Source: Rapana venosa
Taxonomy: Eukaryota > Mollusca > Gastropoda > Neogastropoda > Muricidae
Assembly: GCA_028751875.1 (NCBI GenBank)
Contig: CM054155.1
Coordinates: forward strand, 15,682,825 to 15,746,824
Reading direction: 5' to 3'
DNA: 64,000 bases
The notes below the pieces were generated by a model. The model saw nothing but the letters and a program-made list of their open reading frames with translations. It ran no database searches and had not been told where the DNA came from. Every line of letters begins with the position of its first letter. Position 1 is the first letter of the stretch. A program made the position numbers and the translations under genes. Shown here piece after piece: positions 1 through 64,000 of the stretch.

Positions 1-695
1 TCCCAGCTCTTCTCCATTTTTTTTGATAAAATCCTTCCTTTACAGTTTTTGATAAAACCCTTCCTTTACAGTTTTTGATAAAATCCTTCACAGTTTTTTA
101 AATTACCTTCCCTTTTTTGGTGGGGGATAAAAATCCTTTCTTTTTTGATAAAAATCCTTTTTTCACAGTTTTTGATAAAATCCTTTGGCAGTTTTTAAAA
201 AATAAAATCCTTCCTTTACAGTTTTTGATTTTTAAAAAATCCTTCCTTCACGGTTTTTGATAAAATCCTTCCTTCACAGTTTTTGATAAAAATCCTTCAG
301 TTTTTTATATAAATCCTTCCTTCAGTTTCTGATAAAATCCTTCCTTCACAGTTTCTGATAAAATCCTTCCTGTACAGTTTTTGATATTTTAAAAAAAAAT
401 CCTTCAGTTTTTGATAAAACCCTTTCTTCACAGTTTTTTTAAATAAAATCCTTCCTTCAGTTTTTGATAAAGATCCTTCCTTCGCAGTTTTTGATAAAAA
501 TCCGTCACAGTTTTTGATAAAATCCTTCCTTCGCTGTTTTTTTTTTATAAAAATCCTTCCTGTACACTTTTTGATTTTTTTAAAAATCCTTTACAGTTTT
601 TGATAAAATCCTTCACAGTTTTGATAAAATACTTCCTTTACAATTTTTGATAAAATCATTTCTTCACAGATTTTGATAAAATCCTTTCTTCACAG
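1..695. repeat. Degenerate T-rich tandem array, about 25-bp unit
   Basis: The stretch is built from diverged copies of a unit of the form cagtttttgataaaatcctt, with variable poly-T and poly-A insertions. It continues beyond the left window edge, so its full size is unknown. It lies upstream of the DDX3 last coding exon and is therefore probably intronic. No coding potential is seen. Confidence 0.85.
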
Positions 696-699
696 GAAT

Positions 700-1662
700 G
701 GATAGAATACTTGTAAGAAAGAACAGTGCTAATAATAATAAGGCCACATGGAATGTTCATGGTTTCACATGGTATATGAAAACAGTCTGAGTTTTCTCAA
801 GTCAACCTGAGTGGGAATGGAAAAAAGTACAGCTGCTAGAAATGAAGGCTATGCATTGACTTTTTATGAAGACTTTTTGCTTAGGAATAATACATATATA
901 TATATATATATGTATGTATGTTTGTCCAACGATGACCTCCAAAACGGCAAAGGAGGCAGCTGCTGTTTTGGAAACTGGACAGAAATTTGATTATAGTGGA
1001 GATGCCTTGCCCACAGCACATCCCACTCTCTCGGCCAAGTGGGCATAAGGACAGTCAGCGTTGGAGATGCTCTCCAAAGGCCAACCAGCCCCCAGGGCTG
1101 CAGCACATAAGGACTGTGCGGGTCAAGCCTCCTAGTCAGAGAGTCATAGTCGATCACTAAAGACTAAGCTGTAAAGTGGAATTCCATGAGTGGGAAAGCC
1201 ACTGGTCATACAGCCTCTAACCTTGCTGTTGCCCCCAGCGTCAATAGTTTAATCAAGAACTGTGGTAAAGCCCAGGCGCTGACGGCATATATATATATAT
1301 ATATATGCTTTATGTGGTATCTTTCAACTGCAAACTATTCCTTTTGGTTGGGGAAATTCATTTTCAGTTGTGTTCCGGGTTAGCAACTTTATACAGAAAC
1401 ACAGTCAGCTGTAGGTGTATCTCCCACTGTCCATTCTGCACTTTCCAGTATTTGGTAAACATGGTTGATAGTCCTACACCATTCTACTCAAATGGGGGGA
1501 GACGGAAGAAGAGTGCTGTTTGTTAAACATGTGATAGGACTGTAAAGGACTCCTGGTTTGTTCAGTTTGAAGGAGAATTCTTGACAGATGGGTTAGAGTG
1601 CATTTAGAATAATCTGCATGCATCCTGGAGAAATAGAAACTTTCAAACTCAACTGTGTGCAG
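700..1662 (+). other. Probable DDX3 intron, 3' part
   Basis: No exon was recognised between the tandem array and the DDX3 exon. The stretch holds one dispersed repeat (about 908-1135), two short TA microsatellites (895-910 and 1288-1308) and ends in ctgtgtgcag, a usable 3' splice site. Confidence 0.6.
908..1135 (+). repeat. Dispersed repeat family E, copy 1
   Basis: The segment from 'tgtttgtccaacgatgacct' to 'gcagcacataaggactgtgc' is closely matched at 29799-30010 in the same orientation. The short open frames on either strand recur in both copies and reflect the repeat, not a gene. Its class is not recognised. Confidence 0.8.
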
Positions 1663-1891
1663 GTTCAACAACTCGGGTGCAGGGTTTGGCGGCCGTGATT
1701 ACCGTCAGAACAAGCCTCCTGGCAAGAGCTTTGGTGGTAGCCAGGGTGGTGGGGGGGGCTTCAACAACCAGGGTGGTGGCTTCCCCCAACAACAGTACAG
1801 CCAAGGCTATGGGGGCTATGGTGGCAGCTATGGCGGCAACTACGGTGGCAGCTATGGCGGGGGCTCTTCCAAAGACTGGTGGGGCAACTAA
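1663..1891 (+). CDS. DDX3: DDX3/PL10-type DEAD-box RNA helicase, last coding exon (partial gene)
   Basis: This exon encodes the C-terminal tail of an ATP-dependent RNA helicase of the DDX3 (PL10/Ded1) group, which unwinds mRNA 5' leaders during translation initiation and acts in RNP granules. It starts after ctgtgtgcag with the third base of a codon, then reads FNNSGAGFGGRDYRQ, a Gly/Tyr/Ser-rich stretch (GGYGGSYGGNYGGSYGG) and ends KDWWGN followed by TAA at 1889-1891. From knowledge of the family, DDX3 proteins have a (A/G)RDYRQ segment after the helicase core and finish in DWWGN, so the match is diagnostic although only about 75 residues are in the window. The helicase core lies to the left, outside the sequence. 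Vasa/DDX4 is a less likely alternative because it lacks this WWGN ending. The gene converges on RB1. Confidence 0.88.
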
Positions 1892-1898
1892 GCGTCAG
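1892..1898 (+). other. Start of DDX3 3' UTR, ending at a probable splice donor
   Basis: Seven bases after the stop codon the sequence CAG|gtgagt forms a strong 5' splice site at 1898/1899. A junction this close to the stop is not expected to trigger nonsense-mediated decay. Splicing to the acceptor at 3474/3475 is an inference. Confidence 0.45.
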
Positions 1899-2190
1899 GT
1901 GAGTAGTGGCTGCAGTGAATCGTCAGGAATGCCTTGCTGGGAAGAAGAAAAGAGAATTCAGGGGATTCTGAGAGAGAATGGATTCAGAGCGACAATGATC
2001 GTTCCTGGTCAATGCCTTAGGTGGTAGGAAATAGGAGAAAGGTCTGCGTAGGTGATGTGGGCAAGAGGAGAGGAGTCATGAATAGAAGTTGAAGCCCAGT
2101 CAGAGAGGGCAGGAGGGTGCGTGACCAAGTCTGCAGGGCTAGAAAAGTTGACTTTATGTATTGTGTTGGTTTGGTTTTCACAAGTAGAAT

Positions 2191-3294
2191 TTAACCCTAG
2201 TGGCACGGTTCCCGGAATATTCCGGGAAAGGCGGGTCTAGGCTGTGTGGCGGATTCCGGGATGACGTGGGTGGTCATAGTTGAAAGCTTACTTTCGCTTT
2301 CAAAGGTCAGCCAATGAATGTTAAGGCCGTTGTAGGCCCGCAGAAAGGGGTGAAGGTCGTTTGACACACACAAGCAACGAAGAATCTGATTGGTTAAGAG
2401 TGTATTTTATTTTTTTTTCGGACCAGCCGAGATCGTCTTCAACAAAAATGGCGGCCAGCGTTTGCACTAGAATTTCTTCAAGCGTTTTTCTAGCTTTTTT
2501 ACAAAATTGACAGCGAGGAGGAGTTTTAGAGGCTGGATTTGGTTGAAATAAACAATGAGAGAGACGATGAGGTAAGGATTGTGGAATATTTTTGAAAAAC
2601 TTGGTAAAAATCGATCGCGATCGGACTGAATCGAGCGGTGCTACTTTTGCTGGATGGACTTTTTCGCTACTCGGCAATTTCGACGTCACAGATTGTTTTA
2701 CTTTATTTTGACGCAACAAGGCTTCGAAATAACTGTTGTTGAGTCAAATCGCTATGCTGCTGAGTACTTTGCATCACATGAAATCAAGCGATCTTTGTAT
2801 TTTTGTCATAGAAAGCCACCACTTCGCACATTCCGCCATGACGGTCGCGATGGCGTCGATCCTGTCGCTGAACTTTTCCGAGTATTTGGTGACCGATAAA
2901 GCGATACAAACTCCTTATTTTTTGAAAACTAATGTCAAGAAATAGTGTTTACCTAATCATGACATTTATGCACCGCAAGAACTTTGCTTATCGTGTTAAA
3001 ATCGATCCGGGGCCCTGACAGTGGAACAGTGATCGGTAGTGCGAACATGATTTTTTTTTTTTTTTTTTTTTTTACATAATCATAAACACTACACACTATT
3101 ATAAAATTATACTCATTTAAAAGCATATTATCTCTTCTTTCCAGTGATCTATAGCTTAACACATTTAATTCAGTTTTATATATCAATATCAAGGGTTGTT
3201 TGAGCCCACCATGCTCCAAAACAATGCTAGCCAATGTTAATTCAGCCAATAGAAGTGAGGCTTGTTGCTGTTTATTTAGCGCTACTAGGGTTAA
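2191..3294 (+). mobile_element. Decayed piggyBac element (family 2), TTAA-flanked
   Basis: The element is bounded by TTAA at 2191-2194 and 3291-3294. Its ends are inverted repeats: CCCTAGTGGCAC at the left and, read inward on the other strand, CCCTAGTAGCGC at the right. TTAA target duplications are the hallmark of piggyBac transposons. Inside, 2654-2899 (+) encodes a fragment with EITVVESNRYAAEYF, matching the N-terminal part of piggyBac transposases (consensus of the type 'I..ETN.YA'). At about 1.1 kb the copy lacks the DDE catalytic region. It contains a T-tract (about 3051-3074). It sits in the presumed DDX3 3' UTR intron. Confidence 0.82.
2654..2899 (+). pseudogene. piggyBac transposase N-terminal fragment
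   Basis: An 81-codon open frame that ends at a TGA. The segment around ITVVESNRYA aligns by eye with the start of the piggyBac DDE domain (DDE_Tnp_1_7), where a conserved ESN/ETN-x-YA motif occurs. The three catalytic aspartates and the C-terminal Cys-rich finger are absent. An upstream ATGGCGGCC at about 2449 could have been the original start but its frame is closed within 20 codons. Confidence 0.65.
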
Positions 3295-3474
3295 TAAGTG
3301 AAAGGTATGCTTCTAGAATAGTTGAAAAGACGGTCCTTTTTATTTCCATATTGATTTGTAGCTTTGTGTAGTTTCTTCATAGCAGGGATATGTGCTGTGT
3401 ATCCATGATATTGCTGGTTTTTCCCTTACAGTAGAACAGTTTCTCAGTGTGTGTGTGTGTGTGTGTGTGTGCAG

Positions 3475-6400
3475 GATGAAGCTTCTGCTACCCCAGGCTG
3501 TGTTACTGTCACCCGGGGAAGATCTGTTGGTGGATTTTCTTTTTCAGTGTTGTTTTTACATCCTTTTTCTTTTTATCTCTCCCAAGCTTAGAATAAGTTG
3601 TGCAACTTGAAGAGGACTAGATTTTTAGAATCAAACCCAGTAAGGAACTGATAGTTTTCCCACTTCTTTTAGAGAAAGATCACTTTCGTGGTTTTTTGGT
3701 TTCTTTTTATTCAGCTTTTAAGTGGAATTGTTAAAAAGTGCCCCCTCTTCCCCCCTCTAAATTTGTGTGTTTTGACAGCCTGTCACTCCTCAAGATAAAG
3801 CAGAACTTTGTGCTTGATTGTTAATAATGTATTTTGTCATTGATGTGGAGGAGAATTGCATTAACAGCTACGGGCAGGGAGAAGGTTTTCCCTCCCAGTA
3901 AATGAATCTTGATGTAGTTCACAAACAGTACACTCTGTTCATTGTGTTATTACAGAAAACTGGAACGATAGTTACTATGTTTTGGGTCTGTGTGTACCAC
4001 AGCATTCAAAAAAAAAATCTTTTTAACATGTCCACAAATAATGAATTTGGGTAAAGTGCAGTAGACTGTACCAGTCAGATGCACAAAAACGAAAAATGTA
4101 TGCAAGGTAAGGCAAATTAAAGTTTTATCAGAAGCTGTTGAAATGTCCATTCCACTTAGTTGGTAATGAATCCATTCCAGTTGCCGGTAGATTTTTTTTC
4201 CCCTTATGGAGGTGGTAGGACAGAAATGACTTTGCACTAAGAACGGAAAAATTTGGGGAGGACAGTGACGTTTTTTGTTCAGTGAGCTGCATTTTGCAGC
4301 TACCACAGGGGCTCGGGTGTTTGGGGCACCTAGGGCCTTGGTTCTGGTCACGGCTTCTCCTGGTAGCTGTGAGTGCAGGTTTTCTTCAGTCACAGTCCCC
4401 ACCCCCACCCCATGGTGACCTTTTTGTCCATTGTTATCGTACCGTTTTCCAGGAATTAGCATTCATAGTTATAGATTGAACATTTGTCACCTGTGGAAAA
4501 GAACTTCAGTGTTGCGGAGAAATGACGTGTGAAGCGACACATATCTTAATTGGACCATTTTTCTCGCCATTCGTCATTGTGAGTGGGCGTGTTTTCTTGT
4601 AACCTTTTTTTTTTTGTCAGAGGTGGTGTTCTTCTTGTGTGTTGTTTTTCAGTGTTGTTGTGGTGGCCTATTGTATGTATGCTGTGGTTACACACAGTGC
4701 AGTGATCTGTTCACAACACTTCAGTGGATTGTGTCCTTGCCAGTGTTCTGGAACTGATCTTTTGGTTACATTGTAGTGATGTTTCCTCTTTGTGTATGCT
4801 TTGTTGATGGGTTTTTCTGGTGTTTTTTTGTTTTGTTTTTTAGTGTGTTTATTTTTATGTTATGTTTTGAAGATGTCTGATGTTGGCTTATTTCTTCAAA
4901 ATTGTTCGATTTTTTTTTTCTTCTTTTTTTTTCTTTTCTTTTTTTATAAAAAAGATAATCTTAAGATTTTTTTTTTGGTTGGTCATTGTCTAAATGTGAT
5001 TTTTGTAAGTGTGCACTGGTGTTGTAGTGTAAAGCAGGGTAGAGAAAATAATTTAATTTGACAAAAGGAATCGGGGGTTTTGAAAGTATGCAGAGTTAGC
5101 AGGTCTTTCAGCTGTGCATGTCTGGGAGTAGAATGGTGGCAAGAAGTGCAGAGTTGTTGTGCCAGCTGCAGACATGATTCATAGTCCTGTGGCTGCTGCT
5201 GCTGTTGTGGACTTGTCACAAGAAGTCTGCTTTGAAAGGTGAAATCTGGTTGGATTAATGTCATCTGTATGTGTGTGTGTGTATATATATTATGCTCACA
5301 GCTTTCCCTCGTGGTTATGTCTACAAAGAGGTATCGTTTACTTGTTTTTTTTTCTTTATGTACCTGAGGGGCAACCAAGTTTTTGCCAAGTGTTTGTGAC
5401 GCCTTAGCAAGAACAAAATCAACCAAGTTGTGTGTATATATATTAAGGGATGTGTATGTATATGGTGTATACATATGCATGTATAGAAGCAGCCTGGTCA
5501 AATGAGTTGGTACTTAATAAAGCACATTATTATGATTCCATCCATATTTGGACATTGTCGATTCACAACACACTCTCATATGTTAAAAAGAGTCGTGATT
5601 GTATATTCATGCGTGCAATTTGCATATCCTGGATTTTTTTTTTTTTTTTAATCTGTACCCACCTACACATTACCTTTTCAAATGTTCTGTTTTCTGAAAC
5701 AAAATTGTGTTCAGAAAGTAAATACCTTTTATGATATGTATATTTCTCACAGAAATATGGGCTTCAGTAAAATTGGAGTGTTGATTTTACCAGTGATTTT
5801 TGCAAAGGAGAATAAGACAAGGACAGGCAAAAAATTCGCTGATAATCAATTCCTCATGCAATCCGAATTCTTGTAGAATTTGATGAGGATAGCATTTTAG
5901 ATGAGGGAAAAAAAGAACAGTAAAAGTAGAGGCTGTACCGTAATCTATGCAGAGATGGAGCAAAATTTAGAAGACAGCCCAAGTATAAATTGCAAAAGTC
6001 AAGAAAATCATAATGTTGGATTGGGAGGTTGGGAAGAGAGGATAGACTTGTGTAAATACTGTAAAATGATGGGTGTTGAGTTTTAACACTCAGGCTTTGT
6101 ATTTTATCCTTTTGTATTTACATTTGTATAACTCATTCAACAAAATCTCCACATTTTATCATTGAAATTTTCTTTTGGGGGAGGGGGTGGGGGGGTGCGT
6201 ATATCCCATTTTCTGTCTGTTGGAGCAGACACAGTGGCTCTTGTTCCTGAGCCAAAAGGCACATGATCTTTGTGAATTCTTCTCCATTTCTGACTTTTGA
6301 TGCGTAGAAAGGTGCTGCTATTTTAGAATAGTTATTTTGAATACATGAAGGAGAAGAATGAGAGAGTCCTAAAAATCTTCTTTTTTTTTAAATTTCTTTT

Positions 6401-7370
6401 TTTTTTAACATCTGGGCTTGTGAAATGTGTTATGTTATTCCGAGCCAATGTGACACTTGGCATGGAGTAATGATAAACACACTAATAATATTGTTCGTGT
6501 TGGTGGGAAATATATTGAATTAGTCTGATCATATCAGAGCCAAAGAGATTTATATTTAGTATTTTTACTGCCTTTGCCCGTTCCAACATGTGATTGTGTG
6601 TGTTGTGCGCAGTTATTGAATACATAATCATGGTTGAGTGCACAGAGTGGATATGAGGGGTTGTGTGAACATGTCCAAAATGGATGGATTGTAATCTTAC
6701 ATGTTTTGTTGGTAACAACAGCTAGTCTTTCCTGACATTCTTCTGGGCGTCCCCCCTTTTTTTTTTTCCCCTTCCCGTTTCTCTGAGAAAACATAATGTT
6801 CAAGTCAAACCAGTCTGGTGAAGTGATATGTTTGTCTATGAGCATGCCTTTGCACAAACATTTCTCGTAACTTTATTTTGTCCTTTTTTTTTTCATTTGG
6901 CCATGTATCATATTTTTTGTGGTTTTGTCAATCTTGGCGGCTTTTGACAGTTTTTTGACACTTGGTCTATGACCCTTCCCAAACCCCCAGACACCCCCTC
7001 CCGTTTTGCTTTATTTTTCTGACAGATTTTTTTCCTTTTGTTTGATTTGTGTGTATCTGATTTAGTTTTTGGTGTTGAGCCGTCATTGGATAGAATGAAA
7101 TTCTTTTGTTTTTGTTTCCCCACGAGGCATTTTTTTAAAAGTATGTTATTGAAATTGAATTTTCATGTGTGTCTGGTTGGTTGTTTTCATTCAAAAGTGT
7201 TTGAAAACTGAAACCTTTGAAATAGCTTGGTTGCAGTGTCTTTTTTTGTTCTTGTTGTTTCTCTCCAGGAAAAGATGTTACAGCATCTCTAAATTATTGA
7301 TTTAAAACCCTTTTTTGTTATTGACTATGAATCCTTTTTTTTTTCTTAATAAAGGCTGCATTCTTTTCAT
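3475..7370 (+). other. Candidate DDX3 3' UTR exon and T-rich flank
   Basis: A GT microsatellite ending in gtgtgtgcag makes a plausible acceptor at 3474/3475. The following 4 kb is T-rich on the + strand, has no SINE copy and no recognisable coding exon, which would fit a long 3' UTR. AATAAA at 7348-7353 followed by a long T tract is one possible end; AATAAA also occurs near 5516, so the end is not settled. All of this is inference from composition and signals. Confidence 0.35.
7348..7353 (+). terminator. Candidate DDX3 polyadenylation signal AATAAA
   Basis: AATAAA followed within 30 bases by a T-rich stretch. It is one of several possible signals downstream of the DDX3 stop codon and is not supported by transcript data. 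Confidence 0.3.
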
Positions 7371-8309
7371 ATTTGATTTTTTTTTTTTTTTTTGGGTGGT
7401 CCAGTTTATTGCTTTATGATTTTAACACACAAGAATCATATGCTGTTATAATCACAAACATCAGATTCATTGGTGATATGAGTGAGCACAGTTTCTTCTT
7501 TTGGCCTTGTGCTGAAGGCAAGCTCATTTTTTTTAAAAAATGGTTAAAATCTTGTCATGGCCAAAAGCTTGAAGACTTTAGGATAACTAACATATCAAGA
7601 TAGTATAAGAAGAAAATGAGTCCACTTAAACAATCTCTTGTTTCCAGCATTATTGTGTGCTTTTTGTTGTTGTGAATGGTAATTGTGGTATTTTTCAATG
7701 TGTTGTGGACAACATATGATTTTTGGTTAAAATGAATACTGTTAGCAGTGTTACATTTTGTAAGTTTGTTCCTTTTTTTTTCTTATTTTACTTGGAAATG
7801 ATTGTCCTTTTTCAAGTTATTCTGCTCTACTCTATGTAACACTTGCTGAAGAAACGGCGATCTTTGAGGGGTTTGGTTTTTTTTAAAGGGGGGTGGGGGT
7901 GGTGGCAAATGAATGGGGGGGGGGGGGGGGGGTTACCATGAAATTCATAACTGGAGTTGGAATCTTGAAAACAACAGCGTGTGTGTGTTCTTTGTGTAGT
8001 GTCATTGGGGGGGTTAATATATATATATTTTTTAAAATCTAAAGAAATATGTGTAAATTATGGTTGGTTCAAATCATAATTATGTGTCGCTATATGTTTT
8101 ATGTTTCCTTGAAAATATGATTGTGCAGAAATTTTTAGAATGGCACAACAGCAAAGTGAGAACATCACAGTTAAAGCAGAACGGGTTCTTGCACCTTTCA
8201 TGTAAAAAGAAATGGAAACGGTCTACTTGCTTGCAGTTCAAACAAGTCAGAGCGGAGACTAAAGAGATAATTGGTGCCATATTGCAATCATGGCTGCCAG
8301 GAACAAGGA

Positions 8310-8572
8310 GAAATAGTGACCTCACGTTGATATTTATTTATCTATTTTTTATTTATACCACTTTAAGTCACGGCAGATTTCTCTGCGTGAAATTTGGGCT
8401 GCTCTCCCCGGAGAGAGTGCGTCGCCTCAAGAGCAGCGCCACCCATATTTTTTTTCTTTCTGCAACTATATTTGTTTCCCTATTAGAGTGGCTTTTTTCT
8501 ACAGAATTTTGCCAGGGAGAACTCTGGTTGCTGTGGGTTCTTTTATGTGCGTTTAATAATTATGTGTAAGAC

Positions 8573-8606
<34 letters not shown>

Positions 8607-8750
8607 TAGCACCCAGACCACCACTCATGATCTAATGGTTGGGGGAAAAGTTTCAGGTCGAAACGGGATTCGAACCACCGCACACTTCAGACCCGGACTT
8701 TTTGCTTTTTAGGCAGGCGCATTACCTCTGGACCACAGATCGAGGTATTG
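8310..8750 (-). repeat. tRNA-derived SINE, family C, inverted copy
   Basis: On the minus strand the copy begins with a tRNA-like head containing a B-box-like ggttcgaatcccg and continues through 'actagcacccagaccaccac' into a tail matching 'gagaaatctgccgtgac'. The same family occurs forward at 60128-60490 and inverted at 31555-31765. Confidence 0.75.
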
Positions 8751-8759
8751 GTTACCGTT

Positions 8760-11700
8760 TGCATAGCCATTAGAATCAAAGCATCAGGGACAGTATGTAT
8801 GCTTTTCCGTTATGGCTGTTGCATGAACAGAATTGGTCAATATTCATCATCAGTTTTTATCGAAACAACCATCAGAAAAAGTAGAGGGTTAGCTATTTTC
8901 AGTGTGTATAAGTGCTTTAGCCCATGTTTGTGCCTAGTCCATGACAGCTTGTTTTCCCTGTTCATTACCCTGTCTTGAAACCCTGTTTGACCAAGTGGAT
9001 AAGATGTCTCGTGCTGGATTCGTGGGTCACAGGTTTGAATCCCTCTTGTGACATATTCGGAAGACTTTTTTTTTTTAAAGGAGCCAGAATTGATGCAACC
9101 TCTATTCCTCTTGAACTGAGGTTTCATCCTTGCATTCATGTCCAAACCCATTCCTCCTTTCAAAGAAGAGAAGGCCCCTGGTGTGTTTGTGGGAGTGGAT
9201 GGTACCACACGCCAGTATCATGTTCAAACGTTCGTGAGACACGAGCTATAATTACCTGATTGGTGGGGTACAAGTCTCGCCAGAAGTGAGCTTTGGGGTT
9301 TTGGATACAGAACGATGATGATGAAATACCGTGTGTTGTTTTAATGTGTTTAGTTTGGCAAAGAGATGGTATCATTGATGAGCAAATGTTGAGATTTGGA
9401 GCGCAAACCTGTCAAATGACTGTGCAATATTGTACAGGAGTAATCCATTGGAGAAGACAAAACTCGTTTTGTTTGTGTTATTCCAGAGTGAAGTAAACAT
9501 TTTACTATGCTGGGTTAATTAAATCTAGTGCTGTTATGTCATGGACAAGTTTTGCTTGGTGTTGTTTTTTTTTAATGGAAAAACCACCACCGATAAGGAA
9601 TCAATGGTTCCGGCAGATCTCAGTCCTTTGTTTCATAGCAAATGTTACTCAGTTCCAATCTAGTTTTATGTAAGATCTTTCTCTCACTCAGCTACAACCA
9701 TGACTTGCCTGTACCTTCTAATTCTAAAGTGACCAAGGTTGAAAACTTTAGGACCAAATGTAGGCAGCATAGAAGTTTGTCACTTTTTTTGTTTTTTAAT
9801 GTTGACAGAGAGACTAGTAGTAACTTCAACTTTAGCCAAATATTTTTTCCTTGAGAAAGATTTTTTTATCCCTAAGAAGTGATGCAGAAACTGATTTTTG
9901 AAGTCTTTATCAAAAGAACTTGTGACAGCTGTATTCCATTATGTGACACTGTCCATGCGTGTATATTTGATATTCCAAAAGTATTAACCGTTTTAAAAAG
10001 GGTCAGTTTGTTTAAGGTTTTGTTTCATGTGCAATGTTTTCTGATGCATGTGCATGTAAGGAGGGAAAAATTCACAAAGTAGCTGTGGTTGTTTCTCGAT
10101 CCTCCACCACCATACACAGGTATGGCATATCTGTTTTCTGAGCGAGTCAAGTAAGCTTCTCTAATATTCATTATTCTGTGTAATTTAGTACTGTGTAGCA
10201 GGCTTTGAGCAGCATTAACATCACAATCTTTGAAAGTATTAGGGCATTAACAAATGGATTTTGACTTAGTGCTCTTCTCAAGTCTTATCAGGTAACCGTA
10301 TTTCACTACTCCATTTTGTGATAGGCACAACAAAGGTGCAGGATATTTTCTTTAGAGCATCATATTCCAGAGATTTTTTTAGAAAATAATAATTAACCAA
10401 AGTCTGGAGTATTGTGCATGGTGTTTACAGGACTAGTCAGTCATAGCCTTCAATTTAATCTGTGTATGTACATGGCAAGATTTCCTTCTGTTTGAGGCTG
10501 GCTAGGACAATCTGGGACCAAAATGTCCAAGTGGATTGCTGACGAGTGTATTGTGTGTATGTGTGGTGGAGATCATTTCTTTCTTTTTGATTGGGGTTTT
10601 TGTTGGTTTTTTTAAGTTTGGTTTTTCAATGTGTGGGGTGAGAATATAAGGCTTGGGAAAAGAAATCAAAATACTTTGTTGGGTTTGGGGGGGATACCAC
10701 TTGCTGTCGTGGTAGAGTTTACTTTCAGAAATTTGGGCTGCCCTCTTGGAGAAGGCATTGATATGTACTAACACAGAAAATTATATGGGAAGTGTGATCA
10801 GTGCGCAGTTAGCAATACTTTTTTTTTTGTTTTTTTGGGGGGAGGGAAGGCTGGAGGTCTTCTTCTATTAGAAGCATCCAAATTTCTGTTTGTACAGAGG
10901 ACAAATGGAGTGTTGTGGGTTGGCCATTGAAGTCGTGCAGTAGCAATGCTAGAGGCAACTAGGTCATTTTTCACAAGGATTGGACGAGTGTTGGTGGCCT
11001 ATTCCTTAGATGCCCCTGAAAGTTAAGTTGCTGCAGAATAGTGTATGGGGGGGGTGTTTTTTTAAGTTAATAAACAGTTCATTTGCCAAACACTTGATGG
11101 AAAGGAAGGAGGTGGGTGTCTCGGCTGATGAAGAAAACGTGTTGATGGGAGTGGAATAAAAAAAAAAAAAATTTTTTTAATATATTTCACAGTACAATCA
11201 ACGTGTATGTTGCCAATACCTGTCCAGTGCATTTTTGTCAACTGATCTCAGTGTCTATGCATACTAAAATGCCTAGTCAGTGTGGCCAGTTTTGGAGGAT
11301 TGGCTTTTCGTGGTATTGTGTTGGTATATGTTTGCCTCTTGCCTTTGGTTTTTATTTTATGGGAAGTGCGAACTTTTACACAGTATACATTTACAGCTGA
11401 AGTGGGCAATAGTAGAAAACGAAATTCCCAGAAATTATGTTTTTGATAATCCTGTCTCAGTATTTTTTTTCCATTTTATTGCAAATTGTCTTAAAGGATC
11501 CTTTATATGAACCCCCTCAAATGATTTGTACGATCGGACATAGGAATTGCTTGAAGTTTTCTTCCAGCAGACATTAGTTGTCCATTCATGGTCTTCAGTC
11601 CTTATTCCCATTCAATGATGACAACAATGGCCAAATCATAAAAGCAAAGTATGTTCCTCTGCCAAATTACAAAGCCAAACAATCAGAACATTCTTCCTTT

Positions 11701-14260
11701 GGATTTGTGGTTGAAACCAGGACAAACCTGGGTCAAGAGCGAGATTTTTCATAACTTATCTCCCATGGATGTGCAGACCTGTTTAGTGCCTTAATCTTCT
11801 CTGTGTATACGCACATGCAGGAAATAAACACAGGTTATCTTGAAGCAGAAATGTACACACTTAACAGCAGGCTTTTTTAAAGATTTGGAAACGATTGAAA
11901 TTGGGGCAGGGTGCATTTAATCGAATTTTAAAAAATAAAAAAACAAAAAAAAAATGGGACAGGGAATCTTTTTCTGTAAATGCTCATTCTCTCATTTGTG
12001 TATTTCGTGAAAAAAGAACTTAGTGAGGGAAGGTGATAGGAGGGTAAATGGGTACCCTCCACTTTTGTGCGATTGGTTTTTCTAAATATTGCTTGATGGC
12101 TTGTGTTTGCTGTCATCTCACCTTGGCATCTGTAAAGGTGGGCTGTCTGTTGAAATCATTTTTATTCTGTTCTCCCCACCGCAAATTGAAGAACGAAAAA
12201 TCTGTTGTGTTGACTGGAGAATGATCAAATAAACAAAACGGTTCACCAGTTATCTTCCAGTCTGGCTTTGGGGATGTCTGCACAAAGACGGGATCGTCAC
12301 ACAAAGATTGAAACGATATAAGTCGTGATGCAAAGTATAATAAATGATATAAAATTTAGATAACGAGATACGGTGTGATGTATAATACATGTTAAGATCT
12401 TATTGTGATTTTATTTTTTTTGGTTTTGTTTGTGCAGTAAACTGGACTTACTGGAATAAGATATAGAGCAGTATGGTAGATGGTCTATATTTTTAAAATG
12501 AGGTTTCTCAGGAACAAAGGATTTTTTTTTTAAATCAATAACAAGACTTGACAGTCTTGCTCCCTATAATCTTAAGACTGCATTAAGATATGGCACAAAC
12601 CTGGTGTTTTTTGTTTTTTTTCAACCCCCTTGATATGCCTCTTACAAAGTGTTGTAGAGATTTTACCCCCTTTATTTTCCATTATTAGTTATAAATATTC
12701 ATAAACAAGGGAATAGTAGTCATGAGATGGCAGATAGAGTGGATTAGTTTGTGGAAGTGTGCTGGAAAAAAGAAAACCAGCCTCAGCAGTGGATTTGTTG
12801 GTTGTGTGACAAGAATCAATCCAGCTTCCCCAATGTGACTATAAACAAGTTTGTTCCTCATAATCTTTTATTATTTCTTTTATTATTATTATCTTTTTTT
12901 TCCCGAAATGATCATAGGATGCTTTTATATGTCCCAAAGCTGTGGGGAAGGGCAATTTTTTTTTTTTTCCTGGGATGGTCAGCACATTGATTAAAGTCAG
13001 TTTTTTCTGGAAAAAAAATCGGTCATCTTTGTTTTGTGTTCTGCTATTCTTTGCTGTGTGTGTGTGTTTGCTAATCAAACATATAACTCATGTTGTGCAT
13101 GCAAGATTGACCATAGACACGAGGTTTGGAAAGTTCATGTAGTTTAAGACCAATACACCATATGCACAGATTGCAGTGAGAGAAGAAAGAAGCACACAAT
13201 ACCGCTAAATGCTTTTGTCACATACCATGAAGACATGATTTTGCCCCGACTCATCTGACCATTCACACACCTCTCAACCAGATGCTCTCCATCTATCTAT
13301 TCCACTCCTTGCATCCAACATTTGCACTCGTGTTCCTCACAGCACTACATGTTTGTGTTGCCCTGATGAGCTTACAAATGTAAGCACTTGTTGAGACTTT
13401 ACTCCAATATAAGTACTTACTGAAACTTCACTCCAACATACACTACACACAAAGTTTCTTGCCACTTCCCTACGACCACAACTTTCAAAAACTAAACAGG
13501 GGAGGGACTGATTAATTCATGAACTTGACCCTTATGCTAGCTTTCATTTAAGAAATTATCACTTTTTCAAATTCAACTGATCTTGACACCCTGAAAAATG
13601 TATTTCTGAAATTCAGGAATAAATTTTGGTCTAGTATTTTGAAGAAAAAAAAAGGCTGTCAATTCTTTGTGTGTAGCATAAAACAGACATACAAGTTTTC
13701 AGTGATTTATCAGTTTTATTTGGTACACAATCCTCAATATGTTTCAGGAATTAAAAACACCATGTTCTGATTATTTACCAAGTCATTTTTTACTTCATGA
13801 TCGGATCTCTCGACAATGTATTCTTTCCTTTTTCATAATAGTGGCACAGAAAGGTTGTTTTTTAACGCCATCCAAATCACAGCAATTAAAAATCCTCTCC
13901 CCATCATCAATCACCTTGTTTCAGATCTGAATCTCTGTAAGGGTCTTATTATGCCAACTGCAACTGATTTTGAAATGCTGCGTTATTGTGTCCATCAAGC
14001 TCCCAACCCCTAAACAGTTGAGAGTATTGCAAAGTTGACTAAAATATGTACAGCAAATGGCTGGCACACCCAACTGCCAACAGGTACAGTACAGAGCGAG
14101 CTAGCCAACTCCACTGTGGAATCTTTGAAACACAATTCATCAAAATAAATTCACAGCCCATCAATAATCATGGCAATCATCATGAAATGTCTGAAACTGA
14201 GAATAATGGCAGTCATTTCCTTAACACTTTCCACATCTTCAATAACTCGTACAGTTGTGA
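8760..14260. other. Intergenic stretch without recognisable genes
   Basis: No exon with both splice sites and recognisable protein similarity was found on either strand. A tRNA-like segment lies at about 8985-9065 (gtttgaatccc B-box-like). The rest is AT-rich unique-looking sequence with poly-T runs and few SINEs. It separates the presumed DDX3 end from the repeat block before RB1. Confidence 0.5.
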
Positions 14261-14567
14261 CACCTAGTGATGCAGTCTCCAGATAGCATACATAAATCTT
14301 TCTTCATAGGTTACACTCTCATGGTGAAAGCCTAAATGAAAGATCAACAGCCTGGAGTAAAGATTTTTCATGCTGAATGTGACTTTAGTCTGTGATCCTT
14401 AGTGGAGTATGCACCAACTTGCCACAGGCAGGTTTTCATTTCTGGCTGTGTTGAACAGGCACTCAACCATTATGCACAGCACACAAATCCAGCATAATTC
14501 AGTCAAGGGTCCAGTGCTAAAATCAGCCCCTTCCCTTTACCATGTCCAAGTGCAGTCAGTTTCCACT

Positions 14568-16059
14568 TTAACCCTTTCCCATTTTTACCCGCCGTAGCCC
14601 GCCGCTGCCCGCTTGCCCGCATCTATTTATACCCGCCGCAGCCCGCCGGACGTAATTTCAGCCTAGTGGGGATTTTCCATCACGCACTAAGCTCTACCTA
14701 GTACACGCACACCATGAATGAACATTCCACTGAGGTCAGCATAAACTAAGGAAGGAATGGACACCAAATTCAGTGCTACACAGCCTCCCTTTCACAAGAA
14801 ATTGGCCAGTGACTGGCTTTGTCTTTCCCACGCTATCTTGTAGCTAAAGATGGCAGCAAAGATTGAGCATACAATTTGGGAGGAATATACTGATGTGGAA
14901 ATTGAAGCTATTTTGGCTCATGTGGAACAGTTCGAAAGAGAATAAAATATTGAATCCGATGTTGAAGTAGATGTAGAAGAAGGAGATGAAATAGGAGAAG
15001 GTAGTGAGTCGGAAAGTGATGCTGAGGATAACATTCCGTTGGCTTCATAGCAGACGACATGGGGCGGCGCACAAGTGCCTTGCTCAGTGCAAGACTTCAC
15101 GCTGCCGACTGGGCCGGCACAAACTCTCCCACTGAATGCCAAGCTCTTTGATTACTTTGTTTTGTTTGTGCCCCAACATTTTTTTCAAATTGTAGCAGAT
15201 GAAACTAACAATTATGCCAGGCAAAAGATCGCTGTGAAAGGCTTAGTCATAGATCCATTACGGACAGAAACAACACCTGATGAATTTGGGCTTACCTGTC
15301 AGTTTTGATCATGATAGGGATCGATCAAGCGTTTTGCCGAGGCTTCATCTCTACTGGTCTACTGATTTGACATTTTCTGAGTCACAGATCATTAATATTA
15401 TGACGAAAACCAGATTTCTCAAAACTAATCAGTATTTTCACCTGAGAAACATGCCAACACACCTGGACGCGACACTGGCTGTGAACCTGCATTGTGACAG
15501 CCATGTAGCTAGCTATTGGTGAAGGACACACTAGTGTCTGTAAATAGTAGGCATCAGCATATATTTGTAAATAATGTATATACGCGCATTAGTCAACGCC
15601 GTTTTCAATATGTTTGAATACTTTCCACTGAGGAAGTGTAGACTTGGTGACAGTAATTTTGTGACGTGTGAATGTTCGATTGGATTACCATGACGGTGGA
15701 TGCGATGGAGGACACATTCAGGCAGGACCACACATATTATTTTTTTTAATCACATACCTATATTGCGCATGTTAGAGGGTAGTTGTAGACTAACAGCATG
15801 ATGTCACTGCAATGTTACCTGTATTTGGTGACAAAGAGGGGACAGCAGCACGACACATGTAGGTAGGACACACATCTTGGGGTGCAGAACAAAGTATGAC
15901 ATCATATGAATACTTTGGCCAAATATAACTGCTCTGCGAACAATAGTAACTGTACAGGACTATGTGTACTTGAGGTACCTTATTCTCTGAAAAAACAGTG
16001 TAAATTTCCGAATACTACAGAGAGTTTCTCTGTAAGAAATGCGAATGGTAAAGGGTTAA
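14568..16059 (+). mobile_element. Decayed piggyBac element (family 1), TTAA-flanked
   Basis: TTAA at 14568-14571 and 16056-16059 bounds the element. The ends are inverted repeats: CCCTTTCCCATTT on the left and CCCTTTACCATTC read inward from the right. Left subterminal sequence has repeated CCCGCCG(T/C)AG motifs. Inside is a broken transposase frame (14850-15522). The element is about 1.5 kb and lacks the catalytic core, so it cannot be autonomous. It is inserted in another repeat for which empty copies exist in the same window. Confidence 0.88.
14850..15522 (+). pseudogene. piggyBac (PGBD4-like) transposase remnant
   Basis: One frame starts at ATG 14850, has stops at 14943 (TAA) and about 15048 (TAG), then continues to 15308. 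An acidic stretch (EGSESESDAED) precedes the domain, as in many piggyBac transposases. The conserved part reads LPTGPAQTLPLN, then LFDYFVLFVPQHF and VADETNNYARQK, typical of the N-terminal side of the DDE_Tnp_1_7 domain. Near 15300 a +1 frameshift moves the homology to another frame, which contains STDLTFSESQIINIMTKTRF, matching the next conserved block. The D-D-D catalytic region is missing. Two nonsense codons, a frameshift and the deletion show it is dead. Confidence 0.85.
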
Positions 16060-16254
16060 TTAGCGCCAACTGGGATGGAATGGATAGCAGCTGAAAGTAG
16101 AGGAAACCAACAGCTGTGTATGGCCACAGAACTGAAATGATTTTTTTCCACTGCTGTAGAGAAAAGGACACCACGTTTGGACGAGCCTATATATAAACAG
16201 AGGTCCTGTATGTGAATGCATGCATAACCTCCTGCATACACATTAAAAACATCT

Positions 16255-16550
16255 ATGCTTCTGACAGCAATGACCAACAAAATACAACATCACAGATTCC
16301 TAAGTGACTGTTTCGTTCTCTCACAAACCACAGAAAAATATAACAGCAATAAAACTAACCCACCCCCCTTACACAAAACTCATGACAAAAGGAGAGACAC
16401 TGGCTCTCTCGCTGCATACCACTTGCCTATCTGTAGCAATATCATCATGTACCAGTAACATAAATGGTAATGTTTTCCGTGGTATGGTCATCATTTCTAA
16501 GTATCAATCAACAGAAAGAACTCATGACATGCTATGCTTCTTTGTCGTGG
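16255..16550. other. Gap with no recognised feature
   Basis: Between repeat family G and a family B repeat, no exon, RNA gene or known repeat was recognised. Confidence 0.4.
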
Positions 16551-16554
16551 TCAC

Positions 16555-16865
16555 TGGACACTCGGACAGCAACTTTTGTTGTCTGTCATATGAGCAAAAA
16601 TGTGTTGCATTGCACTTGACTAAGTCAGGCCCAGCGCATCTGACTTCGGCATGAGAGAGAATGGTTACATTTGAAGTCTTTTTGGGGAAAAAGGCAGGAG
16701 AATGGACCAACAAGACAGAAAAATAGACAAAAAGATGACTGGAAGAAAAGGAACAAGGCAGAAACAAAGGGGATAGAAAAGAGGAAATTCCTAGCACAGA
16801 ATTTCCAGAAGATGGGTGCTGTTTATACTGACAGGCTCCCGGCATCCCCATGGGGGAGGGAGGGG
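16555..16865 (+). repeat. Dispersed repeat family B, copy 1
   Basis: A ~310-bp repeat running from 'actcggacagcaacttttgt' through 'ggcaggagaatggaccaa' to 'aggctcccggcatccccatg'. It recurs at six other places in the window, all in the same orientation. Each copy carries a similar short open frame (KRQENGP...EFLAQNFQ), which is a by-product of the repeat. Its class is not recognised; no tRNA-like box was evident. Confidence 0.8.
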
Positions 16866-16924
16866 GGAAAAAGCGCTAGGTTGAGGAAGTAAAAGCTCTT
16901 CATAAATGTCTGTTATAGTAAATA

Positions 16925-17626
16925 ATACCAGGCAACATGAACTTTATTTATTGACAGAGCAGTTAAAAGACCAGAAAGTATGTAATTCAGACAGAAGCTA
17001 AGAGACAAGTCTCCACAAGATGAGTTTTTTCTGACAAGTTTGCTCTTTGATAAAACACAAATCATGACTTTTGTTCAGTACATGAACATTTGGATTACAC
17101 AATCCATGACCGTGTCACAGTCTGCCTTGATTAGGCTGTATGTACCCTGAGGCGTGTTTTGTTAAAAGCAATGAGTAAATTCCACGAATTAGGAGTTTGT
17201 CTGGATTTTTAAAAAAAAGAAAGAAAAAAAAGTAAGTAAACCTTCACGAAGATGCGTAGAACATTTCACCTGCACAATGCATTCTTCCCACATGAAGGCT
17301 CAAACTATCACACAGTAACGCAGCAGGCACTGGACACAGATATCTGGAATACACTTGGATCTCAATGCGTCTCCAGAAGCGAAAGCCATATATTGACAAC
17401 ACAGAATAACTGATGCACGGCGTAAACTTGCACACCTCGTGCCAGCTGCAGTCAATTTGTTTTGTATGATTCTCAGCCCTTCACAGAGGGGGAGGAGGGA
17501 GAACCAGGCATTGAAGCATGCACAGAGCTTGGCCACAGTCACTACTCTGTGGCGACAGTTTTTCATCCGTAGATCGTCACAGTGAGGCAACCTCATGCAG
17601 CAGACGAGAGTAGCTTCAAGCTCGAT
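16925..17626 (-). other. RB1 3' UTR
   Basis: Sequence between the TAA stop and the AATAAATAAA signal. It contains no SINE and a few short open frames without recognisable similarity. A poly-A/poly-T tract lies at about 17211-17231. Confidence 0.55.
16943..16952 (-). terminator. RB1 polyadenylation signal
   Basis: On the minus strand AATAAATAAA gives two overlapping AATAAA hexamers about 680 bases after the RB1 stop codon. No better signal lies between, so the 3' UTR probably ends near 16925. Confidence 0.6.
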
Positions 17627-17648
17627 TTACTGGGAGGAGCCTGATATC
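17627..17648 (-). CDS. RB1: RB1 exon 27, C-terminal residues and stop
   Basis: After tttcctttgcag the exon completes a Gln codon and reads ISGSSQ then TAA (17629-17627). If intron 26 were retained, the donor of exon 26 would give CAG TAA at once, removing only six residues. Confidence 0.75.
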
Positions 17649-20600
17649 CTGCAAAGGAAAAACACAGAGCATATACCATTATTTCCTTCTTTTTTTTAAA
17701 CACTATTTCCATTTTATACACACAAGATCATGTACTGCACATTTTTAGTCTTAAAATCTACAATGCATTTGTGGGATGTTACTGTAGTGGTAGAGTCCAG
17801 ATGGAGATACACACACACATGTTAACAAGGCAAAAAGTGCATAGGATGACAAGTCCTTCAGATGAGACTATAAACCCAGGCCCCGTGTTCGAAGGCATGC
17901 AGACCATCTTGCGCACATGTTAAATCCTGTTCCGCTTTTCTGAAGAGTAGGCCATTGTGTGCCGGTGGAAACAGATGACAAAATTTACAAAACCGCATAC
18001 ACATGGGGACTGGATGTAAAAAAGCACTTGAGTGCTTATTCCATTATCCTCGATATAAAAGAATAAATAAAAAAGGGTCTGCCTGAAACCAATTCATCAA
18101 TCGAATAGTTGAGTTTCTCTGTTTAGCAGCACTTTACAAATAATAAGTCCTCAGATAGTTACATGGCATTAATTAAATAATGTTATGCACGTATGTTCTT
18201 ATCATTAAAGAGCCCACCTGACCCACAGGGCAACGAACAGTAAGGCAAAGGGGAATGAATGAGAGGTGTTATTTTCCTCATGTACACCGTCACATTTTAA
18301 AATAATTTCTGTCATCGTTCATCCACCCTTCTCACTTTTTATCCACTGAAAATATGAACACTGGTGGGGTTTTTTTGATTCACTTAAAAACGCACTTTTT
18401 CTAAAAAGAAAATTTCAAAAATTGGAATGCGGTCTCCATCACAGACACCAAAATGAAAACGAGCATACATCTTCCTTTCCACAAGCATAACTATGGAGGA
18501 CAAAAAGGGTGTTTGTATATTTACTTATGCCCGGTGTGTGAGAGAGCAAAAGTGACGGCAAGAGCACACACATACAAGAACACTTATGTGTGTACCAAAA
18601 GAAGATAAACTGACTGATCACATTCAATTTATAAAAGTCAACCCTAACCATACAACAAACGCCATTCTGTCAACACACCGACAACATAAACCCTAACCAT
18701 ACAACAAACGCCATTCTGTCAACACATTGACAACATAAACCCTAACCATACAACAAACGCCATTCTGTCAACACACCGACAACATAAACCCTAACCATAC
18801 AACAAACGCCATTCTGTCAACACACCGACAACATAAACCCTAACCATACAACAAACACCATTCTGTCAACACACCGACAACATAAACCCTAACCATACAC
18901 CATTCTGTCAACACACCGACAATTTGAAGCCCAACCATACAACAAATACCATTCTGTCAACACACCGACAACATGAAGCCTAACCATACAACAAACACCA
19001 TTCTGTCAACACACCAACAACATACACCCTAACCATACAACAAACACCATTCTGTCAACACACCGACAACATACAACAGGGATCTGTCAACTGAGCGAAG
19101 ATCGTGTTGCTCACCTTTGCCCTCTCTGTGGATTTCAGCGTGCTGATCGTTTCTTAACATTTAACATTTTCAGGATTTACTCAGAGGTAGGTATTGCTGC
19201 TGTTCTTTTAAATGGGACAGGAATGTGTCAGTTGTGTCCATACATGCTACACCCCATCAAACGCTAAGCAAAGAATGAATGCAATGGAAGTATAACGAAA
19301 TGCAACACAAGGTGTTTGGGGTTAGACTGGAGATGTACGTAAAGTCAAAAATGCTTGAACCATCCAAAGAAGATTGGTTACAAACTATGATTTTACAGAC
19401 GGGCACACAAAATGGCAGAAATCACACAGTAGAGAGAACCTACCACTCGCTTCGTGCTTTACCACAGTGGCATCCACGCAACACAACCTTCGCCTAAATG
19501 ATGCATCATCACATACAACACACTATCACATACAACACATATCACATACAACACACTATCACATACAACACACTATCACATACCACACACTATCACATAC
19601 AACACACTATCACATACAACACACTATCACATACCACACACTATCACATACAACACACTATCACATACAACACACTATCACATACCACATGCTCTCTGAC
19701 TGCCCAGGCCACACTCCACACTTACTGATCTTCCGGAGCCTGGTCGAACTGGATGAGACGTCGCACTTTCTCTTTGGGAGGACCCTGGCGAGTCATCTCA
19801 ATCTGTCGCTTGCAGGCTGCCGACACTGTGGCGTTGATATTGCGCAGCTTGTCTGATGACTGTGGAAAAGCAAACCATCTGTTATGCATCGATCGATTGT
19901 ATGATCACAAGCTATCTAAAACAACAACAAAATGCGTGTTCACTGAAATCCTGAACGAAGCAACTGTTTTAATGCATCAGTTGATGCTATTTCATATGTA
20001 AGCGCTGCTGATGGGAGATAAAAGTCATTGATATGTCAGTTAAGTTTGTTATCTTAAGGTGGGGCATGAGGGTCAAAACTGAGAAATTTTGTTTACAAGC
20101 TCAAGTTTGAAGTTGTACCATACATTGAAAGGGCATCACTTGTAAATGCTAAAAATCTATAAATTACTCATTTTTATGCACTGTTGCCATGGAAACAATC
20201 CAAAATGGCTGCCAAAACCAAATTTTTCAAACTCCTAAGCCTTTTTATCTATAAGAGGTACAAGAAACCCGTTTCTTCAGACATGTTTTACAACCTAAAT
20301 TCTTTAAATTCACGCAGGGAAATCTCCATACTTGCATCTAGCAATTGTTTTATTCTTTAAAAAAACAACAACACGATCTTGGCCCCTTTTAGACCCATGT
20401 CTAGCCTTAAAATAAACAAACAAAAAACAAGCGTATTACTTTACACAGACTAAAAAAATACAAATTCAACAGATGAGCAATGTTCCTAAAAAGTTACGTG
20501 TATAAGATGTCGTCGTTATCAAAAGTGACATGCACTTTCAAAGCGTTAAAAGTGGCACAAGACTGGAATCACCTTTTCCCTACAGGTGACCCGCTATCGG

Positions 20601-23600
20601 TGGCAGGATGGTTAAGACGTTTGCCTGCCAACAAGTAAACCGTGAGGTTCTGGGTTCGATTCCCAGCCTCCTCGCCCTTTCTTCCCAGTTTGACAAAAAA
20701 ATCCCCAGACAACGCCGTAATATTACGTTAGAGTACGGCTATGCAAACACACACACACACACATCCTTCGGATGAGACTATAAAACCAGGCCCCGTGTGC
20801 GAACGCATGCAGAACATCTTGCACACACGGTAATCCTGTTCCGCTGTTCGAAAGAGTAGGCGATTGTGTGCCGGTGGGAACAGATGCCAAAATTTTAAAA
20901 AACGCATACACACGCATAAATTAAAAAACCACAAAAAACCACAAATGCGCTTTGATTTGTTGCTTTACAAGATTCAGCGCTCCATAAATTCCATACATTA
21001 TTATTATTAACCAGCCATCTACTGTACAGGGAAAGAGGGGTTGTCTCCTTTAACGTAGGGATCGTGTTGACCTACCCCTGGACGATCCCCGAAGCAGTAG
21101 AGTTGGCGGGACTTGGGCGTGAGCTGACTGGGAGAGCGAGGGGCCTTGAAAGGGGACTCCTTGAGAGGGGAGATCAGAAAGTTCTTTCTGCCTATCATGC
21201 TGCAACACAAACGTTGACACACCGATTCACTGCCAGTAGTTAGAAAGGAAACCAAAAAAAGTCATTACTGAAAAGAAGATATGTTTTTATCACAGCTATC
21301 TTACGTTTAAATTGTAAAGACAAACTGCACAAATAGAATAAAGTAAAACATATTTCATATATCTATCTATCTATATGTTTTGTTTGCGTTCATCTGTTAG
21401 AGCTCTGAGGTTAAGCAATCGTAAGATGTTTGCGACAGCAACCATTTTTGCCCATCATCATGTTAGCCGCATTAAGACAGGGAATGTATTTTATATGCAT
21501 ACAAGTACTAAAGCATTAGGGGGTAGGATACGAGCTCCTGTAATATAAAATGAAATTTACACATGCTTGCTTAAAAATATAATTTTATTTCAATAAATAT
21601 ATATAGTATTGAATTTCATCAAAACAAGAGATAACATCTTAAATAGTTAAATCATCAAACAAAACAAGATTTTTTTTTAATTACCAAGTATCTTAAGACA
21701 AAATTACATCTCAACTGACATTTGGTGTTGGCAATGTAGACTGCGTGAAATATTAAAATAAAACCTCCATCACGAACCATAATTTTTGCCTTGCCAAGAC
21801 TGATCCATGTATTTTGCCTTGTCAAGACTGATCCATGTATTTTGCCTTGTCAAGACTGATCCATGTATTTTGCCTCGTCAAGAGGATCAATGTATTGCCT
21901 CGTCAAGACGGATCCATGTATTTTGCCTCGTCAAGACGGATCCATGTATTTTGCCTCGTCAAGACTGATCCATGTATTTTGCCTCGTCAAGACGGATCCA
22001 TGTATTTTGCCTCGTCAAGACTGATCCATGTATTTTGCCTCGTCAAGACGGATCCATGTATTTTGCCTCATCAAGACGGATCCATGTATGATAAATCCTC
22101 CTTGTATTCGAGGAAAAACTTATGATAAGCACAACGATCACATTTGGCACTTGTCTTTGACATCTTCCCGTAACAATTAAAATGCAAGAGTGATAATAAT
22201 CAAATCAGTTGCAATGGTGATTTCAGAGTGTTCTTACTTGAAGGCAGGTGATGAGGGTTGTGGAGACACTGGCTGGGGTACAGGTGACAAAGTCGGTGCC
22301 TGCAAAAAGAACACAAAACAATTATTCATCATTTTTTTCCTTTCCAAAACAACAGCCGGTGCACTGCTTCTCATTGCCTCCGTTAAGTTCCCCAGTCGGG
22401 TTTTCCCTGTTTTGAGCAGCCGTGGGTGGGGAAGACCAAGTTCTACAGATAATCACTTTCTTTTCTTTTTTCTTTGCTGCCTCATCTTCTGTGACGTCCC
22501 CCGTCCTTCTGTTCCCACACCGCTCATTTCAATCTCTCTCCACCACAACCATACCCAGATTCGTTATGTCACATCCTCAGGGTCAAAAGTCCACAGGGAG
22601 CCCGTCACTATCAGGCCGCTGTGGGGCCACCAGCCAGAGGGGTCCTGTACTGCTGCTGGGTCACTTTGGCGGTGTTCAGTGGTGCCTGTTCTGAGCTAAC
22701 ATAGGCAGGACACCACCTACTCAGCCCCCTACTAATGACAGTATCAGCTCAGTCGCGGAGCCAGATTGAGTGAGTCACCCACCCGAGGTGGTGGATAATT
22801 GTCTTTCTGTAACCCAGCAACTAGTCACAGTCAGAAGAAAAGAAAACACCATCAATCCCCCCACTCCCAAACACCAGTACATCAGACTGAGCTTCCTTCT
22901 AGGCACTCCTGGTGATTTGCAGATGACAGTCTCAACAAGATTCCAGCATCCTGGCAATTTTTTTTTTTAAACCTTAAGTAAAACCCATTTAACACTAGAC
23001 CGTGAAAAACTTATGTCCCTATAATAATATTTGGGTGAGAATCTTAACATTAAACAGATCACTTTCACTTGTTAAAAATGCTACTTCTTTATTCTTCTTT
23101 GTTGAACGCTCAGACATCAACTACTGTTCTTTGTTATATGAGCGAAAATGCAAGTCAGGCTGCCGTTAAGCGCCTGCCAAGTCAGGCCCAGCGCATCCGA
23201 CTTCAGCGAAAGAGAGAATTGTTCTTTCTGGGAAAAAAGCAGGAGAGTGGACCAAGGCAGAAAAAGATTTGATTTGATTTATTTATTCTATTTATTCTTT
23301 TATATCGAGGATAATGGAATAAGCACTCATCTGCTTTTTTACATCTAGTCCCCGTGTGTATGCGGTTTTGTAAATTTTGTCATCTGTTTCCACCGGCACA
23401 CAATGGCCTACTCTTCCGAAAAGCGGAACAGGATTTAAATTGTGCGCAAGATGTTCTGCATGCGTTCGAACACGGGGCCTAGGAAATAGACAAGAAGGAA
23501 GTGACAGGAAGGAAAAACACCAAGGCAGAAACAAAGGGAGTGATAGAAAAGAGGAAATTTCTAGCACAGATTTTCCAGAATGTGGGGAAGCTATTTATAC

Positions 23601-23730
23601 TGGTAGGCCCCCAGCACCCCATTGGGCGGGGTGATTCTTTAGAAAATTTAACAACAGTCTCTGTTCAGGTGAGAGTGTACAAGACGCACACAGAGAAAGA
23701 GCAATAGTGGGTGGGTGGGTGGGTGGGTGA

Positions 23731-23775
<45 letters not shown>

Positions 23776-26700
23776 TGTGTGTGTACGCACACCCATAGTT
23801 ACGTGTGTGTTAACAGCATACCCTTACCGCCTGTCGACTGTTGGTGGAGAACTGCAGGAGGAAGGTCTTCATGCTGACCATGAAGATCTGGTTGTAGAAG
23901 TTGATGATGGAATCGTACCTCTCCTCACCCATGTACACGTTGCGGAACACCTGCCACAGTCACCATACACCTCAGATTACACCCATGGCCAGATCTATGG
24001 TAGATACCATACACCTCAGATTACACCATGGCCAGATCTATGGTAGATACCATACACCTCAGATTACACCCATGGCCAGATCTATGGTAGGTACCATACA
24101 CCTCAGATTACACCCATGAACAGATCTATGGTAGACACCATACACCTCAGATTACGCCCATGGCCAGATCTATGGTAGACACCATACACCTCAGATTACG
24201 CCCATGGCCAGATCTATGGTAGACACCATACACCTCAGATTACGCCCATGAACAGATCTATGGTAGACACCATACACCTCAGATTACGCCCATGGCCAGA
24301 TCTATGGTAGATACCATACACCTCAGATTACACCCATGGCCAGATCTATGGTAGATACCATACACCTCAGATTTTACCCATGGCCAGATCTATGGTAGAT
24401 ACCATACACCTCAGATTACACCCATGGCCAGATCTATGGTAGATACCATACACCTCAGATTACACCCATGGCCAGATCTATGGTAGATACCATACACCTC
24501 AGATTACACCCATGGCCAGATCTATGGTAGATACCAAGCACCTCAGATTACACCCATGGCCAGATCTATGGTAGACACCATACACCTCAGATTACACCCA
24601 TGGCCAGATCTATGGTAGACACCATACACCTCAGATTACACCCATGACCAGATCTATGGTAGACACCATACACCTCAGATCACATCCATGACCAGATCTA
24701 TGGTAGACACCATACACCTCAGATCACATCCATGACCAGATCTATGGTAGATACCATACACCTCAGATCACATCCATGACCAGATCTATGGTAGATACCA
24801 TACACCTCAGATCACATCCATGACCAGATCTATGGTAGATACCATACACCTCAGATCACATCCATGACCAGATCTATGGTAGATACCATACACCTCAGAT
24901 CACATCCATGACCAGATCTATGGTAGATACCATACACCTCAGATCACATCCATGACCAGATCTATGGTAGATACCATACACCTCAGATTACATCCATGAC
25001 CAGATTTATGGTAGATACCATACACCTCAGATTACATCCATGACCAGATACCATACACCTCAGATCACATCCATGGCCAGATCTATGGTAGATACCATAC
25101 ACCTCAGATCACATCCATGGCCAGATCTATGGTAGATACCATACACCTCAGATTACACCCATTGCCAGATCTATGGTAGACACCATACACCTCAGGTTAC
25201 ACCCATGGCCAGATCTATGGTAGACACCATACACCTCAGGTTACACCCATGGCCAGATCTATGGTAGACACCATACACCTCAGGTTACACCCATGGCCAG
25301 ATCTATGGTAGATACCAAGCACCTCAGATTACACCCATGCCAGATCTATGGTAGACCATCACCTCAGTACACCCATGGCCAGATCTATGGTAGACACCAT
25401 ACACCTCAGGTTACACCCATGGCCAGATCTATGGTAGATACCAAGCACCTCAGATTACACCCATGACCAGATCTATGGTAGATTCCATGCACCTCAGATG
25501 ACACCCATGGCCAGATCTATGGTAGATACCAAGCACCTCAGATGACACCCATGACCAGATCTATGGTAGATACCAAGCACCTCAGATGACACCCATGACC
25601 AGATCTATGGTAGATACCATGCACCTCAGATGACACCCATGGCCAGATCTATGGTAGATTCCATGCACCTCAGATTACACCCATGGCCAGATCTATGGTA
25701 GATACCATACACCTCAGATTACACCCATGGCCAGATCTATGGTAGATACCATACACCTCAGATTACACCCATGGCCAGATCTATGGTAGATACCATACAC
25801 TCAGTACACCATGGCAGATCTATGGAGATACCAGCACCTCAGATGACACCCATGACCAGATCTATGGTAGATACCATACACCTCAGATTACACCCATGGC
25901 CAGATCTATGGTAGATACCATACACCTCAGATTACACCCATGGCCAGATCTATGGTAGACACCATACACCTCAGGTTACACCCATGGCCAGATCTATGGT
26001 AGATACCAAGCACCTCAGATGACACCCATGACCAGATCTATGGTAGATTCCATGCACCTCAGATGACACCCATGGCCAGATCTATGGTAGATACCATACA
26101 CCTCAGATTACACCCATGGCCAGATCTATGGTAGACACCATACACCTCAGGTTACACCCATGAACAGATCTATGGTAGATACCATACACCTCAGATTACA
26201 CCCATGGCCAGATCTATGGTAGACACCATACACCTCAGGTTACACCCATGGCCAGATCTATGGTAGATACCATACACCTCAGGTTACACCCATGACCAGA
26301 TCTATGGTAGATACCATACACCTCAGATTACACCCATGGCCAGATCTATGGTAGATACCATACACCTCAGATTACACCCATGGCCAGATCTATGGTAGAT
26401 ACCATACACCTCAGATTACACCCATGGCCAGATCTATGGTAGACACCATACACCTCAGATTACACCCATGGCCAGATCTATGGTAGATACCATACACCTC
26501 AGATTACACCCATGGCCAGGTCTATGGTAGATATGTCTAGCAACATGCCACATCCACTGCAAGAAGTAACCCTCCGTCAGTCCCTGTCTTGTGCCTCTCT
26601 GTGTGTCATGTCCTGTCCTGTCAAGCTCATGTGTTTCTAGATGTCATCAAGCCATCAGGTTGCTGGTCTGCCAGGGGTTCTGTGGCTCTATCTTGTCTGC

Positions 26701-29700
26701 CATTCTGTGCTGCATCTAGTGTCCTCTTGTGTTTATTACAGGATAGCAAACAGTATTTTCTGAGGATCACATTTTTTGTTGTTTTTACTTTTTTTTTGCT
26801 TCTCTCATTTGCTTTTTACACCGTCAGATGTGTTTGGGAGAAATAATGGAATGTCCTTTCCAGTTCCTCTCGTGGGCTGTACATCTTGGTTTGCAGGGTT
26901 ATCTGCGTGTTTTTACTTCAGTGTCTCTTTTTTGCTTTCAAAGCCTCTTCTTCTGATTCAGATTTCCCCCTCTTTCATGTGGCCTCCTTCCTCACACCAC
27001 CCTAGGCTGATATGACAGAATATCAAAACTGACATTTGCTCCACACTGTCCAGTGTCAACTGTCTGTCTGCTGTATCTTCATAATACACACTCCTATATA
27101 TATTTCCAATCCGTCTATATCTTCATATAACACACTCCTAGAGGTTTTTAAATATTTCAAATCCACCCATATCTTAATAATACTCACTCCTACGCATACT
27201 ATTTCAAATCAGCCTTTCTCAGTCTGAAAAACAAGCTGGTAAAACGCAACAAAACTATTTTCAAAGATAGGAAATAAGGCTTATAGATTAAGATTACTTT
27301 TTATCCCAGTTCTCGACTAGAGCTCTGAGGTTCACCAATGGCTGGTCAGATGTATAAGTTTGTGACCAATCCATCCCCATCTCCCCTCCCCCCCCAACTA
27401 TAAAGGTAGCTGCACTTGGACTTTTGGGATACAGATTTAACCTACCCATTTTGTCACGACAATCGGGAGGTATGTCGCTTCTTTTTCTGATTTTTCAACT
27501 GTTGTGTGTTCTTTTGACACACACAAATCCCTTAGCACAAGGATCCAAATGTCTTAGTCTCTTCCAAAAGATTTGACATTCAGTTGATCTTTCCGTCAAA
27601 CTGGGAAGGTAAGGCATGGCTCGGAATTGGAACCCAGAAACCCGAAGTTTAATTGTTAGGCAGATGAACGTCTAAACTGTCCTGCCACGTTCCTTCTTCC
27701 ATAACTTTGTATAGACCTGATAATGATCAGAACTTGTGATGCCCCTATCCTGCAAAAAAAACCACCCAAAAACAACCCCAAACAAACAAAAAAAACCCTA
27801 GGCCCTTCTAAAATCTCAACATTTAAATCTAACTACTCTTTTTCTTCCTAAAGAGGAAATCATACTCAAAAAGTTAAAAAAGAAAAAAGGAAAAGCAGAA
27901 GTAAACAGGAAAAAAATGGATGGTACACACATCTGGATCAGCAAGAGGGAGATTTCTGTACTCTTGCACGATGGTTTTGAACCGAAGATCTTTCTCCATC
28001 ACCTTACACACTCCATACACCGAGCACATCAAGATCTGAAACACAGAGTGATTTTTTGTTATTGCTGTTTTTTCCCACAATAAATGTTAACTCCAGATGA
28101 TAAGCTATGTGCATCCCCCCCCCCCCCTCCACCATACACACACTTTCCAGTCTAATATCACTGTTTAGTGGAAGGACATTAACCTGAAGAACCAATCAAC
28201 ACAGAAGAAAATCATTTCTGCAGCCTTTTTCTATCAAATTCTTGTTATCACCCTGTACACCAAGATCTAAAGGACACAGTACATCACAATTCTATATCAA
28301 CTTCCTACATTTACTGAGCAATTCAAAACCTAAAATACATGATTCATAATAAAAAGATCTTTCTTTTCATTATGCACATCACACACAATAAGACTTGAAA
28401 TAAATAATACATCATGAAGTATCTCTTCAGAATGACGTACAGAATTTTTGACATTTTCCAGCAGTATCAATCCCTAACCATGAGCCTAACACTAACCACC
28501 AGCCTACCCCATCCACCATATAAAAGAATAAAATAAAATAAAAATTTTTTTAAAATCCAACCATGTTATCTGAAATGTAAGAACAGCAGAAGTGAAATAT
28601 TCATAGAACCGCTGAGGATGCGCTTGCTATACTTTCAGCCACGCACAAGACACAGCATAGGACTAGACAGATGGTATTTCTTTTTCTTCATCTGGAAATG
28701 CTTAATTTTTATTCCAGTCTGGATGGCAAAGTCTGCAGTCTGTCGTAGTGACCCTGCCAGTCCCCACTGTTTTTCCTGTCAGAGCTCTACTGGGCTGGGC
28801 CACGTCTGGTGTCAAGAGGTAATTTCAAATATATTGCGGCTTCTAATCCAAAAATCAGAACATTTATTTTTCATCTGATCATAATAAAAAATAAATCAAA
28901 AGAATGAATAAACATAATGAATCTGGATGTGGCTGTAGTTAAGGGATTGAAATGAGTGGTGCAAGAACATCCTGACAGGAATGTCACAGAAGATGAGGCA
29001 GCAAAAACAAAACCAAAAAAAAAGACGAAATAAATAAATGAAATAATAAAACAACAGGTACATTGTTGCTCTTTCCCACCTTACCTGATCTAAGTGTCTG
29101 TTTTTCAGGATGTCTGGTTTACAGCTGATGCAGTTCTCAAAACACGTCCAGATCTTGTGCAACTGCAGAAGAAGAAAAAAATGGAAAAATATACTCATGG
29201 GAAAAAATTGACTCCATGCTGAACACCTGACCATCAAAATCACGCAAGCGATCAAGAATGTACTTTTGGGGGCTTATCTTTTTTCTTTTGTTCCTCAGCT
29301 AGAGCTTCATGGTATACGAACATCCCCCCCCCCACACACACACCACCATTTAGATAGCTGCATTCCAACTTCAACTTGCTGGGTTCATTTTTGTCATCCG
29401 TTCCTACTGGCACACAACAAAATACTCTTCTGAAAGTCGGAACAGATTTTTAATGCCCAAGATGTTTTGTGTGGGTTTGCACATGGGGCCTCGGTTTATA
29501 GCCTGATCCAAAGGACTTTGACAATCAGTTCAATTTTTTTCCCATCAACCTGGGAAGGGCGAGGCTGGGAATCAAACCCAGACCCTCATGGTTTACTTTT
29601 TGGCAGGTGAAGTCTTAACCAATCTGCTACCCTTCTTCTTTCTTATCTTATGAATTCACCTGGATGCTTTTTAGTGGAGGGGGGAGGGGGGGGGGTCCTA

Positions 29701-32700
29701 CAGAAAACACAAGCCTCCATTACTCATCTTTCATTCAACTCTACCAGCAAACTGAACAAGTAAATGGATTCCTTGGCACCAAAGTACAGTATACATGTAT
29801 GTTTGTCCGTCGTGTTCGACGATGACCTCCAAAACAGCAGAGGAGGAAGCTGCTGTTTCGGAAATTGGGCAGAAATTTGATTATAGTGGAGATGCCTTGC
29901 CCACAGTACATTCCCACTCTCTCGGCCAAGTAGGCATAAGGACAGTCAGCATTGGAGATGTTCTCCAAAGGCCAACTAGCCCCCAGGGCTGCAGCACATA
30001 AGGACTGTGCAAGTAAAAAACAGTATACATGCACTGCTCCAAACACACTGACAACTCTTTGGAAAAACTTAACACTTCTACACAAGATTGAGATTTCCGG
30101 CACATCTTGTGTCACTTCCATAACGACAGATACTATAGCAGAGTGGTAAAGACTGTTCGACTTCAACCGTATGGGCCCATGAAGTCACGGATTCGAAACT
30201 CAGTGGTGTCTGGTGAATTAAGGGTGGGGATTTTTACAATCTCCCAGGTCAATTCAAGTACAGACCTGCTGGTGCCATAATTCCATGTGTATATACACAT
30301 GCAGAAGATCAAATACGCATGTTAAAGATCCCGTAATTCATGTCAGCATTCAGTGGGTTATGGAAACACAAACATACCCAGCATACATCCCTAAAGTCGG
30401 AATATACTACCTCCATGATGGGAAAAAATGACCGCACACGCAAAATCTCACCACTGCTGAACCCCTGCGATCTAGCCGAGGAACAAGGCGAAAAAAAATG
30501 TCTATCACAAATACACCATGACCAAAACTTATTTTTTAGAGGAAAAACCAGACAATTTTTGGACACACATAACAAACACCCTGCCCCCTCTCCCCTAAGG
30601 AAATGGTTTCCTCTGTAAACATTTTAGCAGATCTTCAAACGAGAGGTCTACAACTTACCAAATCCTTGTTGACTTGTAACAAAGTGCACAGTTTTTGAAG
30701 CCGGTGGTAAGCCAATCTGCACACTGAAAAAACAATAACAACATTTATAACTAAGCCAGAGGGCACATTGGATAGAATGCACAAGGCCTGGTCTTCTCCT
30801 GCACTTGTGACTCTGCAGAGGGCATATTGGATAGAATGCACAGTGCCTGGTCTTCTCCTGCACTTGTGACTCTGCAGAGGGCATATTGGATAGAATGCGT
30901 AAGGCCTGGTCTTCTCCTGCCTGGTCTTCTCCTGCGCTTGTGACTCTGCAGAGGACATATTGGATAGAATGCGTAAGGCCTGGTCTTCTCCTGCCCTTGT
31001 GACTCTGCAGAGGACATATTGGATAGAATGCGTAAGGCCTGGTCTTCTCCTGCCTGGTCTTCTCCTGCGCTTGTGACTCTGCAGAGGACATATTGGATAG
31101 AATGCGTAAGGCCTGGTCTTCTCCTACACTTGTGACTGCAGAGGGCATATTGGATAGAATGCGTAAGGCCTGGTCTTCTCCTACACTTGTGACTCTGCAG
31201 AGGACATATAGGATAGAATGCGTAAGGCCTGGTCTTCTCCTGCGCTTGTGACTGCAGAGGACATATTGGATAGAATGTGTAAGGCCTGGTCTTCTCCTGC
31301 GCTTGTGACTGCAGAGGACATATTGGATAGAATGCGTAAGGCCTGGTCTTCTCCTGCACTTGTCACTCTGCAGGAGGTCTGCCCACTGGCCTCAGCCAAC
31401 ACACTCTGACTTCAGGGCAGCTTGTTAAAAATTTCATGAGAAAAATGTTCAGACTTACTTGAAAAAAGGCAAGAGAATAATAAGCTGGGTAGGCAGAAAA
31501 TAAGCATGAGAGACAAGGGGTGGAGAGGAAAGGAAACGGCAGAAAGGACAACTCTCTTGTTGCTGTGGGTAAAATCTTTTACATGCGCTAAATGCATGTT
31601 AAACAGGGGACCCAAGTTTATTGTCTCATCCGAAAGACTAGCATCCAGACTACCACTCACGGTCTAGTGAATGGGGGAAAAGTTTCAGGCATAAACGGGG
31701 ATGGAACCTAGACCCTGATAAAACCTGGACAGACAGGTGTGTTACCTCTATACCATGGATTCACCATGAAGTGAGTGGTTTCCTCAAGCTTCTGTCCTTG
31801 CAAATCACCAATCCTTCTCTCCCCTTCTTTGCCCCCCCCCCCCCTCCCCCATGAGTGCTCTCCTCATCTATCAGTACTAGTAAACAGACAATTTAGACAA
31901 TGAGAACAAAGTTGACAGATACCTTTATTGGAAAAAAAAAAAAACCATACAAATTACAGATGACACAACCAAGTTGACAGATACCTTTGTTGAAAAATAG
32001 TGAACTTTGTTGAAAAAAAGCGAAAATTACAACGAGATTGAACAAAGTTCACAGATACCTTTGTTGAAAAATAGCGAACAAATTACAGACAACAAAGCTG
32101 ACAGATACCTTTGTTGAAAAATTTTGAACAGACAAAATACAGACGACAAGACTGAACAAAATTGCCAAATTTTAATACCTTTGTTGAAAAATGACGTCAG
32201 AGACTGGGATCGGCGAGGGGTGGCCATGGCCTTGGCAGGAGAGGTAGAAGGCGATTGGTTGTTTGTCATGTGACCTGCGTGACGTGGAGGAACTGGTGAC
32301 AGGAACCTAACATCCAAAAATAATAAAATCATGAGATGCCATTATGTGATTCTTTTCATTAACAAGACAGGAATACAGTACAAGATAAAAGCCATTACGT
32401 AATGAACATTCTTTCAGTTAAAACAAGAAAGGAATCCAGTAGATGTTCAACATTCGTTCACAGTCAACACCCAGAGGAATCTGGCAGGAGAATGGACAAA
32501 AGAGGCAGAAAATAGACAAACAGGAGGTGACAGGAAGAAAACGAACAAGGCAGAAACAAAGAGAGGGATAGAAAAGAGGGAATTCCTAGCACAGAAGGTT
32601 GGGATGCTATTTATAATGACAGGGACCCCTGGTATCCCAATGGGGGAACCTGCTACAACACACACACACCACACACACAACCAACACACACACCACACAC

Positions 32701-35700
32701 ACAAAACGCCTCCCACACACAACACCCCCCCCCCCCCACCACACACACACACACTACACACACACACCCCCCAAGACACACACAGACAACAAAAACAAAC
32801 TCACATCTGGGCAGCAGAGGGGTAGACAGGATTGTTGTTTGTGCTGGCCAAAGGGTCTGTGGGGGAATTTCTGGGTGGGGTGCTCTGTCCTCGGTCACAC
32901 ACCCTGATCACTTCAAACAAGGCCGAATCCTGCCGAACAACACCATCATCCATCACTCTATGTCACAGCCAAACCACAACTCAGATATTTACTGCGGACC
33001 TAATACGTAACCTTTCTGTACATTCTATCAGAAAAACTCCCATGAATTATGATAGGAAGGTTTCGTGCGAGTCTAAGACAAAATTTGTCATTTTCAACAA
33101 TGGATTTTATCAACATTTATACCCACACGTAAGTCTGAGACATGAAATTCGTAAATTTTCAACAATGCATTTTATCAACATAGATGTTACTGTTATGAAA
33201 CTCGATCCGCTGTAAAGCTAATGACTTACATGACAGGATGAAGCATTATTTCTTTTCATATGACAACAAAACTGCATCCTGCGTATCCCTGGACACATGC
33301 GCAAGAATGTAAATGGATAATTCCGTCAGGTGTTGCATTCCCTTACCTCTTTCCACGCAATGGACTCCAGAATCCTGTACTCAATATTCCGCAAATGCTG
33401 AAAAAGACAGTGCGACACATGAGTAAAATGATGACACACCTGACCATGAAGGTGATGCGTTACTTTCCAACCCTCACGCACTTTTTTGTAGTGCCAAAAA
33501 TCTAGCGCACACGTTAAAAACCTGTTATACCTTTTGGTAGAGTAGGCCATTTTGTGCCAGTAGGAACAGATGACAAAATAATTAAAAATAAAAAAACAAC
33601 AACAATAAACAACAACAAAAACGCATGCACTCAGGTGTTGTGTTTAGCCACTATCCCTGAAGTCAGAATGAAGCTACCTAAATAGTTTGGGGGGGGGGGG
33701 GGGGGGGGGGGGGGAACTGTCCCATACGCAAAAAATCTCACAAAAGATAAACCTAGGCGCTGTAGCTTAATAAACCACAACAAAACAAAAAAGAAAAACC
33801 AAGAAGAGAAAAAAAATTGATCAGTCCTCTTCAGCAACAAGTTAAAAAGAAGTTTTGACAGACACCATAGTCGAGTGGTTAACCTTTTTTTTTTCCCCCG
33901 ATGGGTAACCCCGCTATAGGGTAACCAACCATCTACTAACCCTTCCCTCCGTATCACCAGCCACTGGGTTACAGCAGCACACAAACGTGCACAGTACATG
34001 TGTACTGGGAAAAAGGGGCTGCTCTCTCCCTTAATGTAGTGTTAAAGACTGTTCGATTTGAATCCAAGCCCATGAGAAAGCACAAGAACATTAAAATGAA
34101 GATGACACATAAACCACCTGGAAACACCTGCCTGCCTGCCTGCCCGCCTACCTTGATCACGTCTCCAGGCAGCTTGGGTTCGGCTCTGATGAAGCTTTCC
34201 AGAACCTTGGAGAAGTCGTAGGCCTGTATGTGCAGGGTGTCCAGGATCCAGGGGAAGGCAAAGGGGGAGTCCTCCCCTTCGTTGCCACTCACCGCGTAGC
34301 TCCCTGCCAACCAATTTGTCAGTGTTCAACCACACTCAGTCAGTCTTCTTCTTAGTCTTCTTCTTCTTCGTTCACGGCGGTCAGTTTCCCCCACTTTCAG
34401 CAGTTATCGATCCCATCCCATCCCAGCTGGTAATAATTAATAATAATAATAATAATGTGTGGAATTTATGCAGCGCTGAATCTTTCTTGTAAAGCAACAA
34501 ATCAAAGCGCTCAGATTTTTATTTTTTTTTTTTAAATCGAGGATAATGGAATAAGCACTCGTGTGCTTTTTTACATCAATCCCTGTGTGTATGCGGTTTT
34601 GTAAATTTTGTCATCTGTTCCCACCGGTACACAATGACCTACTCTTTCGAAAAGCGGAACAGGATTTAACGAGTGTGCAAGATGTTCTGCATGCGTTCGC
34701 ACTAGGGGCCTCGGTTTATAGTCTCATCCGAAGGACTTAATTAGGTAGTAATTATAGCAGGAATTGACCACACTTGGGACTAGGTGAGTGGAAGGGGCGT
34801 GCTAAATTTAGCGTTCTTGACTAAGTGATGTTCGATTTGTGCGCTGTGCCTCGAACACTCAGATAGCAACCCTATTTTGTTGTTTATAGCCCTGCCCACT
34901 ACAGAGGCCATATCGGGGTTTTCACCTCCTAAACTTTTTAGCTTAGCAACTATTGTTGTCTGTCATATGAGTAAAATGCATTGCGTTGCTGTTAAGCCCC
35001 CGACAAGTCAGGCCCAACATATTCGATTTTGGTGTGGGAGAGAATTGTCATCTTTTAAGTCTTTCTGGGAAAAAAGGCAGGAGAATGGACCAAGAAGGCA
35101 GAAAAAAGACAAGGTGACAGGAAGAAAAGGAACAAAGCAGAAACAAAGAAGGGGGATAGAAAAGAGGGAATTCCTAGCACAGAATTCCCAGGTAGGGATG
35201 CTATTTAAATTGACAGACCCTCAGCATCACCAACGGGAGAAATCACATTCAGTGATCTAGGATTTTCAGTAAAGAGTACTGCATGAAAACTGAACATAAA
35301 ATGTTGTAAAAATCTTTCAAAAATGATACCCATATGTGGACATATTCACGAACCTGCACAAACACACATTGTGTATATGTGGACATATTCATGCACATAC
35401 ACAAGCACACAAACACTTGTTTGTATCTCTGGACATATTCAAGCACACACACACACACATTAGCACAAACACACGCGCACACACATTAGCACAAACACAC
35501 ACATCACACATTAGCACAAACACACACATTAGCACAAACACACACACATTAGCACAAACACACACATTAGCACAAACACACACACATTAGCACAAACACA
35601 CACATTAGCAACACACAACAAACACACAAACACAAACACACACATTAGCACAAACGCGCACACACATTAGCACAAACGCACACACACACATTAGCACAAA

Positions 35701-38700
35701 CGCACCACAACACACAAGCACAAACGCACAACACACACACATTAGCACAAACACACACACACATTAGCACAGACACACACACACATTAGCACAAACACAC
35801 ACACATATTAGCACAAACACACACACACACATTAAACACACACACACACACACACAGTCTCTCTCTCTCTCTCTTACTGGTCAGCCCATAAGCCACCAGC
35901 ACCACCTCCAGACAGCAGGCGATGAGGGAGGTGTGGAAATCGTCTTTGTTTAACAGCGTGTCCAACACGGCACCGACAGCCGCTTGCTGTCCTGTAACAC
36001 GCACACACACACACACACACACAGACATACACACACACACACACCAGAAACAGACATGATCATGGTTACCAGATTCTGAAAATAATAACATCAGAAAACA
36101 TTTTCCAGCAGAACTTGTTGCTAATTCCCACTCACCAACTATACATCTAACACTTTTGTTAATTCTGATCATACTTGTCAGTTTAACAATTAATAATCAG
36201 AAAACAGAATTCATGTAGCCCTGAATCTTGTTAAAGCAACAAACCAAAGTGTTTATTTACATTCAAATCATTTACATGTATGCAATCGTCCATGAATAAG
36301 ATGAACAGATACACACACATGTGCACAGGCACTGCAAGCTAAGGCAGGGTGATGGGGATGGGGGTAGCTGTTAAAGAGATGGATAGATTATGAGGGGGCA
36401 GATCTCAGGTAGTAAATAATGTGCTTTGAGGCTGCATTTTTAAGTATCAAATGTAGGCTTTTGGCGAAGAGATAGAGAGAGGTCAATCAGGTGATGGACC
36501 ACAAGTAGAGAAAGATCGATGGCCGACTGGTATATTTGAAATTTGGAGAAAACAAATAGCTGCACTGACACCATTCTACTATCAATCTACATGTTCAAAA
36601 TAAATCATTCATGCATAAGAGGACTTTTGAAAACACATCTAAAATGAAATTGAAATCAAAGTGCATACCGTTTTGGACGTTTTAACTTTCTGTTAGTGCA
36701 TCACCTCTTGTATGTGCATATGTGAACATAAGTACCTGAGTGAGCAAAATATTTCTCAACTGCTCATGCGCGCGTTTATGTGTGCATGCATTTTATTGTC
36801 TTTTTTTCCCATTTATTCTTTAATTTTGAGGATAATGGAATAAGCACTCATGCGCTTTTTACATCCAGTGCCCATGTGTATGCAGTTTTGTCAATTTTGT
36901 CATCTGTTCCCACCAGCACACAATGGCCTACTCTTCCAAAAAGAGGAACGTGTGCGCAAGATGTTTTGCATGTGTTTGTACACAGGACCTCGGTTTAAAG
37001 TCTCATCTGAAAGACTTGGGAGAAGTGGAGTCTGCACTGGTGTTAACTCATGTGTGTTTGTGTGTGTCTGCAAAGTGCATGTTTCCAGTACTTATTCTTC
37101 TTCAACTGTGATAGCAACAGATGAAACAATTTTTAAAGAGAAAAAACTATTTAAAAAAAATAAATAAATAAATACATAAAAGCTATTCAACTGGTGCTCA
37201 CTAAAGAAATTAAAAAAACAACTAAAACAGGCAAAAAGAAAGGACCACTATTCAACAAGCCCTTGCTAAATGAATAAAAACTGAAAAAATAATGGAGGCA
37301 ACACTCACTAAATGAATAGTAAAGGTAAAAGCGTCCCATAACTTACAAGGTCATAGGGTAGTGAGGCATCAGAGACCTCAACTTCTCCAGGGGCCAGCAT
37401 ATTGAGGGTGGCGCCCATCTCCTCTCCCTCGCTGCTTTACCTTCCCTGACCATAAAGAGGCAGGTACCCATTTACAGCTAAATGAATAAAAACTAAAAGA
37501 AAGAACGGACCACTTACACTATTGTACAGGAGCGTGCTAAATGAATAAAAACTGGGGGGAAATAACGGACCACTTACACTATTCCACAGGCCCTTGCTGC
37601 ATGAATAAAAACTGGATAAAAAAATTTTAAAAACCAACGGACCACTCACACTATTCAACAGGAGCTCCAACATGCGGTAGTACATCTTGACTCCCAACGT
37701 AAACCTCGGTTCTGCCACCGACTGACAAGGGGATGCCACCCTCACAAAACTGGACACAAACAACTCTTGCGTTCGCTTGACCCGTTCAGCAATGGCGCGG
37801 CCTGGGTTGTTGTTACAGATCTAAAACAGAACAGGTAAATATGATCAGTCTTTCTGTTGTTATAGATCTAAAATAGTAATAATAATAAATAATGTATGGA
37901 ATTTATATAGCGCTAAATCTTGTAAAGCAACAAATCAAAGCGCTTTTTTTTTTTTTATAATTAATACGTGTGTATGCAGTTTTTAAAATTTTGTCATCTG
38001 TTCCCACCGGCACACAATGGCCTACTCTTTCGAACAGCGGAACAGGGTTTAAAGTGTGCGCAAGATATTCTGCATGCGTTTGCACACGGGGACTCGATTT
38101 ATAGTCTCATCCAAAGGAAAACATAACAGGTAAATATCATCAGTCTTTCTGTTGTTACAGATCTAAAACAGAACAGGTAAACACCATCAGTCTTTCCTTT
38201 GTTACAGATCTAAAACAGAACAGGTAAATATCAGCCTTTCTTTCTTGCAGTCACATATTATTATCGAGTAATAAATACATTACACACATCTTTTGAGATT
38301 TTGTTTCTTTTCCAGCCATTCAAAATATTAAACCCCTAACAAACAAATAAACGAATGAAATTAAACTTTCCCAGAATGAATGATAAACACATGCATAAAA
38401 CAAACCATCCTCATATTCATCCATAACAAGCATTCTAACATCATTCAATTTCAATTTCCCATTTCCTCAAAGGTCAGAGTGTGATGTGACACTGCTATCA
38501 CTTTTTTTTTTTTTTAAACGCAAAAACACTTTTTTTTTCATTCCTCAGCTAGAGCTCAGAGGTTCACCAATGGTGAGATTTTGCGTATTTGACTGTTTTT
38601 ACCCACCATTAAGGTAGCTGCATTCTGACTTCAGGAACACTCTATTCTGATTTAGCATTCACATAACTTTAGCTCCCTTTTCTGGAACAAAATATATGTT

Positions 38701-41700
38701 CCATGTTTAAGATGTAAACCAATAACAAAATTTTTTTCAAACCACCAAAAACCCCACAACCGAAAAACAAAAACACACCAACCAATACTATCTGAACAAG
38801 CTGACCTGGAAGTAGTCAACCAACCAACCAATGACATCAAAGTTCACAAACACACTGACCTGGAAGTAGTCAACCAACCAACCACTGACATCAAAGTTCA
38901 CAAACACACTGACCTGGAAGTAGTCAACCAACCAACCAATGACATCAAAGTTCACAAACACACTGACCTGGAAGTAGTCAACCAACCAACCAATGACATC
39001 AAACTTCACAAACACACTGACCTGGAAGTAGTCAACCAACCAACCAATGACATCAAAGTTCACAAACAAGCTGACCTGGAAGTAGTCAACCAACCAACCA
39101 ATGACATCAAAGTTCACAAACACACTGACCTGGAAGTAGTCAACCAACCAACCAATGACATCAAAGTTCACAAACACACTGACCTGGAAGTAGTCTTGCA
39201 GGGTCTTGCTGGGTTCGTCAGCAGCCATGGCCAAGGTGCTCTTCAGCTGCTGAATGGAGTTCAACGTGGCTCTGAAACATCGTACTACACCATCACCATC
39301 AATATCCATCTACTTTTCTCTCCCATTCCACTAGTAATTCAATTCAATTCAAATACTTTATCACCTCAGCTTCTTCTTTGTCAAACGCTCAGCAACTATT
39401 ATTCTTTGTCATATGAGCAAAAACGTGTTGCGCTGCCCTTAAGCACCTGACAAGTCAGGCCCAGCACATCCGACTTCGGCATGGGAGAGAAAATCTTTTA
39501 AAGTCTTTCTGGAAAAAAGGCAGGAGAATGGACCAAGAAGGCAGAAAATAGACGAGAAAGAGGTGACAAGAAGGAACAAGGTAGAGACAAAGTGAGGGAT
39601 AGAAATGAGGAATTCCTAGCACAGAATTTCCAGAAGGTGGGGATGCTATTCATACTGACAGGCCCCCGGCATCCCCACGGGGATTATCATCTCACAAATA
39701 AGAGTTACAAGCCATACATAAAAATGGTACATAGAAAAAACATTTATCACAGAAAAATACCACAATACAGTATCTGCACATTGGCACACACACACATCAC
39801 AAGATAATTATAAATCCTCGCAGGTGATCTGGGAGTCAGGTCTTTCCCATTACAATGGGTCCTACATGCATTGTGTGAATGAAAAGGTTAACTTGTGATG
39901 AGTGTAAACTGGAGACAAATCTGGCAAACCAACTCCCTCCACCCCTCCAAAAAAAACAACCTCAACCCAGCAGCCAAACAAAAATAACAGTCTGAATAAC
40001 AATCACATACACCTCTAGACAAAAGGTATAGCAAAGGTAGCACTTTGTTATGACTTGGTCATTTCCACAGGAACAACAGCCTAAATTTCATACAGATTGA
40101 TCTACTGTGACTATACATGCAATGCTATATAACATATCCACCTATGAAATCAACTTTTCGATTTTAAGATTAACCTAGGCACAGTGAAAAATGGTAATAC
40201 CAAAACACTACAAAGCAGACACAAGTATGCACACACAAACACAACATATATACATCTGTCTGATATTACTTTCGAGTGGATCGACGTTAAAATGAAGACA
40301 CACAGACACAGACACAAACACACACAGCAGACACAATAACACAGACACAAACACACACATACAAACATACACACACACTTATGAAATTTGAAATAGAATG
40401 GAGTCACTACAAATCATTATTTCTAGTCACACTAAGGACAGCTAAACCATCAGGAAGCACACAGCTTCGGATGACAAAAACACCCAATTCTAGAGAACAT
40501 TAATTCATAAACAAACTTTATTTTAAAAGGTTGGGGGAGAGAAGGTATCTGACAAACCTTTCTTGTATCTTTTGTATGGCATAGTATGTAAATGGTTAAC
40601 TGTATAAAATGCCTATGTTTGTGTAAATATATATGTATGTACATATGTATGTAGATATGTACTTATGTATGTTCGCATGCATATATTTCCGTTATGTACA
40701 ATATTGATGTGCATTCATGAACATACACCTGCAAATGGTTCACGTTTATTGTTACTGATAATGTTTGTTATGCATATATATGTATTTGCAACAGCAAAAT
40801 GAATTAAAAATTTTTTTTTTTTTTAAATACACACACACACGCACAGACAAACACACACACACACACAAACACACACACAAAGAGACAGACACACACACAC
40901 ACACACAGAGACAGACAAACACACACACACTTACCTGACAGGAGTCATGGGTGGCTGCATGGAGTGTGTCTGACTGCACTGAAGACTTGTACCATTGCTA
41001 TTGCTGCTGCTGCTGCCAGTGCTAGAGGGGAACAGTTATTACAGGCGTCAGTCTGGACGTGACAACAGGTGTATAAGCTGACTGTGGTAAGAGTGTGTAT
41101 GCGTGTGTGTGTGCGTGTGCGTGAGAGAGAGAGTGTGTGTGTATGTTTTTTGTAAATTATTTTATTATGTTGATAATGGAATAGGCTCTCATGTGCTTTT
41201 TTACATCTAGTACCCATGTGTATGCAGTTTTGTAAATTTTGTCATCCGTGCCTACTCTTCCAAAAAGTGGAATGGGTTTTAACAGTGCGCAAGATGTTCT
41301 GCATGGGTATGCACAAGGAACCTCAGTTTATAGTCTCATCCAAAGGACTTTTGGGGAGAGTGGAGTCGGCACTGATGTTAACTCCTGAGAAAAAATCCTC
41401 TTGAACGAGATTCAAACCCAGGTGAGCAGATCACAAGCGCATCACTCTAACCACCAGGCTATCTCCTGTGTGTGTATGTGTGTGCGCGCACACGCGTGCA
41501 TGTGTAAGAGAACGATGGAATGTGAGAGTGAGTGAGTGTGCGTTCGCGCACACGCATGTGCATGCACTCACACATGCATGCATGCATGTGTGTGTGTAAG
41601 AGAAAGTGTGAAAGTTGTGTGTGAGTGTGTATAAGTGTGTGTGCATGCGTACATTCATTATGAAATCACACTTAATGCAAACTTAATGCATTACAAAATC

Positions 41701-44700
41701 ACACTTAATGCAAACATACCTTAGGTTCTATGTCTCACCTGGCAAACACAATAATAATCTTTTGCTTTTAGCACATTTACGCTCATAAATATAACACTTT
41801 CAGCATACGTTCATGAAGGAAGATGGCAGGACAGTTAAGACGTTCACCTGCCTAACTAGTAATCCATAAGGTTCTGGGTTTGATTCCCAGCCTTGCCCTT
41901 TCTTCCCAGTTAAAACAAAAAATCAAATTGAATGTCAAAGTCCTTCCAATGAGACTATAAATTGAGGCCCCAAGTGCGGATGCATGCAGAACATCTTACA
42001 CACACATTAAAAACCTGTTTTGCCTTTTGGAAGAGTAGGCCATTTCATGCTGGTAGGAACAAGTATGAACACACAGTTGAGCTGATCATGAATTAGTGGT
42101 TTCTGATAAACATGTATGTGCAAGAGCATACGCATGCAAAGTTGATGATCTGAAGTCTGTAGCTAGTACCAATAGACTGCGCTGGTTTGGGCACGTTCAA
42201 CGGAAAGCAGACCACCACATCATAAAAAGAGCAATGAACTTCGTAGTGGATGGAAAGAGACCAAAGGGAAGACCTAGCAAGACCTGGGCTGCCTGTATTG
42301 CAGATGATCTTAGAGAAAGGGGCATAAAATTTTATAAGGAGGAAGCTCAAAACAGAGAGAGGTGGAGAAGGCTCATCAATGTCAAACCTCCATTGGAAGA
42401 AACATGACAAAAAAGGAAGGAGAAGAAGAAGAGAACACACACTACAGGCATCACACAGCCCCCACCTACCTGTGTTCGTTGGAGGGGAAGAACAGGGGGT
42501 CTTTGGAGAGGAAGAGAAGTTCGTTGAGGTCTCCTTCGCTTGCGTGCTGCTTCAGGTAACTCTCCTCCAAACAGTCTACCTGTTCACACCACCTTTCTGT
42601 CATAGGTGTTTCACTTTCAAAGAAGTTTTTTCAAATCATGTTCACAGATGTTTTACTTTCAAAGAAGTTTTTCAAATTATGTTCACAGATGTTTTACTTT
42701 CAAAGTTTTTCAAATCATGTTCACAGATGTTTTACTTTCAAAGAAGTTTTTTCAAATCATGTTCACAGATGTTTTACTTTCAAAGAAGTTTTTTTCAAAT
42801 CATGTTCACAGATGTTTTACTTTCAAAGAAGTTTTTTCAAATCATGTTCACAGATGTTTTACTTTCAAAGAAATTTTTCAAATCATGTTACAGATGTTTC
42901 ACTTTCAAAGAAGTTTTTCAAATCATGTTCACAGATGTTTCACTTTCAAAGAAGTTGTTCAAATCATGTTCACAGATGTTTTACTTTCAAAGAAGTTTTT
43001 CAAATCATGTTCACAGATGTTTCACTTTCAAAGAAGTTTTTCAAATCATGTTCACAGATGTTTCACTTTCAAAGGAGAAAGAAAAATGCTTGTACTGCTA
43101 CCCTGTTGTTGTTGTGCGTTCCCCAGCTTTACACCCTGGGGGTCACCCAGAACGTGCACTCTGACTCACTCATCCCACCTGGGAATCACTGTGAGATAGA
43201 AAGTACACCGGGTGAGAAGTTTGCGTGTATGACTCTTTTCAAGTACCTCGCCACATAGGCAGCCATACTCCGACTTCAGAGGATTTTTTTCTCCTATAAA
43301 GGAGAGTGCAGGTTGTTATGTTAAGAGCTTGTCATGGCTGAAGGCAATCTCAACACATTTTAAACATAACAACATTTTAATGTAGGCCTTGGCAATTAGC
43401 TGACATCAATAACCTGACACAGCTTTTGGCCTGGGCCAAACTGCTACCCTTATTCTTAGGGTTTTTACATTTTTCGGTGGCGAGATTTTGACTATACAAC
43501 CAGTTTTGCCCACCATTAAGGTAGCCGCATGCCGACTTCGGGGATGATGTCTAAACACGACACCAGTATGCATGAGCTCTGTAAATTTTGTCATCCACTC
43601 CCACACAATGGCCTACTCTTCCAGTAAGCACTGTGAAGGAAGGTGGCAGGATGGTTAAGACGTTTGCCTGCCAACAAGTAAACCGTGAGGTTCTGGGTTC
43701 GATTCCCCGCCTCGCCCTTTCTTCCCAGTTTGACAAAAAATCAAAGTCCTTCGGATGAGACTATAAACCGAGGCCCCGTGTGCGAACGCATGCAGAACAT
43801 CTTGCGCACACGTTAAATCCTGTCCGCTGTTCGAAAGAGTAGGCCATTGTGTGCCGGTGGGAACAGATGACATTTTTTTAAAAACCCGCATACACACGCA
43901 AAAAAAAAGAAAAAAAAAAAGGGGTCACCTGAGCGCATTGATTTGTTGCTTTACAAGATTCAGCGCTATATAAATTCCATACATTATTATTATTATTAAG
44001 CGGAATGGGTCTTAGAGTGCACACAAGATGTTATACATGCGTCCCCACACAGTACCTCAGTTTATAGTCTCATCCAAAGGACTTTTGGGAGAGTGTGGTC
44101 ATCACTGATGTTAACTCCATGGGAAAAAAATCCCCTTGAACGGGTGTCTCGGTGGTACCTGTAACCTGGGATTGATCCTGGGCCGTCACACCACAAGCCC
44201 AATGCTCTAACCACCAGGCCCCCAAACTCTGTGTATGAAAAGCGTTGAGGAACAGCCAACAGCACTGTCTCACTCACATCCAGCTCTCCGTCTCTGTTGA
44301 GAAGCTCCCGGAAAAGTGGCTCCAAGCATCTCCTGCACATGTCCTCTGTCTGCACACAAATAATGAATGACAATATAAAACAACAATTTCCAGACACAGC
44401 GAATCTGAATCAGGGCTATAAATCGAGAAAAGGAGAAAGGGAAAAACTACTATAATCCGTTGTTGCTGAGAACAACTTGGAGCCTTGTGTTTCTGGGTGC
44501 AGAGTAGCAAGTTTTGGGGGGGGGATGTTCATGCCTCACCTAGAGCTCGAAGGTTCACCAATGGTGAGATTTTTGCACATGCTACTGTCCCGCACGCACC
44601 CCCCCCCACCCACCCCTGCCAGCCACCATATTTAGGTAGCTGTATTCTGATTTTGGGGACATGTCTAAACACAACACCTGTGTGTATGCAATTTTTGTTG

Positions 44701-45263
44701 TTGTTGCTTTTTGTCATCCATTCCTACTGGTACACAATGGCCTACTCTTCTGAAAGGTGGAATGGATTTTTAACGCGTGCGCAAGATGTTCTGCGTGCAC
44801 ACACACACAGCCTTGATTTATAGTCTTTTACGAATGACTCTGACATTCAGTTTGATTTTTTCGTCAAACTGGGCAGAAAGAAAGGGCGAGGCTGGGAACT
44901 GAACCCAGAAGCTCACAGTTTACATGTCAGCAGGCAAACGACTTAACAATTCCGCCACCTTCTTTCTTGGTTGGTGGCAAGTTAACATGTTAAAATTTTT
45001 CAAAAATCTGTTTAAGGCACTCCTGCCTTCCTAATTTTCTGGAAATCAACTTTTTTTTTTTTTTTTACACTTTTCTCTGTATAAGTGTATGTATGAGCGG
45101 TGCTATGTGCATCTGCAGATTTGTGTGCTTTTCTGAACAAAATATAATGTATGTTCTGTACTTGTGTGTGAGAATGCACAGTGTATATTCTACTTCAGTT
45201 TATGTCTCTTCACAAACTGTGATATTACACAAATATTTGTATATATGCAAATGTGTTTGAGAA

Positions 45264-45336
<73 letters not shown>

Positions 45337-47788
45337 GAGAGAGAGAGCAAGCAAAGACAAGTCAGTTAGCTCACCTCTTCCTGGTTTGCCTCAAACTGTT
45401 CACACAGTTTGGCCAACATGGACATTCCACTGAACTCCAACATCTGCTGGCACCCTATCCGAATCACATCTGCGCGCATGCACACACACACACCAGAAAC
45501 TTTAACCATCTTACATTCACAAATGCAGCTGAAAATTTTTCAAACTGGTACATAATTTTTCATATATTTACCGACAAATTTTTAAGCACACACAGCACCA
45601 CAGACAGTCAATGAACTGGTACAGCTACACATTGTAATAATTTTTTAAAGAAAATAAAAATCCTGCTATATGGCTAAAATAAGAATGAAAAGCAAGATAC
45701 AGTATTGGAATGTGGGATGTAAATATATGAACTCACTAAAAAGGGCATTTTCCTCTCTAAATTCTTAAAAAAGTATTAACTTCAGACAACAGAGTGGCTA
45801 CTGTATAAAGATTACTGATGCCTGGTACAGTTTAGTAGATAACCCTGAACAGAAAATTCATAACATGCTAGAAATGTCTGGCAATGGTGAGAAAATGAAA
45901 GACCTGGGTTTTTGTCTTTTTAAAAAATATATATCTAAATTAAAACTAACCTCACCGAGACTAGCTACACAAAATCATGCCAGTTTCACGTCATAAAACA
46001 GAGCAAAAGTGAAATGAAGACAGACATCAGTGACCCATTACAAAATGACTGCCAGGTACATATTTATCCATAATTTGCAAAACTTCCTTTCAAATAAATG
46101 CTGATACTTTTTTTTTGTTCCTAAGGACAGCTCTGGGGTTCACCAAGGGCGAGATTTTGCATATGCAACCATTCTTGCCCATCATGAAGGTAGCTGCATT
46201 CCGACTTTGGGGATGCTGATACTTTTAAAGCAGGGCGAGTATAGCTAAGTGGTCAGAATGCTGAACTATGATCTTATGGTATGTGAAAGCGCAGGTTCAA
46301 ATTTCTGCTGGTGTGTCCGTCCATTTAAGAAAAAAAAAATTTTTCTTAAAGTTAACACCGATTCTGACTCCACTCCCCTACAAGTCCTTCAGAGGACACT
46401 ACAAAACTGGGGTCCCATAAACATCCTTCTTTCACACAATAATGCAGAAGGCCACTATGGCCAGTGGTGTGGATGGCAAAAAATGGTCACAGCAGGGATA
46501 GAATCTGCTAACTTGTCCATACCACACTGCTAGGTAAAAAAATATTACAGTGCACCATTAACTTACTCTCCATGGAGAAGTCAACTTTCAAAACAAGTCA
46601 CAGGAAATTCACAATTAGTACAACTGGCACTATAGCCAAGTGGTTTTAAGCCAGTTCAACTTCAATTCTAAGGGTCCATGAAGTCGTGGGTTCGAATCTC
46701 GGCAGCATCTGGTGAATTAAGGGTGGGGATTTTCACAATGTCCCGGGTCAACTTCCAACAAACAACAGACCTGCCAGTGCCTTAATTCTCATCTATGTAT
46801 ACATATTATATACACATGCAGAAGACAAAATATGCATGTTAAAGGTCCTGTAACTGATGTCATCGTTCGGTGGGTTATGGAAACACGAACATACCCAGCG
46901 TACATCCCTGAAGTCGGAATGCGGCTACCTTCATGGAAGGCAAAAAACACAAAATCTCACAACTGATGAACCTTTTCTTTCTTTTTTCGTTTATATCGAG
47001 GATAATGGAATAAGCACTTGTGTGCTTTTTTACATCCAGTCCCCATGTGTATGCGGTTTTGTAAATTTTGTTATCTGTTCCCACACAATGGCCTACTCTT
47101 ACGAAAAGCGGAACAGGATTTAACATGTGCGCAAGATGTTCTGCATGTGTTCGCACATGGGGCCTCAGTTTAAAGTCTCCTCCGAAGAGCTCTAGTCACA
47201 TAAAAGCAACAACTAAAAACAATTAGTACACACGATGCAATATTCGATCATGTCAAGGAACTGACCATATGGAGAATTCAGGAGAAAGGAAGGGGTGGAC
47301 CTCATGACATACTCCAGGCAGCAAAGCAGGGCCAGAAACCCATGCAACAGATCCAAGTTATCTCCCATCAGTCGCTCTGCAAATGTAATGGACCATACCT
47401 TAGCCATATGACTTGTGGCGTAATCTGGCATTCTGTTTTGGAATTTTTACAATTCTAAGGTGTGTTTGCTGTTGGTAGTACTTTTGAGAGCAGAGGGGGA
47501 ATGGGGGATGGGAAGGGGGGGGAGCGGAGAGGGGGAAAGAGAGAGAACTCAAATGATTTATTCACAAAAAGGCCATTGGCCCATAATTGCATAAAGGGGG
47601 TTGCCGAACTGCTTAGAATTTTAGTGGGGAAAAACAAGGGAAAGCATGAACAACAAAATCAAAATGTTATTGTATAAAAACCACCACAACAAAAACCACT
47701 TACAAAAATATGACTAAAGAAACCAAGATATGAGAGAGAGAGAGAGAGGAGAAGAGAGAGAGACAGAGGAGGAGAGAGAGAGAGTGAG

Positions 47789-47819
<31 letters not shown>

Positions 47820-50800
47820 GAAAATGAGTATGTGCAAGCAATACTTCTATGCTTACAGGAATGCTCATATGTGGCACATTCATGCAAACGCACAAGTGCA
47901 GGGTGTTGTCTTTTTACTTAAGATTTTCTACATGATCTGATAAGGTATATTTCTATCACAATTCTTCCCTTTCAAAAATGGCAGCCAATAGGTCAGACCC
48001 CTACTGCCTACTCACACAATGGGAGCAGGTCTGTATATTCAGACTCAGAGCAGGTCACAACTGCCTGAACTATCATATGTACATATAACTCCACACAGGC
48101 CACACAGAGCAGTGCCCTTGCAAGACTGGCAGCAGCCAGACAACAGAACCTGTGCTGCAGTCCTGCCCGCTATATGAGGCACTCCAAAAGATCTGACCTG
48201 ACCCCAGTGGCCAAGAAGCTCTATGGAGACTGAGAGAGAGGACCTGCAGCATACAGCTGTCTTTGTCACAGTGATGGTGCTATCTATCTGACAATTTTTT
48301 TGTTAAAATTAAGAAAAAGGCAGTTTATTCGAGATAACATGAAAATGTTCTAGAAAAACCCACTAAAAACAAAACAAAAAAACCCACCATGAAACAGTCT
48401 GAACAAATGAAGGATTAGTTGAGTGTATGGCAATCACACAGACAATGATACAAAAAAAGAGGAGAAAACATAAGTCAAAAAAAAAAAAAGTAAAATCAAT
48501 AACATCACTGCAAAAAGTGTTTTTTTTAAAGAAAAAAAAAGACTGACATAACATAAATAAAAGAGAAATAATAAGCAGGCTAAATTCAAAGACATACACA
48601 GAGATGAAAAAAAATAACGAGAAAGCAATGTAGAGCATAATAAAGAAAAGCACTGCATCTCATACAATGTTCTAAAACGCTGATACTCACTTTTTGCATG
48701 TACAAACAGCAGCCAACACATCTTTTTTCTGAAGGCCACTCCCTCTGTCTCTGGCAGTGTAGGAACAATGTTCTCCCTGCACAAAAAACACAACTACATG
48801 AAGATTTCTCTGACATTCAGAGCAAATCAGTGTGACATTTAGGATGTTTTCTTCAAATACACAAACCTACCCTTCTCTTTCAGTATTCAACTCGGAGGGG
48901 GTTACTGTGTTGGAAGAAACAAAAATCCACCAGCCCACCCCGCCCCCCCTCTTTTTTTTTCAAGACCACACACACACATATCTCACACACACCTCTCCTC
49001 TCTTTCTCACTCACACATACCTCTCATTCACTCACACACACACACAATGAAAGTTTACACACACACAAAATGAATCCACAAAGCAAGCGCGCACGCACGC
49101 ACACACACACACATCCTAGAAATTTCAAAGAATTGTCATTTTACAGAATACCTTTGAAAATATAGTAATCAGTGTTCAGCTCAATCCGTAACAAACAAAA
49201 CAAAATGATTACAGCCCCCTTTGATCTAATGGCGGCAAACACACACACAAAGTAAAAGAGAAAAAGCAAAACAGAATATGGGGAAGATGCACTAACACCT
49301 AGTACAAATGTTGCTGGATGGACAGTTACTGCATTATGAAAACATGTCACACATCAGCCTATTGGAAACACAGGCCTGAAAAGCACTGTCCAGCCAGCCT
49401 CTTTCCTTCCATATCTTTAGAAAATACAGTGATCGTCTGATCAAGCCCTAAGCCATGAACTTCAAAGTGAAACCAAAACTGGCTATGCTCCAGCCATGGA
49501 GAGTGCACTTCTCATTTATCTTTACAACCCAATACATTTATGTATGCATTTTACACATTTTTTGAAGAATAAATTTGGTCACTGGCCTCATTTTTTTCCC
49601 TTTTCCCAAGCGCAAACTTTTTACAAACCACCATTATGTCGATCTATACTGTGCACAGCTACGCCTGCGCATAAATCAACAGCTATTTTATAGTAAAGTT
49701 GCGCCAAAATGAACGTACCACTGATAGTAATTGGTTTAGTGCCATAAACGAGAAATTCATTATCAGGCTAAAGTTCTTTTGAACACATGATCCACATCAC
49801 ACAAATCCAGTGTAACTCAGTCAAAGGCCCAAGCCCAGTGCTAAATATAGCGCGCCCCTTCCTTTAACCAAGTATACATGCAGTCAGTTCCTGCTATAAT
49901 TAGCACCAGCTGGGCTGGGATGGAATGGATAGTAGCTGAGAGAAGCTGAAAGTAGGGAGAACGGACAGCTGCGGATCGTACTTTCATAGTTTTATATAAC
50001 TTTTCATAGAAACTACAGGTAAATCAGAGTGGTAGGCAGGACTAAAGCGACACATACATTGCCAGCAAAGATGAGGGAGGAAGGGGAATGATGTCAGCCA
50101 GTTTCTGGTGAACTTATTCAGAATTTTCTAGTATACTTTCTGAATACTCACTCATTGGCTTCCATGTCAGGTTTTTCTTCTTCTCTGAACACGCCATTAC
50201 ACAACCTGTCCAAAAGAAAAAGAAAATATGAAGATTTGTAAAATGAGCACACAACCTGTCCAAAAGAAAAAGAAAATATGAAGATTTGTAAAATGAGCTC
50301 ACATACATATAAATCTTACTATTTCTCAACACAAAAAAATTGTAAAATGAACTTATAATAATACATGGAATTTATATAGCGCTATATCTTGCAACAAAAC
50401 AAATCAAACCACTTTCATTCATCCTAGTCATTCACATGCAGCCAGTTACAATTAATAGGATTTTTTTTTTTTACAAGTTCAAATGTATACACACACTCGC
50501 ACACACACATGCACATCCACACAAAGGTTTACTCTCACTTTTTTTTAAATTAAAAAAAACAACAAAATGGTGGTTTTTTTCACCCCAAAAGAACAGAAAG
50601 TAAAATAACTACTTAAAAAGGAAAAGATACATGGCAAATTATATCGTATGATAAAATCCTTAAAAATATTTGCCGTCACATTTACATTATGGAAGTCTTT
50701 CACAGCACTTATTTTACATGTCCTACTAAATAGTGAGTTTACAAAGCCTGTTTCACTCAGGGTTTTTTAAAACTGTCTTCACACACACATACACACACAC

Positions 50801-53800
50801 ATACACACACATACACACACACAGAGGCATGTGATTTTATTCATTAAAAAACCAAACATGAAAAAGACAAGGAAAATCTAGGCATGAAATACCCTAGATC
50901 CTACCAAGGACCATACGAGGGAAAGGAGGAGAAAGTTTCTTTACGACTTTTCAGGTCTTTGAACATAAGCTTGATAGTTGTTTAAATTCATTCAATTTTT
51001 TTCCCCGCAGAAAACTTATCCTTGAGAAAAGGAAGAATACCAGGCCCTATCTAATCATAAATCACAAAATGATATATTTCCCCCTTAAAATAGCTAACAC
51101 ACAAAGCTTACAGACGAGCTGTCAAGACTGGAAACAAAACACAGTTGATAAAAACACACAACAGATACATAAACAGAATTTCAAACACACGCGCAAAACA
51201 CACATGCAAAACACATACACACAACATAAAAATTTTTTACTACAAGCAGGCCTCACCGATCAAAGGTGTGAGACAGAGCACACATGACGCAGAAGTTTCT
51301 TTCCAGAGATGTCAGGTGTTGTGTAACGGCTTCCGACAGCAGTATCATGTCCTTCACCTGTCGCATTTTCTGCAGCAACTGCTTCACACTGAAAATGAAA
51401 CACCACTGTCAGGATCTGACATTTCACACAGCTGACTATTAATGGGTGGATTCCCTGAAGTTGGAAAGTGGCTACCTTCATGGTGGGCAAAAGCTGTCAC
51501 ATATAATGATATATGCAAAATCTCAACATTGATGAATCTCGGAGCTCTGAGAAGTAGAAAAAAGAGGGGGATGGATATCCATGCATGTGAACAAATCAGC
51601 ATTGAGCTTGAATGTTGGGTTACAACAACAACAACAAAATAATAATAATAAAGAGTTTCTATAGCACCTGACCTAATAAATTTATTAAAAAAAGCTTTAG
51701 GTGTTCACAAAACATTTGCTCGCAAAGGAAGAAAAAAAAGCAGATTCCAGAACAGCCTTGACATACTAGATAAGTACTCAAGAGTTGTTTATAATTTGCT
51801 TAGGTTTCATTTTGTTTTGATACTGTTACTTTTATGTTCCTGGGCTAGAGCTCCCAGGTTCACCAATGGTGAGATTTTGCATATCTGACCATGTTTTGTT
51901 TGTTTCTTTGTTTTTAAACCGACCATTAAGGTAGCCACATTCTGACTTTGGGGATGGTGTCTAAACAGGACATCTGTGTGCACACATTTTAAAATTTTTT
52001 ATCATCCATTCCTGCTGGCATGCAAAAGGCCTACTCTTCCAAAAGACAGAACGAGTTTTTAACCTGTGTGCAAGATGTTCGTGCATTCACACACAGAGCT
52101 TAAGTTTATAGTCTCATCCAAAGGACTATTTCAAAGTTTAAGTTGGATGTGAAAGAAACGAGAAATTTTCTTTTTCACAATCTCTTTCATTTGTCATTAT
52201 TTTGTATCGCTAATAATATTTTCAAAAAGTACTTAACCCTTACCTCCTTGAAGGGTTTTTGGGGAACTGCATTCAATTTTCTGTCAGTCTTAAATTTACA
52301 AACTACACCTGGAGAAGACCATCCCTCCCCAGGTAGCAGGTGATTGCTGGGTATGTTTGTAATATCCATGCCACTGGCCATAGATGGCCTACTCTTCTAC
52401 AAAAGCGGGAAGGGCCTTAAATACAAGTGCATGACAATCTATGTGCATTTGAATATCAGATCTTGAATAATGGTCTGATCTCTATTTTTTTAATGTTCCG
52501 AGGTTAGAACTCCGAGGTTCACCAACGGTGAGATTTTTGTGTATGTAACCGTTTCCCCCAACACACACACATACACCATTTAGGTAGCCACATTCTGACT
52601 TCGGGGATATGGTCTGCTCTGAAGGATGTTCTTCAGGGAGTGGAGTCAGTACCCAAGATGACTCTAGGAGGAAGTACCCTCGAATCAGCTACTTAAGACT
52701 TGAACCAGCACCTTCTGTTACTGTCAAATCAAGATTTCAACCCTCTAACCACTAAACTATTCTGCCCCATGCAAAATATTGTTCATCCTCATTAATACTT
52801 GTCGATACTTCTTCTTCTTCTTAGAACACTCAGACAGTAAAAATTATGGTCTGTCACAGGAGCGAAAATGTGCATCCGACTTCAGCGTGGGAAAGATTTG
52901 TCTTTCTCAAAAAAAACGGCAGGACAATGGACAAAGAAGGCAGAAAACAGACAAGAAGGAGGTGACAAGAAGAAAAGAAACAAGGCAGGAACAAAGAGAG
53001 GAACAGACAAGAGGGAATTCCAAGCACAGAATTTTCAGAACGTGGGGATCCTAATAATACTGACAGGCCCCTGGCATCTACACAGGGAGGGCTGTTAGTC
53101 AATAAAAACGTGCTGCCTCCAGTTTCCCCTCCTTACCTTGTATTGGACTTCTGCAATAGCTGAGTGACAGTGACAGGTGGAATAGCCAGGTAACCGTGCT
53201 TCAGCTGTGGATCATCGGGGCCATATGGCATCCTGCAGGTAAAACAGGGGGAGGGGAAGTGACAATTATTCACCATCCTGTCTGTACAGGTAGTGAAAAC
53301 TTAAGGTCATTATGCTTATTCTACAGGGTCTAATAAATAATTATGTTACTGAAAAATAACAAAATTTGAAGAATACACACATACTATGTGTGCATACACT
53401 CACTCACATTATTCTCAGGGGTATAATGTTATTGCAAAATAACAAACTTTAAGAAAACACACACTCACTAAGATCAGGTAATGTGTAATTTAAGAAAAAA
53501 TGGTACTCTGAAATACTTCAAATAGCTGTCAGAAATTAATACTATAAAATAGCCATGGGCTACCTGTATTGCAGATGATCTTAGAGTTAGAGAAAGGGGC
53601 ATGAATAAGGAGGAAGCTCAAAACAGAGCTAGATGGAGAAGGATCATCAATGTCAAACCTCCCCTGGGAGAAACACGACAAAAGAGGAGGAAGAAGAAGA
53701 AAACAGCCATGGGAACCAATTAGGATTCTAAACACAAGAAACTGAAACGGCAGTCTTAAAATAGGAATCCAGAGGATGCCACTGGCATTTTTGAAGGGGG

Positions 53801-54399
53801 TCCCAGGCGTATAGATGTAGTGGGTGTAATGTGTGTGTGCACATGCATGCATATATGACTGTGTGCTCTTTATCTGACTGACTTTGTGCACATTGACCAT
53901 TAAGGTGATTTACAAACTCGTTACTCTGAAAATAAAGAAGGGGAGGGGTGAAGGGGGAGTTGAAAAAGCAACTTTTCGAATATTCAGGAGTCCAAAGGTA
54001 AATTTCATATATGGCATAAGATACTATCAATATCATACTGAACATCTTTAATATTGCCACATAATGTGACATATATATCTCCCTTTGTCTACTCATTATG
54101 TTCAATCCTTTGTTTTTGTCAAAATACTGAGCACTGGTTGAGTAAATCATACGATTAAACAGTAGGAACAGCACAACAAGCACAAGTAACATTTTTGGAA
54201 CACTTGAACCAGTTGAAACATTCTCAAGTGAAATTTATAGCTAATTATTTTGTGTTCTGTGGACAAAACACAAGTTCTCAAGTTGAATCAAAAACAACAA
54301 CAAAACATACACAGAGTTTTAAAGAAGAACTTACTCTGTGTGTGTGTGTGTGTGAAGTTGTGAGAGAGTGAGAGCGAGAGAGAGAGAGGAGAGAGAGAG

Positions 54400-54481
<82 letters not shown>

Positions 54482-57400
54482 TGAGAGTGAGTGTGAGTGT
54501 GTGTGAGTGTGTGAAGGCATGTAAATTTGTGAGCGCACACTGTGTGTCTAAATGTGATTGCACAAGATTTTATTTTTTTCAATATAACATACCTGGCATC
54601 AATCAACGCCATGTAGAGAGCACATACGAACATGTCAATCTGGGTCATCTGAAATGGGAAAAAGCATAACTTTGATATGATTATAGTGTATACTCCCATT
54701 ATTTAAAACATAACATCCCGGCAGACCATATTATACTGCATCAAACTGTTTTAAGTTGTAATGCATTGTGTTATGTTGCAATTTGCTACATTTTGTTATC
54801 CTTATACAGTGTAATTGTATGGTGCTGCATTGTACTGTACAAAATATTGCTGTGCACTGTACTGTTCTGCACTATTCATTGTGTGCATTGTATTGTTTTC
54901 TACTGTATAGCATGCAGTAGCACAGCATAATCATAAAAAGCTGTACTTCACTGATAAGTGATTCTCCTTGATTACGTCTACAGCCTGGTCAATGTAAGGA
55001 TAAAGCAATAGTAATATTACTAGAAACAACAGGAAAGTGACACCTCAACTAAGCTCACCAGTCAAAGGTGACAGTTACTGAATCATCAGTATCCTGAGGT
55101 TCTGTGCAGCACTGTTTGACTTCAACTATCCAGGCAATTGTCTGGGCTTCTTATAAAGTGTTTGTGAGGTCGCATAATTCCTCCCTCCCCCTTCCCAAAA
55201 TGGGTACAACTCAGTTTCACCAAAATGTTTTACTGATTTCCCAAAAGATCTACAATAAACTAATAAAGTGACAGCAAAGAGTGAAAAAAACCAACCAACT
55301 GAAAAAGATTATCTTTGGAAAAAAAAAGTATTCTATGGAAACGCTACACAATTCACCCCCAAGTAGCTAATCACAGATTCAAATCCTACCTAACAAAAAG
55401 TAATCATGGCTTCACCTTAAAAATGTTAACAATCAGCATCAAGACTTGAAGTTGATACATTGTTTCAGAACAGATGTAAATGTAATGCATAAGGAAACGC
55501 TGCACACTTCACCCTCAAGATTCAAATCCAATCCGTACTCTATACAACAGGCCCGCACATCCTTGATCTTAATTCTAAAGTAAGCATATCATTTTATTTA
55601 TGGCACAGGAAGCACAAGCAAACCAAACTATATTTTTATGAAAAGTAGATCTATGTGGGAGAAGGTGGACTAGTAAAATTCTGATCCCTAGTGGCCTTAC
55701 CTCTATGTCCTCTTGCTGATCCAGCTCTGTCAGTATTGTCTCCAGAACTCCCTCGGCCTTCCTCACAATATCCACTGGAATGGACAGTGACTTTGCCATT
55801 GCTCTGAGCTCCCCAGTACAGCTGAACAATGGCAGTGCTCCTGACCCGTGACTCCCTGACCTGAAGTACAATGATTGGAATTTAATCAATTAATGGAAAG
55901 AAAAAGTTCAAGCCAAAAATATGTTGTTGCTAATGCTATGCATTCCCTCACTCAATACTCAGAGGGGGCATATGAGACTGTAATTTAATAAATTACTGTA
56001 AACTGTGCATGCAACATGTAATGATGTATCAGATTGTTGTACAGCCTCAAACTACTGAGTGATTTCAGTATTTATGACAATTTTCAATATTAGTTTCAGT
56101 ATTTTCCTGCCATGCTAGTGTGTGACAAGCTTTCTCAAAGTGAAAAATAAACAGCACTTTTTTCTTCTCTTTAGACTTTAGTGTTGCTTTCTTCATTTGC
56201 TTTTGATTTCTTTTTTTAATATTCATTTTGTTGTTACAAATACATAAATGCATGACAAGTATTATCAATACTGCCAATAGCAATAAACATTAACTTATAA
56301 CTAGCAGTAGTTGCATGTTTATGAATGTACTTCAACATTGTACATAACAGAAAAAGATACAGTGTATACAGCAATCTTGCATGCACATATGTGTATACAT
56401 ACATATAATGTATACATAGGCATTTTATTAATAATTTTTATACAGTGCACCATGATTTACATACCATGCCATCTGAAGGATCATTTGTCCGTTTTTTATT
56501 TTGATTTAGTATAGTACTTAGAACAATGAACTAGCACCAGTATCTTCCCCTCACTGTTAATTGTTATATAATGGGATAATATCATAAGGTCTAAGGGGCA
56601 ATTTTATTAAAAACCTATGCCCATGAGAAAATTACTGTGCATCAAATTTCATCAAGGCCAAAATTGACTTTATTGAGCCAACCTCCAATTTTTAAAAGAC
56701 TTAACACAGAAGACCACTAATATCACTTGATAACTTAAGTTAAAATTCTGTTCTCGAAACTTTCTACTGATCCCACCATGACTATGCCTCTTCCAATAAA
56801 CCGAAAGTGAGACCAACACCAAGTGAGGAGGAAAGTGTGCTCCATGAAAACAACTTTTTTTTTTCAAGTTACCTTGCATCAGATTTTGAATCTGTTCAAA
56901 TATGACATGTTATCAGCAAATATGTATACATGTCATGAGGCAGTAACTGAGTAAGAATGGTGTAACTGTAAGTGAGGCAGATTTGTCATCTGTGGTATGT
57001 CAGTTGGAAAGACAGTGCAGTATGAGTAAGATTTCAGCACCATGTAAAGCAAGCTGGGGAGAGGGAGCAGGAGGAGAGACATGGGGACTAAGGGAGAGCA
57101 TATAAAAAGCATGCAACTTTATAAGCCAGATCAGAGATGATGATAATGATGAACTGATGATCTTTATTTCTGACTCAGTGACTGATATGCACTAATTATT
57201 AGGCCTACATGCCAAACCTATGCCTGTATAATCTCATCTACCCCATTTTTTCAGTACATTAGATGTGTTGATAGTGTGGCAGAGTTACTGGGTTCCAGAG
57301 AGCTCAGGTATCCTAATTAATGAATGCACAAGCTGCCTACACAAATGTTAGTAAATAGCCTAGGACTAGTACAAACGTGACCACACCCCCCTTTGTTGCA

Positions 57401-57883
57401 GGTAAGCCCCAACCTCCTTTTGTGTGTCAAGTCCCAATGGGAATATACATAACCAAAGATTCTTACTATTCTGTAGTTTATGTAAATAAACTGATTTACC
57501 TAAATGGATTATCTGATCTATGACAACAATCTATGAAGAACTTTATAAAAAGGGGATACGGAAGAGGTTTATCGTCATGCTTGTGTACGTTCTGTAAAAT
57601 TAGCATTGTGATGAAAAAAATCTACTGAAGTCTGCACAGATGTTTTGTGTAATGGAATTACAGTGACCGTTAGTTTGCAATCAAAATATAGGTGAGGGAT
57701 AAGAAAAATCAAGTGCATAAAAGACATTGCTCGTTTGCAATCGAGGGCTAGTATTTTGCTTTTAGCAGCCACTGGAAAAAGACCGGCAAACATCAATGTT
57801 GCTCAACTGACCCCAATTTTTACTTACCCGTTCCTTGATGACTGGCTTCTTCCAGGCTGATCATCTTCACTTTCACTTGCCAT
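17627..57883 (-). CDS. RB1: Retinoblastoma-family pocket protein (RB1 orthologue), complete gene of 27 coding exons
   Basis: The product is a nuclear pocket protein that binds E2F/DP and represses S-phase genes until CDKs phosphorylate it. Twenty-seven minus-strand exons join with GT-AG junctions and consistent phase into 883 codons plus stop (human RB1: 27 exons, 928 aa). Order: N-terminal cyclin-like domain (about 30-340), pocket A (about 370-560), spacer (about 563-640), pocket B (about 640-770), C-terminal domain (771-883). RB1 rather than p107/p130 is indicated by MFLSPV in the spacer, the short spacer and CSVYGVCKV/FYNQIF in pocket B. LxCxE-cleft residues are kept (C698, Y701, K705, Y748, N749; human 706, 709, 713, 756, 757). 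CDK-type sites are kept at T369, S607, S775, S801, S806 and T818. Length, phases and homology are read from sequence; function is inferred from the family. Confidence 0.93.
17850..18065 (+). repeat. SINE family A body fragment
   Basis: Matches the SINE-A body: 'tccttcagatgagactataa', 'gcagaccatcttgcgcacat', 'gtaggccattgtgtgccggt', ending in 'attccattatcctcgatata'. The tRNA-like head is missing. It lies in RB1 intron 26. Confidence 0.8.
18641..19078. repeat. Minisatellite, about 49-bp unit, 8-9 copies
   Basis: Tandem units of the form 'cataaaccctaaccatacaa' plus 'caaacgccattctgtcaaca' plus 'caccgacaa', in RB1 intron 26. One copy is shortened. The CCCTAACC core is only part of each unit, so it is not interstitial telomere repeat. 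Confidence 0.9.
19503..19690. repeat. Short tandem array, about 17-bp unit
   Basis: Repeats of atcacatacaacacact with c/a variants. It begins 35 bases beyond the exon 26 donor in RB1 intron 26. Long open frames across it (HYHIQHT repeats) are repeat artefacts. Confidence 0.9.
19726..19859 (-). CDS. RB1: RB1 exon 26, C-terminal domain with RxL motif
   Basis: 134 nt, residues 833-876. Acceptor ttccacag, donor GATCA|gtaagt. It corresponds to the human segment from FQKINQMV to KKLRFDIEG. KVRRLIQFDQ (863-872) provides an RxL cyclin-docking motif where human has KKLRF. Confidence 0.88.
20595..21010 (+). repeat. tRNA-derived SINE family A, near full length
   Basis: The head 'ggtggcaggatggttaagac' ... 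'gggttcgattcccagcc' carries a pol III B-box-like GGTTCGATTCC. The body follows ('tccttcggatgagactataa' to 'tgccggtgggaacagatg') and the tail ends 'attcagcgctccataaattc' with an ATT repeat. It lies in RB1 intron 25 in antisense. Confidence 0.85.
21076..21199 (-). CDS. RB1: RB1 exon 25, C-terminal domain with CDK sites
   Basis: 124 nt, residues 791-832. FLISPLKESPFKAPRSP matches human IYISPLKSPYK (S807/S811), and LTPKSR matches MTPRSR (T826). Acceptor tgttgcag, donor GGG|gtaggt. Phosphorylation of these sites is known to break E2F binding in human RB1. Confidence 0.92.
21790..22092. repeat. Minisatellite, 28-bp unit, about 11 copies
   Basis: Tandem ggatccatgtattttgcctc plus gtcaagac with t/g variation; one shortened unit near 21890. 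In RB1 intron 24. The open frame across it is a repeat artefact. Confidence 0.92.
22238..22299 (-). CDS. RB1: RB1 exon 24, start of C-terminal domain
   Basis: 62 nt, residues 771-790. APTLSPVPQPVSPQPSSPAF contains three SP sites; the first aligns with human S780 (PPTLSPIPHIP). Acceptor tttttgcag, donor TTCAA|gtaaga. Confidence 0.92.
22300..23094. other. RB1 intron 23, part without recognised features
   Basis: No exon or known repeat was recognised here; short open frames have no similarity I can name. Confidence 0.4.
23095..23635 (+). repeat. Family B repeat, copy 2, split by a nested SINE A body
   Basis: Family B sequence runs from about 23095 to 'accaaggcagaaaaa' near 23265, is interrupted by an inverted SINE A body (about 23268-23480) and resumes with 'gaaatagacaagaaggaagt' to about 23630. 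The break falls inside the 'ggcagaaaatagacaag' of uninterrupted copies. Confidence 0.82.
23268..23480 (-). repeat. SINE family A body, nested in family B repeat
   Basis: Inverted body fragment from 'ttatatcgaggataatggaa' to 'catgcgttcgaacacggggc'. A short GAAA-like duplication flanks it. Confidence 0.8.
23708..23790. repeat. GGGT and GT/GC microsatellite
   Basis: (gtgg) repeats followed by gtgtgt and gcgcgc runs, 40-120 bases from the exon 23 donor in RB1 intron 23. Confidence 0.9.
23828..23950 (-). CDS. RB1: RB1 exon 23, pocket B end with Y748/N749
   Basis: 123 nt, residues 730-770. VFRNVYMGEERYDSIINFYN aligns with human [20 protein letters not shown]; Y748-N749 match Y756-N757, which contact LxCxE peptides. 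Acceptor gactgtggcag, donor GGCG|gtaagg. Confidence 0.95.
23960..26533. repeat. Large minisatellite, 44-bp unit, about 58 copies
   Basis: Units read 'ccatacacctcagattacac' 'ccatggccagatctatggta' 'gata' with sub-variants (tgaac/tgacc, cacat, gacacc) arranged in blocks, suggesting higher-order amplification. A few units are truncated near 25350 and 25800. It begins 9-12 bases from the exon 23 acceptor and fills most of RB1 intron 22. Each unit carries AGATCT. Confidence 0.97.
26535..27310. other. RB1 intron 22, unannotated part
   Basis: No exon or repeat recognised. Open frames on the + strand are hydrophobic low-complexity translations of T-rich DNA. Confidence 0.4.
27318..27705. repeat. Family F fragment followed by inverted SINE A head
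   Basis: The first part matches the short family F ('gagctctgaggttcaccaat'). The second, 'cgtcaaactgggaaggtaag' to 'aaactgtcctgccacgttcc', is the reverse complement of the SINE A tRNA-like head. Confidence 0.65.
27931..28035 (-). CDS. RB1: RB1 exon 22, pocket B with C698/Y701/K705
   Basis: 105 nt, residues 695-729. ILMCSVYGVCKVMEKDLRFK aligns with human [20 protein letters not shown]; Cys, Tyr and Lys of the LxCxE cleft are conserved. Acceptor gatctcag-type (ttcag|ATC), donor GAT|gtgtgt. Phase 0 at both ends. Confidence 0.95.
28040..29080. other. RB1 intron 21
   Basis: AT-rich sequence without a recognised exon or full repeat copy. A C tract lies at about 28117-28127. Confidence 0.4.
29085..29162 (-). 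CDS. RB1: RB1 exon 21, pocket B
   Basis: 78 nt, residues 669-694. LHKIWTCFENCISCKPDILK then NRHLDQ aligns with the pocket-family signature IWT.F......RHLDQ. Acceptor cttctgcag, donor CAG|gtaagg. Confidence 0.96.
29390..29635 (-). repeat. SINE family A, inverted, diverged
   Basis: Contains diverged body ('gtcatccgttcctactggca', 'gcacatggggcctcggttta') and the inverse of the tRNA-like head ('gaatcaaacccagaccctca'). In RB1 intron 20. Confidence 0.7.
29799..30010 (+). repeat. Dispersed repeat family E, copy 2
   Basis: Close match of the segment at 908-1135, same orientation, from 'tgtttgtccgtcgtgttcga' to 'gcagcacataaggactgtgc'. Confidence 0.82.
30122..30480 (+). repeat. tRNA-derived SINE family D, copy 1
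   Basis: The head 'actatagcagagtggtaaag' and the B-box-like ggattcgaaactc resemble a tRNA. The body 'tggtgaattaagggtgggga' to 'catacccagcatacatccct' is matched at 46622-46950. Confidence 0.78.
30659..30723 (-). CDS. RB1: RB1 exon 20, start of pocket B
   Basis: 65 nt, residues 647-668. VCRLAYHRLQKLCTLLQ aligns with human VYRLAYLRLNTLCERLL. Acceptor ttttttcag, donor TTG|gtaagt. Confidence 0.94.
30762..31375. repeat. Minisatellite, about 57-60-bp unit, 10-11 copies
   Basis: Units of 'gagggcatattggatagaat' 'gcgtaaggcctggtcttctc' 'ctgcacttgtgactctgca', some with a duplicated 'ctggtcttctcctg'. It occupies RB1 intron 19 about 40 bases before the exon 20 acceptor. Both strands stay open for 166-202 codons across it; the frame rotates through the units, so this is not read as coding. 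Confidence 0.95.
31555..31765 (-). repeat. SINE family C, inverted fragment
   Basis: Matches family C at 8570-8750 ('tgtctcatccgaaagactag', 'gggggaaaagtttcaggc', 'gtgttacctctataccatgg'). Confidence 0.75.
31910..32178 (-). repeat. Tandem copies of the exon 19 end plus splice donor
   Basis: On the minus strand, exon 19 ends TTTTTCAACAAAG|gtatta. The intron then repeats tttttcaacaaaggtatctg at about 32109 and 32059 and in further diverged copies near 31990 and 31925. Spacing is 70 then 50 bases. See findings. Confidence 0.85.
32179..32306 (-). CDS. RB1: RB1 exon 19, spacer to pocket B
   Basis: 128 nt, residues 604-646. It begins MFLSPVPP, matching human MYLSPVRSP: S607-P is equivalent to S608-P, while the second site (S612) is not present. 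It ends SQSLTSFFNK, matching STSLSLFYKK. Acceptor ggatgttag, donor AAAG|gtatta, a rather weak donor. Confidence 0.93.
32440..32655 (+). repeat. Family B repeat, copy 3 (partial)
   Basis: Matches the right two thirds of the family, from 'ggcaggagaatggacaaaag' to 'gggacccctggtatcccaat'. Confidence 0.78.
32658..32790. repeat. CA-rich microsatellite
   Basis: Imperfect (CA)n with a C tract at about 32727-32737, ending about 15 bases from the exon 18 donor. Confidence 0.95.
32805..32929 (-). CDS. RB1: RB1 exon 18, pocket A end and spacer
   Basis: 125 nt, residues 563-603. DSALFEVIRVCDRGQSTPPR aligns with human DSPLFDLIKQSKDREGPTD. Acceptor gttcggcag, donor CAGAT|gtgagt. A STPPRNSP stretch offers further proline-directed sites. 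Confidence 0.93.
33347..33397 (-). CDS. RB1: RB1 exon 17, pocket A
   Basis: 51 nt, residues 546-562, the smallest internal exon. HLRNIEYRILESIAWKE aligns with human HLERCEHRIMESLAWLS. Acceptor tttttcagcatttgcgg region gives cag|CAT, donor GAG|gtaagg; phase 0 at both ends. Confidence 0.93.
33640..33790 (-). repeat. Family F repeat, inverted, with poly-G tract
   Basis: Matches the reverse complement of family F ('cgcaaaaaatctcac', 'gaagtcagaatgaagctacc') interrupted by a G tract of about 24 bases at 33690-33714. Confidence 0.65.
34152..34303 (-). CDS. RB1: RB1 exon 16, pocket A
   Basis: 152 nt, residues 495-545. FAFPWILDTLHIQAYDFSKV aligns with human [20 protein letters not shown], then LESFIRAEPKLPGDVIK with IESFIKAEGNLTREMIK. 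Acceptor ttggcag, donor AAG|gtaggc. Confidence 0.96.
34440..34740 (-). repeat. SINE family A, inverted, tail to body
   Basis: Starts with the inverse (AAT)n tail and 'atttatgcagcgctgaatct', continues 'aagcaacaaatcaaagcgct' and the body to 'gtctcatccgaaggactt'. The tRNA-like head is missing. Confidence 0.85.
34742..34865 (-). repeat. Family G repeat, inverted, no piggyBac insertion
   Basis: Reverse complement reads 'gcgcacaaatcgaacatcac', 'gctaaatttagcacgcccct' and 'aattcctgctataattac', homologous to both the interrupted copy (14485-16115) and the copy at 49795-49975. Confidence 0.7.
34870..35240 (+). repeat. Family B repeat, copy 4
   Basis: Near full-length: 'agcaactattgttgtctgtc' to 'cagaccctcagcatcaccaa'. 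In RB1 intron 15, same orientation as all others. Confidence 0.85.
35445..35877. repeat. Array of acacattagcacaaac units and CA/CT microsatellite
   Basis: Tandem 16-22-bp units of cacacattagcacaaacaca that grade into (CA)n and then (CT)n. The CT run is directly continuous with the exon 15 donor (gtaagagagaga on the minus strand). Confidence 0.95.
35878..35986 (-). CDS. RB1: RB1 exon 15, pocket A
   Basis: 109 nt in the model used here, residues 459-494. DTLLNKDDFHTSLIACCLEV aligns with human KLLNDNIFHMSLLACALEV. Two acceptors lie 5 bases apart (ttacag then ggacag); with the exon 14 donor gtgagt only the second (35986) keeps frame. The alternative pairs donor gtgtga with the first acceptor (35991) and gives RQQ in place of SQ. 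Donor ACCA|gtaaga. Confidence 0.88.
36001..36045. repeat. CA microsatellite at exon 15 acceptor
   Basis: On the minus strand this GT-rich run is directly upstream of the acceptor, so exon 15 is flanked by microsatellites on both sides and lacks a normal pyrimidine tract. Confidence 0.9.
36190..37020 (-). repeat. SINE family A fragments, inverted
   Basis: A tail fragment at about 36190-36255 ('gaattcatgtagccctgaat') and a body copy at about 36795-37015 ('gaggataatggaataagcac' to 'gtctcatctgaaagact'). Nothing was recognised between them. Confidence 0.7.
37185..37649 (-). repeat. Tandem copies of the exon 14 end plus splice donor
   Basis: Exon 14 ends on the minus strand GTTGAATAGT|gtgagtggtccgtt. 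Copies 'gtggaatagtgtaagtggtc' (boundary 37578) and 'gtacaatagtgtaagtggtc' (boundary 37518) follow at 72 and 60 bases, each with gtaagt. More diverged copies are seen near 37240 and 37190. About 37330-37480 looks like an inserted unrelated segment. Confidence 0.85.
37650..37820 (-). CDS. RB1: RB1 exon 14, pocket A
   Basis: 171 nt, residues 402-458. ICNNNPGRAIAERVKRTQEL aligns with human [20 protein letters not shown] and RFTLGVKMYYRMLELLLNS with RYKLGVRLYYRVMESMLKS. Acceptor ctgttttag, donor AGT|gtgagt. Both edges are tandemly duplicated in the flanking introns. Confidence 0.94.
37821..38245 (-). repeat. Tandem copies of the exon 14 acceptor and first exon bases, with nested SINE
   Basis: The minus-strand unit of about 47 bases contains 'acctgttctgttttag' followed by ATCTGTAACAA. 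Copies have boundaries at 37820 (real), 37867, 38162 and 38209. A SINE A body and tail (about 37875-38117, inverted) splits the array. Confidence 0.86.
37875..38117 (-). repeat. SINE family A, inverted, nested in the acceptor array
   Basis: Starts with the (AAT)n tail and 'ggaatttatatagcgctaaa', ends 'tagtctcatccaaagga'. The array resumes immediately after it. Confidence 0.85.
38545..38640 (+). repeat. Family F short repeat
   Basis: Matches 'tagagctcagaggttcacca' ... 'ccattaaggtagctgcattc'. Related copies lie at 43470-43550, 44540-44660, 46125-46220, 51848-51960 and 52497-52612. Confidence 0.75.
38806..39183 (-). repeat. 54-bp minisatellite: exon 13 end plus donor, seven in-frame copies
   Basis: Exon 13 ends GACTACTTCCAG|gtcagtgtgtttgtga on the minus strand. 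The intron repeats this 54-base unit seven more times, each with an intact gtcagt donor. The unit translates to 18 residues (DYFQVSVFVNFDVIGWLV) without a stop, in the exon's frame. Distances from the real donor are exact multiples of 54. Confidence 0.96.
39184..39271 (-). CDS. RB1: RB1 exon 13, start of pocket A
   Basis: 88 nt, residues 372-401. RATLNSIQQLKSTLAMAADE then PSKTLQDYFQ aligns with human [20 protein letters not shown] and PSENLISYFN. Acceptor gtttcag, donor CAG|gtcagt, phase 0. Confidence 0.95.
39365..39690 (+). repeat. Family B repeat, copy 5
   Basis: 'agcttcttctttgtcaaacg' to 'ggcccccggcatccccacgg'; near full length. Confidence 0.85.
39700..40820. other. RB1 intron 12, unannotated part
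   Basis: No exon recognised. Contains CA-rich stretches at about 40300-40380 and a (TATG)n-like stretch at about 40630-40690. Confidence 0.4.
40826..40930. repeat. CA microsatellite at exon 12 donor
   Basis: Imperfect (CA)n with GA interruptions ending at the exon 12 donor (cttacctg on the + strand). Confidence 0.95.
40935..41021 (-). CDS. RB1: RB1 exon 12, linker with CDK site T369
   Basis: 87 nt, residues 343-371. A Ser/Asn-rich start is followed by MQPPMTPVR, matching human VIPPHTPVR, where T373 phosphorylation docks the N-domain on the pocket. Acceptor cccctctag, donor GTCAG|gtaag. Confidence 0.93.
41150..41360 (-). repeat. SINE family A body, inverted
   Basis: 'tgataatggaataggctctc' to 'tatagtctcatccaaaggac', flanked on the left by a GT microsatellite. 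Confidence 0.78.
41462..41645. repeat. GT/GC microsatellite
   Basis: Imperfect gtgtgt, gcgcac and gagtga runs in RB1 intron 11. Confidence 0.9.
41815..42065 (+). repeat. SINE family A, forward, 3' truncated
   Basis: tRNA-like head 'gaagatggcaggacagttaa' ... 'gggtttgattcccagcc', body to 'ggccatttcatgctggtagg'. It stops directly before a LINE 3' fragment. Confidence 0.82.
42125..42440 (+). mobile_element. Non-LTR retrotransposon (LINE) 3' end, copy 1
   Basis: The open frame ending at 42407 reads TNRLRWFGHVQRKADHHIIK then GRPSKTWAACIADDL and ERWRRLINVKPPLEET. This is the typical C-terminal tail after the reverse transcriptase of RTE- or Jockey-like LINEs (RLRW.GH..R, RP..TW...I..DL, R..WR). 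Only the 3' end is present, as expected of 5'-truncated insertions. It finishes in an A/G-rich (gaa)n tail. Confidence 0.8.
42470..42579 (-). CDS. RB1: RB1 exon 11, end of N-terminal domain
   Basis: 110 nt, residues 307-342. EESYLKQHASEGDLNELLFL aligns with human [20 protein letters not shown]. Acceptor gtgtgaacag, donor CACAG|gtaggt. Confidence 0.9.
42604..43076. repeat. Minisatellite, 40-41-bp unit, about 11 copies
   Basis: Units of 'tttcaaagaagtttttcaaa' 'tcatgttcacagatgtttta' in RB1 intron 10, beginning 25 bases before the exon 11 acceptor. The + strand is open in all three frames (197-261 codons) because the unit lacks stops; the frame rotates, so coding is rejected. Confidence 0.95.
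43470..43555 (+). repeat. Family F short repeat
   Basis: 'ggtggcgagattttgactat' to 'aaggtagccgcatgccgact'. Confidence 0.7.
43636..44000 (+). repeat. tRNA-derived SINE family A, full-length reference copy
   Basis: Complete structure: tRNA-like head with 'aggatggttaagacgtttgc' and B-box-like GGGTTCGATTCCC (about 43640-43720), a ~170-bp body, then 'gcattgatttgttgctttac', 'ttcagcgctatataaattcc' and an (ATT)n tail. It is the template for recognising the other copies. It lies antisense in RB1 intron 10. Confidence 0.9.
44278..44349 (-). CDS. RB1: RB1 exon 10, N-terminal domain
   Basis: 72 nt, residues 283-306. TEDMCRRCLEPLFRELLNRD then GELD, corresponding to human VKNVYFKNFIPFMNSLG. Acceptor ttgtgtgcag, donor GAT|gtgagt, phase 0 both ends. 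Confidence 0.88.
44540..44985 (-). repeat. Family F fragment plus inverted SINE A
   Basis: Family F at 44540-44660, then an inverted SINE A body ('cctactcttctgaaaggtgg') and inverse tRNA-like head ('actgaacccagaagctcaca') to about 44965. Confidence 0.75.
45266..45348. repeat. (GA)n microsatellite
   Basis: About 80 bases of GA, ending 27 bases from the exon 9 donor in RB1 intron 9. Confidence 0.97.
45375..45469 (-). CDS. RB1: RB1 exon 9, N-terminal domain
   Basis: 95 nt, residues 251-282. DVIRIGCQQMLEFSGMSMLA then KLCEQFEANQEE; the KLCE region corresponds to human VLCKEHECNIDEV. Acceptor gcgcgcag, donor GAG|gtgagc. It joins exon 8 directly, so the Ser/Thr-Pro-rich linker found in human RB1 (TPRRGQNR region) is absent unless a small exon was missed. 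Confidence 0.82.
45500..46120. other. RB1 intron 8, unannotated part
   Basis: AT-rich sequence without a recognised exon or repeat. Confidence 0.4.
46125..46220 (+). repeat. Family F short repeat
   Basis: 'cagctctggggttcaccaag' to 'aaggtagctgcattccgact'. Confidence 0.72.
46622..46980 (+). repeat. tRNA-derived SINE family D, copy 2
   Basis: Head 'actatagccaagtggtttta' with B-box-like gggttcgaatctc; body as at 30122-30480. It runs into an inverted family F segment ('gtcggaatgcggctaccttc'). Confidence 0.8.
46985..47190 (-). repeat. SINE family A body, inverted
   Basis: 'ttatatcgaggataatggaa' to 'tttaaagtctcctccgaag'. Confidence 0.8.
47266..47376 (-). CDS. RB1: RB1 exon 8, N-terminal domain
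   Basis: 111 nt, residues 214-250. DLLHGFLALLCCLEYVMRST aligns with human [20 protein letters not shown] and PSFLLNSPY with PPMLLKEPY. Acceptor catttgcag, donor TATG|gtcagt. Confidence 0.94.
47530..47720 (+). repeat. Dispersed repeat family H, copy 1
   Basis: 'agaactcaaatgatttattc', 'aaaggccattggcccataat', 'ggggttgccgaactgcttag' and 'cttacaaaaatatgac' recur at 62340-62590. Its class is not recognised. Confidence 0.72.
47730..47822. repeat. (GA)n microsatellite
   Basis: Imperfect gagaga run in RB1 intron 7, next to family H. Confidence 0.95.
47830..48680. other. RB1 intron 7, unannotated part
   Basis: A-rich sequence without a recognised exon; hydrophobic open frames on the minus strand are translations of poly-T. 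Confidence 0.4.
48691..48776 (-). CDS. RB1: RB1 exon 7, N-terminal domain
   Basis: 86 nt, residues 185-213. ENIVPTLPETEGVAFRKKMC then WLLFVHAK; FRKKMCWLLFVHAK aligns with human LVLKVSWITFLLAKG. Acceptor ttttgtgcag, donor AAAAA|gtgagt. Confidence 0.92.
48960..49115. repeat. CA-rich microsatellite
   Basis: Imperfect (CA)n with CT interruptions in RB1 intron 6. Confidence 0.9.
49795..49975 (+). repeat. Family G repeat, uninterrupted copy
   Basis: 'cacacaaatccagtgtaact' to 'gaacggacagctgcgg'. At the position of the piggyBac insertion in the 14.5-kb copy it reads gctaTAATtagc with no insert, so it represents the pre-insertion form. Confidence 0.78.
50152..50205 (-). CDS. RB1: RB1 exon 6, N-terminal domain
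   Basis: 54 nt, residues 167-184. Reads (R)LCNGVFREEEKPDMEAN, a poorly conserved loop in the family. Acceptor ttttggacag, donor AATGA|gtgagt. Phase 2 at both ends, so skipping would keep frame. Confidence 0.85.
50206..50305 (-). repeat. 50-bp tandem duplication of the exon 6 acceptor
   Basis: The segment 'tttctttttcttttggacag' plus GTTGTGT occurs at the real acceptor (50205/50206) and exactly 50 bases upstream (50255/50256). The two copies are almost identical. Confidence 0.93.
50340..51235. other. RB1 intron 5, mostly unannotated
   Basis: A SINE A tail fragment is at about 50350-50415 (inverted, 'atttatatagcgctatatct'), and CA runs at about 50785-50825. No exon recognised. Confidence 0.5.
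51257..51388 (-). CDS. RB1: RB1 exon 5, N-terminal domain
   Basis: 132 nt, residues 123-166. VKQLLQKMRQVKDMILLSEA ... LERNFCVMCALSHTFD aligns with human [20 protein letters not shown] and LLKKYDVLFALFSKLE. Acceptor cattttcag, donor GATCG|gtgagg. Confidence 0.93.
51848..52135 (-). repeat. Family F fragment plus inverted SINE A body
   Basis: 'ctagagctcccaggttcacc' to 'ttctgactttggggatggtg', then 'ggcctactcttccaaaagac' to 'tatagtctcatccaaaggac'. Confidence 0.75.
52497..52612 (+). repeat. Family F short repeat
   Basis: 'agaactccgaggttcaccaa' to 'cacattctgacttcggggat'. Confidence 0.75.
52805..53090 (+). repeat. Family B repeat, copy 6
   Basis: 'gaacactcagacagtaaaaa' to 'ggcccctggcatctacacag', with a short internal deletion around 'gtgcatccgacttcagcg'. 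Confidence 0.82.
53137..53232 (-). CDS. RB1: RB1 exon 4, N-terminal domain
   Basis: 96 nt, residues 91-122. MPYGPDDPQLKHGYLAIPPV then TVTQLLQKSNT, matching the human segment before VHKFFNLL. Acceptor acctgcag, donor ACAAG|gtaagg. Confidence 0.88.
53550..53705 (+). mobile_element. LINE 3' end, copy 2 (shorter)
   Basis: Same family as 42125-42440, starting at the W-A-x-C-I-A-D-D-L region and ending in RRIINVKPPLGET-like codons and a (gaa)n tail. Small indels break the frame. Same orientation as copy 1. Confidence 0.78.
54336..54512. repeat. (GT)n / (GA)n microsatellite
   Basis: Long GT run (about 54405-54480) with a flanking GA run, 80 bases from the exon 3 donor in RB1 intron 3. Confidence 0.97.
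54593..54648 (-). CDS. RB1: RB1 exon 3, N-terminal domain
   Basis: 56 nt, residues 73-90. MTQIDMFVCALYMALIDA aligns with human LWGICIFIAAVDLD. Acceptor ccatttcag, donor GCCAG|gtatgt. Confidence 0.88.
54660..55690. other. RB1 intron 2
   Basis: AT-rich sequence with no recognised exon or repeat; a degenerate tract rich in tgtactg/tgcattg lies at about 54730-54930. Confidence 0.45.
55701..55860 (-). CDS. RB1: RB1 exon 2, N-terminal domain
   Basis: 160 nt, residues 19-72. A Gly/Ser-rich start is followed by LRAMAKSLSIPVDIVRKAEG then VLETILTELDQQEDIE, corresponding to human FTALCQKLKIPDHVRERAW. Acceptor gtacttcag, donor GAG|gtaagg. Confidence 0.9.
55890..57800. other. RB1 intron 1, SINE-poor
   Basis: Nearly 2 kb with no recognised SINE, minisatellite or exon, unlike the other long RB1 introns. 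Whether it holds regulatory sequence cannot be told from sequence alone. Confidence 0.4.
57828..57883 (-). CDS. RB1: RB1 exon 1, start codon
   Basis: 56 nt, residues 1-18: MASESEDDQPGRSQSSRN. The ATG at 57883-57881 has A at -3 and G at +4 and is the first Met after an in-frame TGA 14 codons upstream. Donor AACGG|gtaagta joins exon 2 in phase. The acidic, Ser-rich start does not resemble human MPPKTPRK, as expected of this variable region. Confidence 0.85.
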
Positions 57884-57959
57884 TTCAATAGTCCCACTTG
57901 TTGGAAATAATTTATTATCGTTTCAAAATTGACTTTTATAAAAGAAAAACTTGCATACT

Positions 57960-58100
57960 TTTCCCGACACGCACAAGCCACAGAAATCCCCGCGAAACCA
58001 CGCGTTGTGCCATAAGGGAGTGTTTTGATTGGTCTTTGTTAAAAGAAAACGTCATTATATGCAAATATCCTGGGCCAAAGGACTATATTTCCCGCCATTT
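57960..58100 (-). promoter_or_regulatory. RB1 promoter region with E2F, ATF-like, CCAAT and octamer motifs
   Basis: Upstream of the start codon: TTTCCCGCC at 58088-58096 (+), a perfect E2F consensus (TTTSSCGC); TGACGTTTTC on the minus strand at 58045-58054, an ATF/CRE-like site; CCAAT on the minus strand at 58028-58032; the octamer ATGCAAAT at 58059-58066; and an E2F-like TTTCGCGGGG on the minus strand at about 57987-57997. The human RB1 core promoter is known to use ATF and E2F sites. No TATA box was evident. The transcription start is unknown. Confidence 0.55.
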
Positions 58101-58329
58101 GTTATTTTTGGCAAAAAGATTGCTGCCATCATTTTTTGTCGTCTGCTAGGCCTATATATCCGAGTTAGAATGCATTATAATCACACTTCTGTACTTGTTT
58201 TTGAACATATGTGATATAATTCCCGACGTTTATTTGATAGAAGATTAAAACAAAAATTAATAAGCAGTAGACAGTATAGTGTGCTATTTCTAACTGGAGG
58301 GTATAAGTGCCAAAACATTGCCAAGAAAC

Positions 58330-58370
58330 CTGACAGGCTCGTCACACACACATACACACATACACACACA
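58330..58370. repeat. CA microsatellite
   Basis: Short imperfect (CA)n run upstream of the RB1 promoter. Confidence 0.8.
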
Positions 58371-58763
58371 CCAGACGTTACAATGACGACCCTAAATCGG
58401 AAATCTCCGCTGGGACGTAAATACAATCACAACAACAACATTGACGGATCATTATTCAATAATAGTTGGTTAAATTAATGGTACAGTCCCTTTATCAAAG
58501 GCATCCACTGGAACTATAACACAGTCAAACCAAATTGAGGGATCAAAATAGATTAATTAATGTGCACCCTGTTTCCCTCAGTTGCGTGTGTGTGGTGGTG
58601 GTGGTGGTGTTTTTGGTGTGGTTTGGTTTATACAAGTGGTTTAATCGGTCAACCCATTTTGACAATAAACTGAAAGAATAGTGAAGAAAAATGGTTTCAG
58701 TGATATTACAATATTACCCTTCATAGGCTTTGTAGTACGAGTTATGCAGTTTGGAAGGAGGTT

Positions 58764-58772
58764 AATATATAT

Positions 58773-58867
<95 letters not shown>
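58764..58867. repeat. (TA)n (GT)n compound microsatellite
   Basis: About 55 bases of TA followed by about 48 of GT. Confidence 0.97.
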
Positions 58868-58868
<1 letters not shown>

Positions 58869-58869
58869 T

Positions 58870-59760
58870 ACAATCAGTCTTTAAATTCAGTTTCTGTTTG
58901 ATACAATGCATTTGATGACCCATTAAAAAAAAACCATAACTGCTCTTTGTATTTCTTCCGATCAGCTACTGTGGCATTGAAGGTGAAATCTTATATAATT
59001 AATTGTGGTGGTGTGGTGGTGGTGGTATGGTTATGCTAAACTCACAGCAGAGATTTCCGATTTTAGGGAAGAAATGTGTGTGTGTGTGTGTGTGAATGTG
59101 TGTGTGCAACTCCATTCCTCCCCCACTTCACCCGTATCCATCCCCCATTGAGTATATTGGTGCTTAGCAGGACTAATGCTCCCCACGAATGAGAAAGATT
59201 ACAGCATCTCGTTGCGCTGGAGTTGCAGCCCCTAAATCAGAAATATCCGCTGAGCTTTTGATACAACCTCCATCAATCAATCAATCAGGACTAAAACAAA
59301 CAATTAAAACTGGCAGGCTGGTCGTGGCTTCACCAGCCATTGCATTTCCAGCAAGGGCGATAACCCTTCTGCAAGGACAAAGAGTTTTAGATATAGGCTC
59401 CAGCTAAGCCTGTTTCAACTCCGCTCTACAAGAGCCAGAGTTTGGTAGGCTCAGTCAAAACTTATTCAAGCGCTGGAAATTGCAAATGGACAGATATCAC
59501 TTTACAATATCTCGGTTGCACACTACCGCGTGGATGGATGTAATTTTGAGTTGTATTAGAATACCTTGATTGAGTAAGGATCCCGTGTCTCTTCACCGTT
59601 GACGGAAAGCAGACGACCGTGGGTAGTGGGGGAAGCTGGTTGCAAAATCTTCATTAGTGCCCCCACGGTCCATGGGACTAGGGGATGGATAGGTGAAGGT
59701 GGAGTCTCTTAACCCTAGGTGATGCCAGGATAATTCGAGATTCTTCAGTTTCGATGAACG
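58870..59760. other. Intergenic, no recognised gene
   Basis: Contains a GT run at 59077-59104. No exon or named repeat recognised. Confidence 0.4.
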
Positions 59761-59764
59761 CGCG

Positions 59765-60105
59765 CTCAAACAGCAGCAATTGTTATCTGACATAATATGA
59801 GCGAAAATGCTGCCGTTAAGCACCTGACAAGTCAGGCCTACCACGTCCGACTTTGGTGTGTGAGAGATTGTTATTTTTCAAGTCTTCGTGGGGAAAAAAA
59901 GCGGGAGGATGGACCCCAAAAAGGCAGAAAATAGACAAGAAGGAGGTGACAGGAAGAAAAGAAACAAGACAGAAGCAAAGGGAGGGTTAGAAAAGAGGGA
60001 ATTCCTAACACAGAATTTCCAGAAGGTGGGGATGCTATTTATTCTGACAGTTCCCCCCCCCCCCCCCCCCCCCTCCCCCCAGCATCCCTATGGGGGAAAT
60101 TCGAG
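59765..60105 (+). repeat. Family B repeat, copy 7, with C tract
   Basis: 'caaacagcagcaattgttat' to 'cagcatccctatgggggaaa'. A poly-C run of about 19 bases at 60053-60072 replaces the usual 'ggcccccggc'. Confidence 0.85.
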
Positions 60106-60127
60106 ATTATGAAAAGAAGGCTTCAGT

Positions 60128-60490
60128 ATTGCCATCACGTGGATCGGTGGTTTAGAGGTAAAGCACATGCCTAGAAAACAAAAAGTACGGGTTCGAAGTG
60201 TGTGGTGCTTCGATCCCCGTTTGAGTCAAAAAGTTTTTCCCCATCCACTAGACCGTGAGTGGTGGTCTGGGTGCTAGTCTTTCGGATGAGACGATAAGCC
60301 GAGGTCCAGTGTGGTACAAATAATTATTAAGTGCGCGTAAAAGAACCCAAGGCAACAAACAAAATACAGTTGCAGACAGGAAAGGACAAAAAAAGTAATG
60401 GGTAACGCTGCTCTTGTGGCGACGCGCTCTTCCAGTGAAGAGCAGCCCGAATTTCACGCAGAGAAATCTGCCGTGATTAAAAGTGTTCCA
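60128..60490 (+). repeat. tRNA-derived SINE family C, forward, near full length
   Basis: Head 'ggatcggtggtttagaggta' and 'gtacgggttcgaagtg', a diverged B-box-like segment, then body 'actagaccgtgagtggtggt' and tail 'gagaaatctgccgtgattaa'. Confidence 0.82.
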
Positions 60491-60624
60491 CAATACAGTA
60501 CACTACTGTACAATAGTCTCAAACAACCAACATCAGTTGGTGAACCTTCACTGGTAGTGCCACCCGTCCCTTGCAGTCATCAATATCACTCATCTTCATC
60601 ATAATAACTGACTGGCCATCATGA

Positions 60625-60658
60625 ACACACACACAACACACACACACACACACACCAC

Positions 60659-60709
<51 letters not shown>
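60625..60709. repeat. (CA)n microsatellite
   Basis: About 85 bases of CA with two interruptions. Confidence 0.97.
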
Positions 60710-60714
60710 TTACT

Positions 60715-61400
60715 CAAGCTTTCTTTTCTTCTTTTGGATTTAGGACTGTATCATTTTATCCAACCATCACCAACTTGTGATGTCTTGCCACCATCTCCAC
60801 CTATGGTATCACTACTGAGATAGCATCTAGGCTTTTGACTATTTTAAAATCCCAGCGGAGTTATCCGATTTTGGGGTGGACCTGTACCACCAACAACCTG
60901 AACCATCACCACTGCACTCAGGCTTTTTGGGGGGTTTGGTTTTATTTGGCACAGTGGAGCAATCCGAATCAGGGACTGTGCCATCAACCATATTGTACCA
61001 TACTGCTGACAAAAGTGTATAAACATACGGGATCATTGGTTCAAATCCTCATCCAAAGGACTTAGACTAGGGTTGGACTCTGCACAGATGTTGGTGCTGA
61101 CGAGAAAGTATCTTCCGACCTAAAGACCCACAAGGAAAATGAAACAGTTGATCCTTAGACAATGTGTCTAACGTCTGTTGTGTCATAAAGTGGTTGTTGT
61201 CGTAAAGTGGACAGGCTCCACGGAGAGATCATAAGAACCCTCCCCAGGTCTGGAAACTTCCTGTGGAAACTTGCCTTCTCCTGTCCTTCACCAGGTGTGG
61301 CTGCCAATGCACAGACTGCAAATCGCAAGACAAACGATATCAAATCTGATAATGCCTGTGGTCTTTGTAAGCATGGGGATCGGGTAAAACAACAGATGTT
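60715..61400. other. Intergenic, no recognised gene
   Basis: Short open frames only; no recognised exon or repeat. Confidence 0.4.
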
Positions 61401-61404
61401 CCCG

Positions 61405-61580
61405 AGAAAGAACATCTTGCGCACACGTTAAAACCTGTTCCGTTTTTTTGGAAGAGTAGGCCATTGTGTGCCGCTGGGAACGGATGACAAAATGTACAAA
61501 ACTGCATGCACACGGGAACTGGATGTGAAAAAGCACATGAGTGCTTATTCCGTTATCCTCGAAATAAAAGAATAAAACAA
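61405..61580 (+). repeat. SINE family A body, forward
   Basis: 'gaacatcttgcgcacacgtt' to 'ttattccgttatcctcgaaa'. Confidence 0.78.
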
Positions 61581-61839
61581 GGAGTACTTGTCTGACTTTT
61601 GCAGTCTGGATTAAGTTTTTCTTTATGAAAATAACATTGTTTTATTGTCATTATTTGGGATCCCTGTTTTTATGTGTGTTGAAAAAAGAAAACCATGTGC
61701 CAAGCAGCACAAAAAATAAATTTCCAGTTACTTTTGGACTCCGCGCAAATGAAGGTATAAACCAGTTAGACCTAGCAACAAGTATAAAATTCAACGTTTG
61801 TGGTAAACGTCCTCCTATCTATCCCCTGAACCAAGGAGA

Positions 61840-62045
61840 AATGGCCTACTCTTACGAAAAGCGGAACAGGATTTAACGTGTGCGCAAGATGTTCTGCATG
61901 CGTTTGCACACGGGGCCTCGGTTTATAGTCTCATCCGAAGGACTTTTGGGGAGAATGGAGTCTGCACTGATGTTAACTCCAGGGGAAAATATCCCCTTGA
62001 AGGGGAAGCGAACCCGAGTCGTCAGATTGCGAGCGCAATGTTCCC
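61840..62045 (-). repeat. SINE family A body, inverted, with 3' extension
   Basis: 'atggcctactcttacgaaaa' to 'tagtctcatccgaaggactt', then 'gatgttaactccaggggaaa' and an inverse tRNA-like end ('aagcgaacccgagtcgtcag'). Confidence 0.78.
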
Positions 62046-62047
62046 GG

Positions 62048-62250
62048 TGTGTGTGTGTGTGTGTGTGCATGTGTGTGTGTTTGCGTGCCCACGCTTGCTT
62101 GCTTGTGTGTGTGTGTGTGTGTGTGTGTGTGGTGCACTTAGTGTGTACACACACGTGTTTGCATGTGTGTGTATGTGTGCGCGCGCGCATGTGTGTGTGT
62201 GTTTGTGTTTTCTGTGTGTTTCTGTGTTTGCTTCACGCACACGCACACAG
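62048..62250. repeat. GT/GC compound microsatellite
   Basis: Imperfect gtgtgt with gcgcgc and acacac segments. Confidence 0.93.
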
Positions 62251-62339
62251 GCGCCTGTAATTCTGGTGATGAAAATGTGTGATTCTATAGTTATTGATAT
62301 GAAACCGTACTTATAGATCAATAATTAAGAGAGAGAGCT

Positions 62340-62463
62340 CTAAATTCTGAACAGATGTATGCATAAAAAGGCCGTTGGCCCAAACGTAAAGGGGAGGGGG
62401 GGAGAACTCAAATGGTTTAGTGTACATAGCCTTTGGACGTAATGCATATCAATGTGCAAGAAT

Positions 62464-62505
<42 letters not shown>

Positions 62506-62590
62506 AAGGGGGTTGCCGAACTGCTAAAAGCAATAGTGACGACAAAATGTTACTGTGTAACAAAAAGTCAGCTACAAAAATATGACTTAG
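62340..62590 (+). repeat. Dispersed repeat family H, copy 2
   Basis: 'aaaaggccgttggcccaaac', 'gagaactcaaatggtttagt', 'gggttgccgaactgctaaaa' and 'gctacaaaaatatgac' match 47530-47720. A GA microsatellite (62468-62501) lies inside. Confidence 0.75.
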
Positions 62591-62599
62591 GATAACAAT

Positions 62600-63060
62600 A
62601 TCTCTCTTATTCAGAAAACTACACACTGGTTGGAGTGATGCATAATTATGCACTATTACCCGCTGTCCTCCCTCCACACAATCTCCCTGAGGTTGAGGTA
62701 CGTTGTTGTCACGCCTGAGCAGTCCCGTATCAGGTTCAACAACTCGATGGGGAAAACGACTTGGTGAACGTAAGAAAAAGAGACTGACATGACTGGAGCG
62801 TGTAGCTATATTATTATCCCCCCTTAACAGGAACCCGCTGTCGCCTGTCCCCCTTTCCTCCCTACAGAGACAGGCTAGGCTAGTCTCCCCTCTTGCACAG
62901 TTCATGCATGTTGTGTGATCCTCAGGAGTTTTAGACAAAAAAGGGTTAATTAATATAAAGAACGACTCGCCCAACACCCGAACAATGCAAGTGTCTATAG
63001 TTCTTCCGGGTGGTTGATCCTGTGCCTGTGACATTGTAGTGTTTGAAGCCCCTCCCCTTT
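62600..63060. other. Intergenic stretch with an unassigned open frame
   Basis: A 205-codon minus-strand open frame (62417-63034) crosses this stretch but also runs through repeat family H and a GA microsatellite and has no similarity I recognise. It is not called as a gene. Confidence 0.35.
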
Positions 63061-63900
63061 CTTTTCTTTTTTTTTCTTTTTTTAATCAACGTGACAGGAC
63101 TCCTCGCCTGTCTAAGGAGAAGCCAGCAGCAATTTCAGCGTAAGTATTTTTCCTGTGCGGTGGTTCGCTAGCCGCAAGCAGATAGCATAGGCTAGGCTAG
63201 AGCCTAGCCTAGCGTGTTGTGTGTTTGGTCCAGTCAGTCATCATCGATTTGTGGTTCTAACAGGGAAACGCTGTGCGCTCTCATACACTCGGTCACAATG
63301 TTCCTTTCCTTTGTAGCTTAACAGTGTCAGTTTGGATTGATCAAGACTGAAACGTTTCCAGTTTGGTTGTCTTCATAAAGGAAAGAGGGTAGCACAAGGT
63401 GTGTGTGTGTGTGTGTTTGTAAAATAGCTGTCAGGGGCTGGTTGTGTGAAGGTGGGTACAGAAGGAGAGTGGGTAGGCTAGGCCAGAGAAATGACAAGAG
63501 AAGAGGGAGGGGGATTTAACCTAACCTAGTGCCCTTGAGTGTGTCTGTCCCCCTGGCGTTGGTGCAAGGTATTGGAATGCGATGTGCTTTTTCTCCTGTT
63601 TTCTTGAGTGCGTGTGGCTTTTTTTGGTTTTGTTTCTGTTTGATTTTGTGTGCAGTGTCACTCTTGGTAAAGAGCTGACACTTTGAACACACACACACAT
63701 GCGCGCGCGCGCGCACGCACACGCACACACATACATGCACATTTATGTACCAAATACACTGTCGACATTGCAGTGCGCAAACACGTCACGCACGCACGCA
63801 CGCGCGCACCCCCCCCCCCCCCCCACACACACACACATACATACATACACACATATTCATGTACCAAACACTTTGCCGACATTGCACATACGTAGTGCGC
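63061..63900. other. Intergenic or 5' region with possible + strand splice donor
   Basis: AGC|gtaagtatttt at about 63140 would be a strong donor for a non-coding + strand first exon. A palindrome with 11-base arms lies at 63188-63211. GT/CA and GC microsatellites occur at about 63398-63420 and 63690-63840. Confidence 0.25.
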
Positions 63901-63931
63901 AAACACGCAACACACACACACACACACACAC

Positions 63932-64000
63932 CTACCTTGTGATCTCAATTTCTCGTCAATGATCGTGGCTGCTCCGCAAGCCAAGTTGTGCGTTCCGCAG
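63932..64000 (-). CDS. Possible partial exon of an unidentified minus-strand gene
   Basis: On the minus strand an open segment reading CGTHNLACGAATIIDEKLRS ends at a good donor (CACAAG|gtaggt). It runs off the right window edge, so its acceptor and identity cannot be seen. A microsatellite follows the donor directly, as at several RB1 exons. Confidence 0.3.

Follow-up and report, generated by a model that had tools for sequence, protein, structure and literature searches.

Tandem repeats that extend across exon-intron boundaries without disturbing splicing have been described in amphioxus, where they are called mirages (PMC3087553). Mirages are known in Adh3, the globins BflGb6 and BflGb9, troponin C, and PGBD5 (PMC3087553, PMC3902484). 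Related arrangements are described in three further sources: the minisatellite of the human IFI6 (6-16) gene contains several splice donors, of which downstream units are used (PMC4526556, citing Turri et al. 1995), human segmentally duplicated genes have internal tandem repeats at exon-intron boundaries (PMC2812944), and a tandem duplication over an intron-exon boundary of the potato RdRp gene resulted in intron gain (PMC4974935). An initial annotation of 64,000 nucleotides of Rapana venosa contig CM054155.1 (the window) reported tandem copies of splice junctions at five exon edges of RB1 and knew of no described class of such arrays. The latter statement was wrong, as the arrays correspond to the mirages of amphioxus.

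The RB1 exons were placed by tblastn with the RB1 proteins of four relatives (Littorina, Nucella, Pomacea, and one further, the Nucella model being without the part that precedes exon 14), and the exon ends were then set by splice signals and phase. This resulted in 26 mapped exons and 25 introns, all 25 with GT-AG ends; exon 15 has one base missing relative to the relatives and the other mapped exons are intact. The exon map, alignment, and TRF confirmed the tandem junction-spanning copies at all five edges, and the exon numbers assigned earlier (6, 13, 14, and 19) agree with the mapped exons. At each edge the intron contains tandem copies of a unit that includes the splice site and up to 7-16 exon bases. 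Both boundary types are affected, with arrays at the donors of exons 13, 14, and 19 and the acceptors of exons 6 and 14, and RB1 donor and acceptor copies, which were scored, carry splice signals. The features are listed in Table 1.

Table 1. Positions of RB1, its junction-spanning arrays, and neighbouring arrays in the window (nt, nucleotides)
Feature	Position	Strand	Remarks
RB1 gene, exons 1-26 (last exon left unmapped)	19726..57883	-	tblastn, splice signals
Exon 6 acceptor array, 50-bp unit, 2.1 copies	50199..50303	-	junction 50205/50206; single extra copy at -50; exon part 5 nt (alignment) or 7 nt (TRF)
Exon 13 donor array, 54-bp unit, authentic site + 7 copies	38795..39195	-	junction 39184/39183; spacing 54 bp; <=12 exon nt; 97% matches (TRF)
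Exon 14 acceptor array, distal part, 47-bp acceptor copies, <=13 exon nt	38118..38241	-	copies at -342 and -389 from 37820
Dispersed repeat within exon 14 acceptor array	37868..38117	.	blastn
Exon 14 acceptor array, proximal part	37808..37867	-	junction 37820/37821; next copy's junction at -47; <=13 exon nt
Exon 14 donor array, irregular	37488..37665	-	junction 37650/37649; two copies, +72 with 12 exon nt, +132 with 16 exon nt
Exon 19 donor array, four degenerate copies	31917..32192	-	junction 32179/32178; copies at +70, +120, +194, +256; 14 exon nt
41-bp array, 20 bp upstream of exon 11 acceptor (exon start 42579)	42600..43077	-	non-spanning
57/59/74-bp array, 33 bp upstream of exon 20 acceptor	30757..31377	-	non-spanning
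44-bp x 59 array, 11 bp upstream of exon 23 acceptor	23962..26533	-	non-spanning
CA-rich array (best period 22 bp), 23 bp from exon 15 donor	35357..35854	-	non-spanning

The unit periods proposed earlier hold for the exon 6 acceptor (50 bp), the exon 13 donor (54 bp), and the exon 14 acceptor (47 bp), but the spacing at the exon 14 and exon 19 donors follows no clean period, and the array at exon 6, although present, is low in copy number with one extra copy. A dispersed repeat of 250 bp interrupts the exon 14 acceptor array; this repeat has 19 blastn hits in the window (itself included) and 29 in 100 kb of another contig. The exon 19 copies are diverged and irregular and were overlooked by TRF. 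The view that the arrays arose as independent events was upheld: the units of different RB1 edges differ, and the exon 13 unit matches its own locus only (6/6 matches) in a search of the 2.28-Gb genome that skips very common words.

Junction-spanning arrays are present in six of nine sampled R. venosa genes, namely RB1, RBL, a DDX3-like gene, and three of six CCT genes. In RBL (p107-like) the array lies at the acceptor of the eleventh mapped exon, in the DDX3-like gene at an exon donor, and in the CCT3-like gene at a donor with 31 copies of a 26-bp unit; two CCT genes besides the CCT3-like gene also have spanning arrays. The ten junction arrays in the six genes have different units, with lengths of 26-75 bp. 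The RBL exon at 36341-36403, which is without a clear acceptor, and the uncertain second-exon donor of the DDX3-like gene were kept as approximate edges, and one C6 exon end was shifted by eye. Exon predictions judged false or unsupported were excluded (C6:48392992-48393113, C33:1330020-1330124, C33:1334539-1334617, C19:34624324-34624371, C14:5491754-5491788, and two RBL predictions that tblastn did not hit). Also excluded were HMM hits for which no predicted exon could be used and the few exons belonging to the gene that lies right of RB1. An array in the C29 gene, 43 bp upstream of its first mapped exon, was left out because it is beyond the counted introns.

It is very improbable that the arrays are artefacts of assembly. 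The base missing from exon 15 points to at least one possible assembly error, but the exon 19 copies have diverged, the exon 14 acceptor array is broken by a dispersed repeat, and the units differ at ten edges in six genes. Introner-like element families consist of near-identical sequences dispersed over many introns. The location of the arrays at intron ends would agree with the insertion of mobile or introner-like elements into splice sites, an origin that is hardly credible given that the units differ between edges and include bases of the local exon, and that the exon 13 unit (the one unit searched, with very common words skipped) has no match beyond its own locus. Membership in an introner-like family was rejected on the difference between units and on the exon 13 search.

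The arrays might also be functional, with the copies giving a choice of donors or acceptors that would diversify RB1 isoforms or safeguard exon definition, in the way that the human IFI6 minisatellite provides several used donors (PMC4526556). The splice signals are kept in the copies, those at exon 13 being near-identical donors, and the reading frame is open through the exon 13 array and also in the exon 14 donor region. An open frame across one 18-codon unit is unremarkable, however, and by length the exon 6 copy, two of the three exon 14 acceptor copies, and three of the four exon 19 copies would shift the frame. Furthermore, no added peptide was found at the array junctions in the aligned RB1 proteins of the relatives (Nucella from exon 14 onward), and unrelated housekeeping genes have similar arrays. 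We consider a function improbable.

The initial annotation took the repeated capture of junctions in RB1 as a sign of a shared mechanism, such as breaks or slippage at junctions, or of tolerance because decoy sites do no harm. When compared position by position, exon edges had nearby copies no more often than random intronic windows did, either in RB1 (a spanning copy at 5/50 edges, a nearby copy in 117/797 windows) or in seven other genes (5/114 edges versus 188/1723 control windows; two of these five edges, in RBL, are marginal with scores of 18 and 19 and were excluded from the other counts). Because this test favours the controls, as windows were scanned in both directions but edges only into the intron, and because long arrays weigh heavily in it, the arrays were also counted as events. 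RB1 has five spanning arrays versus 0.45 expected, for a gene chosen post hoc and with three of the five missed by TRF or ending off the edge, whereas the five in the other genes are all TRF calls. By TRF alone, 2/10 RB1 arrays lie at a junction versus 0.36 expected (P 0.045; P 0.11 after repeat cutting). In the first pool of seven other genes, 3/32 arrays were spanning versus 1.1 expected (P 0.10, not significant). Two stretches, chosen from family hits before their arrays were seen, were added after this result, and in the resulting eight other genes (134 edges, 41 arrays) five arrays are spanning versus 1.4 expected by placement (P 0.014) or 1.8 by seed unit; the P values are indicative only since the stopping point was the analyst's choice. 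An excess over chance is thus partly supported: it stands when arrays are counted in the eight genes (5 versus 1.4-1.8) but not when edges are compared with introns position by position.

Arrays also crowd around exon edges without spanning them. Three more RB1 arrays end 11-33 bp before an acceptor (exons 11, 20, and 23), and 7/10 RB1 arrays lie within 35 bp of an edge (0.94 expected) and 7/10 within 50 bp (1.2 expected), in a gene picked as striking. In the eight other genes, 12/41 arrays lie within 50 bp (4.8 expected, P 0.002) and five within 15 bp (2.45 expected, P 0.10). In 8/9 genes, dispersed repeats are scarcer in the 100 bp next to an edge than deeper in the intron, and the crowding is due in part to this avoidance. 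As its full cause, avoidance was rejected, as 12/41 arrays in the eight genes remain within 35 bp (5.2 expected, P 0.003) after the removal of dispersed repeats detected with an incomplete mask built from 352 kb.

One reading of the crowding is that exon edges are hot spots of minisatellite birth, where breaks, R-loops, or nucleosome edges would seed short tandem duplications that in some cases take in the junction. The excess within 50 bp in both gene sets and its survival of partial masking argue for this. RBL alone shows no excess, however (1/12 arrays within 35 bp, 1.1 expected), repeat avoidance explains a part of the crowding and the mask is incomplete, and there is no clear peak at the junction (8, 11, and 9 of 51 arrays at <=0, 1-35, and 36-100 bp, respectively). 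We regard this reading as unlikely. The broader form, in which the hot spot at exon edges extends over the whole genome of this snail, places several per cent of splice junctions within arrays, and supplies duplicated splice sites, is likewise doubtful; if true, these sites would be a standing source from which isoforms, new introns, and displaced splice sites could evolve. The spanning arrays appear to form the exon-side end of the crowding, and a dedicated junction mechanism was not borne out.

All ten counted spanning arrays have at most 17 exon nucleotides per copy, even though the units are 26-75 bp long, and no longer exon pieces were found in the flanking introns of 101 exons (900 bp per side, local score 34, low complexity excluded). 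This ceiling suggests selection against longer exon copies.

The arrays are probably mirage-type minisatellites, that is, junction duplications tolerated in a minisatellite-rich genome, for which neither junction-copying machinery nor a function is needed. Short tandem duplications arise often here, with TRF arrays covering ~14% of the sampled intron bases (5276/35523 bp in RB1 and a similar 14001/103356 bp in the eight others). As the sequence shows, a duplication that straddles an exon edge places an extra copy and its splice site within the intron. Splicing would stay with the exon-proximal site, i.e., the first donor or the last acceptor, and the copies would be tolerated as decoys because this site keeps being used. 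The array may then grow or shrink through slippage or unequal exchange, and duplications with more than ~17 exon bases would be eliminated, as a longer exon part probably makes the decoy a competitor for splicing. RB1 looks extreme because of the high array load, the general crowding at edges, and its having been noticed for its arrays. The reading of the copies as putatively harmless decoys fits the evidence and was not refuted, but their harmlessness is not obvious: at exons 19 and 14 the scores of the decoy donors are at least as high as those of the authentic donors. Also counting against tolerated duplication are the crowding that persists after partial masking and the five spanning arrays of RB1 alone versus 0.45 expected.

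Mirages were reported for amphioxus in the literature found and now extend to a mollusc, in 6/9 genes of one genome, which suggests that genomes rich in minisatellites give rise to them more generally. They provide a natural test of how the spliceosome chooses among near-identical sites and a testable source of intron gain through tandem duplication, and the limit of 17 exon bases hints at the conditions under which a duplicated junction can be tolerated. In three features the snail arrays agree with mirages: they span the boundary, occur at donors and acceptors, and carry splice signals. The snail and amphioxus arrays share minisatellite-like boundary-spanning units at 5' and 3' boundaries, AG or GT in many copies, and occurrence in several genes. 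They differ in that the snail is a mollusc with five arrays in one gene, and in unit length (26-75 bp in the snail versus 10-72 bp in Adh3 and 150-160 bp in the globins). Normal splicing and length instability are reported for amphioxus, whereas the snail arrays are known from the sequence of one assembly. Each tandem unit of IFI6 offers a splice donor, as in the snail donor arrays, but downstream IFI6 units are used and the snail copies are known by sequence. The human segmental duplications likewise have minisatellites at exon-intron boundaries but are recent paralogues, often with altered transcripts and new introns, whereas the snail genes are conserved with exons intact bar one base. The potato RdRp duplication also crosses a boundary and created a new intron, whereas no new exon or intron was seen in the snail genes.

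RB1 lies on the minus strand of the window (C22:15682825-15746824 of the 2.28-Gb genome), and 26 exons were located in tblastn searches using RB1 from Littorina, Nucella, Pomacea and a fourth relative, with the edges set by splice signals and phase. Among its gastropod relatives, Littorina saxatilis RB1 shares 56% identity across the entire draft protein and Nucella lapillus RB1 shares 74%, covering 67% of the draft. All 25 introns between mapped exons are GT-AG, and the joined exons give a stop-free translation as far as exon 15 (window 35878-35991). This exon is one base short compared with the relatives' RB1, which shifts the frame; both an assembly error and a genuine change are possible. 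The public N. lapillus RB1 model (P0002) starts immediately ahead of exon 14, which would fit a breakdown of gene prediction near the exon 13-14 intron, and in the window this intron carries arrays at both ends.

The initial annotation described tandem copies of junction-crossing units at five RB1 edges. Each array was dissected and recovered using its junction as query (Table), and these arrays are real, with nothing in the assembly pointing to an artefact. The dispersed repeat that splits the exon 14 acceptor array has 18 further blastn matches in the window, and a 100-kb stretch of a different contig holds 29. The copies retain the splice signal, and scoring with a simple weight matrix does not single out the authentic sites by strength: the exon 19 donor scores 0.21 whereas all four of its copies score 1.73, the exon 14 donor 2.67 vs 2.85 for the single copy scored, and the exon 13 donor 4.49 vs 4.49 (n=5) or 2.97 (n=2).

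Tandem arrays at, near and away from exon edges (E, RB1 exon; offsets in bp from the authentic junction into the intron)
Gene and edge	Coordinates	Array	Exon bases
RB1 E6 acceptor		1 extra copy at -50	5 (alignment), 7 (TRF)
RB1 E13 donor		7 extra copies, 54 bp spacing	<=12
RB1 E14 acceptor		copies at -47, -342, -389; split by 250-bp dispersed repeat	<=13
RB1 E14 donor		copies at +72 and +132	12 and 16, respectively
RB1 E19 donor		4 diverged copies	14
RB1 E23 acceptor, 11 bp away	window 23962-26533	44-bp unit x 59; fills 2.6 kb of intron 22	none
RB1 E11 acceptor, 20 bp away			none
RB1 E20 acceptor, 33 bp away			none
RB1 E15 donor, 23 bp away		CA-rich	none
RB-like, eleventh mapped exon, acceptor		spanning	
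DDX3-like, exon donor		spanning, 15 copies	
CCT3-like (stretch L029), exon donor	C14:5494762-5495547	spanning, ~31 copies of 26-bp unit with GTAAGT donor	
CCT gene on C33, acceptor		spanning	
CCT gene on C19, acceptor		spanning	
DDX3-like, last intron, away from edges	window 20-712	~26 repeats of 26-bp acceptor-like units (end CCTTCACAG or similar)	

For comparison, 288 kb was fetched elsewhere in the genome and exons were placed in eight genes: the RB-like paralogue (by tblastn with fish RBL1), the DDX3-like neighbour on the left side of RB1, plus six CCT genes found by family search. The exon finder was trained on RB1 and the RB-like gene (on RB1, 17/17 predictions fell on true exons, with 14 of 26 exons exact), and edges in the other genes were checked for GT/AG. 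The eight genes (134 edges, 41 arrays) contain five spanning arrays, and the CCT genes on contigs C29, C6 and C5 make up the 3/9 genes with none. The RB1 count is high, and the remaining genome sample shows spanning arrays too, at a lower rate.

No spanning array, of the ten in all, includes more than 17 exon bases although the units are 26-75 bp, and no longer exon piece was found for 101 exons in 900 bp of flanking sequence (local score threshold 34, low complexity excluded). Seed units placed evenly across the junction would be expected to give longer exon parts commonly. We infer that the short exon part reflects selection against copies with more exon sequence.

The proposal that arrays overlap junctions above chance is partly supported. 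By array count, the eight genes have five vs an expected 1.43 from placement (P 0.014) or 1.84 from the seed-unit count (P 0.04); without the last two stretches the excess is not significant (3/32 arrays, P 0.10). By position it is not supported: when 44-base windows were examined for a nearby copy, edges were not richer than control intron windows in RB1 (5/50 vs 117/797) or in seven other genes (5/114, two marginal, vs 188/1723).

Additionally, further RB1 arrays without exon bases, absent from the initial annotation, adjoin edges. Of the ten TRF arrays in RB1, seven come within 35 bp of an exon end vs 0.94 expected under random intron placement (P 0.0001), an excess that cannot stand alone because the gene was chosen for its striking look. 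The eight genes have 12/41 arrays within 50 bp vs 4.81 expected (P 0.0017). The RB-like gene alone shows no near-edge excess (1/12 within 35 bp); for 5/12 of its arrays the distance to the closest exon edge is 146-165 bp, a seemingly tight spread. Dispersed repeats are scarcer within 100 bp of exons in 8/9 genes. With these cut out, 12/41 arrays lie within 35 bp vs 5.2 expected (P 0.003) and RB1 still has 7/10 vs 1.45, where the true expectation is higher than computed because the repeat mask was built from 352 kb only; RB1 TRF arrays right at the junction are then not significant (2 vs 0.55, P 0.11). Spanning arrays grade into near-edge ones: among 51 arrays, the distance to the edge is 0 bp or less for 8, 1-35 bp for 11 and 36-100 bp for 9. 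Neutral tolerance in a minisatellite-rich genome is the favoured explanation for most of the pattern, with exon edges as a hot spot for arrays a less likely alternative.

A limited literature search on minisatellites or tandem repeats with molluscs or gastropods, or on mirages, the amphioxus repeats across exon-intron boundaries reported with normal splicing (PMC3087553), gave no recognised account of molluscan mirages among the papers listed; the one molluscan case examined was an abalone intron minisatellite. Mirages are also described in troponin C and PGBD5 (PMC3902484), and in potato a duplication crossing a boundary is reported to have produced a new intron (PMC4974935). Human parallels to the Rapana arrays are IFI6 (PMC4526556) and repeats at exon-intron boundaries of duplicated genes (PMC2812944). 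The RB1 arrays belong to an already described class, here in a phylum new to it.
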